From: an uncultured Opitutia bacterium
Lineage (GTDB): Bacteria; Verrucomicrobiota; Verrucomicrobiia; Opitutales; Opitutaceae
DNA: 64,000 bases
Reading direction: 5' to 3'
Assembly (NCBI GenBank): GCA_903855985.1
Contig: CAIOAO010000075.1
Coordinates: 1 to 64,000, forward strand
In this document: positions 1 to 64,000 of the stretch, one piece after another
How the letters are laid out: every line of letters begins with the position of its first letter
Numbering within the stretch: the first letter of the stretch is position 1
Notes under the pieces: generated by a model
What the model was told of the DNA's origin: nothing
Seen by the model: the letters and a program-made list of their open reading frames with translations, nothing else
Databases searched by the model: none
Program-made: the position numbers and the translations under genes

Positions 1-6
1 AATCCA

Positions 7-513
7 ATGCGTCACAACAAACACCACGCTTCCCTGGGCGTAACCGTCGAGCACCGCCGGGCGATGATGTCCAATCTCGCCGCCTCGCTCATCACCCACG
101 GCCGCATCAAGACCACCCTGACCAAGGCCAAGGCCCTGCGTCCCTTCATCGAGAAGGTCATCACCAAGGCCAAGCAGGCCGCGGCCAAGACCGACCCGAA
201 GGACGCGCTCCACCTCCGCCGCCTGGCCCATTCCGACGTCCGCGACGAGACCGCCCTGACGCTCCTCTTCAATGAGAAGCACAAGGAGTTCACGAACCGC
301 AGCGGCGGCTACACCCGCATCTACAAGCTCGGAGCCCAGCGCCTCGGCGACGCCGCGGAGCTCGCGCTCATCGAGTTCGTGAAGGCGGACGACACCGGCT
401 ACAAGAAGTCGAAGGGCAAGAAGGCCGCCAAGGCCAAGAAGGCCAAGGCCCCCAAGGCCGAAGCCGTGACGGCCGCCCCGGCCGCCGAGGCCACGCCGGA
501 GACCAAGGCCTGA
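7..513 (+). CDS. rplQ: 50S ribosomal protein L17
   Basis: Structural protein of the large ribosomal subunit, near the exit tunnel. The N-terminus (MRHNKHHASLG, then the RRAMMSNLAASLI stretch) is the L17 signature, and the core fills residues 1 to about 130. The remaining 35 to 40 residues are a Lys/Ala/Pro-rich low-complexity tail, longer than the roughly 120-residue core of many bacterial L17 proteins. L17 is usually the last gene of the alpha operon (rpsM-rpsK-rpsD-rpoA-rplQ); the window starts just before it, so that context is inferred. A strong terminator follows directly. Confidence 0.97.
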   Translation: MRHNKHHASLGVTVEHRRAMMSNLAASLITHGRIKTTLTKAKALRPFIEKVITKAKQAAAKTDPKDALHLRRLAHSDVRDETALTLLFNEKHKEFTNRSGGYTRIYKLGAQRLGDAAELALIEFVKADDTGYKKSKGKKAAKAKKAKAPKAEAVTAAPAAEATPETKA

Positions 514-533
514 GCCGCTCCGCTCCCCATTCC

Positions 534-565
534 AACGCGTCGAAGGTTTCCTTCGGCGCGTTTTT
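534..565 (+). terminator. Intrinsic terminator after rplQ
   Basis: Bases 535-539 pair with 557-561 and 541-546 pair with 550-555, with one G-T wobble between the two blocks (540/556) and a TTT loop at 547-549. A run of five T starts at 561. Stem plus U-tract 20 bases after the rplQ stop is a textbook Rho-independent terminator and marks the end of the ribosomal protein operon. Confidence 0.92.
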
Positions 566-582
566 CATTTAGCCCTTTCGCC

Positions 583-810
583 ATGCTCGAGCTGACTCCC
601 GCCGTCGTGGTTTACTGCACGCTGCTGGCCGCGGTGTTCCTCGGCGTGTGGTTTTATTACGACCGGCGCGACCATGCCCGCTTCGAGGTCGAGCGCCGTA
701 AGACGACCTTCCACTGCATCCGCTGCGACGCCCTCTACACCGCGCCGAACGGGTCCGAACTCGCAAAATGCCCGCGCTGCGCCCACGAGAACACCCGGCT
801 CAAATTCTGA
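583..810 (+). CDS. Small membrane protein with zinc ribbon
   Basis: Protein of 75 residues. Residues 7-25 form one hydrophobic membrane segment, followed by a charged linker (YYDRRDHARFEVERRKT). The C-terminal part carries two CxxC pairs (CIRC near residue 47, CPRC near 65), spaced as in a zinc ribbon. No enzyme motif is visible. It lies between the rplQ terminator and guaA, and the codon pattern fits its neighbours. I do not know its function. A membrane-tethered zinc ribbon could serve as a protein-interaction or sensing module, which is inference only. Confidence 0.8.
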   Translation: MLELTPAVVVYCTLLAAVFLGVWFYYDRRDHARFEVERRKTTFHCIRCDALYTAPNGSELAKCPRCAHENTRLKF

Positions 811-911
811 CCGCCGGGCTCGCGGCCGTTCCCAGTCGCGCCGAGAAGGCCGGAGCGGGCCATTGACACGCCTCCGGTTTGTTGTCCGTTTATTCGTTTT
901 TCCGGCCGCCC

Positions 912-2450
<1,539 letters not shown>

Positions 2451-2502
2451 GCCGGAACCGGGCTTTCCTCGGGGCGAACTTTAGTCCAACCTGGGGTTCG
2501 TC

Positions 2503-3261
2503 ATGCTCACCCTGTCTTCCCGCCGGTTTGTCGCGCTGCTGGCCCTTGCCTTCGTGCCGGTTGCGGCCGTGCAAGCCGAGCCCGCAATCATCGCCAAGGC
2601 CCGGGCCTACCTGGGGTCCGAGGCGGCGCTCAATGCGGTCAAATCGGTGCATTACACCGGCTCAATGCTCGCGCCCGTGGGGGCGGACGCCACCAAGCCG
2701 CTGACCGTCGGGGTGGAGATCATTTTTCAGGCACCCTACCGCCAGCGCACGGTTCGCACCACCGCCAGCATCTCGGATACGAGTGCGCTCGATGACTACG
2801 ATGGCTGGCAGAAGATCCAGGATGCCAAGGATCCCACCCGCTGGCGTCTGCAACTGCTCCCCACGGACCAGATCAAGCGGCAGCGGGCCATTGTCTGGGA
2901 GAACCTCGCCTTCTACCGCGGCTTGGAACAGGCGGGCGGCAGCGTGGTTGACCAGGGTCCCGTCACGCTGGAGGGCGTCGCCTGCCGGAAGATCGCCTTC
3001 ATCCACTCCCCCTACCTGATTTTCTACCGCTACTTCGCCGTCGCCAGCGGCCGGCTGATGCTCACCGAGACCGAAAATGGCAGCTCCATCCGCGAGCAGG
3101 GCGAAATCATGGTCAATGGCATCCGGTTCCCGCGGAAAATCACCAATTCCATCAAGAGCGCCGACGGCAAGGAGCAGACCGTCACCATCACCTTTGACAC
3201 GATCACCGTGAACGAAACCTTCCCGGCCAGCCAGTTTGCGATTCCCTCGTTTACCCGGTAA
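2503..3261 (+). CDS. Exported protein, possible LolA-like fold
   Basis: Protein of 252 residues. Residues 1-25 are a Sec signal peptide (basic start, hydrophobic VALLALAFVPVAAV core, AxA-type end at VQA). The mature part opens with AKARAYLGSEAALNAVKSVHYTG and continues as alternating beta-rich segments containing a WQKIQD stretch. The helix followed by long beta strands resembles outer-membrane lipoprotein-sorting or carrier proteins of the LolA/LppX type often found in Verrucomicrobiota, but no diagnostic motif proves this. It likely acts in the periplasm. It precedes hisD by 26 bases without any obvious functional link. Confidence 0.75.
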   Translation: MLTLSSRRFVALLALAFVPVAAVQAEPAIIAKARAYLGSEAALNAVKSVHYTGSMLAPVGADATKPLTVGVEIIFQAPYRQRTVRTTASISDTSALDDYDGWQKIQDAKDPTRWRLQLLPTDQIKRQRAIVWENLAFYRGLEQAGGSVVDQGPVTLEGVACRKIAFIHSPYLIFYRYFAVASGRLMLTETENGSSIREQGEIMVNGIRFPRKITNSIKSADGKEQTVTITFDTITVNETFPASQFAIPSFTR

Positions 3262-3287
3262 ATCACTTTCCACCGCTACCCTTTCCC

Positions 3288-4589
3288 GTGCGCACCCTCT
3301 CCATCACCTCCCGGACTTTTACCGAGGACCTGGCCGCCTTCTGCCGCGGCAGCCTCGTCTCCCGCGAACTCTCCGCGGGCGTCGCCGCCATCCTCACCGC
3401 CGTTTATGAACGCGGGGACGAGGCCGTCGGTTATTACGCCGCGAAATTTGACGGCGCCAAGCTGCAGGCCCGCGACTTCCGGGTGAAGCCGGCCGAAATC
3501 ACCGCCGCCGCAAAGCGCCTGCCCGCCGCCGAGCGCAAGGCGCTGGTTGCCGCCCACGAGAGCATCATCGCCTTCAACCGCCGCGGCCTGCCGCAGCCCT
3601 GGACCGCGAAAAACAAGCACGGCGCCACGGTGGGCGAGAAATTCGACCCCATCCGCCGCGTTGGCCTTTACGTGCCCGGCGGCCAGGTCCCGCTGGTCTC
3701 CAGCGTGCTGATGACCGCCACCCTCGCCAAGATCGCCGGCTGCCCGGAGATCGCCGTGTTCACGCCGTCCAATTCCTCCGGCAAGATCGCCGACGGCCTG
3801 CTGGCCGCCCTGCACCTCGTCGGTGTGGAGGAGGTCTACAAGATCGGCGGCGTGCACGCCATCGGCGCCATGGCGTATGGCACGACGACCATCCCCGCGG
3901 TCGACAAGGTCTTTGGCCCCGGCAACGCCTTCGTCTGCGAGGCCAAGCGCCAGGTATTTGGCACCGTCGGCGTGGACTCGCTGCCGGGTCCGAGCGAGCT
4001 GATGGTCATTGCCGACGAGACCGCGCGCGCGGATTTTGCCGCCGCCGACCTGCTCGCCCAAGCCGAGCACGGTTCCGGCCGGGAGAAGGTCTTTCTCGTC
4101 GCCACCTCGACCAAGATCATCGCCGACATCGTCGCCGAGATGGAAAAGCAGCTGCACCTCCTGTCGCGCTCCGAGAAGATGGCGCGCGTGCTCGCCGAGG
4201 GTTTCCTGGCCGTCGAGGTCAAGACCCTCGCGCAGGCCGCCGAGGTCGCGAACTACATCGCCCCCGAGCATCTCGAGCTGCTGGTGAAGGATTCCGCCGC
4301 CAAGGTGCTGACGCGGACCATCACGACCGCGGGCGCGATCATGCTCGGCAACTTTACCCCCACGGCCCTCGGCGACTTCACCGCGGGTCCGAGCCACGTG
4401 CTGCCCACCGGGCGCGCGGGCCGGTTCTTCAGCGGGTTGCGCGTGGCGGACTTCATGCGGCGCACCAGCCTCACGGGCTACAGCCGCGGCAGCGTCCGCA
4501 AGGCCGAGCCCATCGTGGCGGCCTTCGCAACGATGGAGAAACTCGATGCGCACGGGCGGTCGGTGAAGATCCGCACGGTCAAAAAATAA
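3288..4589 (+). CDS. hisD: Histidinol dehydrogenase
   Basis: Catalyses the last two oxidations of histidine synthesis, L-histidinol to L-histidine, with NAD and zinc. The 433-residue sequence has the family blocks GLYVPGG near residue 125, VFGPGNAF near 206, the catalytic AQAEHG (Glu-His pair) near 259-264, and APEHLEL near 325. The start is GTG at 3288, which gives the expected N-terminus; the preceding bases are a pyrimidine tract without Shine-Dalgarno. It is the first gene of the histidine block, 7 bases before hisC. Confidence 0.96.
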   Translation: MRTLSITSRTFTEDLAAFCRGSLVSRELSAGVAAILTAVYERGDEAVGYYAAKFDGAKLQARDFRVKPAEITAAAKRLPAAERKALVAAHESIIAFNRRGLPQPWTAKNKHGATVGEKFDPIRRVGLYVPGGQVPLVSSVLMTATLAKIAGCPEIAVFTPSNSSGKIADGLLAALHLVGVEEVYKIGGVHAIGAMAYGTTTIPAVDKVFGPGNAFVCEAKRQVFGTVGVDSLPGPSELMVIADETARADFAAADLLAQAEHGSGREKVFLVATSTKIIADIVAEMEKQLHLLSRSEKMARVLAEGFLAVEVKTLAQAAEVANYIAPEHLELLVKDSAAKVLTRTITTAGAIMLGNFTPTALGDFTAGPSHVLPTGRAGRFFSGLRVADFMRRTSLTGYSRGSVRKAEPIVAAFATMEKLDAHGRSVKIRTVKK

Positions 4590-4596
4590 GCGCGTC

Positions 4597-5709
4597 ATGC
4601 CGTCCTCCCCGCTGACGCAGCTCGCGCTGCCGCACGTTGCTTCGCTGCACGCTTATACGCCCGGTCTCCAGCCGACGGAACCCGGCTGGGTAAAGCTCAA
4701 CACCAACGAGTGTCCCTATCCGCCCAGCCCGCGCGTCGCCGAGGCTCTGCGCCAGGAAATCGGTGCCGACGGTTCCTCGCTCCGGCTTTATCCCAACCCG
4801 AAGAGCAGCCCGCTGCGCGCCGCCGTCGCTCAACTGCACGGCCTGCGCGAGGAGAACGTCTGCATCGGCAACGGCTCCGACGATATCCTCAACCTCCTGG
4901 TCCGGCTCTTTTGTTCCCCGGCCGCCGCCGCCGGCTTCCTGTTCCCGAGCTACTCGCTCTATCCCGTGCTGGTCGCGATCCAGGACGGCCGCAGCGAGGT
5001 GATCGGGTTCGACCGCTCGATGCGGCTGCCGTTTGAAAAGATCGCGGCCTCGACGGCCAAGGCGTTCTTCCTCACGTCACCGAACGCGCCCACGGGCGTG
5101 GCCTTCACCAACGCCGACCTCGAGCGCATCCTGGCCACGTTCCGCGGCATCCTGGTCGTGGACGAGGCCTACGTGCCCTTCGCGTCGGAGAACGCCGTGC
5201 CGTTGCTCGCGCGGTTCCCGAACCTCGTGATCGTGCGCACGCTGTCCAAGGCCTATGCGCTCGCCGGCATCCGCGTCGGCTACGCCCTGGCGCAGCCCGA
5301 ACTCATCGGCCTGCTCGACCGCGTGCGTGACAGCTACAACGTCAACCGCCTCTCGCAGGCCGCCGCGCTCGCCGCCCTGGGGGATCCGGCCTACTACGAG
5401 GCGCTGATCGCCAAGGTGAAGGCCACACGCGACGCCAACCTGGCGCGGTTCGCCGGCCCGCGCGGCTGGTTCACCTACCCGTCGCAGGCGAATTTCATCT
5501 TCACCGAGCCGAAGAACGCCCGCGGTGAAAGCGGGCCGGCGGTCGCCCAGTCCGCCTATGACTTCCTCTGCCGCCGCAAGGTGCTGGTCCGCCACTTCCC
5601 GAGCCACGCCTTGACCGCCTCGTTCCTCCGCATCACCGTGGGCACCGATGGCGAAATGTCCGCCCTCAACGAATCCCTCGACGCATGGCTAAAAACACCT
5701 CTCGCGTAG
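4597..5709 (+). CDS. hisC: Histidinol-phosphate aminotransferase
   Basis: PLP-dependent class I/II aminotransferase that converts imidazole-acetol phosphate to histidinol phosphate using glutamate. The 370 residues show [12 protein letters not shown] near 34-45, the GNGSDD cofactor contact at 91-96, SPNAPTG at 161-167, VVDEAY with D189, and the Schiff-base lysine K218 in [11 protein letters not shown]. The last 25 bases overlap the start of hisB, so the two are probably translationally coupled. Confidence 0.95.
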
Positions 5710-6287
5710 CGACTGTCACCCGCAAGACGGCCGAGACCGACATCGCGCTCACCCTCGCGGTGGACGGCCGCGGCCTGGGCAAGATCGACACCGGCGTGCC
5801 GTTCTTCGACCACATGCTCACGCTCTTCGCGAAGCACGGCCTGTTCGACCTCACCGTGAAGGCGAAGGGCGACACCGACGTGGATTACCATCACACCGTT
5901 GAGGACGTCGGCCTCGTGCTCGGCCAGGCCTTCAAGGAGGCCCTGGGCGACAAGGTCGGCATCAAGCGCTACGGCTTTTTTCTGCTGCCCATGGATGAGT
6001 CGCTCGCCCGCATCGCCATCGATGTCGGCGGCCGCCCGCACCTGGTCTATTCCGCCGACGCGCCGACGATGTTCGTGCGCGATTTCAACATCATCCTCGT
6101 GAAGGAATTCTGCCGCGCGTTCAGCAACGCGCTCGGGGCGAACCTGCACGTCCAGCTGGTCTACGGCGAGGAGCCGCACCACGTGGCCGAGGCGATCTTC
6201 AAGTGCCTCGCCCGCGCGCTCGACATGGCCACGGCCATCGAGCCCCGCGCCGCCGACCTGCTGCCCTCGACCAAGGGAACGATTTAA
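5685..6287 (+). CDS. hisB: Imidazoleglycerol-phosphate dehydratase
   Basis: Dehydrates IGP to imidazole-acetol phosphate using two manganese ions. The monofunctional 200-residue form has the two metal-binding repeats: [13 protein letters not shown] with [10 protein letters not shown] in the first half, and [10 protein letters not shown] in the second half. It lacks the N-terminal histidinol-phosphate phosphatase domain of enterobacterial HisB, so that activity must be encoded elsewhere. It overlaps hisC by 25 bases. Confidence 0.96.
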
Positions 6288-6367
6288 CCGGCGGGTCGGG
6301 GTGAAGGGCGGGGGAGCGAGCCGGCTTGCTTCCCTCCTTTCCGTCACCTCGACTTCCCACCCACGCC

Positions 6368-6994
6368 ATGATCGCGGTCATCGACAACGGCATCTGCAAT
6401 CTCCGCAGCGTCACGAAGGCCCTCGAGGCCGTCGGCGCGGAGCCGCGGGTGGTGCGCACACCCGCCGAGGTCGCGGCCAGCGGGGCCACCGGGCTCGTGC
6501 TGCCCGGCGTCGGCGCGCTGCGGGACTGTGTGGCTTCGCTGCGTGCGACCGGGCTCGCGGACGCGGTCCGCGACTGGATTGCCGCCGACCGGCCGTTCCT
6601 CGGCGTCTGTCTGGGCATGCAGGCGCTGTTTGAGCACTCCGAGGAGTCCAACGTCACCGGCCTCGGCATTTTCCCCGGCCGGGTCGTCAAGTTCCGCCGC
6701 CCGCCGGAGTTCAAGATCCCGCACATGGGCTGGAACACCGTGCGCTTCACCCAGCCCAATTCCCCGCTGGCGGCCGGCCTGGCGAACGAGGGCGAGGCCT
6801 TTTATTTTGTGCACAGCTATTACTGCGTGCCGTCCGACCCCGGACTGGTGCTGGCGGAGTGCGACTATGGCGGCCCGTTCTGTGCGGCGATTGCGCGCGG
6901 CCGCTGCTTTGCCACGCAGTTCCACCCGGAGAAGAGCCAGGCCAAGGGCCTGCAGGTCTACCGGAACTTTGCCGGGGTGGCGGCGAAGGCCTGA
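6368..6994 (+). CDS. hisH: Imidazole glycerol phosphate synthase, glutaminase subunit
   Basis: Supplies ammonia from glutamine to HisF in the step that makes IGP and AICAR. The 208-residue class I glutaminase carries C81 in VCLGMQ, and H186 and E188 in QFHPEKS; GNICNLRSV-like GICNLRSV follows the start. I chose ATG 6368 because MIAVIDNG is the family N-terminus; the frame is also open from 6326. The usual partners hisF and hisA are not next to it: the following gene is citrate synthase. This is therefore a partial histidine cluster. Confidence 0.95.
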   Translation: MIAVIDNGICNLRSVTKALEAVGAEPRVVRTPAEVAASGATGLVLPGVGALRDCVASLRATGLADAVRDWIAADRPFLGVCLGMQALFEHSEESNVTGLGIFPGRVVKFRRPPEFKIPHMGWNTVRFTQPNSPLAAGLANEGEAFYFVHSYYCVPSDPGLVLAECDYGGPFCAAIARGRCFATQFHPEKSQAKGLQVYRNFAGVAAKA

Positions 6995-7112
6995 TGGCAG
7001 GCGGCTAATCTTCTTACAGCCGGGTTGCTGCCGGCTAATTTCGCGTCATGCGGGGGCAAACCGGGCAACTTTGCTTTGCAAGCGGCATGGATTCGGCTTG
7101 GTTAAGCTGACC

Positions 7113-8408
7113 ATGGCCACGACCGCGCAGCTCAAGCTCGACGACAAGGAATACACCCTGCCCGTGATTGTCGGGACCGAGGGGGAGAAGGCCATCGACA
7201 CCCGCACGCTGCGCGCGACTACCGGCCACATCGCCTACGACCAGGGTTACGGCAACACCGGCTCCTGCGAGAGCGGCATCACCTACCTCGACGGCGACAA
7301 CGGCATCCTCCGCCACCGCGGCTACCCGATCGACCAGCTGGCCCAGAACAGCAATTTCGGCGAGACGGCCTACCTCGTCATTTACGGCGAGCTGCCGAAT
7401 GCCGCCCAGCGCAAGGCCTTTGGCGACCTCCTCCGGCAGCACGCCGCGATCGAGCCGCAGATGCAGGCAATCCTCCAGGGCTACCCGAAGGACGCGCCGC
7501 CGATGGCCATGCTGTCGTCGCTCGTCGCCGCGCTCGCCGCGTACCACCCGCACCTCGCGACGAACAACTTCGAGAACGACCTGAAGAACTTCGATCTGGC
7601 CGCCGCCATGGCCATCTCGAAGATCCGCACGCTCGGGGCGATGATCTACCGCTACCAGCACGGGTTGCCCTACAATCCGCCGAAGGACGTGCCGTTCTGC
7701 GACAACTTCCTCCACATGATGTTCTCGGAGCTCTACAAGGACTTCGTGCCGGCGCCGGAGGTCTCCCGCGCGTTGAACACGCTCCTGCTGCTCCACGCCG
7801 ACCACGAGCAGAACTGCAGCACCTCGACGGTGCGCATGGTGGGGTCGAGCGCCGCCAATCTCTTCACCTCGCTTTCCGCCGGCATCTGCGCGCTTTCCGG
7901 CCCGCTGCACGGCGGCGCCAACACCGCGGTGGTGCAGATGCTGCAGTCCATCCACGACGAGCATGACGACGGCACCCGCTTCATCGCCGCGGCGAAATCC
8001 GGCAGCAAGAGCAACCGCCTGATGGGCTTCGGCCACGCCGTGTACAAGAACTTCGACCCGCGCGCCAAGATCATCGCCAAGGCCTGTGACGACGTCCTCA
8101 ACAAGCTCGGCATCAACGACCCGCTCCTCGCCATCGCGAAGAACCTCGAGCAGGCCGCGCTCAAGGACGATTACTTCCTCTCGCGGAAGCTCTACCCCAA
8201 CGTGGACTTCTACAGCGGCATCATCATGCGCGCCCTCGGCATCCCCGTGAACATGTTCACGGTCATGTTTGCCATCGGCCGGTCGCCCGGCTGGATCGCC
8301 AACTGGCGCGAGGTGGCGGCGAACCCGAAGGGCCGCATTTACCGCCCCCGGCAGATCTACTCCGGCCCCGTGAAGCGGGATTACCTGCCCATGGCACAGC
8401 GGGGTTGA
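7113..8408 (+). CDS. gltA: Citrate synthase
   Basis: Condenses acetyl-CoA and oxaloacetate to citrate at the entry of the TCA cycle. The 431-residue product is of the hexameric type-II (GltA) class: N-terminal beta domain with DTRTLRATTG, then ILRHRGYPIDQLA, LHADHEQNCSTSTVR (substrate His), GPLHGGAN (catalytic His), MGFGHAVYKNFDPRA, and the C-terminal SPGWIANW with RIYRPRQIY. ATG 7113 gives the expected short N-terminus, although the frame stays open far upstream inside hisH. It is probably transcribed on its own; the gene on its right is convergent. Confidence 0.96.
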   Translation: MATTAQLKLDDKEYTLPVIVGTEGEKAIDTRTLRATTGHIAYDQGYGNTGSCESGITYLDGDNGILRHRGYPIDQLAQNSNFGETAYLVIYGELPNAAQRKAFGDLLRQHAAIEPQMQAILQGYPKDAPPMAMLSSLVAALAAYHPHLATNNFENDLKNFDLAAAMAISKIRTLGAMIYRYQHGLPYNPPKDVPFCDNFLHMMFSELYKDFVPAPEVSRALNTLLLLHADHEQNCSTSTVRMVGSSAANLFTSLSAGICALSGPLHGGANTAVVQMLQSIHDEHDDGTRFIAAAKSGSKSNRLMGFGHAVYKNFDPRAKIIAKACDDVLNKLGINDPLLAIAKNLEQAALKDDYFLSRKLYPNVDFYSGIIMRALGIPVNMFTVMFAIGRSPGWIANWREVAANPKGRIYRPRQIYSGPVKRDYLPMAQRG

Positions 8409-8447
8409 GGCGGCGCGGGGTTAGATTGCTCCGCCCGGCAATTCCGA

Positions 8448-9206
8448 TCAGGCCGCCGGCTTTTTCTCCGGCTCCGCCTTGAAAATCTCATCGGTCGTCA
8501 GCCCGGTCAGCCCGCGCAGCCCGCGGATGAGCTGCCAGAGCGCGACCATCATCATGGCCATGACGGGCACCATGATGACCGGCACGCTCAGCCAGTGCAT
8601 CTTGGCCAGCTCGGCATTGAACTCGGGGGTGCCGCCCGGGCTCTTGAGCAGGTAGCGCGCGAGCAGAAAACCCAGCCCGCCGCTCAGGAAGAACGCCAGC
8701 GCGATCAGCAGGCTGCAGCGCTGCAGGAGCGAGATGAACCCGCTCTGCGTGCCGCGATCCCGCAGGGTGGCCTCGATGCGCGGCACGTCCATTACGGTGT
8801 CGTTGTAGAAGATCGTTTTGATCAGCGGCTCCCGCGAGCGCATGGTCGCCAGCAGGGCCACGCCGATCAGCGAGGGAATCGCCGCATCCTTCACCGCGAA
8901 CCAGAATCCGCCGAGTTTCAGGATGCCGAAGATGCCGCTGACCAGCACGCCCACGGTGCCGAGGACCGAGAGCACGTTGGTCTTCCGCCGCACGACAAAA
9001 TCGTAGAGACCGTAGCCGAGAGGAAAGAGCAGGGCGACCACCAGGCCCCAGACCGGGCCGAGCCGGTTTTCCTTGCTCAACTGCGCCATCAGCACCGCCG
9101 GGATCGCGACGTTGAAGGCCAGATTGACCAGCAGGTTTTCCGGTTTCGCGGGCGGCCGGGCGGGGGCGGGGGCGGATGCGGGCGCAGGGAGGGGTTCGGG
9201 GGTCAT
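8448..9206 (-). CDS. VC0807-family integral membrane protein
   Basis: Protein of 252 residues. After a Pro/Ala-rich cytoplasmic start (about residues 1-20) there are about six hydrophobic segments, including FPLGYGLYDFVVRRKTN, VLVSGIFGIL, and IALAFFLSGGLGFLLARYLL. This layout and the YDFVVRRKTN loop resemble the uncharacterised VC0807 family (intracellular-septation-A-like). ATG 9206 is preferred; the 31 residues encoded upstream of it look non-coding. It is divergent from pdxJ with 55 bases between the starts. The C-terminal half appears to add a loop before the last membrane helix. Function unknown. Confidence 0.78.
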   Translation of the reverse strand: MTPEPLPAPASAPAPARPPAKPENLLVNLAFNVAIPAVLMAQLSKENRLGPVWGLVVALLFPLGYGLYDFVVRRKTNVLSVLGTVGVLVSGIFGILKLGGFWFAVKDAAIPSLIGVALLATMRSREPLIKTIFYNDTVMDVPRIEATLRDRGTQSGFISLLQRCSLLIALAFFLSGGLGFLLARYLLKSPGGTPEFNAELAKMHWLSVPVIMVPVMAMMMVALWQLIRGLRGLTGLTTDEIFKAEPEKKPAA

Positions 9207-9261
9207 TTCGCTTTTGCATTGGAGAATCACCAGCCGTTTAATGGCGTCAAACCTCTGTCCC

Positions 9262-10005
9262 ATGATTCTCCTCGGCCTGAACATCGACCACTGTGCCACC
9301 GTGCGCGAGGCGCGCTATCGGGAGGCCGCGGCCACCACGGGCGGGGCGGTGGAGCCGGATCCGATCACCCTGGCCCTGCTGGGTGAACGCGCGGGTGCGG
9401 ATGGCATCACTGTCCACCTCCGCGAGGACCGACGGCACATCCAGGAACGCGACGTCTGGCGGCTGCGTGAGGGCATCGCCACGCGCCTCAACCTCGAGAT
9501 GGCCTGCACGCCGGCGATGACGGCCTTCGCCCTGAAATTGAAGCCGGAGACGGTCTGCGTGGTCCCGGAAAGCCGGCAGGAAATCACCACCGAGGGCGGC
9601 CTCGACGTGGTGGGCAACCGCAAGGCCGTGCGGGCCTGCATTGACGCGATGACGGCGGCGGGCATCCAGACGAGCCTCTTTATCGACCCCGACGAGGCCC
9701 AGATCGAACTGGCGGCCAAGCTGGGTGCGCCGATCGTCGAGCTGCACACCGGGGCCTACGCCAACGCGTACTTCGGCCCGAAGCGCGCGAAGGAATTCCA
9801 GCGGCTGCGGCTGGGCTGCGTACGCGCCCACGAGCTCGGCCTCACGGTCAACGCCGGCCACGGTATCAATTACGTCAATATTGCGGAAGTGCGCACGCTG
9901 CCGCACCTGCACGAGCTCAACATCGGCCACAGCATCATCAGCCGCGCGCTGTTCACCGGGATCGAGGAAGCGGTGCGCGAGATGAAAACCCGCATGTGCG
10001 CATGA
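9262..10005 (+). CDS. pdxJ: Pyridoxine 5'-phosphate synthase
   Basis: Joins 1-deoxyxylulose 5-phosphate and 3-amino-2-oxopropyl phosphate to give pyridoxine 5'-phosphate. The 247-residue TIM barrel starts with LGLNIDHCATVREAR and has the family blocks DGITVHLREDRRHI, CVVPE, SLFIDP, ELHTGAYA, VNAGHGINYVN and ELNIGHSIISRA. ATG 9262 fits the family start and follows a pyrimidine-rich tract. The stop overlaps the acpS start as ATGA, an arrangement (pdxJ-acpS) seen in many bacteria. Confidence 0.97.
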   Translation: MILLGLNIDHCATVREARYREAAATTGGAVEPDPITLALLGERAGADGITVHLREDRRHIQERDVWRLREGIATRLNLEMACTPAMTAFALKLKPETVCVVPESRQEITTEGGLDVVGNRKAVRACIDAMTAAGIQTSLFIDPDEAQIELAAKLGAPIVELHTGAYANAYFGPKRAKEFQRLRLGCVRAHELGLTVNAGHGINYVNIAEVRTLPHLHELNIGHSIISRALFTGIEEAVREMKTRMCA

Positions 10006-10421
10006 GCTCAGGCCTGAATATCTCCCTTCCGCCCGGCGGCGTGCTGGTCGGCCTCGGCGCCGACCTGATCGAGGTCGAGCGCGTGCGCGGCGTGCTGGAG
10101 CGCCAGGGGCCACGGTTTCTCGAGCGGGTGTTCACCGACGAGGAGCGGGCCTATTGCTCCGGCATGGCCCATCCGCACAAGCATTACGCCGCGCGGTTCG
10201 CCGCGAAGGAGGCGGTTTCGAAATGTTTCACGACGGGCATCGGCGCCGAGCTCGGCTGGCGGTCGGTCTCGATCTACCACGGCCCGCGCAACCAGCCGCT
10301 GGTGCGGCTCGACGAGAAGGGCCAGGCCCTCCTCGCGGCGGTGGGTGCGACGCACGTGATGGTCACCCTCTCGCACACCGAGTCGCATGCCATGGCCGTC
10401 GCGGCGATCATCCGGGCCTGA
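10002..10421 (+). CDS. acpS: Holo-[acyl-carrier-protein] synthase
   Basis: Transfers 4'-phosphopantetheine from CoA to apo-ACP. It has the two Mg-binding motifs of the family, GLGADLIEVERV near residue 18 and RFAAKEAVSKCF near 65, plus SHTESHAMA near the end. The start at 10002 overlaps the pdxJ stop by 4 bases; an in-frame ATG lies 6 bases earlier. The 139-residue length is slightly over the family average because of about 15 extra N-terminal residues. Confidence 0.95.
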   Translation: MSSGLNISLPPGGVLVGLGADLIEVERVRGVLERQGPRFLERVFTDEERAYCSGMAHPHKHYAARFAAKEAVSKCFTTGIGAELGWRSVSIYHGPRNQPLVRLDEKGQALLAAVGATHVMVTLSHTESHAMAVAAIIRA

Positions 10422-10433
10422 TCGGGTTATGCC

Positions 10434-10919
10434 ATGGATGAGCCCGCCAAAGTGTACCCGCCCTCGGCGCCGCGGCTCTCCAAGACGCCCTCGTGGGTGA
10501 CCCTGGGTTTTGTGCTCGGCGCGCTGTTTGTGTGGGCGCTGCCCCGCGCGGAAAAAACCGCGGCGCCGTCCCCGACCCAATCCCTGACGGTGCAGCTGTT
10601 GCGTCCGGCCACCACGGAGATCGAGGCGGTGTTTGCCGAGTGGGGCCGTTTCGCCGTGTGGGACAATGACCTGACGGAAGTCGCGCTCTGGGACGTGGAC
10701 AAAAAGAGCTACTCGATCTGCTACGAAGTGCTGCGCAGCGGGGAGGCCCTTTACTTCCGCTCCATTCCGCGGCTGACCCGGCCGGTGCTGAACCACGGCC
10801 TGAAGGGCCCGATGCCGCTGCAATTCACCGAGACCGAGGCCATGCGGCGCGAATGGCTGGAACATGGCCGGTTTGAGCCGGTCACGCCCCCGGCCAAGCC
10901 CAGTGATGGCAAATCGTGA
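10434..10919 (+). CDS. Membrane-anchored protein of unknown function
   Basis: Protein of 161 residues with one N-terminal hydrophobic segment (about residues 20-37, WVTLGFVLGALFVWAL) after a short cytoplasmic start, and then a soluble domain without Cys pairs or recognised catalytic motif. The soluble part has a WGRFAVWDNDLTEVALWDVDKKSY block, probably beta rich. It lies 12 bases after acpS and just before nnr, so it is co-transcribed with them, but I see no functional tie. Confidence 0.72.
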   Translation: MDEPAKVYPPSAPRLSKTPSWVTLGFVLGALFVWALPRAEKTAAPSPTQSLTVQLLRPATTEIEAVFAEWGRFAVWDNDLTEVALWDVDKKSYSICYEVLRSGEALYFRSIPRLTRPVLNHGLKGPMPLQFTETEAMRREWLEHGRFEPVTPPAKPSDGKS

Positions 10920-10921
10920 AC

Positions 10922-12388
10922 ATGATCACCGCCAGCCATCCGATCCTCACCTGCGCTGAGGCGTTGCGGTTTGAGACGAAGCGTTTCGGCGGCGATGAAG
11001 CCAGGGAATGGCCCGCGATGCTACAGGCCGGCCACGCGGTCGCAGCGGCGGTCCTGCAGGACTTTCAGGAGATCGGCGGATTCCCGGCCACCAGCCGCCT
11101 CCTCGTACTTGTGGGCAAGGGGCATAATGGCGGCGACGCGCTGCTGGCGGCGCAGACCCTGCTCGATCGTTACCCGGCGGCGCTCGCGGATGTCCTTTTT
11201 GTCCTGGGGGAGCGCGACCTGCGCCCGCTCGCGGCGCGGGCCTACCGGGCGCTGGTGCAAACTGCGGGCCCTCGGCTGAGCGTGATCTCGGCGGACGGAC
11301 TGGCCCATGGTTACGACCTCTGCCTCGACGGGGTTTTCGGCTTCCAATTCCGCCCGCCCGCCGGGGCGGCGGTGTCGGCGCAGCTGGCCCGGGTGAATGC
11401 GTTGCCGATCCGCCTGCGGGCGGCGGTAGATTTGCCGAGTGCGGGAAAATTCTCGGCCGATTTTACCTATGCGACCGGCAGCGTGAAGACGCCGGTGCTC
11501 ACGGATCCGAGAGCTGGGCGGGTGCGTTATCTCGATCTGGAATTTTTTAACGGGACCGAACGTGGGACCGACCGCGCGCTCACGCCGGCGCTGCTCGCCC
11601 CGTTGGCGGGGCTGCGTCCTCCGTCGAGCGACAAACGCAGCCAAGGGCATCTGCTCGTGCTGGGTGGTTCACGCAGCTATCCGGGCGCGGTGCTGATGTC
11701 CGTGCTGGCGGCGTTGCGCAGCGGGGCGGGTCTGGTGACGGCGTTTGTACCGGAATCGCTCGCGCCGGCGTTTGCAGCGCGGGCGCCCGAGGCGATGTGG
11801 GTGGGCTGGCCGGAAACTGCGGCCGGCGGGCTCGCGCTGGAAGGCCGGGCCTTGCTGCAGGCGAAGCTCGCCCGGGCCACGGCGCTGGTTATCGGGCCCG
11901 GCATCGGACGTGAGGCGGAGACTTTGGCCCTGGTCACGGATATCGTGAAAACCGTCCGGCTGCCGGTGCTGCTGGACGCGGACGCGCTGCAGCCGGACAT
12001 CGTGCAAGCCGCGAAGGCGCCGCTCGTGCTGACTCCGCACGCCGGGGAGTTTTTGAGGATCGCCGGCAAGACGGAGCTGCGGGCGTTTGGCCGGAAGCGC
12101 CGCGCGATCGTCGCGCTCAAGGGTCCGGTCACCCGCGTGAGTGACGGCACCACGGTTTATCACAGTTTCTGCGGCGGCCCGGTGCTGGCGCGCGGTGGGA
12201 GCGGTGATCTGTTGTCCGGCTTGGTCGGCGGCCTGCTCGCGCAGACCCCCGGGGAGCCCTTGCTGGCGGTGTGCCGGGGGGTGGTTTGGCACGGTTTGGC
12301 GGCGGATCACCTGGCCCGGGCGCATGGCCAGACCGCGGTGCAGACGACTCAGCTGCTGGATTTCCTGCCGGCCGCCCTGAGGTCCTGA
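10922..12388 (+). CDS. nnr: Bifunctional NAD(P)H-hydrate repair enzyme
   Basis: Repairs hydrated NAD(P)H. The N-terminal YjeF_N domain (residues 1 to about 210) epimerises R- and S-NAD(P)HX, with GKGHNGGDALLA as the substrate loop. The C-terminal ribokinase-like domain (about 225-488) is the ADP-dependent dehydratase, with HLLVLGGSRSYPGAVLM, IGPGIGRE, LLDADALQ, LTPHAGEF and ARGGSGDLLSGLVGG. A GTG start 6 bases earlier is possible. In many bacteria nnr also follows acpS, as here apart from one intervening gene. Confidence 0.95.
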   Translation: MITASHPILTCAEALRFETKRFGGDEAREWPAMLQAGHAVAAAVLQDFQEIGGFPATSRLLVLVGKGHNGGDALLAAQTLLDRYPAALADVLFVLGERDLRPLAARAYRALVQTAGPRLSVISADGLAHGYDLCLDGVFGFQFRPPAGAAVSAQLARVNALPIRLRAAVDLPSAGKFSADFTYATGSVKTPVLTDPRAGRVRYLDLEFFNGTERGTDRALTPALLAPLAGLRPPSSDKRSQGHLLVLGGSRSYPGAVLMSVLAALRSGAGLVTAFVPESLAPAFAARAPEAMWVGWPETAAGGLALEGRALLQAKLARATALVIGPGIGREAETLALVTDIVKTVRLPVLLDADALQPDIVQAAKAPLVLTPHAGEFLRIAGKTELRAFGRKRRAIVALKGPVTRVSDGTTVYHSFCGGPVLARGGSGDLLSGLVGGLLAQTPGEPLLAVCRGVVWHGLAADHLARAHGQTAVQTTQLLDFLPAALRS

Positions 12389-12391
12389 CCC

Positions 12392-13516
12392 ATGAGCAGC
12401 GAGCTGACCGAGCAGCAGGCCTTTCTGGTCCTGAACGCGCTGCCAAATATCGGCCCGATCACGCTCAACCGCCTGCTGGAGGAACTCGGTGGCGACCCGC
12501 GCGGGGTCTTCACCGTCGGCCCGAGGAAACTCGAGTCCGTGAAAGGGGTCGGCCCTGCGATCAGCGCGACCATCGCCGGGTGGCGCGAGCACTTCGACCT
12601 CGCGCGCGAGGAGGAGCGGATGGCGAAGGCGGCCACGACGTTCATCACCACGCGCGATGCGGCCTACCCAAAGCTGCTCAAGGAAATCAACGACCCGCCC
12701 ATTGGGCTCTACCGGAAGGGTGGCTACGAGTTCGGCGCCCCGTGCATTTCCATCGTCGGCAGCCGGCGCTCGACCCTGTACGGGCAGGCGACCGCCAAAC
12801 GTTTCGGCATCGAGCTGGCGCGGCTCGGTTTTTGCATCGTGAGCGGGCTTGCGCGTGGCATCGACACCGCGGCCCACGAGGGCGCGCTCTCGGTCGGGGG
12901 CAAGACCGCCGCGGTGCTCGGCTGCGGGATCGACATCATTTATCCGCCGGAAAACCTCGCCCTCTACCGCCAGATCGAGGCGGAGGGCGCGATCCTGTCG
13001 GAGTTTCCGTTCGGCCGTCGCGCCGACCGGCAGAGTTTTCCCATGCGCAACCGCGTGGTCGCCGGCATGTGTGAGGCGACGATCGTGGTGGAGACGGACG
13101 TGGACGGCGGGGCGATGATCACCGCGCGCTTTGCGGGCGAGCAGGGCCGGCTGATTTACGCGGTCCCGGGGCGCATCGACCAGACGACCAGCGCCGGCTG
13201 CCACCAGCTTATCCGCGACGGGGCGACCCTGATGACGAGTGTCGATGACATCCTCTCGGAGCTCAATTACCTCGACGGCCTGCGCCCGTCGCCGATCCCG
13301 GACAAACCGGGGGCGCCGGTCACGCCGGGCGGCCGGCTGACGGCGGATGAGGCGGCGGTGTTCGCGTGTTTCCGCGGTGGCGCCGAGCTGACGCCCGATG
13401 CGCTGACGGCACAAACGGGTTTGCCCGCCGACCGGCTTTCCGCGACGCTGATGCTGCTCGAACTCAAGCGGCTGATCGCCAAGCGTGCGGACGGCGCGTT
13501 TGAAGCCCGCACCTAG
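12392..13516 (+). CDS. dprA: DNA-processing protein A (RecA loader)
   Basis: Binds single-stranded DNA and loads RecA during natural transformation. An N-terminal helix-hairpin-helix part (LNALPNIGPITLNRLLEELGG) is followed by the Rossmann-like SMF domain with VGSRRSTLYGQ near 126 and SGLARGIDTAAHEGAL near 151. A C-terminal winged-helix part spans about residues 310-372. The 374-residue length is normal. It starts 3 bases after nnr and ends the pdxJ operon. Presence of dprA alone does not prove competence. Confidence 0.95.
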   Translation: MSSELTEQQAFLVLNALPNIGPITLNRLLEELGGDPRGVFTVGPRKLESVKGVGPAISATIAGWREHFDLAREEERMAKAATTFITTRDAAYPKLLKEINDPPIGLYRKGGYEFGAPCISIVGSRRSTLYGQATAKRFGIELARLGFCIVSGLARGIDTAAHEGALSVGGKTAAVLGCGIDIIYPPENLALYRQIEAEGAILSEFPFGRRADRQSFPMRNRVVAGMCEATIVVETDVDGGAMITARFAGEQGRLIYAVPGRIDQTTSAGCHQLIRDGATLMTSVDDILSELNYLDGLRPSPIPDKPGAPVTPGGRLTADEAAVFACFRGGAELTPDALTAQTGLPADRLSATLMLLELKRLIAKRADGAFEART

Positions 13517-13531
13517 TTTTCATCCCACCCC

Positions 13532-14611
13532 ATGAATACCTCGATTGATCTCTCCACGCTGTTTCACAAACGCCAGGCCGAGTCGCGCTCGCTGTCCGCG
13601 GAAAATTTCCAGGGCAAGAAGGGCGCCGGCGGCATGGCGACGAAGAAAACCTCGCTCACCCCGGGCGCGTGGGAGCAGGCGATCCACCTCGGCCGGGGCT
13701 GGAAGATTTCCCCCTGCCTGCCGATCAAGTCCGGCGAGACGGTGACGCTGATGGACCACGAGGGCCCGGGCGTGATCCGGCACATGTGGATCACCTTCGA
13801 CCAGAAAATCCGCCGGCAGGTCATCATCCGGATTTACTGGGACGGGCAGAAACACCCCTCGGTGGAATGCCCGATCGGCGACTTCATGTGCCAGTCGTGG
13901 AATCGCGACCAGAACATCAGCTCGCTCGCGATCAACGTGAATCCCAAGGGCGGGATGAACTGCTTTTTCCCGATGCCGTTCCGGAAGCACGCCCGGATCA
14001 CGGTGCAGAACGACTCCCTGGCGGACATCCCGCACTTTTTCTACACCTTCAACTACACGCTCGAGCCGGTGCCGGACGACTGCCTGTACTTTCACGCGCA
14101 GTTCCGCCGCACCAACCCGGTGGCCTACAAGGACGTCTACACCATCCTCGATGGCGTCCGCGGCCACGGCCACTACGTCGGCACATTCATGAGCTGGCAG
14201 CAGAACACCTCGGGCTGGTGGGGGGAGGGCGAGATCAAGATGTACCTCGACGGGGACAAGGAATGGCCGACGATCTGCGGCACGGGCACGGAGGATTACT
14301 TCGGCGGCGCGTGGTGCTTCGATGAGAATAATTTCTCGGGGCCGTACTTCGGGTTTCAGCACGTCGTGGGAAAGTCCCGGGAGACCGGAGCCCGGATGAC
14401 GCTGTACCGCTTCCACCTGCAGGACCCGGTGTTTTTCAAGAAGGATTTCCGCGTCACGATGCAGGCGCTGGGCTGGCGTGACCTGGGCTTCCCCAAGGCG
14501 CGTTACCACGCGCTGCAGGATGACCTCGCGTCGGTGGCGTACTGGTACCAGACGCTCCCCGGCGCCCCGCTGGCACCGCTGCCGGACCGGGATTACCGGG
14601 AGATCGTTTAA
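13532..14611 (+). CDS. DUF2961 family protein
   Basis: The 359-residue sequence matches the DUF2961 family as I know it: GPGVIRHMWITF near residue 75, then a beta-sandwich with YWDGQKHPSVECPIGDFM, FFYTFNYTL, and the acidic GTGTEDYFGGAWCF near residue 250. Members occur mainly in polysaccharide-degrading bacteria and some are described as glycoside hydrolases. The Asp/Glu-rich blocks could be catalytic, which is inference. No signal peptide is visible, suggesting a cytoplasmic protein. It starts 15 bases after dprA and is convergent with a PhyH-like gene. Confidence 0.88.
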   Translation: MNTSIDLSTLFHKRQAESRSLSAENFQGKKGAGGMATKKTSLTPGAWEQAIHLGRGWKISPCLPIKSGETVTLMDHEGPGVIRHMWITFDQKIRRQVIIRIYWDGQKHPSVECPIGDFMCQSWNRDQNISSLAINVNPKGGMNCFFPMPFRKHARITVQNDSLADIPHFFYTFNYTLEPVPDDCLYFHAQFRRTNPVAYKDVYTILDGVRGHGHYVGTFMSWQQNTSGWWGEGEIKMYLDGDKEWPTICGTGTEDYFGGAWCFDENNFSGPYFGFQHVVGKSRETGARMTLYRFHLQDPVFFKKDFRVTMQALGWRDLGFPKARYHALQDDLASVAYWYQTLPGAPLAPLPDRDYREIV

Positions 14612-14633
14612 TCCGCGGTAGCGCTAGTCGCGC

Positions 14634-15455
14634 TTACTTCTTCTGGGGCGTGGCCGCCCGGGCGACCTCGGTCTCCCACGTGCCGGTGATCACGCTGCCG
14701 TATTCCTCGAGCCCGCCGGTGGCGCGCGGTCCGGTGAGGCGCGGGCGCGGGTTGCCGATGCGGCCGGTGGAGTAAAACGCCTCGTCGGTCTGGTCCTCGC
14801 ACAGGAAATGGTAGGCGAGCCCGGCGCGCTCGGTCTCGGTCTGGTTGTCCCCGGTGGCATGGGGCGTGCCGTAGCAAAAGAAAATCACGCCGCCGGCCTT
14901 CAGCTCGATGTGCTCCGCCTTGGACTCGTCGGGCGAGCAGCGGATGTGGTGGTCGCTGTTGCCGTCGCGCTCGTGGGGCAGGAGGGATTCCCAGGCGTTG
15001 GGCACCACGCGCAGCGTGCCGTTGGCCACGGTGGCGTCGTGAATCGCGATCCACATGGCGGTGCCGCGCAGGGGCTTGGGGATCTTGAAGTAGGCGTTGT
15101 CCTGGTGCCAGGCGGTGCCCATGCCGGTTTTGCCGGGCTTCAGGAAAATCTGGTCGAGGTGCAGCGTAATCTCGGGGCCGAGCAACTGGGTGACGGCGGT
15201 GATGACCTTGGGCGCGAATGGCAGGGCGCGGATAAGCGTGCTGTAGAAATTAGCCGGGCAGAGCTGGAGGTTCACCTTCTCGTTCGTGGGCGTCTTCCCG
15301 TCGCCGGCGGTGGCGACGTTGCGGAGGAAGCCGTTGCGCTTCAGCCGGGCGATGTCGGCCTGGAGCGCGGCCGTCTCCTGCGCGTCGAAGAATCCAGGGA
15401 CGACGACATAGCCGCGGCGGCGGAATTGCTCAACCTGGGTGGGGGAAAGCTTCAT
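14634..15455 (-). CDS. Phytanoyl-CoA dioxygenase family protein (PhyH-like 1)
   Basis: Fe(II)/2-oxoglutarate-dependent oxygenase of 273 residues. The double-stranded beta-helix core carries the iron triad H117-x-D119 (AWHQDNAYF) and H199 (GTPHATGDN); R210 is the likely 2-oxoglutarate contact. Substrate unknown: bacterial PhyH proteins hydroxylate many small molecules, and the phytanoyl name is only a family label. ATG 15455 matches the usual KLSPTQVEQFRRRGYVVVPGF opening; upstream codons look random. The DUF2961 gene is convergent, and two further PhyH-like genes lie at 30.5 and 32.7 kb. Confidence 0.9.
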   Translation of the reverse strand: MKLSPTQVEQFRRRGYVVVPGFFDAQETAALQADIARLKRNGFLRNVATAGDGKTPTNEKVNLQLCPANFYSTLIRALPFAPKVITAVTQLLGPEITLHLDQIFLKPGKTGMGTAWHQDNAYFKIPKPLRGTAMWIAIHDATVANGTLRVVPNAWESLLPHERDGNSDHHIRCSPDESKAEHIELKAGGVIFFCYGTPHATGDNQTETERAGLAYHFLCEDQTDEAFYSTGRIGNPRPRLTGPRATGGLEEYGSVITGTWETEVARAATPQKK

Positions 15456-15528
15456 AGGTGGGGTGACCGCCATACCAAGCGGACGCGAGGCCGGCATTCA
15501 AGCTTAGGCCGCGCGGGATCTGCCCAGT

Positions 15529-15870
15529 TCAGCCCGGGGGCCAGTTCAGCTGGCGGCCGGCCAGCAGGTGAACATGGAGGTGGGGCACGGCCTCGCCGGC
15601 CTGGGGGCCGTTGTTGATCACGAGGCGGAAGCCCGGGGCAAGCTGGAGTTTCTTCGCCACGAGTTTCGCCACGACGAGCAAGTGGCCGAGCACGGCCTCA
15701 TCGGCCGCCGTGGTCTCGCTGATGCGAACGATCGGCTGCTTCGGGATGATCAGGAGGTGGACGGGCGCCTTGGGGTCAATGTCGCGGATGACGATACACT
15801 GCTCATCCTCGTGCTCAATGGTGGCCGGGATGTCGCGGTCAATGATGCGCTGGAAAATGGTCTTGGACAT
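15529..15870 (-). CDS. HIT family (HINT-type) nucleotide hydrolase
   Basis: Protein of 113 residues with the histidine-triad motif HLHVHLLAG near 96-104 and the family opening TIFQRIIDRDIPA. HINT proteins hydrolyse adenosine phosphoramidates and related nucleotide conjugates. Length and order match. It sits 18 bases downstream of an unknown gene on the same strand, in a likely run from the glutaminase gene at 17.4 kb down to here. Confidence 0.94.
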   Translation of the reverse strand: MSKTIFQRIIDRDIPATIEHEDEQCIVIRDIDPKAPVHLLIIPKQPIVRISETTAADEAVLGHLLVVAKLVAKKLQLAPGFRLVINNGPQAGEAVPHLHVHLLAGRQLNWPPG

Positions 15871-15888
15871 GGGTGGATTCTAACGAAA

Positions 15889-16392
15889 TCAGAGAAACAG
15901 CAACTGCAGGTTGGCCGAGCGGGTCGTGCGGGCGGCGGTGAGGTCCTGGATGAAGGCGAGGGCCTCCTCGTAGTCGCGGCGGCGGCGCGGCGTGGCCCGT
16001 TTTTGCGGCGGGATGAGCGCGGGGCGCAGGTTGGTCACGAGCAGGGTGGACTCGCGATAGGTGGCCAGCTGCTTCAGGCCGGCCATCAGCTCGGCGCGGG
16101 CGAAGAGCGGGGTGGCGGCGGCGGGCGTCAGGGCGGCGTCCCAGTGGAAAAACCCCCGGCGCGGCAGATGGGCGAAGAGCTTGGCGAGCAGCAGCGCGGC
16201 GGCGGCGTTGAACTCGGCGTCGAACTTCGCGTTGAACTCCGGGTGGGCGGCGGTCTGCGCGGCGAGGTCGGCCAGGCTGAACGTGATGGCGCCCTTGATC
16301 TGCTCCGCCAAGTAGAGGTCGTGGCCCGTGGCGTGGGCAAACAGCGCGTTGACGAAATGCAGCCGGCGCAGGTCGGCGCGGTCGCGGGTCAT
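15889..16392 (-). CDS. Unknown protein coupled to nrdR
   Basis: Protein of 167 residues, mostly alpha-helical and Ala/Leu rich, without signal peptide or membrane segment. A basic PRRRRDYEEALAFIQDL stretch occurs near residues 136-153. Its start overlaps the nrdR stop as ATGA, so it is translated together with nrdR. NusB often sits beside nrdR and has a similar size, but I do not find the NusB N-terminal arginine-rich helix or its core motifs, so I leave the function open. Confidence 0.8.
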   Translation of the reverse strand: MTRDRADLRRLHFVNALFAHATGHDLYLAEQIKGAITFSLADLAAQTAAHPEFNAKFDAEFNAAAALLLAKLFAHLPRRGFFHWDAALTPAAATPLFARAELMAGLKQLATYRESTLLVTNLRPALIPPQKRATPRRRRDYEEALAFIQDLTAARTTRSANLQLLFL

Positions 16393-16847
16393 TTCGTCTT
16401 CTTCGCGAGCGTGCTGATTTCCTGCATGAACTCCGCCACGTCGCGGAACTCCTTGTAGACGCTGGCGAAGCGGACGTAGGCGACCTGGTCAACCGTCCGC
16501 AGCCGTTGCATCACGGCGTCGCCGATGGCGCCCGAGGGAATCTCGTTCTCAAACTGGGCATCGAGCATGTCGATCACGTCCTCGATCAGCATGGTGATCT
16601 GCTCGGCATCGACGGGGCGCTTGTGACAGGCGGCCCGCACGGCGTGGACCAGCTTCTCGCGGGAGAACTCCTCGCGGCGGCCATCGCGCTTGATCACGAC
16701 CATGCCGTCGCGGACCAGGCTCTCGGTCGTGCTGTAACGGTGGCCGCACTCGAGGCACTCGCGGCGGCGGCGGATGGTCGAGCCTTCCCGGCTGATGCGG
16801 GAGTCGGTGACTTTGTCCTCAATGGAAGTGCATTTGGGGCAGCGCAT
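16389..16847 (-). CDS. nrdR: Transcriptional repressor NrdR
   Basis: Nucleotide-sensing repressor of ribonucleotide reductase genes. The N-terminal zinc ribbon uses C3, C6, C31 and C34, with DSR in between and RRRRECLEC at residues 26-34, and is followed by the ATP-cone (VIKRDGRREEFSREKL onward). At 152 residues it is full length. It would bind NrdR boxes in front of nrd genes, none of which lies in this window. Confidence 0.97.
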   Translation of the reverse strand: MRCPKCTSIEDKVTDSRISREGSTIRRRRECLECGHRYSTTESLVRDGMVVIKRDGRREEFSREKLVHAVRAACHKRPVDAEQITMLIEDVIDMLDAQFENEIPSGAIGDAVMQRLRTVDQVAYVRFASVYKEFRDVAEFMQEISTLAKKTK

Positions 16848-16853
16848 GGTGGT

Positions 16854-17420
16854 TCAGTTCAGCGACAGGAAATTTTTCAGGATGTTCATTCCACTTTCGG
16901 TGGCGATGGACTCCGGGTGGAACTGGACGCCCCAGATGGGCAACTTCCTGTGGCGCAGGCCCATGACCTCGCCCTCGGCGGTCTCGGCGGTGATTTCGAG
17001 CTCGGCCGGGAAGGTGGCGCGCTCGACGAGGAGCGAGTGGTAGCGCGTGGCGGCGAAGCCCTGGGGCAGGCCGTGGAAGAGGTCGGTATTCCGGTGCTGG
17101 ATGGGCGAGGTCTTGCCGTGCATGAGGCGGCCGGCGCGGACGACCTTGCCGCCAAAATAATGGCCGATGGACTGGTGGCCGAGGCAGACGCCGAGGATGG
17201 GCTTCACGCCGGCAAACGCCTTGATGATGTCGAGGGTCACGCCGGCCTCGCCGGGTGAGCACGGGCCGGGAGAGAGCAGGACCCGGTCGGGATTGAGGGC
17301 CAGGGCCTCGGCGGGAGTGATCTCGTTATTGCGAAAAACGCGCTGCGCCACGCCCAGTTGACCGAAGTATTGGACGAGGTTGAAGGTGAACGAATCGTAG
17401 TTGTCGATGACGAGCAGCAC
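16854..17420 (-). CDS. Anthranilate/aminodeoxychorismate synthase glutaminase subunit
   Basis: Class I glutamine amidotransferase of 188 residues that supplies ammonia for anthranilate (TrpG) or aminodeoxychorismate (PabA). The triad is C79 (GVCLGHQ), H168 and E170 (FHPES), with the usual LLSPGPCSP near 48-56. I chose the GTG at 17420 because [10 protein letters not shown] is the standard N-terminus; an ATG further upstream would overlap the putative tgt leader. No trpE or pabB partner is adjacent, so the two functions cannot be separated. It is divergent from tgt. Confidence 0.93.
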
Positions 17421-17482
17421 TTCGGTCAATCTACCCAAGATTGACAGGGGGGTCAAGCATGCGGGTAAGGTGGAGCACGCTG

Positions 17483-18637
17483 ATGGCCAATCACTTTCAA
17501 TTGCTTAAGACCGATACGGCCACCGCCGCCCGGCGGGGTCGGCTGCAGACGCGGCACGGGGTCATCGAGACCCCGATTTTCATGCCGGTGGGCACGCAAG
17601 GCACGGTCAAGTCACTCACGCCGGCGCACCTGCGCGAGATCGGCTCACAGATCATCCTGGGCAACACCTATCACCTGAATCTACGCCCCGGGTCGGAGCT
17701 GATCCGGGAACTGGGCGGATTGCACAAATTTATGGGCTGGGACGGGCCCATCCTGACGGATAGCGGCGGTTTCCAGGTCTTTTCGTTGGCTAAGCTGCGC
17801 GACGTGCGGGAGGACGGCGTGGCGTTCCAGTCGCATCTCGACGGCGCGAAGCTCTTTCTCGGGCCGAAGGAGGTCATGGGCATCCAGCAGAACCTCGGCA
17901 GCGACATCGCGATGGTTTTGGACGAGTGTCCGCCCTGGCCGTGCGAGCGCGACGCGTGCGCCCTGGCCGTGGCGCGCAGTGACCGCTGGGCGCGGCAGTG
18001 CAAGCAGATCGCGACCGACAGCGGTTTCCTGGCCGCGGGGCACCATGTGTTTGCGATCGTGCAGGGCTCGACCTTTGATGACCTCCGGCGCGAGGCGGCG
18101 GAGTCCCTCTCCGCGTTGGATTTTCCGGGCTACGCGGTCGGCGGGGTGAGCGTGGGTGAGCCTGAGCCGGAGATGCTGAAACAGGTGGGGGCAACGACGC
18201 CGTTCCTGCCGATCCACAAGCCGCGCTACACCATGGGCCTCGGCACGCCGCCGCAGCTGCTGAAGATGGTCGCGCTGGGCGTGGATATGTTTGACTGCGT
18301 GCTGCCCTCCCGCGTGGCGCGCAACGGCCTGGTCTTCACGCCGGACGGCCCGTTGAACCTGCGCAACGAGCAGTTCCGCACCGACCCCCGGCCGATTGTC
18401 GAGGGCCTGGACAATTACACCTGCCGGAATTTTTCCCGCGCTTACCTGCGGCACCTGACGCTGGCCGGCGAAATCCTCAGCTGCACCCTGCTCACGCTGC
18501 ACAACCTGCATTTCTACCTCGACCTGATGGCCCAGGCCCGGGCGCATATCGAGGCCGGCGATTATGCGTCATGGCACGTTGCCTGGATTGCGCGCTACGA
18601 GGCGGGCGCGGCGGCGCGGCTGGCGGGTTCCGCCTGA
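17483..18637 (+). CDS. tgt: Queuine tRNA-ribosyltransferase with degenerate zinc site
   Basis: Exchanges guanine-34 of GU(N) tRNAs for preQ1. The 384-residue TIM barrel has the catalytic base D93 ([12 protein letters not shown]), the substrate loop QGSTFDDLR near 194 with GGVSVGE near 220, and the nucleophile D271 ([13 protein letters not shown]). The family zinc site is CxCxxC plus His. Here the first two cysteines are replaced by L309 and N311; C314 and H340 remain with normal spacing. ATG 17483 is preferred: it gives the standard start and has a GGAG 8 bases before it, rare in this window. Confidence 0.93.
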
Positions 18638-18704
18638 CCCCGCGGCGTAATTCCCGTACTCGCCAATCCCGGCAGTTTCCCTCTCACTCGGCCCTAACTT
18701 CCCC

Positions 18705-19631
<927 letters not shown>

Positions 19632-19679
19632 CGTGGGTGGCCCGCTGGCGGGCAGCGTTGCGCGCGAGCGGAATCCACC

Positions 19680-20546
19680 TCAGCCCACCGGCACCGGGTC
19701 GAGCGCGGTCACCTGTACGTCCACCGACATCTTGCGTTCGCCGGTGCCGCGATAGGTGCCCTTGATCGGGGTGACGTCGGCGTAGTCGCGGCCCACACCG
19801 ATCCGCACGTAACGTTCGTCGGGCTGGCAATTGTTGGTGGGGTCAAGGCCGTGCCAGCCGGAACCGGGCAGGTACACCTCGACCCACGCATGGCTCGCCT
19901 GGGCGCCGCGCAGCTGATCGGCGGGGCCGTTGTAGAGGTAGCCGCTGACGTAGCGGCTTGGGATGCGAAGCGAACGGAGGATGCCCAGCATCACATGGGC
20001 GAAATCCTGGCAGACGCCGCGCTCCGTGCGCAGGACGTCGCGCATGTGCGTGTGCACGTGCGTGGCGGCGGGCATGTAGGTGAAGTCGCGGTGAATGTAA
20101 TTCATCACGGCCTGGGCCACCTGCCAGGTTTCGGTCAGGCCGACGGCCGCATCGAGTCCCAGGCGCCACGTGTCCGGGCCCGGTTCGACGAACCGGCTCG
20201 ATTGCAGGAAATCATGGCAACGGTCCAGCTGGCCGCAGGCTTTCTCCATCTCCGCCAGCGGCGTCGAGGGATGGTCCGCCATCAGCAGCTTGCCGGCCGG
20301 GGTGGACACGATGGAGGTCGCCTCGATGGTCAGCGACTTGTGGGGTTCGGTGAGGTCGAACAGGTGGACAAAGTTGAGCTGGAAATCGAGGTAATGGCTG
20401 AGCCGGGTGGCGGGGAGCACCTTCAGCAGGAAGCTGTGGCAGATCTGGTCCTCGGCGTTGGTCGGCTGCAGGCGGGCCTCGTTGAAGCTGTCCCGCACCG
20501 GCGCGGCGTAGTCGTAGTGGGTCCGGTGGAAAACCTGGAGTTTCAT
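19680..20546 (-). CDS. Transglutaminase-like protein
   Basis: Protein of 288 residues. An N-terminal bacterial transglutaminase-N beta domain (QVFHRTHYDYAAPV onward) precedes the transglutaminase/protease core with the triad C179 (ERGVCQDFAH), H219 (ASHAWVEVYL) and D235 (GLDPTNN). Its start overlaps the stop of the alpha-E gene as ATGA. Together with that gene and the ATP-grasp gene it forms a three-gene operon common in bacteria; the trio is thought to make or process a peptide-like product, but the chemistry is not established. Confidence 0.93.
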   Translation of the reverse strand: MKLQVFHRTHYDYAAPVRDSFNEARLQPTNAEDQICHSFLLKVLPATRLSHYLDFQLNFVHLFDLTEPHKSLTIEATSIVSTPAGKLLMADHPSTPLAEMEKACGQLDRCHDFLQSSRFVEPGPDTWRLGLDAAVGLTETWQVAQAVMNYIHRDFTYMPAATHVHTHMRDVLRTERGVCQDFAHVMLGILRSLRIPSRYVSGYLYNGPADQLRGAQASHAWVEVYLPGSGWHGLDPTNNCQPDERYVRIGVGRDYADVTPIKGTYRGTGERKMSVDVQVTALDPVPVG

Positions 20547-21583
20547 CGGCCGGTGACGGCTCCCGCCGCCTGCTGCTGCTGCTCTTCCTGCTGCTGGAGC
20601 TGCTCGTTGTCCGGCGTGAGGAAGGTCTGGAAGATGTAGGCCTGGAACAGCGCGCCGCCGATGTCGTTGAGCTTGGTCTGCAGCTGGTCGATGTAGGTGT
20701 GCAGGCCGGCATCGATGATTTCTTCGGAGGTGCTGAACTGCAGCTCGGCAAGCAGCCGGCCGGCGAGCTTCTCGGCGTCGTTGGAAAAACGGTCGGCGGC
20801 GACGCCGGAGATGCCGCGGAGCAGGGTGTTGACCCACTGCACGCAGAAGCGCACGGAGCGGGGGAAGTCCGGGGACAGCAGCAGGAACTCGGCGACGAGC
20901 GCGGGCTGGACGTCGGCGCCGTGGATGGACTTGTAGGCGTCCCACGCGCTGCACGAGCGCAGCACCGCGGCCCACTCCAGGGCCCCGGCCTGCGAAACGG
21001 GCACGGGCTCGCCGCGGGCGGGGAGGGAGGCGTGGCGCACGTCGAGGATGCGCGAGGTCTTGTCGGCGCGCTCGAGGTATTTGCCCACCTGCTGGAAGAG
21101 CCAGCCCTCGTTGCGGAGGACGGTGGCGTTGGTGAGGCCCTGCAGGTAGAGGGAGCTCGTCTTGATTTCCTGGAAAAACTCAATCGGGCTCGAGTCGAGC
21201 CGCTGCCGGGCGGCCGGCGAGCGGAGGAAGAGGTAGAGCCGGTTGATCTCCTCCCAGACCTCGCTGGTGATCTGGTCGCGCACCATGCGGGCGTTTTCGC
21301 GGGCCTGGGAAACGGCGGCGAGGATCGAGTTGGTGTTCTCCGGCTGGAAGACCAGGAACTCCGTCACCGTCTTGCCCGTCGCGCGCGCGTGCAGCGAGGT
21401 GAAGAGGTTCTCGTCGCCGGCGCTCTGGACGATGGGAATCCAGTGGCCGGCGAGGGTCTTTTCATCGAGGGCCCGGTGGTCGAGGAGGAGTTGGAGATTC
21501 ACATCCACCAGGCGCGCCGTGTTGTCGGCGCGCTCGAGGTAGCGGTTCATCCAGTAAAGGCTGTTGGCGACGCGGCTGAGCAT
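20543..21583 (-). CDS. Alpha-E domain protein
   Basis: Protein of 346 residues, all-helical. It starts with MLSRVANSLYWMNRYLERADNTA, the signature of the alpha-E family, and contains the second conserved Arg/Glu block VGKYLERADKTSRILDVR near residue 180. It ends in a Gln/Glu-rich tail (a run of Q and E near 325-340). ATG 21583 is chosen for that signature. It lies 5 bases after the ATP-grasp gene and overlaps the transglutaminase gene by 4 bases. Confidence 0.94.
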   Translation of the reverse strand: MLSRVANSLYWMNRYLERADNTARLVDVNLQLLLDHRALDEKTLAGHWIPIVQSAGDENLFTSLHARATGKTVTEFLVFQPENTNSILAAVSQARENARMVRDQITSEVWEEINRLYLFLRSPAARQRLDSSPIEFFQEIKTSSLYLQGLTNATVLRNEGWLFQQVGKYLERADKTSRILDVRHASLPARGEPVPVSQAGALEWAAVLRSCSAWDAYKSIHGADVQPALVAEFLLLSPDFPRSVRFCVQWVNTLLRGISGVAADRFSNDAEKLAGRLLAELQFSTSEEIIDAGLHTYIDQLQTKLNDIGGALFQAYIFQTFLTPDNEQLQQQEEQQQQAAGAVTGR

Positions 21584-21588
21584 GGGAG

Positions 21589-23100
21589 TTATTCGTCGGC
21601 GTAGAGGACCCAGGTGTCCTTGCTCCCGCCGCCCTGGGAGGAGTTGACGACGAGGGAGCCGCGGCGGAGCGCGACGCGGGTGAGGCCGCCGGGGATGACG
21701 GTGGTTTTCTGGCCGTAGAGGATGTAGGGGCGCAGGTCGACGTGGCGGCCTTCGCAGTGGTTGGTCTCCTCGATGAACGTGGGATGGCGCGAGAGGGAGA
21801 TCATCGGCTGGGCGATGAAATTGCGCGGGTCGGCCACGATTTTTTCGCGGAAGGCCTCGCACTCGGCCTTGGTGGAGTGCGGGCCCATCAGCATGCCGTA
21901 GCCGCCGGCCTCGTTGGCGGACTTCACGACGAGCTTGTCGAGGTTGTCCAGGATGTAGCCGCGGTCCTTTTCCTCGCTGGCGAGGTACGTCGGGACGTTC
22001 GGGATGAGCGGCTCCTGGTCGAGGTAGTACTTGATGATGCGCGGGACGAAATAATACATCACCTTGTCGTCGGCCAGGCCGGTGCCGATGGAGTTGGCGA
22101 GCGAGACATTGCCGGCGCGGTACGCATGGATCAGGCCGGGCACGCCGAGGGCGGAATCGGCGCGGAAAACCGTCGGGTCGAGAAAATCATCATCAATGCG
22201 CCGGTAGATGACGTGCACCGGCTGCTGGCCCTTGGTCGTGCGCGTGTAGACCCGCTGGTCGCGGACCACGAGGTCGCGTCCCTCCACGATCTCGATGCCC
22301 ATCTGGCGGGCGAGGTACGTGTGCTCGAAATAGGCGGAATTGTACGGCCCGGGGGTGAGCAGCACCACGGTCGGGTCGGCCACGCCGGCCGGCGCGATAT
22401 GCCGCAGGACCTCGTAAAGCTCGGCAGGGTAGTTGTCCACCGGCCGCACGCCGGTGCCGTCGAAGAAACCCGGAAACGTCCGCCGCATCGCCCGCCGGTT
22501 CTCCAGCATGTAGCTCACGCCCGATGGGCAGCGGGCATTGTCCTCCAACACCATGTAGCCACCGTCCGCCCCCCGGATCAGGTCCGAGCCGCAGACATGG
22601 ATGTAGATGTCACCCGGCACCCGGAAATTGACGAACTCACGTCGGAAGTGCTTGGCCGACAACACGTAATAAGGCGGGATGACCCCGTCCTTCAGGATCC
22701 GCTGCTCGTGGTAAATGTCGTGGAGGAAGAGGTTCAGCGCGGTGATGCGCTGGATGAGCCCGGCCTCGAGTTTTTCCCATTCGGCGGCGGGGATGACGCG
22801 CGGCAGGAGGTCGAAAGGGAAGATGCGCTCGGTGCCCTGGGAATCGCCATAAACGTTGAAGGTGATGCCTTGCCGCAGGAACAGGGCGTCGATCGCCCCG
22901 CGCTTGGCGTCCAGCTCCGCCCGCGGGATGGTGCCGAAGCGGGAGACGAATTTCCGATAATGGGGCCGCAGGGTCCCGTCGGGCAGGAACATTTCGTCGA
23001 AAAAGCCTTCGGTGGCGTAGCCGGATAGCACGGTCGGCAGCAGACCCGACCCGGACCCGGGCGGGCAAGACGAATTGGTGGGGGCGGGGGAAACAGCCAT
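21589..23100 (-). CDS. Circularly permuted ATP-grasp protein
   Basis: Protein of 503 residues, COG2308-like. Family blocks are [85 protein letters not shown] and LRPYILYG. It probably forms an amide or peptide bond with ATP, but the substrates are unknown. ATG 23100 is preferred; codons upstream to 23169 look non-coding. It is first in the operon with the alpha-E and transglutaminase genes, and divergent from secA with 86 bases between the starts. Confidence 0.92.
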
Positions 23101-23186
23101 GACCCCCGCTAAGCAAGACCCGTACGAGACAGGGGGGCATTTGTCATTTGCCAAGCCCCCCCCCGGCACCTATGGTCTGACCCTTC

Positions 23187-26312
<3,126 letters not shown>

Positions 26313-26338
26313 GCGCGTCGCCGCGGGTGCCTTCCCTC

Positions 26339-27976
26339 ATGTCCGATAACCCGCCCGCCGCCGACCCGTACGCCGTCGTCCCGACCTTCTGGGAACGCCA
26401 GTCGGAGTGGGTCGCGGCCGGGGTCGTGCTGGTGTTCACCGTGGTTTTGGCGGTGGTCTCCTTTCCGCCGTACAAGATCCCCGAGGCCGCCTACGCGATG
26501 CTCGTGCCGGGGATTTTCTGGGCGTACACGCGGCCGCGCTTCAAGGTTTACGCGTGGACGATGATCGCCGCGCAGGCCGTGGCCTGGACGATCATCCTTG
26601 GCTGGCTGCACAACGTGACCTGGTTCGGGCTGATCCTGCTCGGACCGGTCGTCGGCGCGTGGATCGGTCTCTGGTACCTGGCTGCGTGGTGGACGCTGCC
26701 GCGGATGCTGGGCCGGCCGACGATGGTGCGGCTGCTCGCGCTGCTCGGGCTGGCGGGCGTCTGGGTGCTCGTCGAGTGGACGCGCACCTGGTTCCTCGGC
26801 GGATTTCCCTGGCTGCCGCTCGCCGCGAGCCAGTGGCAGCGTGCGAGCATCCTGCAGGTCGCGTCCTACACGGGGGCTTACGGCGTGTCGTTTGTGCTGG
26901 TCGCGGTGAACATCGGCTTTGGCGCCTACGCGCACCGGCTGTTTCGCGAGGGCGAGACGGGCCTGCGCAAGCGCAGCCAGGAGTTCTTCCTCGCGATGTT
27001 CCTGCTGCTGGTGTGCCTGAGCATCCATGTGCAGGAGGCGTTCAACCGCGTCCGCTTCACCGTGCCGGTGGCGCGGGTGGGGTTCGTGCAGCCCTACATC
27101 CCGCAGGACGTGAAATGGGACCCGGCGAAGGGCCCCGGCATCCTCGCGGTGCTGCAGCAGACCACCTCGGCGGCCGCAGCGACGCGGCCCGACCTCATCC
27201 TCTGGCCCGAGGCGACGACGCCGTGGGCGGTGCGGGGCGACGCGAACGCGCGCGCCTTTGTCGAGACGCTCGCGCAGACGGCGAAGGCGCCACTGCTGCT
27301 CGGCTCGGTGGCCATCGAGCATCCGCACGAGGCCAATGAGCAGTGGTACAACGGCGCCTTTGTCGTGGACCCGGCCTTTGGCGTGCAATCGTCCTACTAC
27401 GCCAAGCGCCACCTCGTGCCGTTCGGCGAATATGTGCCGTTGCGGCCGGTGCTGGGCTGGATCACGAAATTCGTGCCGATCGGCGATGACTTCGCGACGG
27501 GGATCGATTCCTCGCCGCTGGTCGTGCCGCTGAGCCGCGGGGCGCTGACCTTTGGCCCGCTCATCTGTTACGAGGACATTTACCCGGCGCTCGCCCGCGC
27601 GAGCACGCTGGCCGGTTCCGATGTGTTGGTGGTGCTGACCAACAACGCGTGGTTCGGGGAAGGCGGCGCGGCCTACCAGCACGCGGCCAACTCCGTGCTC
27701 CGCGCCGTGGAGACCCGCCGGCCCGTGCTGCGCGACGGCAACGGCGGCTGGAGCGGCTGGATCGACGAATTTGGCAGCATCCGGGCGACGCTGGTGAACG
27801 ACGACGGCAGTATTTATTTCCGCGGCACCAAGACGCTGAACGTCACGCGCGACGCCCGCTGGGTTGGGCGGTACAGTTTCTACACCGAGCACGGCGACTG
27901 GTTTGTCGCGGTCTGCGCGGCGCTGGCGCTGTTTGGCTTCGCGCTGCTGAAGGTGGGTCGTCCGTCCGAGTCCTAG
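26339..27976 (+). CDS. lnt: Apolipoprotein N-acyltransferase
   Basis: Adds the third acyl chain to lipoproteins at the periplasmic face of the inner membrane. Protein of 545 residues: an N-terminal half with about six to seven membrane segments, then the nitrilase domain. Its triad is visible as Glu in LWPEATTPW, Lys in YAKRHLVPFGEYVPL and Cys in LICYEDIYP; a last membrane helix closes the protein. ATG 26339 follows secA by 26 bases. The usual RATN-type block is RDGNGGWSGWID here, a small deviation outside the triad. Confidence 0.94.
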   Translation: MSDNPPAADPYAVVPTFWERQSEWVAAGVVLVFTVVLAVVSFPPYKIPEAAYAMLVPGIFWAYTRPRFKVYAWTMIAAQAVAWTIILGWLHNVTWFGLILLGPVVGAWIGLWYLAAWWTLPRMLGRPTMVRLLALLGLAGVWVLVEWTRTWFLGGFPWLPLAASQWQRASILQVASYTGAYGVSFVLVAVNIGFGAYAHRLFREGETGLRKRSQEFFLAMFLLLVCLSIHVQEAFNRVRFTVPVARVGFVQPYIPQDVKWDPAKGPGILAVLQQTTSAAAATRPDLILWPEATTPWAVRGDANARAFVETLAQTAKAPLLLGSVAIEHPHEANEQWYNGAFVVDPAFGVQSSYYAKRHLVPFGEYVPLRPVLGWITKFVPIGDDFATGIDSSPLVVPLSRGALTFGPLICYEDIYPALARASTLAGSDVLVVLTNNAWFGEGGAAYQHAANSVLRAVETRRPVLRDGNGGWSGWIDEFGSIRATLVNDDGSIYFRGTKTLNVTRDARWVGRYSFYTEHGDWFVAVCAALALFGFALLKVGRPSES

Positions 27977-27978
27977 AC

Positions 27979-28009
27979 CGGGCGCAAAGCCCGACCTACG
28001 TTTTCTTCT
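27979..28009 (+). terminator. Hairpin repeat / terminator after lnt
   Basis: Stem CGGGC (27979-27983) and GCCCG (27989-27993), followed by a T-rich stretch from 28001. It begins 3 bases after the lnt stop. Read on the minus strand it is GTAGGTCGGGC..GCCCG, one member of a repeat family seen also at 29.4, 29.5 and 41.7 kb. It can stop transcription from lnt. Confidence 0.6.
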
Positions 28010-28124
28010 TCCTGGCGGGCTTCTTCACCCGCAACCCCAGTACCGCCTTGGCCACCGGCCGCTTCCGGCCGCCGTGCAGGGTGGGCAGCCAGGGGGAGCC
28101 GAATTGCAGGCAGGCGTCGCACAT
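27996..28124 (-). CDS. Possible small basic protein
   Basis: Open frame of 42 codons starting with ATG. The product opens with MCDACLQFGSPWLP (a CxxC pair) and ends in a very basic tail, VKKPARKKKT, giving a strong positive charge. This looks like a small nucleic-acid-binding peptide, but the length is too short for a firm call and the region is GC-rich. The TAG stop lies within the repeat element at 27.98 kb. It is convergent with lnt and divergent from the rhamnose isomerase gene. Confidence 0.4.
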   Translation of the reverse strand: MCDACLQFGSPWLPTLHGGRKRPVAKAVLGLRVKKPARKKKT

Positions 28125-28196
28125 AAGAAATTTCACTCGAACGGGGAATTTCGCGGCTGACAACCTCCGTTTGCCTTAACACAAACTCCCTTCCCA

Positions 28197-29396
28197 ATGA
28201 CCCCGAAACTCCTCCGCCGCGCCGTTGAGGCGCTCAGCTCATTTGAAGTGGAAACGCCCTCGTGGGGCTTTGCCGACACGGGCACCCGCTTCGGCAAGTT
28301 CTTCCAGGACGCCGCCGCGATCGACATGAACGACAAGCTGGCGGATGCCGGCCAGGTGCACGCCGTCACCGGCTGCTGCCCCACCGTCGCCACGCACGTG
28401 CTGTGGGACTTCACCCCGGGCGAGGACCCGAAGAAGGTCGTCAAGCTCGCGCGCAAACACGGCATCAAGCTGGGCGCGATCAACCCCAACGTCTTCCAGG
28501 ACCAGTGCTACAAGTGGGGCTCCTTCGGCAACAACGACCCGAAGATCCGCCAGCAGGCGCTGCAGCACTGCTTCGACTCCGTCGCCATCATGAAGGCCGT
28601 TGGCAGCGAGTATCTTTCCCTGTGGTTTGCGGACGGCACGAATTACCCGGGGCAGGGCAGCATCCGCGAGCGCAAGGGCTACTTCGAGGAGAGCCTCAAG
28701 GCGCTGCACAAGAAGCTCGGCCCGAAGCAGACCATGCTCGTCGAGTACAAGCCCTTCGAGCCCGCCTTCTACGCCACCGACATCGCCGACTGGGGCATGG
28801 CCTACCTCTACTCCAAGAAGGCCGGTCCGCGCGCCAAGGTGCTCGTTGACACCGGTCACCACTACAACGCGACGAACATCGAGCAGATCGTCGCCTGGCT
28901 CCTCGACGAGGACATGCTAGGCGGCTTCCACTTCAACGACCGCAAGTACGCCGACGACGACCTCACGCTCGGCTCGATCGACCCGTACCAGATCTTCCGC
29001 ATCTTCCACGAAATCCATTTCTTCGCCTCCGACCGCGGCCGCATGCCGAAGATCGCCTACATGATCGACCAGTGCCACAACGAGAAGGCCAAGGTTGAGG
29101 CGATGATCCAGACCGTCGTCATGGCGCAGGAACTCTACGCGAAGGCCGCGCTCGTGGACCACGACGCCCTGCGCGCCGCCCAGGCGAAGAACAGCGTGAT
29201 CGACGCCGAGCTCATCCTGAAGAAGGCGTTTTTCACCGACGTCGCCCCCGCGATGGCCGCCTGGCGCAAGGCCAGTGGCCTGCCCGCCGACCCGCTCGCC
29301 GAACACCGGCGCAGCGGTTACGAGCGCAAGGCCGCCACCGACCGCAACCGCCGCCGCAAGGCGATGGGGATCAAGCGCGGCGGCAGCTTCGCGTGA
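28197..29396 (+). CDS. rhaI: L-rhamnose isomerase, RhaI type
   Basis: Aldose-ketose isomerase of 399 residues with a TIM barrel, resembling the Pseudomonas-type enzyme rather than E. coli RhaA. Blocks include ETPSWGFADTGTRFGKF, LGAINPNVFQDQCYKWGSFGN, MLVEYKPFEPAFYATDIADWG (metal-binding Glu), VDTGHHYNATNIEQIV and GGFHFNDRKYADDDL. It would convert L-rhamnose to L-rhamnulose, though these enzymes often accept other aldoses. No rhamnulokinase or aldolase is next to it. The bases before the ATG are a pyrimidine tract (CTCCCTTCCCA). Confidence 0.88.
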   Translation: MTPKLLRRAVEALSSFEVETPSWGFADTGTRFGKFFQDAAAIDMNDKLADAGQVHAVTGCCPTVATHVLWDFTPGEDPKKVVKLARKHGIKLGAINPNVFQDQCYKWGSFGNNDPKIRQQALQHCFDSVAIMKAVGSEYLSLWFADGTNYPGQGSIRERKGYFEESLKALHKKLGPKQTMLVEYKPFEPAFYATDIADWGMAYLYSKKAGPRAKVLVDTGHHYNATNIEQIVAWLLDEDMLGGFHFNDRKYADDDLTLGSIDPYQIFRIFHEIHFFASDRGRMPKIAYMIDQCHNEKAKVEAMIQTVVMAQELYAKAALVDHDALRAAQAKNSVIDAELILKKAFFTDVAPAMAAWRKASGLPADPLAEHRRSGYERKAATDRNRRRKAMGIKRGGSFA

Positions 29397-29403
29397 GGCA
29401 GGG

Positions 29404-29419
29404 CGGGGTCGTCGACCCG
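29404..29419. repeat. Palindromic hairpin after rhaI
   Basis: GGGTCG (29406-29411), one T, CGACCC (29413-29418), inside GGGCGGGGTC. It lies 5 to 10 bases after the rhaI stop and belongs to the family at 27.98, 29.53 and 41.75 kb. Confidence 0.65.
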
Positions 29420-29447
29420 TACTGGTCAATTCCCGCAACCTTTCCCA

Positions 29448-29505
29448 CGGATTGCGCGGATCGGCGCGGATAAATTTCCTCATCCGCGTTCATCCGCGAA
29501 ATCCG
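29448..29505. repeat. Three-block hairpin repeat (CGCGGAT units)
   Basis: Left arm: CGGATT (29448-29453), CGCGGAT (29455-29461), CGCGGAT (29465-29471). Right arm: ATCCGCG (29482-29488), ATCCGCG (29492-29498), AATCCG (29500-29505). All three blocks pair perfectly around an AT-rich loop. It lies between the convergent rhaI and SDR genes. It looks like a dispersed intergenic repeat or a strong bidirectional terminator rather than coding sequence. Confidence 0.8.
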
Positions 29506-29523
29506 CGGGAAGGTATTCCCTGC

Positions 29524-29557
29524 ACGGGGCGGACCTTCGACCCGACCTACCTCGACC
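29524..29557 (-). repeat. GTAGGTCGGG-family repeat at the SDR gene end
   Basis: On the minus strand the SDR stop codon TAG (29549-29547) is followed at once by GTCGGGTCGAAGGTCCG and then CCCCG. CGGG can pair with CCCG/CCCCG. The same layout (TAG or TAA followed by G-rich arm, loop and C-rich arm) occurs at 27.98 and 41.75 kb. Confidence 0.6.
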
Positions 29558-30350
29558 CGGTAAACTTCATCCGCCGGACCATACGGGAAAACACGCCGGG
29601 CAGGAAACGTTTGAGCGTGATGGCCCAGGTCTCGGGTCCGCCGACGGAAATTTCCTCTTTCCCGCGGACGATGGCGCGCAGGGTAGCCTCCGCGCAGCGC
29701 TCGGCGGTGATGCCACGCTGGTGCGTGGCGTCCGTCACCCCGTGTTTTTCCCCGCGGGCGCCCAGCGCGTTGTCCGACACCTTGGTCCGCACATAGCCGG
29801 GGCAGACCAGGGTGACCTTCAATCCCGCCCGCCAGACCTCGGCGCGGAGGGAATCGAAGTAACCATGCAGCGCGTGTTTCGACGCCGCATAGGTCGAACG
29901 GCCCGGCGTGCCGATGTAGCCCATCACGCTGCTGATCACGACCACGTGGCCGGCGCCGCGCGCGAGCATGGCGGGCAGCACGGCCTTCGTGAGGGCGACG
30001 GTGCCGAAATAATTCACCTCCATCATCGTGCGCTCGACCTCAAGCAGGATGTCCGCGGCGAGGGCCCGCTGGCTGACGCCGCCATTATTCACCAGGATGT
30101 CCACCCGGCCGAATTTCTCCAAAGCCTGGGCGGTCAGGGCGGGGAAGGTGCCGCTTTGCGCCAGATCCAGCGGCAGGCAGAAATGCTCGGCGGGTCGCGC
30201 GAGCGTCCGGCGCACTCGCTCCAGTTCATCCGCCCGCCGGCTGAAGAGCACGAGCCGCGCCCCCTCGCGCGCGAACGCGGCGGCCAGCGCCTCGCCAATG
30301 CCCGACGACGCCCCGGTGATCCAGACGACCTTACCCGCGAAACGATCCAT
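29547..30350 (-). CDS. SDR family oxidoreductase
   Basis: Classical short-chain dehydrogenase of 267 residues: TGASSGIG at 13-20, NNGG near 88 in place of NNAG, the catalytic Ser in VISSVMGYIG near 140, and YAASK near 154-158. The C-terminal part ends in a basic stretch, RFLPGVFSRMVRRMKF, which could touch the membrane, as in some DHRS7-like reductases. Cofactor is probably NADP (Arg after beta-2, FSRRADE). Substrate unknown. Confidence 0.92.
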   Translation of the reverse strand: MDRFAGKVVWITGASSGIGEALAAAFAREGARLVLFSRRADELERVRRTLARPAEHFCLPLDLAQSGTFPALTAQALEKFGRVDILVNNGGVSQRALAADILLEVERTMMEVNYFGTVALTKAVLPAMLARGAGHVVVISSVMGYIGTPGRSTYAASKHALHGYFDSLRAEVWRAGLKVTLVCPGYVRTKVSDNALGARGEKHGVTDATHQRGITAERCAEATLRAIVRGKEEISVGGPETWAITLKRFLPGVFSRMVRRMKFTGSR

Positions 30351-30411
30351 GGCTGAACGCTAGAGGTTGTCGCCGCGCCGTCGAGGCCGCTCTCCCCATC
30401 CGGGACCAATC

Positions 30412-30435
30412 GCCCATCACCCATGGCCCATCACC
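30412..30435. repeat. Short direct repeat between SDR and PhyH genes
   Basis: GCCCATCACC occurs at 30412-30421 and again at 30426-30435, a period of 14 bases, in the 165-base gap between the divergent SDR and PhyH-like genes. It could be a regulator site with two half-sites in tandem, or chance; nothing else marks the gap. Confidence 0.4.
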
Positions 30436-30515
30436 TTTGATAGATGATTATTTACCACCAATGGTGACGGCGGGCCATTGCCTTGGCGGAGGAAAACTGC
30501 GAGACTGTGTCCCCG

Positions 30516-31580
30516 ATGAAACCCGCCCCCAAGTCGAAGCCCCTCACCCCCCAGCAAGTCCAGTTTTTCCACGAGGAGGGCTATCTGATTGCGCCGAATG
30601 TCTTCAACCCGTCCGAACTGGAGCCGCTGCGGAAGGCGCTCCACCAGGCAATCTCCAAGAAGGCCCGCGAGCTCAAGGCCGCCGGCAAGCTGAAGAATCT
30701 CCACTCCCGGCTCGGTTTCGACAAGCGCCTGGCCGCGATCCACCGGGACTCCGAGGAGAACGGCAATGCCGTCATCCGCTACCTCGAGGGCCTGCGCGGC
30801 GGCGGCTTTCACGCGCCGGAAATGTTCGAGGTGATCTCGCACCGGAAGCTGATGGCGGCGGTGGGCGCGCTGCTGGGGACCAAGGAAATCGTCGCCTCCT
30901 CCGTCTACCGCGTCCGCCCGAAGCTGCCCAAGCTGGGCCGGGGCATCGTCCCGTGGCACCAGGACAGCGGCTACTACGCGTCGCACTGCGACCAGCAGAT
31001 GATCATCACGTGCTGGGTGCCCCTGGTGGACGCGACCGTGGAAAACGGCTGCATGCAGATCCTCCCGCGCACGCACCGGGGCAAGGTGGTCATGCACCAC
31101 ACCGGCGGCAACGCCGGCTTCCTCGTGATCAAGGACGAGAATTTGCCCGACGATCCGCGCCGCGCCATCACGGCGGCCTGTCCCAAGGGCGGCGTGGTCT
31201 TCATGACCAACCGCACGCCGCACTGCTCCACGCCGAATTATTCCGACCACATCCGGTGGAGCATCGACCTGCGTTTCCAGTCGGTCGAGGCGCCGAGCAA
31301 TGTCGGCCTCTGGCCCAAGACCATTGACGCCGAGGGCAATGCCGACGCGGAATTCTACAAGAAGGGCAACATCGCCTGCTATCCGCCCGAGGCGGACTTC
31401 CTCGTGAGCAGCGCGAAAAAGCCGCAGCAGGTCACCGACTACGCGGAATACGCCCGCCGCCGGGAAACCTACGACAAGACCAAGCCAAATTTCTCCGTCT
31501 TCCGCCGCTGGCCCGCCAGTATCCCGGACACGGCCGCCCCGGCCAAGGGTCGGGCCCGCGCCAAGTCCCGCAAAGCCTGA
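30516..31580 (+). CDS. Phytanoyl-CoA dioxygenase family protein (PhyH-like 2)
   Basis: Fe(II)/2-oxoglutarate oxygenase of 354 residues. The iron triad is H148-x-D150 (PWHQDSGYY) and H236 (NRTPHCSTP); R247 or R253 may bind 2-oxoglutarate. ENGCMQILPRTHRG is the typical PhyH turn. The C-terminal tail is basic (KGRARAKSRKA). ATG 30516 is chosen over one 33 bases upstream, because KPLTPQQVQFFHEEGYLI begins the domain. It is convergent with the AraC gene, 12 bases away. Substrate unknown. Confidence 0.9.
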   Translation: MKPAPKSKPLTPQQVQFFHEEGYLIAPNVFNPSELEPLRKALHQAISKKARELKAAGKLKNLHSRLGFDKRLAAIHRDSEENGNAVIRYLEGLRGGGFHAPEMFEVISHRKLMAAVGALLGTKEIVASSVYRVRPKLPKLGRGIVPWHQDSGYYASHCDQQMIITCWVPLVDATVENGCMQILPRTHRGKVVMHHTGGNAGFLVIKDENLPDDPRRAITAACPKGGVVFMTNRTPHCSTPNYSDHIRWSIDLRFQSVEAPSNVGLWPKTIDAEGNADAEFYKKGNIACYPPEADFLVSSAKKPQQVTDYAEYARRRETYDKTKPNFSVFRRWPASIPDTAAPAKGRARAKSRKA

Positions 31581-31592
31581 CGCACCCGCTAC

Positions 31593-32495
31593 TCAGGCCA
31601 CCGCCCGCCGCCGCAAGGTCGCGGGCGTTTTGCTGCCCGCCGCCTGCCGCCACGCGCGGGGAGTCAGGCCATAGGCCCGGCGAAACAGGGTGCTGAAATG
31701 CTGCGAGGAGCTGAAGCCGTGCAACTGCGCGGTCTTCGTCACGTCGAAGCCCGGCTGCCGCAGCGTGAGCCGCGCCGCGTCGAGGCGCAGCTGGAGGTGA
31801 TACGCCGCCGGACTCACCCCGACCTCCCGGCGGAATTGCGCGCAAAAGTGTGGCACGCTCCGCGCCGTCGCCATGGCCGCGAGATCGCGCAGGGGCAGCC
31901 GGCGGTCGAGTTGCTGCTCCATGTAGGTGACCGCACGCTGCACGGCATAGGAGTAGGGCAGGGCGGAGGGCGCGGGCGGGCGGCGTTCGCCGGCCCTCAG
32001 CCGCTGGGTCACCAGGGTGATGAACAACTCGAGGTAGGCCGTGACCGCCTCCTGGCGCTGCGGATGGTGGGCCACGACCTGGGCGACAAGGCCGCGCAGT
32101 ACCGGCTCGACCTCCGGGCAGCCGGTCAGCGACCGCACGCGACTGTGCCGCAGCTCCACCGCGAGCCGGTGGGCGGCGGGCCCCAGCCGGTCAAGCTTCA
32201 GGCCGACCCAGAGATGGTGGTTTTCCGGGTTCGGCAGGGGCCCGGTGCCGTGCTTCTCGCCCGGGTAGGCAATGTAAAGGTCACCCATCGCCATCGTCGT
32301 GACCTCCCCGCCCGCCCGCCAGGAGGCCCGGCCGCGGGCGAGGTAGAGGAATTCAAACGCCGGGTGCGAGTGCGGCTTCCGGTGGTGTCCGCGGCAGCAC
32401 AACGCCTCGCCGCAATGTGTCAGCGCCGGCAGCTCGTCCACTGGGCTGTCGTAGAGGAAACCGCTGATGATCTGGGGATCGCGCAGGACTTTCAT
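31593..32495 (-). CDS. AraC family transcriptional regulator
   Basis: Protein of 300 residues. The N-terminal part has a cupin-like sensor domain (HPAFEFLYLARGRASWR near 45-60, YIAYPGEKHGTGP near 73). The C-terminal 100 residues hold the two helix-turn-helix motifs (LPLRDLAAMATARSVPHFCAQFRREVG, then KTAQLHGFSSSQHFSTLFRRAYG) and the closing TPRAWR. It is divergent from PhyH-like 3 and the heparinase-like gene, which are the most likely targets, probably induced by a sugar. Confidence 0.93.
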   Translation of the reverse strand: MKVLRDPQIISGFLYDSPVDELPALTHCGEALCCRGHHRKPHSHPAFEFLYLARGRASWRAGGEVTTMAMGDLYIAYPGEKHGTGPLPNPENHHLWVGLKLDRLGPAAHRLAVELRHSRVRSLTGCPEVEPVLRGLVAQVVAHHPQRQEAVTAYLELFITLVTQRLRAGERRPPAPSALPYSYAVQRAVTYMEQQLDRRLPLRDLAAMATARSVPHFCAQFRREVGVSPAAYHLQLRLDAARLTLRQPGFDVTKTAQLHGFSSSQHFSTLFRRAYGLTPRAWRQAAGSKTPATLRRRAVA

Positions 32496-32658
32496 CGGTC
32501 TGGACTGGGGTTCAGGTTTTTAAAGGAGCCATAATATTCTATACATTTCCACCGAAAAATCTGAACGCCAGTTGCCCGCTTCCGGGTTACCCTGTTCCTT
32601 TGCCCTTCCTGGACCTCCGGTCCAACCGCCCCGACCTTATCCCCTGATTTCCCCCTTT
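32496..32658. promoter_or_regulatory. Divergent control region araC-type / PhyH-like 3
   Basis: A 163-base gap with an AT-rich island at 32517-32552 (TAATAT at 32532 and TATACA at 32540 could be -10 boxes) in otherwise GC-rich DNA. A small hairpin GGACC-TCC-GGTCC lies at 32611-32623 in the leader of the plus-strand gene. I cannot fix the -35 boxes or the regulator half-sites. Confidence 0.45.
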
Positions 32659-33477
32659 ATGCCCACCCTGACCAATTCCTACCACCTTTCCGCGGACCAG
32701 CAGAAATTCTACCACGAGAACGGCTACCTGCTCGGCCTGCCGCCCATCTACACGCCGGCGGAGATGGCGAAGATCAACGCCGAGCTGCCCAACCTGCTCG
32801 CGCTGCTCAAGCCGGGCGAGTCGTCCAAGGACATCCGCGAATGGCACGAGACGAGCACCTACCTCTACGAGATCGCGATGAACCCGAAGATCCTCGACCT
32901 CGTCGAGGGCATCCTCGGCGCGAATTTCTATTTCTGGGCCAGCAATTTCTTCATCAAGGAGCCGCATAACGCCTCCACCGTCGGCTGGCACCAGGACGCC
33001 TACTACTGGCCGATGGCGCCGCACAATTCCGTCACGGTGTGGCTGGCGTTCGACGACGTCGACGAGGTCAACGGCGGCATGAAGCTGCTCCCCGGCTCGC
33101 ACCGCGGCGGCATCATCAAGCACAAGCGTTCCACGCAGACCTCGTCGGTGCTCACGCTCGAGCTCGAGGACGGCTCGGACTTCAAGGCGGACAACGCCGT
33201 GCAGTTCCGCCTCAAGGCCGGCGAGTGCTCGCTGCACGACGACCGCGCGATCCACGGTTCCCCGGCGAACCCCTCCGACCGCCGCCGCGCGGGCCTGACC
33301 ATCCGCTATTCCGGCACGAACGTGAAGAACGACATGGCGGTGAACCCGAACTTCAAGGTCTACCTCTGCCGCGGTGTGGATGAGTTCAAACTCAACCCCT
33401 ACGGCCCGATCCCGACCACCCGTTACGGCCGCCCGAACTTCAAGCCCGTCAGCAACGAGGAAGCGGGAAAGGGCTGA
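32659..33477 (+). CDS. Phytanoyl-CoA dioxygenase family protein (PhyH-like 3)
   Basis: Fe(II)/2-oxoglutarate oxygenase of 272 residues. Iron triad H111-x-D113 (GWHQDAYYW) and H199 (DRAIHGSPAN); R208-R210 includes the probable 2-oxoglutarate anchor. VNGGMKLLPGSHRGG is the PhyH core turn. ATG 32659 follows a strong pyrimidine tract. It is divergent from the AraC gene and 100 bases before a heparinase-like gene on the same strand. That placement suggests a role in a carbohydrate pathway, which is inference. Substrate unknown. Confidence 0.91.
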   Translation: MPTLTNSYHLSADQQKFYHENGYLLGLPPIYTPAEMAKINAELPNLLALLKPGESSKDIREWHETSTYLYEIAMNPKILDLVEGILGANFYFWASNFFIKEPHNASTVGWHQDAYYWPMAPHNSVTVWLAFDDVDEVNGGMKLLPGSHRGGIIKHKRSTQTSSVLTLELEDGSDFKADNAVQFRLKAGECSLHDDRAIHGSPANPSDRRRAGLTIRYSGTNVKNDMAVNPNFKVYLCRGVDEFKLNPYGPIPTTRYGRPNFKPVSNEEAGKG

Positions 33478-33577
33478 GGCCCTTCTTGCTGGCGCCGGGA
33501 GCGCAGCTGGACTGCGCCCGGGCGACGAAGCCGGGTTTGGATTGCCGCCGCGCCGTGCTGGCCCCGATAGTTTCCCC

Positions 33578-35863
33578 ATGTCCCAGACGCAGCTGTTCGA
33601 GCTCACCCCGGCGGAGTCGATGTTCGCGCCGTTCAACGACCCGATCATCTCGGAGCATTTACCGCTCAAGGTGGTGCCGGGGTCGGCGACGGTGCTGAAG
33701 CGGGACTTCGGCTGGGACGGGGTGAAGGTATCGTGGGACACGGCCAGGCCGGGCACGCTGGCGGTGCAGCTCGAGTTTCCCTTGGCCGGCCTGCCGGAGC
33801 GCTTCGACCAGTTCGTCTTCTGCCATGTGCTGCCACCGGAGGTGAGCCTCACGTTTGAGGCCTGCCGCGGCGGCCAGTGGACTTCGCTCGGCGCGCCCGT
33901 GGTGGGAATCGGCAGTCGGGATGAAGCCACGTTTCCGCTTGGGCACCGCCCGGTGGAAGCGATCCGCTGCGGTTTTACGGCCAGTTCGGGCGGTCATGTC
34001 ATGACGAGCCTGCAATGGTGGGGTGTGGCGCAGTCGAGCCTCGTCGCCGAACTCATCGCCGCGCGTCCGCAGTACGACGGCCAGTGGGCGGGCCTGATCC
34101 TGCCGCCCGCGTCGTGGCCGGCGGTGAAGCTGGCGCGCGGGCTGTTGTTCAACGAGAGCGACCTGCCGGCGCTGCGGGAGAAACGCACGGCGCCGTACTG
34201 GGACAAGCATTGGGCCCTGCTGGAGGAACGCGCGAAGCAGTATCTGGCGCGGCGGCCGGAGGCGGACCTCGATGACTATCTGCCGCAGACGGACCAGCGG
34301 TACATCCGGGCGCGCGAAAAGGGCCGGACGACGTATTTCGCGGAGCCGGTGATTCTGGGTTTTGTCGGACTGGTGAACGGCGACCGCGCGATGGGGTTTC
34401 ACGCGCTGCGCTACCTGATGTGCCTGCTGCATACGACCTCCTGGGCGCAGTCGGCGGAGAGCCGGGTGCGCGGCAGCGTCTGGGACCAGCGCTGCTTCAA
34501 CGAGGAGCAGGCGACCACGGCGGCGGCGCTGCTGCTCGACTGGTATGACTTTGCGCTGACCCCCCGGGCCCGCGTGCTCGCGCAGCAGGTGCTGTGGGAC
34601 AAGGGCGTCAGCGTGATCGAGCGCGACATGATGAAGTGGGACTACGTCTTCACCATGAACCAGGGCCCGTGGTTCTGCCGCGCGCGGCTGCTGGCGGGAC
34701 TCTACCTGGAGACCGTCTGGCCGCGGATGAAACCGCACACGGAACTCGCGCTGGCGGACATGCGCGCCGGCATGGAAAACTACCTGCTCCCCGACGGCGG
34801 CACGGATGAGGGGCTGGGGTATTTTTCCATCACGCTGCACGCCGTGCTGCCGGGTTTCCTCGCCTATGCGCGGGCGCGCAACGTGGATGTGCGGACGCTG
34901 CTGCCGGCGGCCTTTGCGCAGACGGGCGGCTTCGTGGCGGCGCTGTCGGCAATGGAGCCGGGGCGGGTTCTGACGGAAGGCGACAACACCATCGACCTCG
35001 TCGTGGGCGACACGATCCCGATGCTGGCGGCGATTTTCCCGGGCGAAGTTTATTCCCGCGTGGTGGCGGCCTGCCTGATGCAGCGCCGGCCGGCGGGGTA
35101 TTATGACCAGTATTTCTTTGAGGGCGTGTTCTCCTTCATCGCCGGCCCGGGAAAACTGGCCCCGCCGGAGGCGATCGTGCCAAACTTCGCACGGCTGGCG
35201 CACACCGGCCACCTGACGAGCCTCCGCCGGACGCCCGCGGGGCGCTCAGTGCGGCTGCACCTGGTCGGGGCGAAGGCGAAGGCCTCGCACACCCACTTCG
35301 ACAAGGGGGCGTTCCTGCTCGAACTCGACCGGACGCCGGTGCTGCTCGACCGCGGACAGGTGCGGTACGACGACCTGCGGTCCTACACCCTCAAGCGCAC
35401 GGAGCTGCACAACACGCTTTCGCCGGTGACGGCGGACGGGGTTTACTTCAACCAGGCCGGCGTGATCGAGGCGACGATCCCGGCGGGCCAGGGCGATGAG
35501 CGGCGGCTGCAGGCGCAGATCGACCTCGCGCACGTCTGGCGCGGGGTCATGGCCCGCTGCACGCGCGAGATCACGGCCGATACGGTCGAGGAATTTACCG
35601 TCTGCGACCGTGGCGAACTGCTCACGCCGACCACGCTCGCCTTCCACCTGCATACGCGCGGTCCGTGGGAGATCCGCGGCCGGGAAGCGGTGCTGAAACT
35701 GCCCGGGTGGGAGCTGACCCTGCGGGCACCGTGGGCCGACACGATTACCCAGCGCGAGGACTCGATCGATTTCCGCCTGCAGCCGGTCTGGCACCTCGAG
35801 TGCCGGCTGAACCAGGCCAAGGCGTTCGACCTGCAGACGACCTTCACCTGCCGGCCGGTTTGA
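33578..35863 (+). CDS. Heparinase II/III-like protein, no signal peptide
   Basis: Protein of 761 residues. Residues 1 to about 180 form an N-terminal beta domain; an (alpha/alpha) toroid follows (LLFNESDLPALREKR near 190; WDQRCFNEEQATTAAAL near 305; DGGTDEGLGYFS near 406). The heparinase II/III C-terminal beta-sandwich has SHTHFDKGAFLLELDRTPVLLDRG near 571-594. Family members cleave uronate-containing polysaccharides by beta-elimination. No export signal is visible from ATG 33578, so it may act on imported oligosaccharides; the exact substrate is not readable. Confidence 0.87.
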   Translation: MSQTQLFELTPAESMFAPFNDPIISEHLPLKVVPGSATVLKRDFGWDGVKVSWDTARPGTLAVQLEFPLAGLPERFDQFVFCHVLPPEVSLTFEACRGGQWTSLGAPVVGIGSRDEATFPLGHRPVEAIRCGFTASSGGHVMTSLQWWGVAQSSLVAELIAARPQYDGQWAGLILPPASWPAVKLARGLLFNESDLPALREKRTAPYWDKHWALLEERAKQYLARRPEADLDDYLPQTDQRYIRAREKGRTTYFAEPVILGFVGLVNGDRAMGFHALRYLMCLLHTTSWAQSAESRVRGSVWDQRCFNEEQATTAAALLLDWYDFALTPRARVLAQQVLWDKGVSVIERDMMKWDYVFTMNQGPWFCRARLLAGLYLETVWPRMKPHTELALADMRAGMENYLLPDGGTDEGLGYFSITLHAVLPGFLAYARARNVDVRTLLPAAFAQTGGFVAALSAMEPGRVLTEGDNTIDLVVGDTIPMLAAIFPGEVYSRVVAACLMQRRPAGYYDQYFFEGVFSFIAGPGKLAPPEAIVPNFARLAHTGHLTSLRRTPAGRSVRLHLVGAKAKASHTHFDKGAFLLELDRTPVLLDRGQVRYDDLRSYTLKRTELHNTLSPVTADGVYFNQAGVIEATIPAGQGDERRLQAQIDLAHVWRGVMARCTREITADTVEEFTVCDRGELLTPTTLAFHLHTRGPWEIRGREAVLKLPGWELTLRAPWADTITQREDSIDFRLQPVWHLECRLNQAKAFDLQTTFTCRPV

Positions 35864-35951
35864 GGTGGTGGGCCCGGTTACGTTCAGGACACGGATTTCG
35901 GAAATATTCGGTTTGATAAACGGGCGGGGGAGACCTTGGTGTGGCTTTGCC

Positions 35952-36518
35952 ATGCGCCGACTCCTCTGCCTTGTCCTGATCGTCACGGGGTTTCTGCCCC
36001 GCCTGTCCGCGGCCGAACCGGACGCCCATCTCCTCGCCGGTACCTGGCGTTACGACCCCGCCCGCAGCACCGAGCTCAGCTCCTGGGGCGCGCTGCAGCT
36101 CGTCATAACCGTGGACGGCCCCCGCGTCACCCTCGTGCGCCATTGGACGGCGGGCCGGCGGACGTTTGATGAGGTCATGCCGCTCAATCTCACCCAAGCG
36201 GTCAACGCCGTGCCGGTGGAGTGGTGGCCCGACAACCGCCACCTCGGAGCGTACATCGGCGGCGACAAGACCAAGCGGATCCACGCCACCCTGATGGACG
36301 GCGGCCGCATGCTGCGGCTGAGCTCCGACCTCGTGCTCGCCACGCAGCAGGGCGAGCGCGCAGTGAACATCCTCAGCGATTACAAGGTGTCGGCCAACGG
36401 CGCCCAGCTCACCCTCATCGAGCTGCGCAGCACGCGCAACGACCCCGTCGTGTATGTCTTCCACCGCGTGACCGATGCCGCCACCGACGCGAAGGTCGCG
36501 AAGGGCAACGCCGAATGA
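35952..36518 (+). CDS. Small exported beta-rich protein, module copy A
   Basis: Protein of 188 residues with a Sec signal peptide (MRRLLCLVLIVTGFLPRLSAA, residues 1-21). The mature part resembles a lipocalin-like beta barrel: LLAGTWRYDPARST near 27-40, a central YIGGD, DGGRMLRLSS, QQGERAVNI and LIELRSTRNDPVVYVFHRV. A clear paralog lies at 39502-40035. Its stop overlaps the GxGYxYP gene start by 4 bases (ATGA), so the two proteins are made together. Function unknown; a periplasmic or outer-membrane partner of the GxGYxYP protein is the natural guess. Confidence 0.85.
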   Translation: MRRLLCLVLIVTGFLPRLSAAEPDAHLLAGTWRYDPARSTELSSWGALQLVITVDGPRVTLVRHWTAGRRTFDEVMPLNLTQAVNAVPVEWWPDNRHLGAYIGGDKTKRIHATLMDGGRMLRLSSDLVLATQQGERAVNILSDYKVSANGAQLTLIELRSTRNDPVVYVFHRVTDAATDAKVAKGNAE

Positions 36519-38203
36519 ACCCATTCACCCCTCCCATGCGCGCCGACCGATTCCTTGCCCTCGCCCTCCTTCTCACCGGCTTGTTGCTGCCTTCCATCGC
36601 CCGCGCCCAGCCCATCCCGCCGAAGGTCGCCCACGCCCCGGCCACGGCGACGATCATCCCGCTCTCGGACAACTGGCGGATGGACGGGGACGTCCCGGTG
36701 CACGCGCTGCTGATCTCGCTGCAGGGCCTCGCGAATCGCGGCCATCCCTGCCTCTACCTCGAGTACCCGAAGGACTGGCAGTGGGAAATTGCGCGTCCGC
36801 TGGAGGGATTCCTGGAAAAACGCCATGGCGTGAAATTTGACCGGCTGGCGCAGGACGATGCCGATGCGGCGCTCACGCGGTTTTCGAAGTGCACCAAGGG
36901 CTACGTCGTATGGGACCGAAAGGTCCGCTCCTCGCTCATCGTGGCCTTCACGATCGCGGGTGTGGAGGACGCGCTGGTCGTCAGCGAGGAGCTCATCCCG
37001 CTCGCGGAAAAACACGGCCTGAAGCCGCTCGCCGACCTGCGCGGGCGGTTTAGCGGCCAGTCCGAGGCGGAGATCTACCAGTGGGCTTACGATCACTACT
37101 GGGCGCGGTGCTCCCGGGACTATTACGTGCTGCTCGGCGGCCATGCGGGCGTTGAGATGCAGCCGGGCATTGCGGACTTCGGCGTCATGGAACGGGCGTT
37201 TTTCAGCGACCTGTCGGCGAACCCGAAGCATCCCGCGGAACTTGCGCTCGAGCGCAAAATCCTCGGCGGGCAGAACCCGCACAGCATCGTCGTCGGCTGG
37301 CATTCCTACGGCAAGGACACCGAGGGCCAGCACACCACGCTCGTGGGCAACTACGGCCTGAAGATGGAGGGCCTGCACAACCTGCCGAACGTCTCCTTCA
37401 CCAGCCAGATTCCGCTGACGGCTGATTTCAAGTTCACCAACAACCACCACGTCGCCCCGGACGCGAAGTTGCACGCGGAGAAGAAGGTCTACGTCTGCGC
37501 GGTGGCGACCGACTCGATGGGCATCGGCGCGTGGACCAAGCCCGGCCGCGGCCAGATCCCGTACACCTGGCAGGTGACGATGAACTGGGCCTGGATGAAC
37601 GCGCCCGCCCTGCAGTATTTCTATGAGGACCGCACGCCGAACGACTACTTCATCGCGGGTCTCGGCGGGCCGGGCTACATGTACCCGAAGTCGATTCCCG
37701 CGGACAAATTCCCGGCCCTGATGAAGGACGCGCGCTCGCTCATGAGCCAGCTCGACCTGCGCGTGATGGAGCTGATGGACTACTCCGAGGGCAACCGGCA
37801 CGTCGGCAACACCGACCTGCCGAAGGAGGTCGTGGACCGCTATTACCACGAGTTTCCCGATGCGATCGGCTTCATCAACGGCTACGGCACCGCACGCACC
37901 TACGACCTGCGCGACGGCAAGCCGCTGATCAGCTACGACTATTACCTCGATGTGAACCGCACGGTGAAGGACGCCGCGGCGGACCTGGAGGAGCTCATCC
38001 AGCTCAATCCCGCGCGCCCGTATTTCCTGCTCCTGCACATCCGGGAGCGCAACCCGATCGAGAAGGTGGCGGCCATCTTCCACTCCCTCAGCGAGCCGGT
38101 CGAGGTGGTGCCCCTCGATGTTTTCCTGAAGCTCGCGGCCGACGCAAAAACCTATCCGACGCACTACCAGACGCCCGGCGACCCGGTGAGCCGGAACCCG
38201 TGA
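36515..38203 (+). CDS. GxGYxYP family exported protein, copy A
   Basis: Protein of 562 residues with a signal peptide (hydrophobic LALALLLTGLLLPSIARA ends near 31). The family signature GPGYMYP is at 385-391. Other blocks: LLISLQGLANRGHPCLYLEYP, GYVVWDRKVRSS, VVGWHSYGKDTEGQHTT, TNNHHVAPD and MGIGAWTKPGRGQIPYTW. The family is proposed to contain glycoside hydrolases, but I know of no settled activity. An alternative start is ATG 36536. It overlaps the small exported gene and has a paralog at 40053. Confidence 0.9.
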   Translation: MNPFTPPMRADRFLALALLLTGLLLPSIARAQPIPPKVAHAPATATIIPLSDNWRMDGDVPVHALLISLQGLANRGHPCLYLEYPKDWQWEIARPLEGFLEKRHGVKFDRLAQDDADAALTRFSKCTKGYVVWDRKVRSSLIVAFTIAGVEDALVVSEELIPLAEKHGLKPLADLRGRFSGQSEAEIYQWAYDHYWARCSRDYYVLLGGHAGVEMQPGIADFGVMERAFFSDLSANPKHPAELALERKILGGQNPHSIVVGWHSYGKDTEGQHTTLVGNYGLKMEGLHNLPNVSFTSQIPLTADFKFTNNHHVAPDAKLHAEKKVYVCAVATDSMGIGAWTKPGRGQIPYTWQVTMNWAWMNAPALQYFYEDRTPNDYFIAGLGGPGYMYPKSIPADKFPALMKDARSLMSQLDLRVMELMDYSEGNRHVGNTDLPKEVVDRYYHEFPDAIGFINGYGTARTYDLRDGKPLISYDYYLDVNRTVKDAAADLEELIQLNPARPYFLLLHIRERNPIEKVAAIFHSLSEPVEVVPLDVFLKLAADAKTYPTHYQTPGDPVSRNP

Positions 38204-38257
38204 GCAGGGTCACGACTTCCGCCTCGCGCTTCCTCGCCATCGCCTGATGCTGAATCC

Positions 38258-38908
38258 ATGGCCGCGGTTGACACCTACACGCCGGGAGAGGAGCTGGCGA
38301 ACTGCGTCACGCATGGCATCGGCATCGTGCTGAGCCTGGCGGGGCTGGTGCTGCTGACGACGTTCTCCAGCCTGCACGGCGATGCGTGGCTGATCACGGG
38401 TACCACGATCTTCGGCGTCACGCTCGTCGCGCTCTACACGGCGTCCACGCTCTACCACAGCTTCCGCTCCGTCGCGGTGAAGCACGTGCTGCGCAAGTTC
38501 GACCACGCGGCGATTTTCCTGCTGATCGCGGGCTCCTACACCCCCTTCCTGCTCGTCACGCTCCGCGGTCCGTGGGGCTGGACCCTGTTTGGCGTGATCT
38601 GGGGACTGGCGGTCGCGGGGATTGCGCTGAAGTTCTGGTTTGCCGGCCGGTTTAAGGTGGGCTCGACGCTCGTCTATATCGCGATGGGCTGGCTGGTCCT
38701 GACGGTGCTGCGCCCGCTGCTGGTGCTGTTGCCGCGCGAAGGCTTCTGGCTGCTGCTGGCGGGCGGCTTTTGCTACACGGGTGGGGCGGTTTTCTACCTC
38801 TGGAAACGCCTGCCGTATCACCACGCCGTGTGGCACCTCTGGGTGCTGGCGGGCAGCGCCTGCCACTGGGCGGCGGTGTTTTTCTACGTGGTGCCGGTCA
38901 GGGGTTGA
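38258..38908 (+). CDS. trhA: Hemolysin III / TrhA family membrane protein
   Basis: Protein of 216 residues with seven hydrophobic segments, of the PAQR-like hemolysin III family. The metal-binding pattern is visible: GEELANCVTHGIG at the start, YTASTLYHS near 64-72 and KFDHAAIFLLIAGSYTPF near 86-103, with a final HAVWHLWVLAGSACHW. Members influence membrane energetics or lipid homeostasis. It lies between the two GxGYxYP modules and converges on the TspO gene, overlapping its end by 11 bases. Confidence 0.93.
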   Translation: MAAVDTYTPGEELANCVTHGIGIVLSLAGLVLLTTFSSLHGDAWLITGTTIFGVTLVALYTASTLYHSFRSVAVKHVLRKFDHAAIFLLIAGSYTPFLLVTLRGPWGWTLFGVIWGLAVAGIALKFWFAGRFKVGSTLVYIAMGWLVLTVLRPLLVLLPREGFWLLLAGGFCYTGGAVFYLWKRLPYHHAVWHLWVLAGSACHWAAVFFYVVPVRG

Positions 38909-39368
38909 GGCGCCAGATGGCGGCGTTCAGCACGGTCGCGAAACTCACCCACGCCACGTAGGGTGCCCACAGCCAGCCTGCGACCCGGTCGAGCCGGGCA
39001 AAACGCAACTGGATCAGGACCAGCGTGCCCCAGAACAGCACGACTTCGAGCAACGCCAGGCCGGGGCGGTGCAGCCCGAAGAACAGCACGGACCACAGCG
39101 CATTCAGGGCGAGGCTCACGAAGAACAGCCGCAGGGCGGGGCGGGCGCCCGTCTGTTCGCGGCGCAGCCAGACGCGCCACGCGGCAATGCTCATCAGCAG
39201 GTAGAGGAGGGTCCACACGGGGCCAAAGATGGCGGCCGGGGGATTCCACGACGGTTTGACGAGCGTGGGATACCAGGTGCGGACCGATTCAAACGTCGCG
39301 TATCCGCCGATCGCGGAGGCGGTGAAGGCGGCGAGCAGGAACAGGCCCAAGGCGATCCAGCGGTTCAT
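38898..39368 (-). CDS. tspO: TspO/MBR family protein
   Basis: Five-helix membrane protein of 156 residues, related to the tryptophan-rich sensory protein and the mitochondrial benzodiazepine receptor, which bind tetrapyrroles. Signature blocks are WYPTLVKPSWNPPAAIFGPVWTLLYLLM, ALNALWSVLFFG and WAPYVAWVSFATVLNAAIWRLN. The end overlaps trhA by 11 bases in a convergent arrangement. The start is 133 bases from the module B small gene, divergent. Confidence 0.93.
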   Translation of the reverse strand: MNRWIALGLFLLAAFTASAIGGYATFESVRTWYPTLVKPSWNPPAAIFGPVWTLLYLLMSIAAWRVWLRREQTGARPALRLFFVSLALNALWSVLFFGLHRPGLALLEVVLFWGTLVLIQLRFARLDRVAGWLWAPYVAWVSFATVLNAAIWRLNP

Positions 39369-39501
39369 CCGTCAAGGGAATCCACTTTCCTTCCGGGCGC
39401 AAGTGGGGCCCGGGGTGATAATTCATGGGAAGATTTTCTGCGCGGCTTGTCTTGCGGTCAAAAGCGCCAAGGTTGGGCGCAGCCATCACTGGTTTCCTTC
39501 C

Positions 39502-40035
39502 ATGAAATTCCGCCACCTGTTCCTTGCCTGCCTCGGCCTCGTGCTGGGTTCCGGCCTTTCCCTCCGCGCCGACGCGGTATCCGCCCAGTTTGCCGGCACG
39601 TGGACGCTTGACGTTGCCCGCAGCACGCCGATCCGCCCGTGGGACAAGGAGTCCCTCACCATCACGGTGACCGGCGACACCACGGTCCTGACCCGCAACC
39701 TCGCCTGGGGCGCCGACCGCAAGGCCGGCGACACCACCACGGTGAAGACCGACGGCAAGACCGTCACGCCCGGCCCCGTGGGCTACTGGCTCGATACCTG
39801 GTACACCAATGTCTACATCGGCGGTGACCACCAGAAGCACGTCACGGGCGAGTGGCTCGACGGCGGCCGCGTGCTGAAGCTGGAGACCAACCTCTTCATC
39901 GAGGCGCAGCAGGGCGACCATGCGGTCCACATCTACGACGAGTACCGCCTCTCGGCGGACGGGAAGACGCTGAAACTCTACGAGCTCCGCTCCACCCGCG
40001 ACGAAGCCCTGGTCTACATCTTCACCCGCGCCTGA
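39502..40035 (+). CDS. Small exported beta-rich protein, module copy B
   Basis: Protein of 177 residues, paralog of the protein at 35952-36518. It has a signal peptide (residues 1-24, ending SLRADA). Shared blocks: AGTWTLDVARST, VYIGGDHQKH, DGGRVLKLETNLF, QQGDHAVHIYDEYRLSADG and YELRSTRDEALVYIFTRA. It carries about ten extra residues in the middle compared with copy A (GDTTTVKTDGKTVTPG). ATG 39502 follows TTTCCTTCC. It is 17 bases from the GxGYxYP gene copy B. Confidence 0.86.
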   Translation: MKFRHLFLACLGLVLGSGLSLRADAVSAQFAGTWTLDVARSTPIRPWDKESLTITVTGDTTVLTRNLAWGADRKAGDTTTVKTDGKTVTPGPVGYWLDTWYTNVYIGGDHQKHVTGEWLDGGRVLKLETNLFIEAQQGDHAVHIYDEYRLSADGKTLKLYELRSTRDEALVYIFTRA

Positions 40036-40052
40036 ACCCGCCCGCCCCCGCC

Positions 40053-41735
40053 ATGAAAAACACTTTCAAGCTCCTCGCCCTCTTCACGCTTGCCGCCGCG
40101 ATGCTCGCGCCGGCCCTCCGCGCCGTGCCCGGCGTGAGCGGCCCCGCGCCGAAGACCGCCTTTCTCATCCCGGTGAAGGACAACTGGGAGATCAATCCCG
40201 CCAAGCCCGGCGCGCCCGCCGCCCTTGCGGAAAACCTGCTGCTCATCGCGCTGCAGGGTCTCGCCAACACCGACGCCCCGCGCGTGTACATCGAGTACCC
40301 CGAGACCTGGCATTTTCATGACTTCAACCCGCTGAAGGATTTTTACGCCACGAAGTACGGCGTGAAGTTCACCCGGCTCGACACGGTGGACGCGGCGCTC
40401 AAGGAGCTGGCGCCCTTTGCGAAGGGATATGTGGTCTGGGACAAGCACGTCCGTGCCTCGATCAACGTCGCCCTCACCGCCGCCGGCGTACTGCGCGCGG
40501 TCGTGGTCAACGAGGATCTCATCCCGCTCGCCGAGAAGCACGGGCTGAAGCCGCTGGCGGACTTCCGCGGACAGTTCACCGGCCAGACCGACCTCCAGAT
40601 CTACCGCTGGGCCTACGACAAATATTGGAAGGACTGCAGCCGCGACTACATCATCTGGATGGGCGGCGTGGCGGGCAACAGCATGGAGCCCGGCGTGGCG
40701 GACCTCGCGATCGCCTTCGGCGCGTTCGTCACCGATCTCTCGGCCAACCCGAAGGACAAGGAGGAACTCGCCTTTCACAAGGAGCTGCTCGCCCAGCTCA
40801 AGCCGACGGCGTGGATCATGGGCTGGCACTCGTATGCGAAGGACACGGAGGGCCAGTGGATCACGCTGACGTCCGGCTTCGGCCTCAAGGCGATCGGCCT
40901 GAACACCTTCCCCAACGGCACCTTCATGAGCCAGATCGGCTTCTCGCCGGGCTTCAAGCTGACCAACAACAACCACGTCACGCGCGACAGCGTGGTGACC
41001 GCGGAGAAGAAATTCTACGTGTGCCTCGTGCAGTCCGACAGCATGGGCATCGGCGCCTGGACCGAGCCCGAACGCGGCTCGATTCCCTACAACTGGGAGG
41101 TCGGCGTGGACGGCGCCAAGTGGTATCCGGCGGCGATGGAGATGTTCACCAAGGACAAGACCCCGAACGACTACTTCATCGGCGGCCAGTCGGGCTACAT
41201 GTACCCGGCCGCGGTGCCGGCGGACCGTTTCCCGGGCCTGATGCAGGAGATGAACGCACTGATGCCGCTGATGGACCAGCACACGGTCGGCATCATGGAC
41301 CACACCGACCGCGGCATCCCGATCGGCTATTTTGATCTGCCGAAACACGTGGTGGATGAGTATTACGCCGGCGCCCCCGGCGTAATCGGTTTCATCAACG
41401 GCTACGCCGCCGCGCACACCTTCGACGTCCGCAACGGCCAGGCAATGATGTCGTACGATTACTACCTCGACGAGCACCGGCCCGTGGCCAGCGCCATCGC
41501 CGACCTCGACGAGCTGGCCCGGCTGAATCCGGTGCGGCCGTACTACATGCTCATCCACGTGCGCGAATCGAACAGCCTCAAGCGCGTGATCAGCATCATG
41601 AACGGCCTCGAGGAAAAGCCGGAGATCGTGCCTCTCGACACCTTCCTGAAGCTCGCCGCGAGCAACCCGACCTTCAAGGTGCGCTACAAGGACGTGAAGC
41701 CCGCCGGCAAGGCGTGGGATTCGCAGACGCAGTGA
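40053..41735 (+). CDS. GxGYxYP family exported protein, copy B
   Basis: Protein of 560 residues with signal peptide (MKNTFKLLALFTLAAAMLAP, cleaved near 26). It is collinear with copy A: LIALQGLANTDAPRVYIEYPETW, GYVVWDKHVRAS, MGWHSYAKDTEGQW, TNNNHVTRD, MGIGAWTEPERGSIPYNW, FINGYAAAHTFD. The signature is altered: after NDYFIGG comes QSGYMYP (379-385), two residues shorter than in copy A and without the first glycine of GxGYxYP. It ends 7 bases before a perfect hairpin shared with the convergent M20 gene. Confidence 0.9.
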   Translation: MKNTFKLLALFTLAAAMLAPALRAVPGVSGPAPKTAFLIPVKDNWEINPAKPGAPAALAENLLLIALQGLANTDAPRVYIEYPETWHFHDFNPLKDFYATKYGVKFTRLDTVDAALKELAPFAKGYVVWDKHVRASINVALTAAGVLRAVVVNEDLIPLAEKHGLKPLADFRGQFTGQTDLQIYRWAYDKYWKDCSRDYIIWMGGVAGNSMEPGVADLAIAFGAFVTDLSANPKDKEELAFHKELLAQLKPTAWIMGWHSYAKDTEGQWITLTSGFGLKAIGLNTFPNGTFMSQIGFSPGFKLTNNNHVTRDSVVTAEKKFYVCLVQSDSMGIGAWTEPERGSIPYNWEVGVDGAKWYPAAMEMFTKDKTPNDYFIGGQSGYMYPAAVPADRFPGLMQEMNALMPLMDQHTVGIMDHTDRGIPIGYFDLPKHVVDEYYAGAPGVIGFINGYAAAHTFDVRNGQAMMSYDYYLDEHRPVASAIADLDELARLNPVRPYYMLIHVRESNSLKRVISIMNGLEEKPEIVPLDTFLKLAASNPTFKVRYKDVKPAGKAWDSQTQ

Positions 41736-41742
41736 GGTTTTG

Positions 41743-41770
41743 GTAGGGCGGGGTCAGTGACCCCGCCTTA
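41743..41770. terminator. Bidirectional hairpin, repeat family member
   Basis: Arms TAGGGCGGGGTCA (41744-41756) and TGACCCCGCCTTA (41758-41770) pair with a single G-T wobble over 13 bases. It sits between two convergent stops. The stop codon TAA of the M20 gene (41770-41768 on the minus strand) is part of the right arm. It is a likely bidirectional terminator and a member of the repeat family at 27.98 and 29.4-29.5 kb. Confidence 0.75.
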
Positions 41771-42922
41771 CAGCCCGCCAATCTTTCCCTCGGCCAGTTT
41801 GCGCAGGAACAGGGCGCAGAGCTGCGCGCGCTCCACGAGGCTGGGCAGGATGCAGAATTCGCGGTCGCTGTGCAGGTGGTCGCCGATGACGCCGAGGCCG
41901 TCGAGATTCGGGAGCCCGGCCGCGGACAGCAGGTTGCCGTCGGAGCCGCCGCCGGCATGGACCCACGAAAACGGGGCGAGACCGAGTTCCCGGCCGCACT
42001 GCTGGTAGGCGGCGAACACGGTTTCCTCGACCGGCCCGCACTCCTTGGGCGGCCGGTTGAAGCTGCCGGTGATCTCGATCCGCAGGCCCTCGCGGGTGTT
42101 GATGGGGGCCGCGAGCTCGGCGAGGCGCGCGAGGACGGCGTCACGCTCCACCGTGCGTGTAATGCGCACGTCGAGCAGGGCTTGGGCGAAGTCGGGCACA
42201 ACATTGGTGGCCTCGCTGCCACCGCGGATGAGACCGATGTTGAGCAGGACGCCCGGCATTTCCGCGGGGATGCGATGGGCGCCGACCAGGAATTCCGCGA
42301 GGGCGGCAATGGCGTTGCGGGCATCGCTGGGGGACTTGCCGGCATGGCCGGCACGGCCACGGGCGGTGGCGACAAAATTGCCGGTGCCCTTGCGCGATTG
42401 CACGAGGTTGCCGTTGGGCCGGGCGGGCTCGAAGACCAGCCCGAGCCGGTGCCGCTTCGCCGCCTCCGCGAACAGGGCCGCGCTGCCGAAGGAACCGGTT
42501 TCCTCGTCGGGGGTGAGCAGCACCTCGAAGCCGAGGGTGGCGGGTGGGGTGGACGCGAGGTAGGACTGCAGCGCGGCGAGCATCACGACGAGCCCGCCCT
42601 TCATGTCGGTCACGCCGGGTCCGCGGAGCGTGCGGTCATCCACGAGTTCGCAGCGCTGGAACGGATTATCCGCGCTGTAGACAGTGTCGAAGTGCCCGCT
42701 GAGCAGCACCTGGTGCGGGGCTTCCGGCCGGTAGCGTACGCGGAGGGCCTGCGCGGCGGTGTTGGCGCACGGGACCCGCTCGGTCGTCACGCCGGGCAGG
42801 GCGGCAAAGTCGGCCTCGAGCAGGCCGAGCATCGCGGCGAGGCCGGGGAGATTGTCGCTGCCGGAGTTTTGGTTCGCCCAGCGGATGAGCCGGTCGCGGA
42901 GAGTGGGAAGAGCAGGAGTCAA
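41768..42922 (-). CDS. M20 family metallopeptidase
   Basis: Zinc amino-hydrolase of the M20/ArgE/CPG2 type, 384 residues with the TTG start. Metal and catalytic residues are visible in SGHFDTVY (His, Asp), GPGVTDMKGGL (Asp), TPDEETGSFGS (catalytic Glu and metal Glu) and a late GLGVIGDHLHSDREF (His). The dimerisation lid has GRAGHAGKSP. No in-frame ATG fits: one at 43015 would add 31 residues that run through an inverted repeat. The TTG at 42922 opens LTPALPTLRDRLIRW. The peptide substrate is unknown. Confidence 0.88.
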   Translation of the reverse strand: MTPALPTLRDRLIRWANQNSGSDNLPGLAAMLGLLEADFAALPGVTTERVPCANTAAQALRVRYRPEAPHQVLLSGHFDTVYSADNPFQRCELVDDRTLRGPGVTDMKGGLVVMLAALQSYLASTPPATLGFEVLLTPDEETGSFGSAALFAEAAKRHRLGLVFEPARPNGNLVQSRKGTGNFVATARGRAGHAGKSPSDARNAIAALAEFLVGAHRIPAEMPGVLLNIGLIRGGSEATNVVPDFAQALLDVRITRTVERDAVLARLAELAAPINTREGLRIEITGSFNRPPKECGPVEETVFAAYQQCGRELGLAPFSWVHAGGGSDGNLLSAAGLPNLDGLGVIGDHLHSDREFCILPSLVERAQLCALFLRKLAEGKIGGL

Positions 42923-42938
42923 GGGAGCGGCATAATCG

Positions 42939-43115
42939 CGGAAACGCGGAGGAGCGGAAGCGCGAAAACACGATGAAGACGAAATGCCAGGCACGGGGGC
43001 TAAGCCGGAAGCCATGAAACCAGGAACAAGCGACCCCGATGAATTACTCCTGGCTTCCGGCTTAGACTGCTGTTCCGGTTCTCCGCGTTTTCGTCCCTCC
43101 GCGCTTCCACGATCC
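42939..43115. repeat. Nested inverted repeat
   Basis: A perfect 15-base inverted repeat, CTAAGCCGGAAGCCA (43000-43014) and TGGCTTCCGGCTTAG (43051-43065), lies within two imperfect outer arms. The left arm is at 42939-42972 and the right arm at 43081-43112, both built from GAAGCGCG, CGCGGAG and GAAAAC words in opposite orientation. It fills most of the gap between the M20 start and the VOC gene end. No frame inside looks coding. Confidence 0.7.
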
Positions 43116-43127
43116 GGATTGGACGAT

Positions 43128-43514
43128 TCAAACCCGGCCGTTGATGACGGCTTCGATGCGGTAGCCGTCGGGGTCGAAGACGAAGGCGGCGTAGTAATTC
43201 TTGCCGTACTCCGGATTCAGGCCCGAGCCGCCGTTGTCCTTGCCGCCGTGCTTCAGCGCGGCCCGGTAGAAGGCATCCACGGCCTTCCGCGAGCGGGCGA
43301 CGAAGGCGATGTGGAAGCCGTCACCGGACATGATCTTCTCCCGCTTGCGCAGCCGGAGGGCGAACTGGTCCTGGTTTTTGACGAGGCCGTAGCCGATAAA
43401 CCTTTCGTTGGTGTACACCCGCTTGTAGCCCAGCGCCTTCATCACCGGGTCGTAGAATGCGGCCGAGCGCTTCAAGTCCCGGGACGGCAGCGAGAGATGG
43501 TGAATGAAACGCAT
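43128..43514 (-). CDS. VOC family (glyoxalase-like) protein
   Basis: Protein of 128 residues with two beta-alpha-beta-beta-beta units, as in the vicinal oxygen chelate fold. RFIHHLSLPSRDLKRSAAFYDPVM at the start includes the first metal His region, GDGFHIAFVAR carries another, and YYAAFVFDPDGYRIEAV with the terminal Glu is the usual last strand. The metal set looks complete, but the substrate cannot be told. Start ATG 43514. Confidence 0.9.
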   Translation of the reverse strand: MRFIHHLSLPSRDLKRSAAFYDPVMKALGYKRVYTNERFIGYGLVKNQDQFALRLRKREKIMSGDGFHIAFVARSRKAVDAFYRAALKHGGKDNGGSGLNPEYGKNYYAAFVFDPDGYRIEAVINGRV

Positions 43515-43529
43515 GGCGGGCGGACCGGC

Positions 43530-45653
43530 TTAAACGTAGGCGACGCGCCTGGCCTTCGGCCTGACGCCGGATTTCGACCAGTCGTAGGGCACGAAGCCGA
43601 GCTTCAGGGCGGGGGAGTTTTTCGCGAGCCGCCAGGTCTTTTTGCCCTCGGTGAGCTTTGGGTCGGCGACGATCGAGAGCTGGTCGTGTCCGGCCTTTTT
43701 CCACGCGGTAAAGCTGAGCTTGTGCGGGTTGCCCTCCTTGAGGTGGGTCTCGGGGTTGAGGCTCGGCGCGAGCGGGCCGTCCGGGAACCAGAGGCAGTTC
43801 GCGTTGGCGACGAGGGCGCCGGCGGCGATGTTGCCCTTGTAGCCGCCCTTGTAGAGCGACGCGCTGGGGCCGAGCAGGATGTTGGTGCAGAAACTGGCGC
43901 TGAAATGGCCGGGTTCGATGCGCGAGACGGAGCAGAGGGCGTTTTTGCCGCGCGCGAAGATGTTGTTCCGGACGATGTTCTCGTGGCCGTAGTGGATGTT
44001 GAACGGCGCATCCTTGGTGTCGTGGACGAGATTGTGCTCCACGAGGATGTACGAGCTGCCCTCGTCGAGGTACACGCCCCAGCCGCCGTAGTCGTGCGAG
44101 TAGATGTCGTGCAGGTGGTTGCCGCGCAGGACGGTGCCGGGCTGGATGCCGAGCGTGTAGATGCCACCCATGTCGCTCAGGATGCCGGCACCGATGTGGT
44201 GGATGTGGTTGTGCTCGATCCGGTTGTTGCAGCTGATCGTGTCGCGGAAACCCCACGTCCAGCCGACAGAAATCCCGGTGTAGCAGGTGTCGTGGATGTG
44301 GTTGTGCGCCACGACGCAGTCGGCGGCGTTGCCCAGCAGCACGCCGATGCCTTGGTGAAAGATGCGGCCGATGTGGTGGACGTGGTTGTCGGTGATGCGG
44401 AGGTTGCCGGTGCGGCGCTCGGCCAGGTTGTCGAGGTCCGCGCCGTGCGCGCGGATGCCGCCGGCGCCGAGGTCATGCAGCTCGTTGCCGACCGCGGAGC
44501 AGTCGCGGCAGCCCGGGCCGAACTCAACCCCGTAGAAGCCCGCGCGCTCGACGGTGCAGTCGGTCACCGCGCAGTTGCGCGCGGCCCGGAAAACGACGGC
44601 GCCCGGCACCGCGATGGCGGCCTGCGGGCTGCCGCCGATCGGCTGGTCGAGGCCCTCGATCATGGCGTGGGTGGGGATGTGCGTCTCGGCCACCGGCGAA
44701 TACCAGTCGGCGTGGCGGAATGTGAGCCCGGAAAATTCCAGGCCGCGCACGTGGCGCGTGCCATGCACGTCAATGCGGTCGCCGGTCTCGGCGTACAGGA
44801 GCCCGCTGGCCCGCACAAAAGTATGCAGGCGCGGCGCGAAAATGGCGGTGTTGGCGGGCGTCTCGCCGGGGCGGGGCAGATAATAAAGCCGGCCGGTCTC
44901 GCGGCTCAGGTACCACTCGCCGGGCTCGGTGAGCGCCTCGAAGAGGTTGTCGATGTAGTAGCGGGCATAGTCGCGGCCGCCGGCGGAATTGACGTACGCC
45001 TCATAGAGGCAGAACGCGGAGCGGCGCGCGAAGGTCAGCCAGCCGGTCCGCGGGTTCAGCGCGGGCTTCGGCAGGCGTTCCTCGATCCAGTAGTGCAGGA
45101 GCACGTACTCGGCGTCCGGGAGCGACGCCCACGCGGGCGAGACGTCGCCGGGCTTGGGCTTGAAGGTGTCGCGCCCGTCGAAGAGCCCGGTCTTCTCCGG
45201 CTCGAGGATTTCGCCGATGTGCAGGACGTTTTTGACGCCGGCGGCGTCGGGCGAGAACTTGGGCAGGCGGGCGCGGGGCGCGCGGCGGCCGTTGACGAAG
45301 AGCGAGCGGAAGTAGCGCTTGCCGGCCATGACGTCGGGCAGGTCAAGGGTCCACTCGGTCCGGCCGTTGCGTGTGCCCACCTTCCAGCCGGTGAGCTGCT
45401 CGGCGCCGTCGAACACCGGCGAAGCGCCGGGCGCGGCGGCGAAGCGCGTGTGCGAGTCGGTGTGGTCAAAGTGGACGGTCTCAGCCTGCTCGTAGCGGCC
45501 GGCGTGCACCTGGACGGTGACGGGGTCGGTCAGCTTGCCGGCGGCGCGGAGCTGGCGCAGGTTATTGCGGGCGCCGGCCAGCGTGGCCCAGGGGCGGGTG
45601 ACGGTGCCGGGAGCCGAGTCGCGTCCACGGGGTGAGAGATGGAAGACGTGCAT
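43530..45653 (-). CDS. Right-handed parallel beta-helix protein
   Basis: Protein of 707 residues without signal peptide. The N-terminal part opens with FHLSPRGRDSAPGTVTRPWATL, typical of DUF1565/pectate-lyase-like helices. Residues about 330-560 hold many helix turns (EHNHIHHIG, HNHIHDTCYTGISVGWTW, RGNHLHDIYSHDYGGWGVYLDEG, EHNLVHDTKDAPF). The GISVGWTWG turn and the acidic YLDEG resemble carbohydrate-active beta-helices such as GH141, but that assignment is tentative. It probably acts on a polysaccharide. Start ATG 45653 follows CTCTCTCATCCC. Confidence 0.88.
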   Translation of the reverse strand: MHVFHLSPRGRDSAPGTVTRPWATLAGARNNLRQLRAAGKLTDPVTVQVHAGRYEQAETVHFDHTDSHTRFAAAPGASPVFDGAEQLTGWKVGTRNGRTEWTLDLPDVMAGKRYFRSLFVNGRRAPRARLPKFSPDAAGVKNVLHIGEILEPEKTGLFDGRDTFKPKPGDVSPAWASLPDAEYVLLHYWIEERLPKPALNPRTGWLTFARRSAFCLYEAYVNSAGGRDYARYYIDNLFEALTEPGEWYLSRETGRLYYLPRPGETPANTAIFAPRLHTFVRASGLLYAETGDRIDVHGTRHVRGLEFSGLTFRHADWYSPVAETHIPTHAMIEGLDQPIGGSPQAAIAVPGAVVFRAARNCAVTDCTVERAGFYGVEFGPGCRDCSAVGNELHDLGAGGIRAHGADLDNLAERRTGNLRITDNHVHHIGRIFHQGIGVLLGNAADCVVAHNHIHDTCYTGISVGWTWGFRDTISCNNRIEHNHIHHIGAGILSDMGGIYTLGIQPGTVLRGNHLHDIYSHDYGGWGVYLDEGSSYILVEHNLVHDTKDAPFNIHYGHENIVRNNIFARGKNALCSVSRIEPGHFSASFCTNILLGPSASLYKGGYKGNIAAGALVANANCLWFPDGPLAPSLNPETHLKEGNPHKLSFTAWKKAGHDQLSIVADPKLTEGKKTWRLAKNSPALKLGFVPYDWSKSGVRPKARRVAYV

Positions 45654-45764
45654 GGGATGAGAGAGCGGTAAGCGTTAAGCTTTAAGCGGGGAAGCTCGAG
45701 AGAACGAGTGCGAGCCAAGCGCGGCCGCCCCGCCTTGCGAAGGTAAATCGGGCCCGCCGGTTGA

Positions 45765-46427
45765 TTATTTCAGGGCGCGGACCGCCGCGAAAAACGCGGC
45801 GAGCTTGGTTTCGTCGAGCACGTCATTCGTGCGGACGCTGCTGCAGAGGTCGAAGCCGTGCGGCCCGACCTGCACGTGGGCGGCGGCGAGGTTATCGGGG
45901 CGCAGCCCGCCGGCGAGGAAGACGGGCCGGCCGCACGTTTCGACGATCCGGCGCGACACCGCCCAGTTGTGCGTGCGGCCGGTGCCACCGAGTTCCTTCA
46001 CGGCGAGGCTGGGGTTGCCGGAGTCGAGCTGGATGAAATCAACGTCCGGCGCGGCGGCGGCGGCTTCGGCGACGGATTCCTCGCCGCGCACGTGGATGAC
46101 CTGGACGAGCTTGATCCCGGGCAGTGCGCGGCGGAGGTCGCGATGCGTGCCGCGGGTGAGGGCGTCCACGAGCTGGATCGTCGTCGTCCGGCAGCGGCGG
46201 TGCTGGGCGATGATGGCGTCGGTGTCGGTGAGTGCGGTGAGGAGAAACATGGCCACGGCCGGTGGCACGGTGGGGGCGATCTCGGCGATGAGGTTTTCCC
46301 CGATCATGCCCGGGCCGCTCGGCATGGAGGAAACGAGCCCGAGGGCGGAGGCGCCGTGCGCGATGGCGCTGCGCGCCTCGGCGACAGACTTGATGCAGCA
46401 GATTTTGACGACGGGTAGGGAGGCCAT
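45765..46427 (-). CDS. TrpF-like (phosphoribosylanthranilate isomerase family) protein
   Basis: TIM barrel of 220 residues. The catalytic pair of the family is present: C10 in VKICCIKS, equal to Cys of KICGI, and D134 in FIQLDSGN, the catalytic Asp. The phosphate-binding end is partly kept (LAGGLRPDNLAAA, FDLCSSVRT). However, Gly after the catalytic Cys is Cys11, and the SxR loop after strand 2 is SMPSGPGM without its substrate-binding Arg. It lies among polysaccharide genes, not tryptophan genes. It may be a true TrpF or a paralog with another phosphorylated sugar substrate. Confidence 0.8.
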   Translation of the reverse strand: MASLPVVKICCIKSVAEARSAIAHGASALGLVSSMPSGPGMIGENLIAEIAPTVPPAVAMFLLTALTDTDAIIAQHRRCRTTTIQLVDALTRGTHRDLRRALPGIKLVQVIHVRGEESVAEAAAAAPDVDFIQLDSGNPSLAVKELGGTGRTHNWAVSRRIVETCGRPVFLAGGLRPDNLAAAHVQVGPHGFDLCSSVRTNDVLDETKLAAFFAAVRALK

Positions 46428-46457
46428 GCCACGAAGTCGCGTCCGCCGGGGCCGGGT

Positions 46458-48485
46458 TCAGAGCACGATGACCGGGGCGCCCTTGCCCGCGGCAATGAGT
46501 CGCACCACCACGTTCTGCCCGCGATGCGTGCCCGTGATATCCCAGGCGCCCTCAGCGGTGGTCACGTGGAGATTGCCATGCCCCTCACCCTCGGGCGCGG
46601 CGGTGCAGACGGTGAGCAGCGAGTGCTCGAGCGCCGCGGCGGAGCGGATTTCGGCAAAAGGATAGACCCCGCCGCTTTCGGGCAGCGCGAGTTTGCCGGT
46701 GGCCAGCGTGCTGGGGGTGGCGGTGACGACCCGGGCGCGCAACGTGGCGTGGGGGCGGGTAATCGTGAAAATCGCGCCTTCGACGGAGACCTGGCCGGCG
46801 CCATCCTCGTTGAACACTTGGAAGCGGGCCGACACGGGCAGCGGGTCGGTCAGGAAGATGCGGTCAAAAATCACGAGCACGTCGGGCTTCACGTAAACCA
46901 GCGTGCGCTGCACCAGCTTCGCCGGCAGGCCGGCGCGGTGGTAGGCATCGGCCGCGTCACTGGTGACGGCCATCCAGTTGAGCCCGGTGCGGTAGTCCTG
47001 GATCGCGGCGTCGGCGGTCGAGGAATTCACCCCGTCGCGGCCGTCGTGGTAGATATGGCCCTGGCCGTTGATCAGCACGGCGGTGTGGGCCTCGGTCTGG
47101 CGGAGGAGCCATTTCGGCTCCTTCGTCGAGTAATTGGCGTGCAGCGGATCATTGAAGAGCCGCTCGCCGTGGGCCTTGAAAATGACGCTGTTGCGGTCGG
47201 CATGCTCGTGATTGACCGGGCGGCCGCTGCGGAGGGTCACGACGGTGTCCTGCTCTTCCCAGCCGGTGCGGGAGATGATGATCCCCAAGTCGGTCTGGCG
47301 GTCGAGCCGGGCGGTCGCCGGCAGTTTGGCGGGCACGGCTGGGTCATACCAGATGGCAGCCAGGCAGCTCAGCCAGCTGGCGCGGACCGCGCCCGGCTGG
47401 AGCGCAAGGTATTGGGCGCCGGTATCGCGGAACTCGCGGGCGATCCACATCAGGGGCACGGCCCCGGCGGCGGTGGCGGCATCGCCGATGCTGATGCAGT
47501 CGTCGGGATGGCCGGCGGTCGGCATGCTCATCTCGAGGGCGTAGCGGCCCTGCGCGGGAAAATCCACCAGCGCGCGCTCATCCACGCCGAGTTTCCGCCG
47601 CAGGAGTTCAAGGGCCAGGGTGTAGTGGGTGAACGTGTAGTCCCAGTAGCCGATGCCCTCGGGGAATGAGCCGTCCTTGGGCAGGCGGGACGCGTAAAGC
47701 TGCAGGCTGCTGCGGGTCATCTCGAGCCACTTGGGCGCGTCCGGGTGGCGGCCCCACAGGTGACAGGTCGCGGCGGCGAGGCCGGCGGTGCAGGTGATGC
47801 GGAGGTTGGTGTCGTCGAGGATGCGGGGCCAGTGGTCCACTGCCATGGGCGGCAGGCCCTCCTCGCCGGGCTCGAGGCTCCACGGACCGACCTCGGTGTG
47901 GTGGGTCATGTCGTGCAGCCCGCGGTATTGGGCCGGGGCGCCTTCGGTGCCCATGCGCTCGGTGATGGCGGCCTGTTCCGCGGGGCTCAGGTCGGCCGCG
48001 AGCCATTCGGCGGCGAGGGCGAGGGCGATGCAGGTGCCGCCGCCGCGCATGACGCCAACCGGGCGCTGCTGGCTGTCACGCAGCCAGTCCCAGCGCGGAT
48101 AGCCCAGGATTTTGGCGAGGGCCGTGCGCGCCAGGGCGAGATGCCGGGCATCGGGAAACAGGAGATGCACGAACGCCGAGCGCTGCATGATGACCTGGGC
48201 GCGGGACATATCCACGACGTGGTTCGCGAAATGCAGCTCGTGGTTCAGGAATTTTTCCTCCGCGGCGAAATCCACCTGGGTCATGAACGTCCAGAACGCA
48301 CGGAATTCCGGGCGCTGCACGTTGGCGCGGAGGCGGGGCAGGTCGGCGGCGTCGAAGAGCAGGCCGCGGGGCGCGGTGACGGAGGTCGGCGCGATCAGGT
48401 CGGCGGCGCGGCCGGTGCCACGCAGGGCAAGGAGGGCGCCCAGGCCGAGACTGGTGCGGAGGAACTGGCGGCGGGGGATGGGCAT
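46458..48485 (-). CDS. Tat-exported heparinase II/III-like protein
   Basis: Protein of 675 residues. The N-terminus RRQFLRTSLGLGALLAL (5-21) is a twin-arginine signal. An (alpha/alpha) toroid domain covers about 40-390 (LLFDAADLPRLRANVQRPEFRAFW, DGSFPEGIGYWDYT near 271-284). The C-terminal beta-sandwich has RSGRPVNHEHADRNSV at 419-433, where the histidines and Asp are the usual catalytic/metal set. Likely a periplasmic polysaccharide lyase. Five near-perfect AGAAGGA heptamers lie 13 bases in front of the ATG. Confidence 0.89.
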   Translation of the reverse strand: MPIPRRQFLRTSLGLGALLALRGTGRAADLIAPTSVTAPRGLLFDAADLPRLRANVQRPEFRAFWTFMTQVDFAAEEKFLNHELHFANHVVDMSRAQVIMQRSAFVHLLFPDARHLALARTALAKILGYPRWDWLRDSQQRPVGVMRGGGTCIALALAAEWLAADLSPAEQAAITERMGTEGAPAQYRGLHDMTHHTEVGPWSLEPGEEGLPPMAVDHWPRILDDTNLRITCTAGLAAATCHLWGRHPDAPKWLEMTRSSLQLYASRLPKDGSFPEGIGYWDYTFTHYTLALELLRRKLGVDERALVDFPAQGRYALEMSMPTAGHPDDCISIGDAATAAGAVPLMWIAREFRDTGAQYLALQPGAVRASWLSCLAAIWYDPAVPAKLPATARLDRQTDLGIIISRTGWEEQDTVVTLRSGRPVNHEHADRNSVIFKAHGERLFNDPLHANYSTKEPKWLLRQTEAHTAVLINGQGHIYHDGRDGVNSSTADAAIQDYRTGLNWMAVTSDAADAYHRAGLPAKLVQRTLVYVKPDVLVIFDRIFLTDPLPVSARFQVFNEDGAGQVSVEGAIFTITRPHATLRARVVTATPSTLATGKLALPESGGVYPFAEIRSAAALEHSLLTVCTAAPEGEGHGNLHVTTAEGAWDITGTHRGQNVVVRLIAAGKGAPVIVL

Positions 48486-48497
48486 GGGGCGGAAGGC

Positions 48498-48531
48498 AGA
48501 AGGAAGAAGGAAGAAGGAAGAAGGAAGAAGG
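48498..48531. repeat. Heptanucleotide tandem repeat (AGAAGGA)
   Basis: Four perfect AGAAGGA units and a fifth of six bases, 34 bases in total. On the minus strand it is a TCCTTCT tract 12 bases before the ATG of the Tat heparinase-like gene, in its leader. The number of units can change by slippage. Confidence 0.9.
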
Positions 48532-48624
48532 CCGTGGTCAGCTGCTTGGATGATTTAGTCCGGGTGGCGATGATAACCAACTGGATTTTCTGCGGCCAGG
48601 ATGGGATCAGAAAGACAATCTGGC

Positions 48625-49506
48625 CTATTCCACATCCGGGGGGAGCGGCGTGGGGGCGGAGAAGACCACGAGTGCGATGCCGGCGACGACGAGGGTGCTG
48701 GCGGCGTAGAAGAGCGGACTCGGCGATTCGCGGAAAACGAGGAAGCCCATCACGGTGGCGAAGATGAACTGGGTGACATTGCAGAGGCTCACGACCTGGC
48801 CGCGCAGGTGGCGCACGCCGTAGTTGATCATCGAGTGGCCGAGGATGGTTGGGATACAGGCGAGCCCGAACATCAGCAGCCATTCCCGGCCCGACCCGAA
48901 GGCAAAGGTGCCGAGCCACGGCAGGGAAATCACGAGGCTGATGAGCCCGGCCTGCAGATAGACGGGGACGACATAGAGCCAGAGGGAGGGGAAATCGCGG
49001 TTGCGCCGGCCGAGGGCGACATAGCCGGCGGCCGCAATCATGGAGCCGAAGCAAATGACGTTACCTAAAATTCCCGTGCCGCTGCCGAGGAGTCCTGGGA
49101 GGGTGAGCGCCACGACGCCGCCGAGGGCGAGGGCCGTGCCGATGACCTCCGTGCGGTTGATGTGCTCCTTGACGAGGTAGTGCAGGAAAAACGGCAGGGC
49201 GATCGGCACGAGGTTGGCGATGAGGCTGGCGGACGCCACGGGGGTCAGGCGCGAACCGTAGCCCCATGAGATCAGGTGGACGGCCAGCAGGGTGGCCGGC
49301 AGCAGGGTGCGTCCACGGTGCTCGCGGGTATAGACTGCCTGGTGTTTCCGCCGGGCGTTCCAGTACAGCGGGGCCAGCAGGGCGGCGGCGATGAGCAGCC
49401 GCAGGGCGCCGAGTACCGCCGGATGCGTATGGCTCAGCCGGATCATGATGACCGCGGTCGAGCTCGCGAAGACACCGATGAAAACAAGTACGTAACGCCA
49501 GGGCAT
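48625..49506 (-). CDS. EamA/DMT family transporter
   Basis: Protein of 293 residues with ten hydrophobic segments in two EamA repeats: VLVFIGVFASSTAVIMIRLS to GVVALTLPGLL, and GNVICFGSMIAAAGYVALGRRNRDF to LVVAGIALVVF. Such proteins move metabolites or sugars across the inner membrane. ATG 49506 is chosen; the upstream in-frame ATG at 49575 adds a charged, non-hydrophobic leader. It lies 139 bases upstream of the Tat heparinase-like gene, on the same strand. Confidence 0.9.
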   Translation of the reverse strand: MPWRYVLVFIGVFASSTAVIMIRLSHTHPAVLGALRLLIAAALLAPLYWNARRKHQAVYTREHRGRTLLPATLLAVHLISWGYGSRLTPVASASLIANLVPIALPFFLHYLVKEHINRTEVIGTALALGGVVALTLPGLLGSGTGILGNVICFGSMIAAAGYVALGRRNRDFPSLWLYVVPVYLQAGLISLVISLPWLGTFAFGSGREWLLMFGLACIPTILGHSMINYGVRHLRGQVVSLCNVTQFIFATVMGFLVFRESPSPLFYAASTLVVAGIALVVFSAPTPLPPDVE

Positions 49507-49603
49507 GAACTGCGAAGCGTGGACGCGGGTACGGCCGAGTCGAGACGCGAGGGTGTCAGCAGTGACGAGGCCCAAGCTGGGCGGTCACGTACCTCACCCC
49601 GGG

Positions 49604-50236
49604 TCAGCGCGTGAACGGCATGGCGCCGGGGTAGAGGCGATACGGGCCGTAGCCCGGGAAAGTACAGGGGGACAGCCCCTTGCCCTCATACTCGGAGTAA
49701 CCGACAAGCACACCATAGCGGCCGGCGGGGTCATCGTAGGTCAGGATGATGTCGCCGCCGCTGAAACTGCCGCCCTTGCCCCAGCCGTAGGTGAAGCCGA
49801 TCTCGCCGTGGATATCGAGCTTGGCGGTGGACAGGTTGGGTTTGACCGCGGTGCCGGCCGTCGAGGTGATCGTGGCCGTGGCGGCCGAGGACGCCGGCGC
49901 GATGCCGGTGATGCGGTAACCGATGAGGTTATCCAGCAAAGAAATCTCGTCCGGGGTCAGCCGGTTGAGTCCGGAAATATCCCGCTCGCGGGTGGTGCGC
50001 CGCTGGGAGAACCGGGTGTGATCCACGGCGTTGTCCTTGAACTTGCTTGCGGCTTCGTCCTGGCGGACGAGCCCATCAATCACGGCGACGTTGTCGGAGG
50101 TCAGCTGGCTGAGGCCGGTCCGGTCGCGCAGATCCGGGTTGAGGGTGGCGGAGAAACGCACGTCGGAGGCGGCGCGGGCCACCAGCGCGACGCAGCCGCA
50201 GAGCAGGACGAGGAAAAGCCGGCCGGTGGGGAGCAT
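49604..50236 (-). CDS. Exported protein with internal Leu/Asp repeat
   Basis: Protein of 210 residues with a signal peptide (MLPTGRLFLVLLCGCVALVARAA; a Cys at 13 or 15 makes lipidation possible but no clean lipobox is seen). It has two copies of a motif GL-x2-LT-x3-[VI]-x2-[IL]D-x-L: TGLSQLTSDNVAVIDGLV at 40-57 and SGLNRLTPDEISLLDNLI at 88-105. The C-terminal part is glycine and aromatic rich (DIHGEIGFTYGWGKGGSF, YGVLVGYSEYEGKG), like outer-membrane beta strands. Function unknown. ATG 50248 is an alternative. Confidence 0.75.
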   Translation of the reverse strand: MLPTGRLFLVLLCGCVALVARAASDVRFSATLNPDLRDRTGLSQLTSDNVAVIDGLVRQDEAASKFKDNAVDHTRFSQRRTTRERDISGLNRLTPDEISLLDNLIGYRITGIAPASSAATATITSTAGTAVKPNLSTAKLDIHGEIGFTYGWGKGGSFSGGDIILTYDDPAGRYGVLVGYSEYEGKGLSPCTFPGYGPYRLYPGAMPFTR

Positions 50237-50303
50237 GGGAGGAAACATGAGACTACGGGCCCGGCCGGCGGGTTCCATCCCTTTGTCGGGGCGCGCGCCC
50301 GGG

Positions 50304-50936
50304 TTAAACCGCGGCGGCGGGCTTGCTGGCGGTCACGAGTTCCACGGCGCCGCCGGAGACGGCGTACTTCATGACGTCGGCGGAGGACAGGTGGTCGATG
50401 GGGCGGACGCGGTCGCGTTTCACGAGGTAGAGCTGGCCGGCGACGTTATATGCCTGGGGGACGTAGACGGAGACGTATTTTTCCCCGAGCTTGAATTCCT
50501 CGAGGTTCTCATCGGTGAGGAAACCGACGAGCCAGACCTCCTCGGCGAGGACATTGACGAGGACGGCGTGGGTGAAGCGGCGCTTTTTGCCGGCGAAGGC
50601 CTCGAGGAAATCGCGCGTGGAGGCATAGATGAAATTGATGACCGGCATGCGTTCCAGCCAGCCATCCACCAGGCGGTAGATCCGCTTGATCAGGAAGAAC
50701 GAGCTGAACCAGCCCACGGACACGACCAGTACGAGGATGAGGAGCAGGCCCATGCCGCGGGTGGGTACGAAGGGACGCAGGATGCCGTCCACCTTCTCGA
50801 AGGCCCAGTAGACGATGGAGAGCGTGAGGGCGACGGGGACGATGACGATGAGTCCGCGCAGGAAGAACTGCAGCAGCTGTCCGCCGCCGGTTTTGGCCAG
50901 CTGGGGGGCGGAGCGGCGGGTCGTGGCGGAAGGCAT
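50304..50936 (-). CDS. DUF502 family membrane protein
   Basis: Protein of 210 residues. Two membrane segments (FFLRGLIVIVPVALTLSIVYWAF near 24-46, LLLILVLVVSVGWFSSFFLI near 65-84) are followed by the DUF502 soluble domain: RMPVINFIYASTRDFLEAF, VGFLTDENL and YVPQAYNVAGQLYLVKRDRV. The opening GLIVIVPVALTLSIVYW is diagnostic. Function unknown. It lies 84 bases after the thioredoxin gene on the same strand. Confidence 0.93.
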   Translation of the reverse strand: MPSATTRRSAPQLAKTGGGQLLQFFLRGLIVIVPVALTLSIVYWAFEKVDGILRPFVPTRGMGLLLILVLVVSVGWFSSFFLIKRIYRLVDGWLERMPVINFIYASTRDFLEAFAGKKRRFTHAVLVNVLAEEVWLVGFLTDENLEEFKLGEKYVSVYVPQAYNVAGQLYLVKRDRVRPIDHLSSADVMKYAVSGGAVELVTASKPAAAV

Positions 50937-51020
50937 GGCGCGGTGGCGCCGGAAAAGCGCCCCCCCGACAGACAGCCGCTTGCCGCAGAGTTCCCTCCCG
51001 CCGTGGCAGGAGGGAAAAGC

Positions 51021-51485
51021 TTACCTCAACATATTGCGGACCAGCTGGTAGGCATCATCACCCTCGGCCTGCAGCCGGCCGTTGGGACCGTAAACCTTGA
51101 ACGCCGGGATGGAGGTCATCTGGTACTGCCGGGCCAGAGGGGAGGCCCAGTCGATTCCCTGCACGCCGGGGCGGTTGAGATCCACCTCGACCACGACGAC
51201 ATCGGCGCGGTCGGCGTGAAGCTTGTGGAGCAACGGCGCGATGGCGCGGCAGGGCGGGCAGTACTCGCTGGTGAAGTCGAAGATGGTGGTTTTGCCCGGC
51301 ACCACGAAATCCTGGATGTTCACTTCCTTCCCTCGGCCGATGCGGGCCGGGGCGGGCGATTTGTGGACCGCGCTGCCGGTGGCGGCCGGGCCGGCGGGGC
51401 TGGTGGCGTCAATGACGCCGGAGCGGTTGCAGCCGGTGAAAACGACGAGCAGCGCCGCGGTGCCGAGGAGAAGGGATTTTTTCAT
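51021..51485 (-). CDS. Thioredoxin-fold lipoprotein
   Basis: Protein of 154 residues. Lipoprotein signal with a VFTGC lipobox, C19 modified. The thioredoxin domain has the active site C76-P-P-C79 (EYCPPCRAI) and the cis-proline loop MTSIPAFKVYG. It would act as a thiol-disulfide oxidoreductase or chaperone at the periplasmic membrane face. It follows the M3 peptidase gene by 19 bases and may be co-expressed. Start ATG 51485 follows CACTCCC. Confidence 0.92.
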   Translation of the reverse strand: MKKSLLLGTAALLVVFTGCNRSGVIDATSPAGPAATGSAVHKSPAPARIGRGKEVNIQDFVVPGKTTIFDFTSEYCPPCRAIAPLLHKLHADRADVVVVEVDLNRPGVQGIDWASPLARQYQMTSIPAFKVYGPNGRLQAEGDDAYQLVRNMLR

Positions 51486-51504
51486 GGGAGTGGGGGCGGG
51501 GAAC

Positions 51505-53703
51505 TCAGCCGTCGTAATCGGAGGACTTTTTCTCGCCCGGGGGCTGTTCCAGTCCGCGCTTCTGGAGGAGGGGTTCGAGCTGGGGTTCGCCGCCGGTGAA
51601 GTTGATGAACAGGCTCATGGCGTCCTGGCTGCCGCCGCGGGACAGCAGCGTGCTGCGGAAGCGGTCGCCGTTGGCGCGCGTGAGGCCGCCGTGCAGCTTG
51701 AACCACTCCGTCGTGTCGGCGGCGAGCACCTCGCTCCAGAGGTACGAATAATAGCCCGCGGAATAGCCGCCGGCGAAGGCGTGGGAGAAGTAGGTGGTGC
51801 GGTAGCGGGGGGGCACGGGGGCGAAGTCCATGCCGACCCGGCGCAGGGTGGCGGCTTCAAATGCCAGAACACCGTCGGGTCCGGGCACCTGGTCGGCCTT
51901 GAGCTGGTACCAGGCCTGGTCGAGCAGCGTGGCGGCCAGCTGTTCGGTGGTTTCGTGGCCCTGGTTGAATTTTTGCGTGGAGAGGAGCTTCTCCAGCAGG
52001 ACGGCGGGCATGGGCTCGCCGGTCTGGTAGTGCTTCGCGTAGTGCTGCAGCACCTCGGGCCAGAAGCGCCACATCTCGTTCGCCTGCGAGGGGAACTCGA
52101 CGAAGTCGCGCGGGACGCGCGTGCCGCTGAACCGCGGGTACTTCACGTGGGAGAACATGCCGTGCAGCGCGTGGCCGAACTCGTGAAACGCGGTCTTGAC
52201 CTCGTCGGCGGTGAGCAGCGTGGGCTGGCCGTCCGCCGGCTTCGGGATGTTGAGGTGGTTCGCGACGACGGGCTTCACGCCGAGCAGCTCGGACTGGGAG
52301 ACGTACGCGTTCATCCACGCCCCGCCGCGCTTGGAGGGGCGGGCGTAGTAGTCGATGAGGATCAGCGCGAGCGGCGAGCCGTCGGCGTTGAAGACCTCGA
52401 ACACCCGCACATCCGGATGATAAACCGGCAGGTCATGGCGTTCCTTGAAGCTGAGGCCGTAGAGCTGGTGGGCGGCGAAGAACACGCCGTCGATGAGCAC
52501 GTGGTTCAGCTCGAAATAAGGCCGGAGCTGGGACTCATCGAAGGCGTACTTGGACGCACGGACCTTCTCGGTGTAGAGGGCCCAGTCGGCGGCGCCGAGG
52601 GTGAAGCCGCCCTTTTCCCGGTCGATGATGGCCTGCATCTCGGCGGCCTCGCGGCGGGCATTGGCCACGGCGGCCGGGGCGAGGTCGGCGAGGAGCTTGT
52701 TGATGGTCTTGACGGACTTCGCGGTCTGGTCCTCCAGCTGGTAATCCGCATGGGTGGCGTAACCCAGAAGGGCGGCGCGCTCGGCGCGGGCGCGAACGAG
52801 CTGGGAGACGAGCGCGCGGTTGTCATTCGACCCGCCGTGGCTGCCGCGGGCGAGGGAGGCGGCCATGAGGCGCTCGCGCACCGCGCGGTTTTGCAGCGAG
52901 GCGAGGGCGGGCTGGCCGCTGGTGTTGAGGAGGGGGAGCAGGTACTTGCCCGGGTGGTCCTTGGCGGCCTTCGCGGCGGCGGCGGCCATCTCGGTGTCGG
53001 ACAGGCCGGCGAGCTCGGCCTTGGTGTCGACGACCAGGGCGTCGGCGTTTTTCTCCTTCTGGACCTGCTGCGAGAAGGTGGTCTGGAGCGTGGCGATCTG
53101 GGCGTTGAGCGCCTTGAGCTTGGTCTTGTCGGCCTCGGAGAGCTTGGCGCCGGCGCGGACGTAATCGAGGTGGTAGCGCTCCAGCAGCCAGAGCGACTCG
53201 CGGTTCAGCCCCAGGTCCTTGCGCGCATCATAGAGGGTCTGGATCCGCGCGAAGAGCGCGCTTTTCAGCTTGATGGCGTCCTCATGGGCCGCCAGCCGGG
53301 GGGCCATGGCGCTGTCAATGGCCTCCAGCGCGGGGTTGGAGTTCGCGCCGGTCAGGTTGGAAAAAATGGCGTCAACGCGGTTGAGCAACTGGCCCGAGCG
53401 CTCGAGGGCGACGATGGTGTTCTCGAAGGTCGGGGCCTCGGCGTTGTCCGCGATGGCGGCGACTTCCTTCAGCTGCTGCGCCATGCCTTCCTCGAAGGCC
53501 GGCGTGTAGTGCTCCTCCTTGATCAGGTCGAACGGCGGCAGGTAATAAGGCAGGGTGCTCTCGGTCAGGAGGGGATTGGCGGTCACGGGGGTGGGGGCGG
53601 CGGCGGGAGTGGCGGCGGACAACGGGGCCGTGAGGCCCAGGCCGGCAGTGAGGAGGGTCACCAGAGTCAGGCTCAGGGACGGAAAAATCGACGGTTTAGC
53701 CAT
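51505..53703 (-). CDS. M3 family oligopeptidase, exported
   Basis: Zinc metallopeptidase of the oligopeptidase A / peptidyl-dipeptidase group, 732 residues. A signal peptide covers residues 1-30 (FPSLSLTLVTLLTAGLGLTAPLSAA). The zinc motif is H507-E-F-G-H511 (FHEFGHALHGM), followed by the third ligand Glu in FVEFPSQANEMW. The GYSAGYYSYLWSEVLAAD block near 640 is the substrate-binding loop of the family. The signal makes a periplasmic dipeptidyl carboxypeptidase more likely than cytosolic OpdA. Divergent from the BON gene. Confidence 0.94.
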   Translation of the reverse strand: MAKPSIFPSLSLTLVTLLTAGLGLTAPLSAATPAAAPTPVTANPLLTESTLPYYLPPFDLIKEEHYTPAFEEGMAQQLKEVAAIADNAEAPTFENTIVALERSGQLLNRVDAIFSNLTGANSNPALEAIDSAMAPRLAAHEDAIKLKSALFARIQTLYDARKDLGLNRESLWLLERYHLDYVRAGAKLSEADKTKLKALNAQIATLQTTFSQQVQKEKNADALVVDTKAELAGLSDTEMAAAAAKAAKDHPGKYLLPLLNTSGQPALASLQNRAVRERLMAASLARGSHGGSNDNRALVSQLVRARAERAALLGYATHADYQLEDQTAKSVKTINKLLADLAPAAVANARREAAEMQAIIDREKGGFTLGAADWALYTEKVRASKYAFDESQLRPYFELNHVLIDGVFFAAHQLYGLSFKERHDLPVYHPDVRVFEVFNADGSPLALILIDYYARPSKRGGAWMNAYVSQSELLGVKPVVANHLNIPKPADGQPTLLTADEVKTAFHEFGHALHGMFSHVKYPRFSGTRVPRDFVEFPSQANEMWRFWPEVLQHYAKHYQTGEPMPAVLLEKLLSTQKFNQGHETTEQLAATLLDQAWYQLKADQVPGPDGVLAFEAATLRRVGMDFAPVPPRYRTTYFSHAFAGGYSAGYYSYLWSEVLAADTTEWFKLHGGLTRANGDRFRSTLLSRGGSQDAMSLFINFTGGEPQLEPLLQKRGLEQPPGEKKSSDYDG

Positions 53704-53848
53704 GGGAGTAAGGGGTGGGTTGGAAGGTTGTCTAGAGGGTCAAGCGTTGGCCCCACCGGGGTAATTGGCAAGGCTGGGCCGGCACCCGGAAATGCGGAAA
53801 TTTCGCCCCGGCCGCGAACCGGGGGCGGTTTGGCGATACTAAGAGGGC

Positions 53849-54184
53849 ATGAACTCCCTCAAATCCTCCCTCAAGGTATGCGCGCTGGTGGTCCTCTGCG
53901 GCAGCAGCCTGGGCCTGGTCTCCCTGCAGACCGGCTGTGCGGCCACGCCGACCAAGGAAAGCACCGGCGAATTCGTCGATGACAGCACCATCACCGCCAA
54001 GGTGAAGGCGGCGTTCATCCATGATGAAACCGTCAAGGCCTTCGATGTCTCCGTCGAGACGTTCAAGGGCACGGTCCTGCTGAGCGGCTTCGTCGACACC
54101 TCCGAGCAGCGCTCGCGCGCGGCGCAGATCGCCCGCGGCATCAGGGGCGTGCACGACGTCGAAAATAAAATCACGGTCAAGTGA
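53849..54184 (+). CDS. BON domain protein, exported
   Basis: Protein of 111 residues: signal sequence to about residue 30 with TGC at the end (possible but atypical lipobox SLQTGC), then one BON domain (DDSTITAKVKAAFIHDETVKAF, VSVETFKGTVLLSGFVDTSEQ, ARGIRGVHDVENKITVK). BON domains bind membranes or phospholipid and occur in OsmY-like stress proteins. A GAGGG lies 3 bases before the ATG, one of the few purine-rich leaders here. The stop overlaps a GTG that could start the next gene. Confidence 0.93.
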   Translation: MNSLKSSLKVCALVVLCGSSLGLVSLQTGCAATPTKESTGEFVDDSTITAKVKAAFIHDETVKAFDVSVETFKGTVLLSGFVDTSEQRSRAAQIARGIRGVHDVENKITVK

Positions 54185-54213
54185 ACCGGCCCAGCCCCAC
54201 CTCCCCCCTCACC

Positions 54214-54558
54214 ATGAAAAACCATCCGCTCAAGCCGGCCGTGTTCGGCCTGCTCCTCGCCTCTGCCCTCACCGCCGTGTCCGTCTCGGCGCAAACGCCG
54301 GCCGTGGACCCGGCCGCGCCGGCCCAGGTCAAGCCCGACAACCGGCTGACCAGGAACATCAGTGGCAAGCTCGCCGCCAAGACCACCACCACGCTGACCG
54401 TGGATGGCCGGACCGTCACGATCACCAGCGCCACGACCTATGCGAAGGGCAGTGCCTCGATCGGCAGTGGCGACATCAAGGTCGGTGACACCATCAACAT
54501 CGTCACTTCGGACGACGGTCAGGTGGCGGTTTCCGTCAACGTCCTCGCCTCGCTGTAA
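54214..54558 (+). CDS. Small exported DUF5666-like protein
   Basis: Protein of 114 residues with a signal peptide (residues 1-26, ending VSA-QTPA). The mature part is one small beta domain, KLAAKTTTTLTVDGRTVTITSATTYAKG..IKVGDTINIVTSDDG, resembling DUF5666/OB-like modules. ATG 54214 is preferred because the signal peptide starts there; GTG 54181 would add 11 residues and overlap the BON stop. It probably forms an operon with the BON gene. Confidence 0.8.
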   Translation: MKNHPLKPAVFGLLLASALTAVSVSAQTPAVDPAAPAQVKPDNRLTRNISGKLAAKTTTTLTVDGRTVTITSATTYAKGSASIGSGDIKVGDTINIVTSDDGQVAVSVNVLASL

Positions 54559-54625
54559 ATCTCCGGCGCCCCGCGCCGTTCGCCTTCAACCGCCCGCCGC
54601 CGGAGTTTCCGGCGGCGGCGCTGCG

Positions 54626-55708
54626 TCAGGGCGTCGCCAGCGCCTGTTTCAGATGCGGCACGAGCCGCTTGGTGAACTCGACAGAATCCGGCGCCGAGAG
54701 ATGCGACCATTCCGGGCAAATGAAGCCGGCGAGTTCCGGGTAGTCCTCGAAATAGATGCCGGGTGCACCAGACTCCTTCAGAATCCGGCTCCACGGACCC
54801 GCGCGGGGCGTCGCCTTGTCCTCGAGCTCCTTCAGCGGGCCGTTGAACGGGTAGCGGACGAAGACCACCTTGCCGCCCCGGGCGCGGATTTTCTTCACCG
54901 CGGCGGCGGTGTCGCCGAAGCGGGCCTCGATCGCCTTGCCGACGCCGGCCAGGAAGGCCTCCTTCGGCACATAGCTCGGCGGGGGCGGCGGCGTGAAGAG
55001 CGGCGGCCAGCCAAACTTCACGCGGTCCTGCAACTTGCCCGGGTGCACGGCTTGGTCGATCATCCAGTTGCGCCGGTCGAGGTCCATGTTCGCAAAATAC
55101 GGCGGACCGGGGGGCGGAATCTGCGCGTCGGCGCGGTTGTGGACCGGCAGGTGGTCCAGCAGGGCCTCGAGCGTGAGGTCGTCATCGTTCAGGAATGCGA
55201 TGTGCCCCTCGAGCCACAGGCCGATATAATGACTGGAACGCTGCGCCAGGGTCCGGCTGCGGTAGCGATGGAGGGCGCGGACGGATTTCTGGTAGGGCGG
55301 GGCCGGCGGGGGGGCCAGCCAGATCATGGGGAGCAGGCTGCTGATGACGGTGCCGTGGAAACTCTCGTCGTTGGCCAGGTTCTCGAGGATCGGGTAGGCG
55401 CAGCTGCCGACGAGGGCGAGCTGCACCGGGCGCTGCCCGAGGCCCTGTTCCAGGGTGTTCAGGTCCGAGTCAAACAGCGCGCGTGAGTCGCCGATGATCA
55501 CGATCGAATCCGGTTTCACGGTGCCCCGCCGGTCGGCCCACAGGTCCGAGTCGTCCGTGTAGGTCGCGACATAACCCCAGGCGCGCACGCGGATTTCCCA
55601 GGCGACGGCGGCCACCGCGGTCAGGAGGGTGACGGCCAGGAGGATGCCGCGCCACGGCAGGTCCGGGACAGGCCGGACAAAATCAAAATTGGAAGTAGAT
55701 GAAGGCAT
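54626..55708 (-). CDS. SGNH-hydrolase-like membrane-anchored protein
   Basis: Protein of 360 residues with one N-terminal membrane anchor (about 20-37, GILLAVTLLTAVAAVAW). Its SGNH-like core begins IVIIGDSRALFDSDL with G73-D74-S75, and the terminal H336 in WSHLSAPDSVEF fits the catalytic His block. It overlaps the MBOAT gene by 26 bases. Such pairs (AlgI/AlgJ, PatA/PatB-like) O-acetylate exopolysaccharide or peptidoglycan, with the MBOAT protein moving the acyl group across the membrane. An AAGGA Shine-Dalgarno precedes the start. The acceptor is unknown. Confidence 0.83.
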   Translation of the reverse strand: MPSSTSNFDFVRPVPDLPWRGILLAVTLLTAVAAVAWEIRVRAWGYVATYTDDSDLWADRRGTVKPDSIVIIGDSRALFDSDLNTLEQGLGQRPVQLALVGSCAYPILENLANDESFHGTVISSLLPMIWLAPPPAPPYQKSVRALHRYRSRTLAQRSSHYIGLWLEGHIAFLNDDDLTLEALLDHLPVHNRADAQIPPPGPPYFANMDLDRRNWMIDQAVHPGKLQDRVKFGWPPLFTPPPPPSYVPKEAFLAGVGKAIEARFGDTAAAVKKIRARGGKVVFVRYPFNGPLKELEDKATPRAGPWSRILKESGAPGIYFEDYPELAGFICPEWSHLSAPDSVEFTKRLVPHLKQALATP

Positions 55709-57110
55709 GGCCGTTTCCTTGCGTGAGAATGATGGCGCCGAGCATGAGCGTCCAGAGTGCGGTCACCAGCCAGCGCGGCATCCGGGTGACCACCGCCTCG
55801 ATCGAGGTGTCGCGCAATGCCCGGTGCGCAAGCAGCAGGCCGCCGATGACGACACCAACCTTCCAGAGCGACAGGGTGGGCAGGAGCGCGGCGCCGACCC
55901 CGGAGGGGATCCGGCCGGCCATCGCGGAGACGATCCGGGCTGCGGTTGAAAAATCCGCCGCGCGGAAAAACACCCAGGCAAAGCAGACCGCGGCGTAGGT
56001 GAACAGTCCCACGAGGAGCCGGGTCATGAAGGCCTCGGTCCAGGCCGCGTCCTTGGTCACGGCCTTGACGAGCCGCTCGATGACCAGCAGCACGCCGTGG
56101 ATCAGGCCCCACACCGCGAACGTCCAGGCGGCGCCGTGCCAGAGGCCGCCGATGAACATGACGATCATCAGGTTGATCGCGGCGCGCACGGGGCCGGAAC
56201 GGTTGCCGCCGAGCGGGATGTAGAGGAAGTCGCGCAGGAACGTGGAGAGCGAGATGTGCCAGCGCCGCCAGAAGTCGGAGAAACCGACCGCGGCATACGG
56301 AAAGCGGAAGTTGTCCTTCAGGTGGAAGCCGAGGCAGAGCGCCGCGCCGATGGCGCAGGTGGAGTAGCCGGCGAAGTCGAAGAAGATCTGGCCCGAGAAG
56401 GCCAGCACGCCGGCCCACGCGTCGAGGGCCTGCAGCGGACCACCGTAGCCGAAGACGGTATCGGCGGTGTCGGCGAGCATCGTGTCGGCGAGGACGATCT
56501 TCTCGAACATGCCGAGGGTCATCAGCAGCAGGCCCCAGTAGAACTGCCCGCGCTTCAAGCCCGGGGCGGTGACCAGCTGGGGCAGGAAATCCGCCGCGCG
56601 CACGATCGGGCCGGCGACGAGCTGCGGGAAAAACGAGACGGCGAGCGTGAAGTCCCGCAGCGACTTCGTGGGCTCGCACACCTTGCGGTACACATCGAGG
56701 GTGTAGGACAGCGAGTGGAAGGTGTAGAACGAGATGCCGATCGGCAGGAAGACATCAAACTGCGGCGCGTGGTAGGCGACGCCGTACTTGGACAGCGTCC
56801 ACTCGAAGTTGGTGAGCAGGAAGTTGCCGTACTTGAAGAAGCCCAGGCTGCTGAGGTTGACGGTCACGCTGGTGATCATCCAGGCCCGGCGCGCCCGGGG
56901 ACTTCCGGCGGCGGCGATGCGGGCGCCGAGGTAGAAATCGAGGGCGGAGGTGGCGAACAGCAGCAGCGCGAACGGCGGATTCCACGCCCCGTAGAAAATA
57001 TAGCTGGCGACCAGCAGCAGATTCTTGCGCGCGGTCCAGGACCGCATCGTCCAGTAGGCGCTCAGCACCAGGGCGAAAAAGACGACAAAGGTAAGCGAGT
57101 TAAACAGCAT
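55683..57110 (-). CDS. MBOAT family O-acyltransferase
   Basis: Protein of 475 residues with about ten hydrophobic segments and the AlgI/DltB family blocks FKYGNFL, PIGISFYTFHSLSYTLDVYR, FPQLVAGPIVRAADFLPQL and the conserved H325 in FIGGLWHGAAWTF. These are the usual catalytic and substrate tunnel features. It begins MLFNSLTFVVFF, typical for the family; upstream codons to 57149 are rejected. It precedes and overlaps the SGNH-like gene. Confidence 0.93.
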   Translation of the reverse strand: MLFNSLTFVVFFALVLSAYWTMRSWTARKNLLLVASYIFYGAWNPPFALLLFATSALDFYLGARIAAAGSPRARRAWMITSVTVNLSSLGFFKYGNFLLTNFEWTLSKYGVAYHAPQFDVFLPIGISFYTFHSLSYTLDVYRKVCEPTKSLRDFTLAVSFFPQLVAGPIVRAADFLPQLVTAPGLKRGQFYWGLLLMTLGMFEKIVLADTMLADTADTVFGYGGPLQALDAWAGVLAFSGQIFFDFAGYSTCAIGAALCLGFHLKDNFRFPYAAVGFSDFWRRWHISLSTFLRDFLYIPLGGNRSGPVRAAINLMIVMFIGGLWHGAAWTFAVWGLIHGVLLVIERLVKAVTKDAAWTEAFMTRLLVGLFTYAAVCFAWVFFRAADFSTAARIVSAMAGRIPSGVGAALLPTLSLWKVGVVIGGLLLAHRALRDTSIEAVVTRMPRWLVTALWTLMLGAIILTQGNGHAFIYFQF

Positions 57111-57201
57111 GCGGGCTGGAAGGGCCGCCGAGGGGCGACGCGGAGGCAACCCACTGCAAACTCCAAGGCAATGTCTAAACCGTTGCCAATAGGTATATAA
57201 G

Positions 57202-57225
57202 AAAAACAGGCCCGGGGAGTCCGGG
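57202..57225 (-). terminator. Terminator after the response regulator gene
   Basis: Arms CCCGG (57211-57215) and CCGGG (57221-57225) with a 5-base loop; on the minus strand a TTTTT run (57206-57202) follows a few bases after the stem. It is about 70 bases after the stop of the response regulator and before the MBOAT gene, so it separates the two transcripts. Confidence 0.65.
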
Positions 57226-57294
57226 TCATAAGTTATTCCATAAAACGCGGTATTTCCAGGGATATCATCCTACCCGTAAATTCCACTTTTTCGC

Positions 57295-57765
57295 TCAGGC
57301 ATGGACTGCCAGCGGCGTGGCGCCGGGGTGGTCGGGTTCCGTTTTTGCGGGCGGCCCCGGGGCAAACAACCGCTCCAGCGTCTGGCGAAACGTGGACGGG
57401 AAAATCGGCTTGGGCAGGATCGCATCCACCGCGAATTTCCGGTACTGCTCATGCACTTCGTTGCTCAGCTCGGAGCTGAAGACGACGATCTTCCCCGGAT
57501 AGGGCGTCTGCCGCGTGAGCCGCACGAGATCGAGGCCGTTGACGCCGGGCATGTGATGGTCGGTGACGATCAGGTCGAAGTCGTGGTTGGCCTCTTTCAG
57601 GCGGAGGAGGGCGGTGTCGCCGCCGTCCACGGTTTCAACACTGTGACCCTGGCGGGCGAGCATGTCGCGCATGAGATTGCGCAGCTCGGGCATGTCGTCG
57701 GCGTAGAGGATGTGCAGGGGCCGGACGGGCGGCGCGGCGGGCGCGGTTGGGTTCGAGGTTGGCAT
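57295..57765 (-). CDS. Stand-alone response regulator receiver
   Basis: Protein of 156 residues with one CheY-like receiver domain: acidic pocket D23/D24 (YADDMPEL), phospho-acceptor D69 (VTDHHMPG), S/T switch region VVFSSE, and K119 (LPKPI). A Pro/Ala-rich N-terminal extension and a Pro-rich tail flank it. No output domain, so it acts by protein contact. No histidine kinase is adjacent. ATG 57765 is chosen (CACTCCC before it); ATG 57777 is also possible. Divergent from the M28 gene. Confidence 0.92.
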   Translation of the reverse strand: MPTSNPTAPAAPPVRPLHILYADDMPELRNLMRDMLARQGHSVETVDGGDTALLRLKEANHDFDLIVTDHHMPGVNGLDLVRLTRQTPYPGKIVVFSSELSNEVHEQYRKFAVDAILPKPIFPSTFRQTLERLFAPGPPAKTEPDHPGATPLAVHA

Positions 57766-57936
57766 GGGAGTGAGCATGTTTCTAAGACGGACGAAAACGA
57801 ACTTTGTTGTGCAAAAACCCCATGAAAATTCCGGCGGCATTCGGCCCTGAATTTACCGCCATTTGACGGGGTTGTGCGCGCGCTTGTCATTCGGCGCGGA
57901 CCGCGCGTGGATGCGGGGACATTTATACCCCGACCC

Positions 57937-59262
57937 ATGCAGCCGATCAAACCCGAGCATCTGACCCGTCATCTCCGCCACCTGACCGAGACCATCGGGG
58001 TGCGGCTCGCGGGCGGGGCGGGCGAGGCGGCGGCGGCGGACTACCTCGTGCAGGAATTTACCGTGGCGGGTGCCCGCGTTCACCGGGAGGTTTTCCCGGT
58101 CCAGACGCGCGAAGTCCGCGAGGAACAGCTGCAGGTGTTTTTCGACGGGGCGTGGCACGACGCGGGCGGCCTGGCCTTCGTCAACACCCCCGGCACCGAC
58201 GGTGCGTGGCGCGAGGCGCCGCTGGTGTTTTTTGACGGGCCCACCGGTTACCAGCGGCCGGACCTCGGGGCGGAGCTGCGCGGGAGCATCGTGCTGCACC
58301 TCGGCTGCCACATTGAATCGCGGGAAAACTACCGGCGGCTGATGGCGGCGGCGCCGGCGGGCGTGCTGATGGTGGATGTGCGCTACCCGGGCGCGCTGCC
58401 GCTGGCGGATGCGATTTTTCCGGCCTACGCCCGCGCCTGCGGGGCAGTGCCCACGCTGAATGTGGCCTACCTTGATGCCTGGCGCTGGCGCGAACGCGGG
58501 GCGACCCGGGCGCGGCTGCGGATTGTGGGCGGCATGCGCCCGGCGGAGTCGGCGAACATCGTGGCGGAGCTGCCGGGCTCGGACCCGGCGGCGGGGATCC
58601 TGTTTCTCGGCGGCCATCATGACACCCAGGCGAACTCGGTCGGCGCGGACGACAACGGCTCGGCCACGGCGGGGCTGCTGGAACTGGCGCGGGTGCTGGC
58701 CCCGCTGCCGCGGCGGCGGACCATCCGCCTGATCTCGTTTGGCGCGGAGGAGCAGCTGTCGGTGGGCAGTTCGCATTACGTGCGGCGGCATCGCGCGGAA
58801 CTCGCGGCGCGGGGCTGCTGCCTGTTCAACTTTGACAGCTTTGGCTCGCTGCTCGGCTGGAACACGCTCTGGGGCAGCGGGCCGCGGGAGCTGGATGCGC
58901 TGCTGCCCGCCTATTTTCAAACCCACGGCCAGCAGGTGCGGCGCGAGTACGGCGTGCTGCCGTATGCGGATCATTTCCCGTTCGTGGCGGCGGGCGTGCC
59001 GGCGCTGACGCTGATGCGGTTCAACTGCACGGCCGGGCGCTTTTTTCACCACCGGCCGGATGACGATCTCAGCCGGGTGGATCCGCGCCTCATGGCGGCG
59101 TCGCTCGGCGCGGTGGCGGATTTCACCGCGGCGATGGCGGTGGCGGAGCAGCTGCCGTTTGCCGCCACGATCCCGGCCGGCGAGCAGGCGGCGATCGCGG
59201 CGCACTGGGAGGATCTCTTTGGCGGCTGGGAGAACGTGGGCGGGCCCACGCCCACCACGTGA
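57937..59262 (+). CDS. M28 family metallopeptidase
   Basis: Di-zinc aminopeptidase of 441 residues. Zinc and catalytic residues are visible in FLGGHHDTQANSVGADDNGSAT (His, then bridging Asp near 225-236), SFGAEEQLSVGS (catalytic Glu pair near 269), NFDSFGSLLGW (Asp) and YADHFPFVAAGVPAL (His). A PA-like insert lies between about 75 and 190. No signal peptide from ATG 57937, so probably cytoplasmic. The in-frame ATG at 57874 reads through low-quality sequence. Confidence 0.9.
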   Translation: MQPIKPEHLTRHLRHLTETIGVRLAGGAGEAAAADYLVQEFTVAGARVHREVFPVQTREVREEQLQVFFDGAWHDAGGLAFVNTPGTDGAWREAPLVFFDGPTGYQRPDLGAELRGSIVLHLGCHIESRENYRRLMAAAPAGVLMVDVRYPGALPLADAIFPAYARACGAVPTLNVAYLDAWRWRERGATRARLRIVGGMRPAESANIVAELPGSDPAAGILFLGGHHDTQANSVGADDNGSATAGLLELARVLAPLPRRRTIRLISFGAEEQLSVGSSHYVRRHRAELAARGCCLFNFDSFGSLLGWNTLWGSGPRELDALLPAYFQTHGQQVRREYGVLPYADHFPFVAAGVPALTLMRFNCTAGRFFHHRPDDDLSRVDPRLMAASLGAVADFTAAMAVAEQLPFAATIPAGEQAAIAAHWEDLFGGWENVGGPTPTT

Positions 59263-59484
59263 AGACGAGGGCGTGAGGCCGGGAGTACGGCGCCCCCCGC
59301 GAGGAAGGAATGCAGTCACTTCCCCCTTGAACTGCGTGCCGGGGGTCGGCTTTGCTCAGCCATGGTCGGGACCCTTATGATTGGCGGAGCTGGCTGGCAG
59401 ATTGCCGCCGCCTGCCCCCCGACCCCGCCCGCGTCCCGGGCCTCGCTCCTCCGCCGGCGGCCGGCGGACTGACCCGGAAACTTT

Positions 59485-61413
59485 ATGGCCAAACCCGAAG
59501 CTCGTGTTCCCACCCCGCCGGCAGCCGAGGCGAATTACGACCAGCCACTCTACGTGGAAGGTTTCCAAGGCACGCCGGAGGAGATTGAGCAACAGTGGCT
59601 GGAGAAGGTTTATCGGGGCCGGGGGGATACCATGGTCCAGCTCACGTGGCGGGCGGTGCTCATGGGCACCGTGCTCGGCGGCGTCCTCTCGCTGACCAAC
59701 CTCTACATCGGCCTGAAGTCCGGCTGGGGCTTTGGCGTCACCATCACCGCCTGCATCGTGTCGTATGCAGTCTGGTCCGTGTTTCTCCGCCTCGGCTTCG
59801 CGAAGACGCCGATGACGATCCTCGAGAACAACTGCATGCAGTCCACCTCCAGCTCCGCCGGCTACTCCACCGGCTCGACGCTGGTGTCGGCGTTTGCGGC
59901 GTACTTCATGATCAACAACCAGGCGCTGCCGCTCGGGCTGACGCTGGCGTGGGTTTTCTTTCTCGCGGTCCTCGGCGTGACGATGGCGATCCCGATGAAG
60001 CGCCAGATGATCAATGTCGAGCAGCTGCGGTTTCCCACCGGCATCGCCACGGCGGAGACGCTGCGGGCGCTGTATTCGAAGGGCAAACGGGCGGCGCAAT
60101 CCGCCCGGGCGCTCTCCTATGCGGCGGTGTTTGCGGCGGTGAGCCAGTTCTGGACGGACGGGTTGCGGCTGGTCAGCAAGCGGCTGGAGCCGTTCGGGCT
60201 GGGCACGCTGGTGGACCGGATGGACGCGGTTCTCTTTGGGCCGGCCTGGATCGGGCGCACGGTGACCTTCGTGTGGGACCCCATTTTCATCGCGGCCGGC
60301 ACGCTGATGGGGATGCGCGCGGCGGGAAGCATTTTCCTCGGGGGCACGCTCTGCTGGGTGGTGTTCGTACCCATCATGCAGGCGCAGGGCGTGATTGTCG
60401 GCGAGGGTTACCGGGCGGTGGTCCAGTGGACGCTGTGGGGCGGGGTGTCGTGCATGGTGACCTCCGGCCTGCTCGCGTTCTTCATGCAATGGCGCGCGAT
60501 CGCCAAGGCGTTCAGTGGCCTGCGCGGCCTCTTCGGGGGCCCGGCCGTGGCGGCCGGGGAGATGGAACGGCTCGAGGCGCCAATGTCATGGTTCTTCATC
60601 GGCCAGGCCGTCTCGCTGGTGGCACTGAGCTGGCTCGCCAAGGTGAGTTTCAACATGCCGGTGTGGGAGAGCGTGCTCGCCGTCCTGCTGTCGTTTTTCC
60701 TCTCCCTGGTGGCCTGCCGGGTGACCGGCGAGACGGACACGACCCCGACCGGCGCGATGGGGAAGGTGACGCAGCTGATCTTCGGCGGGCTCAACCCCGG
60801 CAACATGAACATCAACCTCATGAGCGCGAACATCACCTCGAGCGCCGCCATCTCCTCCGCCGACCTGCTTTCCGACCTCAAGAGCGGCTATCTCCTCGGG
60901 GCGAATCCCCGGAAGCAGTTCATCGCCCAGTTCAGCGGCATCTTCATCGGCACGGTGGCCACGGTGCTGGCGTTCCGCGTGATGGTACCCACTGCGAGCG
61001 TGCTGGGCTCCGACCAGTTTCCGGCGCCGGCGGCGCAGGCGTGGCGGGTCGTGGCCTTGGCGCTGAGCAAGGGCTTTGAGTCGCTGGAACCGATCAAGGT
61101 GTGGTCCATCGGCATTGGCGGCCTCGTGGGCGTGCTGCTCACGCTCCTGCCCAAGTGGTTTCCGCGCCAGGCGAAGTGGATGCCGTCCGCCTCCGGGATC
61201 GGCCTGTCCTGGACGTTCCACTGGTACTACGGCCTGCTCTTTTTCCTCGGGGCGCTGGCCGGCTGGTTCATGGAGCGCAAGCACCCGGAGCGTGCCGACC
61301 TGTACAATTTCCCCGTGGCGTCGGGCATCATTGCCTGCGGCTCGCTGATGGGCGTGCTGCTGGTGTTCTGGGAAAACATCCCGGTGGTCTGGCACCAGCT
61401 CTTCGGCGGCTGA
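59485..61413 (+). CDS. OPT family oligopeptide transporter
   Basis: Membrane protein of 642 residues with about 14 to 16 hydrophobic segments. Family blocks: RAVLMGTVLGGVLSLTNLYIGLKSGWGFGVTI near 53, NNCMQSTSSSAGYSTGS, VEQLRFPTGIATAETLRALY, GETDTTPTGAMGKVTQLIFGG and LMSANITSSAAISSADLLSDLKSGYLLGANPRKQF. Members take up oligopeptides or metal chelates with protons. The 222-base gap in front (59263-59484) shows no gene; promoter elements are not clear in it. Confidence 0.94.
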   Translation: MAKPEARVPTPPAAEANYDQPLYVEGFQGTPEEIEQQWLEKVYRGRGDTMVQLTWRAVLMGTVLGGVLSLTNLYIGLKSGWGFGVTITACIVSYAVWSVFLRLGFAKTPMTILENNCMQSTSSSAGYSTGSTLVSAFAAYFMINNQALPLGLTLAWVFFLAVLGVTMAIPMKRQMINVEQLRFPTGIATAETLRALYSKGKRAAQSARALSYAAVFAAVSQFWTDGLRLVSKRLEPFGLGTLVDRMDAVLFGPAWIGRTVTFVWDPIFIAAGTLMGMRAAGSIFLGGTLCWVVFVPIMQAQGVIVGEGYRAVVQWTLWGGVSCMVTSGLLAFFMQWRAIAKAFSGLRGLFGGPAVAAGEMERLEAPMSWFFIGQAVSLVALSWLAKVSFNMPVWESVLAVLLSFFLSLVACRVTGETDTTPTGAMGKVTQLIFGGLNPGNMNINLMSANITSSAAISSADLLSDLKSGYLLGANPRKQFIAQFSGIFIGTVATVLAFRVMVPTASVLGSDQFPAPAAQAWRVVALALSKGFESLEPIKVWSIGIGGLVGVLLTLLPKWFPRQAKWMPSASGIGLSWTFHWYYGLLFFLGALAGWFMERKHPERADLYNFPVASGIIACGSLMGVLLVFWENIPVVWHQLFGG

Positions 61414-61470
61414 GCCGCCCGCCCGAGGTTGGGATTGCGCCCGGGTGGGGCGGGACGTTGGCTCGGCGGG

Positions 61471-62202
61471 ATGAGCAACCCCGCGGACAATGGCTGGAGC
61501 AGATCGTCGGGCTCGTGGCTGCGCCTCATGGAGCAGGGCGATCCCAACCGCGTGCTGCTGCTGGACGAGGTGATGCTCGGCCTGTGCGGCGAGGTGCGCG
61601 GGCTGGACGTGCTCGACGCCGGCTGCGGCGAGGGGCGTTTTTGCCGCATGCTCGCGGCGCGCGGCGCGCGCACCATCGGCATCGACCCGACGGTGGAACT
61701 GATCGCCGAGGCGCGCCGACTGCAGCCGGGCGCCGTGTTTCACGAGGCCGGGGCGGAGGCGCTGCCGCTGCCGGATGCGAGCGTGGACCTCGTGGTCAGC
61801 TATGTGTCCCTGGTGGACATCCCGGATTACCGTACTGCGATCCGCGAGAAGGCGCGCGTGCTGCGGCCGGGCGGGCGCCTCGTGGCCGCGAACCTGAACA
61901 GTTTCTCGACCGCGAGTACGCTGTACTGGGCGCGGGACGAGGACGGCCACAAGCGGCACTGGACCATGGACAACTACATGGTCGAGCGCGCGGTGAAGGC
62001 CGAGTGGGCCGGGATGAATATCGTCAACTGGCACCGCCCGCTCTCGGCGTACATGGCGGCGTTCATGGCGGCGGGGCTGGTGCTGGAGCACTTCGACGAG
62101 CCGCTCCCTAAACGCGAGGTCATCACCCGGCATCCCAAGATGCAGGACTTCCACCGGCTGCCGCATTTCTGGACGATGGTCTGGCGGGCGCCGGCCGGCT
62201 AA
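61471..62202 (+). CDS. Class I SAM-dependent methyltransferase
   Basis: Protein of 243 residues. Rossmann fold with motif I VLDAGCGEGRFCRMLAARGA near 45-64, the ribose-binding Asp in IGIDPTVE, DLVVSYVSLVDIPDY as motif IV and LRPGGRLVAANLN as post-motif III. Resembles UbiE/methyltransf_11-type enzymes acting on small molecules. Acceptor not readable. ATG 61471 was chosen; an upstream ATG at 61429 adds Gly/Arg-rich residues. No Shine-Dalgarno. Confidence 0.9.
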   Translation: MSNPADNGWSRSSGSWLRLMEQGDPNRVLLLDEVMLGLCGEVRGLDVLDAGCGEGRFCRMLAARGARTIGIDPTVELIAEARRLQPGAVFHEAGAEALPLPDASVDLVVSYVSLVDIPDYRTAIREKARVLRPGGRLVAANLNSFSTASTLYWARDEDGHKRHWTMDNYMVERAVKAEWAGMNIVNWHRPLSAYMAAFMAAGLVLEHFDEPLPKREVITRHPKMQDFHRLPHFWTMVWRAPAG

Positions 62203-62244
62203 CACGGCGGTAACTACCCGTTGCGGCGAACGCGCCCGGAGTCG

Positions 62245-64000
62245 TCAGGGCTGAAATTCAACCGTCGGAGCCGGGTCATTCGCGGCCGCTGCTCCGGCCG
62301 GGTCAAAGACGACCAGGATCTCACCCACGGTGTCCCCCGGCATGGGCAGCTCGAGGAGAACCCGCGTGCCGGCCGCCAGCCGGCCGCGCACCCGCGCGAG
62401 CGGAGTGCACCACGCATAACCGCGCTCGGTCGGACCGGGGTTGGTGAGCAGCAGGCGGACCGCCGGGTGTTCCGTGGTTTTCACCAGCAGATCGTAGGTG
62501 AGGACCCCGGCGGTGATCGTGCGCTTTTGCCGGTAGACAATCGGGGTTGGTTTCTCTCCCGGCGCGAGCAACCGGTAGGCGGCGAGGCTGACGGGGTTGT
62601 TCTCGTCATCCTTAAACAGCCAGACGCTGGCGGCGACGCGACCCTCGCGGCCGAGCAGCCGACCCGCGTTCACGATCAACCAGCCCGGTCGGCCATGCAG
62701 GATTGCCTCCGCCGTGGCCGCGCCGCTCTCCGGTTCGGCCATGAACTCGACTGGGCGCGCGGGCGACTGCCGGTAGAATGCCCCGATCGGCCGCTCCTGC
62801 GACAAGGCGAGCAGCAAGGGCGCTTCGGGATGATCGAGTTGTTGCGACCATTCCCGCCAGCCCTGGGCCACGAAGTAACTCAGCGAGCGTTCCGGGCTGA
62901 CGACGGCTTTCCATCCGGCCTGGTGCGTGTGCATCGTGACGTGCCAGCCGATATCCAGGGTCGCGAAGCCGGCCAGCAGCCAGACCGCCCGGCGCCAGGA
63001 CGGGCCCAGCTGCTCGATGCCCCACGCCGAGACTAGCGCCACCCACGGCGACGCGAGCACGAGATAGCGGAAGGCATATTGGTGCCACTGCTGCATGAAA
63101 TGGAAAAACAGCAGGAAACCCAACGCGCCGGCGGCCCACACCGCCATCTGGCGCGCCGCCGACTGCCGCCAGCGGATCACGCAAAAAATTACCCCGAGGG
63201 AAAACAGCAGGAGTGTCACCAGGCCAAACGACACCGCATCGGCGTCGGGTTCGGTGCGCTGCAGGATCTGCCCCAGCACGGCCCGGCGATCCATGCCGTC
63301 CAACGTGTAGGGATCGGCCACCGGCAGGGTCCGGACGAGGGCCCGGGCGGTCCCGAGCGAGAGGGCCCGCAGCGCGTCCGGCTGCGATTGCGGCTCGAGA
63401 TTTTGCGCGAGCGAAGCGGTGAGGTTCCACTGGAGTTTGTGCAGCTGGCCGGAAACCGAGTCGAAGCCCTGGTGGTGTTTCTTCACCCACGCTGCCGGCC
63501 CGAGGAAGCCACCATAGGCCTGCCAGTTGCGCAGGTAGGACGGCAGCGCAAACAGCCCGATCCCCAGCAACCCGGCCAGCAGGGTCCGCTGCCACTTTGC
63601 CCAGGGCAGGCGATGCTGCCAGGCCAGCCAGCCGACCCAGAGCAGCGCGCCGGGCGCCAGGTAGAACAGCGTCCCTTTCGCGCCGAGGGCGAAACCGGCG
63701 CCCAACGCGCCGAGCCAGGAGACTTCGCCGCGCCGCAGGGCGGCGAGCCACAGGTAAAACGACGCCGCAAAAATCCCGGTGGCAAACAGGTCGGTCTGCG
63801 CCGCGGTGAACTGCACCACGACATTGGCCATGCCAAGCAACAGCCCGCCGGCGAGCAGCGACGCCCCCCGGCTCAGGCCCGACTGGCGCGCAAGTCCGAT
63901 GGTCGCGCCGACCGCGAGGAGACCCGTGAGCGCCTGCGCGAGGACGACCAGCCGGAACCCCGCGCTCACACCGCCGGCCAGCCAGGCCCAGACGATATCC
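62245..64000 (-). CDS. ArnT/PMT-like membrane glycosyltransferase, 5' end missing
   Basis: The reading frame continues past the right edge, so the N-terminus, including the expected first-loop catalytic Asp, is not seen. About 585 residues are visible, with several membrane segments (QALTGLLAVGATIGLA, FATGIFAASFYLWLAAL, GALGAGFALGAKGTLFYLAPGALLWVGWLAW, GLVTLLLFSLGVIFCVI). A C-terminal periplasmic domain of about 260 residues follows (SWGIEQLGPSWRR onward). This is the GT-C layout of glycosyltransferases using polyprenyl-linked sugars. The function would be sugar transfer to a lipid or protein. Confidence 0.8.
   Translation of the reverse strand, partial: DIVWAWLAGGVSAGFRLVVLAQALTGLLAVGATIGLARQSGLSRGASLLAGGLLLGMANVVVQFTAAQTDLFATGIFAASFYLWLAALRRGEVSWLGALGAGFALGAKGTLFYLAPGALLWVGWLAWQHRLPWAKWQRTLLAGLLGIGLFALPSYLRNWQAYGGFLGPAAWVKKHHQGFDSVSGQLHKLQWNLTASLAQNLEPQSQPDALRALSLGTARALVRTLPVADPYTLDGMDRRAVLGQILQRTEPDADAVSFGLVTLLLFSLGVIFCVIRWRQSAARQMAVWAAGALGFLLFFHFMQQWHQYAFRYLVLASPWVALVSAWGIEQLGPSWRRAVWLLAGFATLDIGWHVTMHTHQAGWKAVVSPERSLSYFVAQGWREWSQQLDHPEAPLLLALSQERPIGAFYRQSPARPVEFMAEPESGAATAEAILHGRPGWLIVNAGRLLGREGRVAASVWLFKDDENNPVSLAAYRLLAPGEKPTPIVYRQKRTITAGVLTYDLLVKTTEHPAVRLLLTNPGPTERGYAWCTPLARVRGRLAAGTRVLLELPMPGDTVGEILVVFDPAGAAAANDPAPTVEFQP

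Follow-up and report, generated by a model that had tools for sequence, protein, structure and literature searches.

The window, a 64,000-nucleotide stretch of DNA from an uncultured Opitutia bacterium, contains two copies of a module in which a small exported protein, predicted to be a β-barrel, is encoded together with a GxGYxYP protein. The pairing of the two is strongly supported, and the small partner is dedicated to one GxGYxYP subfamily, not to the whole family. We consider it likely, with a probability of roughly 0.7, that the two genes of each module specify a single exported protein made of two parts, in which the barrel docks on the GxGYxYP part and is needed for function; the pair would most likely be a glycan-active or glycan-binding protein. 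The GxGYxYP family divides in two by paired traits, the presence of the partner and a motif in the large protein, and there is reason to assay the partnered branch only together with its barrel partner.

The duplicated module

Both copies lie on the forward strand. Copy A comprises the small partner (positions 35952–36518, 188 aa), a member of the exported FABP-like barrel family whose fold is taken from the model of its copy B paralogue, and a GxGYxYP protein (36515–38203, 562 aa) with the motifs TDSMGIG and GPGYMYP. Copy B comprises a small partner of 177 aa (39502–40035) and a GxGYxYP protein of 560 aa (40053–41735) with the motif SDSMGIG, in which a two-residue deletion before GYMYP has removed the first glycine of the name-giving motif, so that GPGYMYP of copy A becomes QSGYMYP. 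The small and large genes overlap by 4 nt in copy A and are 17 nt apart in copy B, which bears out the spacing given in the preliminary description. Inspected by eye, all four N-termini resemble signal peptides.

Between the copies, identity amounts to 40% across 172 positions for the small proteins (E 2e-38) and to 51% across 526 positions for the large ones; the duplicated two-gene module proposed earlier is real and its coordinates are correct. The two pairs do share order and strand, as had been described, but they are not directly adjacent, since an HlyIII gene (38258–38908, forward strand) and a TspO gene (38898–39368, reverse strand) intervene. Directly upstream of copy A, and outside the pair, lies a heparinase II/III-like gene (33374–35863, forward strand; Pfam PF07940, 30.6 bits). 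Contig C106 of this genome carries a third pair, with the small gene at 3965–4498 and the large gene at 4503–6131, and all three GxGYxYP genes of the source genome are paired with a small partner.

Pairing, fusion and co-evolution across genomes

A survey of 150 genomes belonging to the same family gave 141 GxGYxYP matches, of which 120 are partnered, 106 by a separate upstream gene and 14 by fusion. The 21 exceptions consist of 4 missed fusions, 5 partnered-type fragments at contig ends, and 12 matches (11 proteins) from a divergent partnerless group. Read from the other side, 120 of the 123 small-partner matches in these genomes are linked to GxGYxYP; of the three unlinked small genes, two lead into a GxGYxYP gene that is truncated, and the third is itself cut by a contig end. 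The 78 named loci contain 95 GxGYxYP ORFs, of which 90 are partnered (74 separate, 16 fused); each of the other five has less than 200 nt of upstream sequence. Where the genes are separate, 69 of 73 pairs show a gap of at most 50 nt, measured to the first in-frame start, and the genes overlap in 27 of the 73. In other phyla the barrel partner occurs as an N-terminal or C-terminal fusion to GxGYxYP; the phylum of genome G155 (82 genomes, 93 matches) has 14 separate pairs, 49 N-terminal fusions and 10 C-terminal fusions. Every partnered-type gene examined with readable flanks has either a same-strand upstream partner or a fusion at one of its ends.

A dedicated small partner, as the preliminary description had envisaged, is found for one GxGYxYP clade across the genomes surveyed and not outside it, where 51 proteins (15 + 36) were examined; with these 51 partnerless proteins, a partner obligate for the whole family is rejected, and the refuting observation named in the preliminary description, GxGYxYP genes without this neighbour, holds for the family outside the clade. 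The small-partner profile (E up to 0.05) was not found in the frames of the 51 proteins or in the surrounding fetched DNA, a profile survey being blind to a very divergent partner in this group, and for two of them (L143 and L167) the open frame starts at the contig edge, where any upstream gene would be hidden. The examined set leaves aside 4 of 24 partnerless matches from Verrucomicrobiota, 1 of 20 from the phylum of G155, and the contig-start fragment G150:C388.

In a phylogenetic tree, the partnered GxGYxYP proteins form one clade with support 1.0. The fusions trace to few events on this tree (Fitch count 2, with one N-terminal fusion clade of 24 and only one C-terminal fusion included) and therefore do not amount to many independent observations. 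The distances of the two partners correlate (r 0.79, 88 pairs), and none of 2000 within-locus partner-swap sets reaches this value; the partners co-evolve pair by pair. In nine N-terminal fusions the barrel match ends at most 3 residues from the start of the GxGYxYP match, leaving almost no linker. If the two proteins acted on the same periplasmic compound without contact, their linkage would reflect co-regulation only, which would suit the unfused pairs, where both proteins carry separate signal-like N-termini (judged by eye). Such an arrangement is, however, very improbable in view of the fusions, which occur in both orders and nearly without a linker, the pair-specific co-evolution, and the finding that no strongly matching small gene lacks a partner where the contig continues.

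The barrel and the proposed catalytic site

The copy B small protein is predicted (pLDDT 92.4) as a ten-strand up-and-down β-barrel of the fatty-acid-binding-protein type, and aligns with FABP5 (4azp) over 117 residues with a Z-score of 14.1; none of the barrel's structure matches (FABP, NanoLuc, SAHS, mite allergen) stands out above the others, and they indicate the fold only. Neither small protein of the window matches an NCBIfam or Pfam entry at E up to 1, the copy B protein had no match among PDB sequences at E up to 5, and within the small-partner family a single marginal Pfam match (E 0.0013) appears in 1 of 87 members. We are dealing with an exported barrel family that is present in several phyla and has no Pfam entry. 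Its first strand bears an invariant glycine and a near-invariant tryptophan, and of its nine nearly invariant residues, five are located in or next to the loops of one barrel end, which in the model looks like a binding face.

Because the small partner is usually upstream, it is translated first, and this order, with the close coupling of the genes, would fit a dedicated folding or export helper (a steric chaperone) for the clade that takes no part in the mature function. The small partner at locus L019, which bears a C-terminal FKBP-type prolyl isomerase domain (PF00254, 103 bits), points the same way, but it is the sole such case seen, the fusions keep the barrel in the chain at either end, and the nearly invariant residues at one barrel end resemble a binding face; we find this role quite doubtful.

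Both large proteins of the window score above the curated cut-off for PF16216, PF20957, PF20958 and PF14323 and match BT2193 (3sgg) by sequence. The BT2193 fold was established on the model of a homologue, the natural fusion L067 (pLDDT 94.4, pTM 0.89), and not on the window proteins: residues 180–680 of this model align with 3sgg at Z 36.0 (rmsd 2.6, 457 residues aligned), and residues 24–178 align with FABP-like barrels at Z 13–15.

GxGYxYP proteins were predicted in 2014 to be a new class of glycosidases (Rigden et al., PMC4071793). The acidic triad proposed for this class, Glu272, Asp331 and Asp333, is incomplete in the partnered clade. In an alignment to 3sgg, the three proteins of the source genome lack both Asp333 and Asn334, and a common motif without Asp333-Asn334 occurs in 95 of 95 partnered proteins compared, all of which keep the equivalents of Glu272 and Asp331. 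This partnered-type motif was found in none of the 51 partnerless proteins examined: the first set has Asp at the Asp333 position in 15 of 15, and a clear [D/E]-x-D motif is present in 16 of 16 from the phylum of G155 and in 13 of 20 from Verrucomicrobiota, the other 7 being unplaced by the pattern. The proposed catalytic Asp333 is in doubt for the partnered branch, and with part of the proposed catalytic site missing the clade may not be enzymatic.

The pair could accordingly be pictured as a binding or sensing complex, with the large protein a pseudo-hydrolase and the barrel holding the ligand. Besides the missing Asp333-Asn334, this would accord with a personal communication in the same paper that no catalytic activity was found for GxGYxYP proteins of mannan loci, which may or may not belong to the partnered clade. 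Against it, Glu272 and Asp331 are retained throughout and the triad is itself a prediction only, and we rate this picture as unlikely, if credible. Also unlikely, and to be entertained with more reserve, is an enzyme made of two proteins, its catalytic centre divided between them. The barrel would here make up for what the clade has lost, capping the GxGYxYP cleft and adding conserved loop residues (Ser41, Gln137-Gly138 and Ser164-Thr165-Arg166 of the copy B small protein) to a rebuilt active site; the mechanism would then differ from that proposed for partnerless GxGYxYP proteins.

Since a dedicated barrel is adjacent or fused and the members compared lack Asp333, the two proteins are most likely one working unit. 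In the preferred reading, that of a two-part exported protein, the large part would consist of an α/β repeat domain and a seven-stranded barrel with a cleft between them, and the small FABP-like barrel would dock on it and be required for its function. Most likely the barrel would hold a glycan or glycoconjugate substrate at the cleft or present it there, and equal amounts of both parts would be ensured by tight gene coupling or by fusion at either end. We infer physical contact also in the unfused form, a one-to-one stoichiometry, a glycan as ligand, and this role of the barrel.

The carbohydrate-processing role suggested in the preliminary description loses ground with the missing Asp333 of the proposed triad and with the third pair, whose neighbours encode FtsJ-like and SpoU-like methyltransferases and are not sugar genes. 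Among 328 flanking ORFs scanned (of 329 predicted, from 64 of the 78 loci; 14 near-duplicate or short loci were omitted and some had no ORF), 12 are heparinase II/III-like and at least 12 match sodium:solute symporters, while SpoU methyltransferases number at least 8 and FtsJ methyltransferases at least 5, all of these being raw counts. A carbohydrate locus as proof of function is weakened by these mixed flanks and by a third pair among housekeeping genes.

Relation to known systems

No description of the barrel partner was found in a literature search that covered journal papers, for the most part open-access ones. From its abstract to its Discussion, the account of Rigden et al. 2014 (PMC4071793) names CBM6, CBM32, ricin lectin, laminin G, PA14 and phytase domains and mentions no barrel partner; the words lipocalin, fatty acid, small protein, operon, partner and upstream do not occur in its main text, which reports no glycosidase activity of GxGYxYP proteins.

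Stand-alone exported barrels (L206–L217) of similar length match the small-partner profile weakly (17–41 bits; 12 of 16 weak stand-alone matches examined), have no GxGYxYP match in the surrounding 3–6 kb and, in the sequences printed out, begin with a G-x-[WY] motif. With FABPs and other calycins (FABP3–5, NanoLuc, SAHS) the small partner has in common the ten-strand meander barrel (Z about 13–15) and the invariant glycine and near-invariant tryptophan of the first strand, but it is bacterial and exported, is 10–20% identical in the matches listed, and has no two-helix lid in the secondary structure of the copy B model. BT2193 (3sgg, PMC4071793) shares with the partnered proteins all four Pfam domains and the equivalents of Glu272 and Asp331, whereas the partnered clade lacks Asp333-Asn334 and has a dedicated barrel partner.

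Paired genes and their setting

Modules A and B each comprise a gene for a small exported protein followed by one for a GxGYxYP protein, on the plus strand at 35952-36518 and 36515-38203 (A) and at 39502-40035 and 40053-41735 (B), with an HlyIII gene and a TspO gene between the modules. The small proteins are 40% identical and the large proteins 51%, and a third pair is found on another contig of the same genome (C106; small gene 3965-4498, large gene 4503-6131), which bears out the preliminary description of a duplicated two-gene module. All four GxGYxYP Pfam domains are present in the A and B large proteins, the A and B small proteins have no match in Pfam or NCBIfam, and the three PF14323 matches found in the genome are exactly the large genes of the three pairs. 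In copy B (40053-41735) and its nearest relatives, a two-residue deletion immediately precedes GYMYP, and the first Gly of the GxGYxYP motif is lost.

Near the window pairs are two heparinase II/III-like genes, one at 33374-35863 and the other on the minus strand at 46458-48485, downstream of module B. Also downstream of module B is a beta-helix gene (43530-45653) that carries a GH141-type insertion domain, and genes resembling PhyH (two) and xylose isomerase (one) are nearby as well; judged by these annotations, the neighbourhood fits sugar metabolism. The interval 43530-48485 also contains a PRA-isomerase-like gene. The third pair is flanked by FtsJ-like and SpoU-like methyltransferase genes; the carbohydrate setting proposed earlier fits modules A and B but does not extend to the third pair.

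Distribution of the small partner

Of 150 genomes surveyed from the window's own family, 68 contain PF14323 matches and 58 contain small-partner matches. The small gene is located upstream on the same strand for 106 of 141 PF14323 matches and in the same open frame for 14, and 120 of 123 small-partner matches are linked in these ways; the other three are at contig ends, two of them continuing into a truncated GxGYxYP gene. Inspection of the DNA of all 21 PF14323 matches without a partner revealed four fusions (with a wider profile), five partnered-type contig-end fragments and 12 divergent matches (11 proteins).

A partner is present for 90 of the 95 GxGYxYP ORFs in 78 named loci (74 separate, 16 fused), and the remaining five have <200 nt of upstream DNA; these loci come from the best 80 of 199 matches to a profile built on the large proteins of this genome, so the sample is biased to relatives. 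Depositor labels of the fused forms include Ignavibacteria, Aminicenantes, Calditrichota, KSB1, Bacteroidetes and one Opitutaceae. L076 is labelled Actinomycetota, probably through a binning error, since its fused protein shares 95% identity with the one at the Calditrichota locus L067. One small partner (L019:5040-5921), upstream of its own GxGYxYP gene, has an added C-terminal FKBP-type prolyl isomerase domain (PF00254).

A survey of 247 genomes from the phylum to which G150 belongs (the genome carrying L087, with the label Bacteroidetes) gave 14 matches: eight N-terminal fusions, one C-terminal fusion, four partnerless proteins and one fragment. For the phylum that includes G155 (the genome carrying L081, with the label KSB1; 82 genomes), the 93 matches are divided into 14 separate pairs, 49 N-terminal fusions (including two contig-end cases, one with a match below the Pfam cut-off and one with the barrel end only), 10 C-terminal fusions (one partial) and 20 without a partner, 19 of which were examined and represent three partnered-type contig-end fragments and 16 proteins of the partnerless kind. 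The C-terminal position of the barrel in these ten matches, and in L146:1477-4653, is opposite to the usual order. The Verrucomicrobiota survey (288 genomes, overlapping in part with the 150-genome survey) yielded one N-terminal fusion and 24 partnerless matches (20 examined) outside the window's family.

The phylum of G155 also holds 22 unlinked small-partner matches. All six strong ones are at contig ends, four being fused to a truncated GxGYxYP part. Twelve of the 16 weak ones were fetched (17-41 bits; L206-L217), and all are stand-alone exported proteins, mostly of 160-180 residues and weakly related to the small partner; there was no Pfam match above cut-off in the ten scanned, and no GxGYxYP match within the fetched flanking DNA. 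They look like members of a wider, uncharacterised exported barrel superfamily.

Two kinds of GxGYxYP protein and inheritance of the pairs

Every one of the 95 partnered-type ORFs from the named loci carries the motif [ST]D[SGCA][MIL]G[IL]G together with KDxE, and a matching motif occurs in 17 of 20 further ones; the other three are fragments, two starting downstream of the motif and one inside it. The suggestion of a dedicated small partner stands for one clade of GxGYxYP proteins, but not for GxGYxYP proteins at large: partnerless ones exist, and the partnered motif is absent from all 51 examined. In a FastTree phylogeny of 121 proteins, the 106 partnered proteins form one clade (support 1.0) with zero partnerless members. 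The N-terminal fusions constitute a single clade of 24 within it (support 0.90) and the single C-terminal fusion in the tree branches at the base; the Fitch count of two changes indicates that fusions are few events.

With start codons picked by rule, the first in-frame large-gene start is ≤50 nt from the small stop codon in 69 of 73 separate pairs; 27 pairs have an overlap, frequently of 4 nt. Distances between small proteins correlate with those between their own large partners (r = 0.79 for 88 pairs, 0.83 for separate pairs only), and partner swaps within 13 multi-pair loci reached the observed correlation in 0 of 2000 trials, which argues that pairs are copied and inherited as pairs, each partner tracking its own mate.

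Predicted structure and relation to known proteins

The copy B small protein is predicted to form a ten-strand barrel (pLDDT 92.4). Nine positions of the small protein are invariant or nearly so, and five of these (Ser41, Gln137, Gly138, Ser164 and Arg166) are in or next to loops of one barrel end, as assigned from the meander topology. Mean conservation is higher in the loops of that end (2.44 bits) than in those of the other end (2.26) or the strands (2.08), lending modest support to a functional face at the conserved-loop end of the model. The chain termini exit at the opposite end. In some small partners, a lipobox-like Cys is seen by eye (L042, L067), and would tether the pair to a membrane there.

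The GxGYxYP family is a proposed, unproven glycosidase class (PMC4071793). In view of this and of the mixed gene context, each module most likely encodes an exported protein of two parts that either acts on glycans or binds them, with the barrel as putative substrate-holding subunit.

The best structural matches of the copy B barrel are FABP-like barrels (Z ~14), the top one being a luciferase of FABP-like fold. The model of the natural fusion L067 (pLDDT 94.4, pTM 0.89) matches FABP-like barrels with residues 24-178 and the GxGYxYP reference structure BT2193 (PDB code 3sgg) with residues 180-680 (Z 36.0), and a pTM of this size in a chain of two parts may point to a defined packing. When aligned with BT2193 (residue number = chain index + 21, per the construct in PMC4071793), the three large proteins of this genome retain Glu272 and Asp331 of the proposed catalytic triad, and Asp333-Asn334 align to a gap; Asp occupies the Asp333 position in all 15 partnerless proteins aligned.
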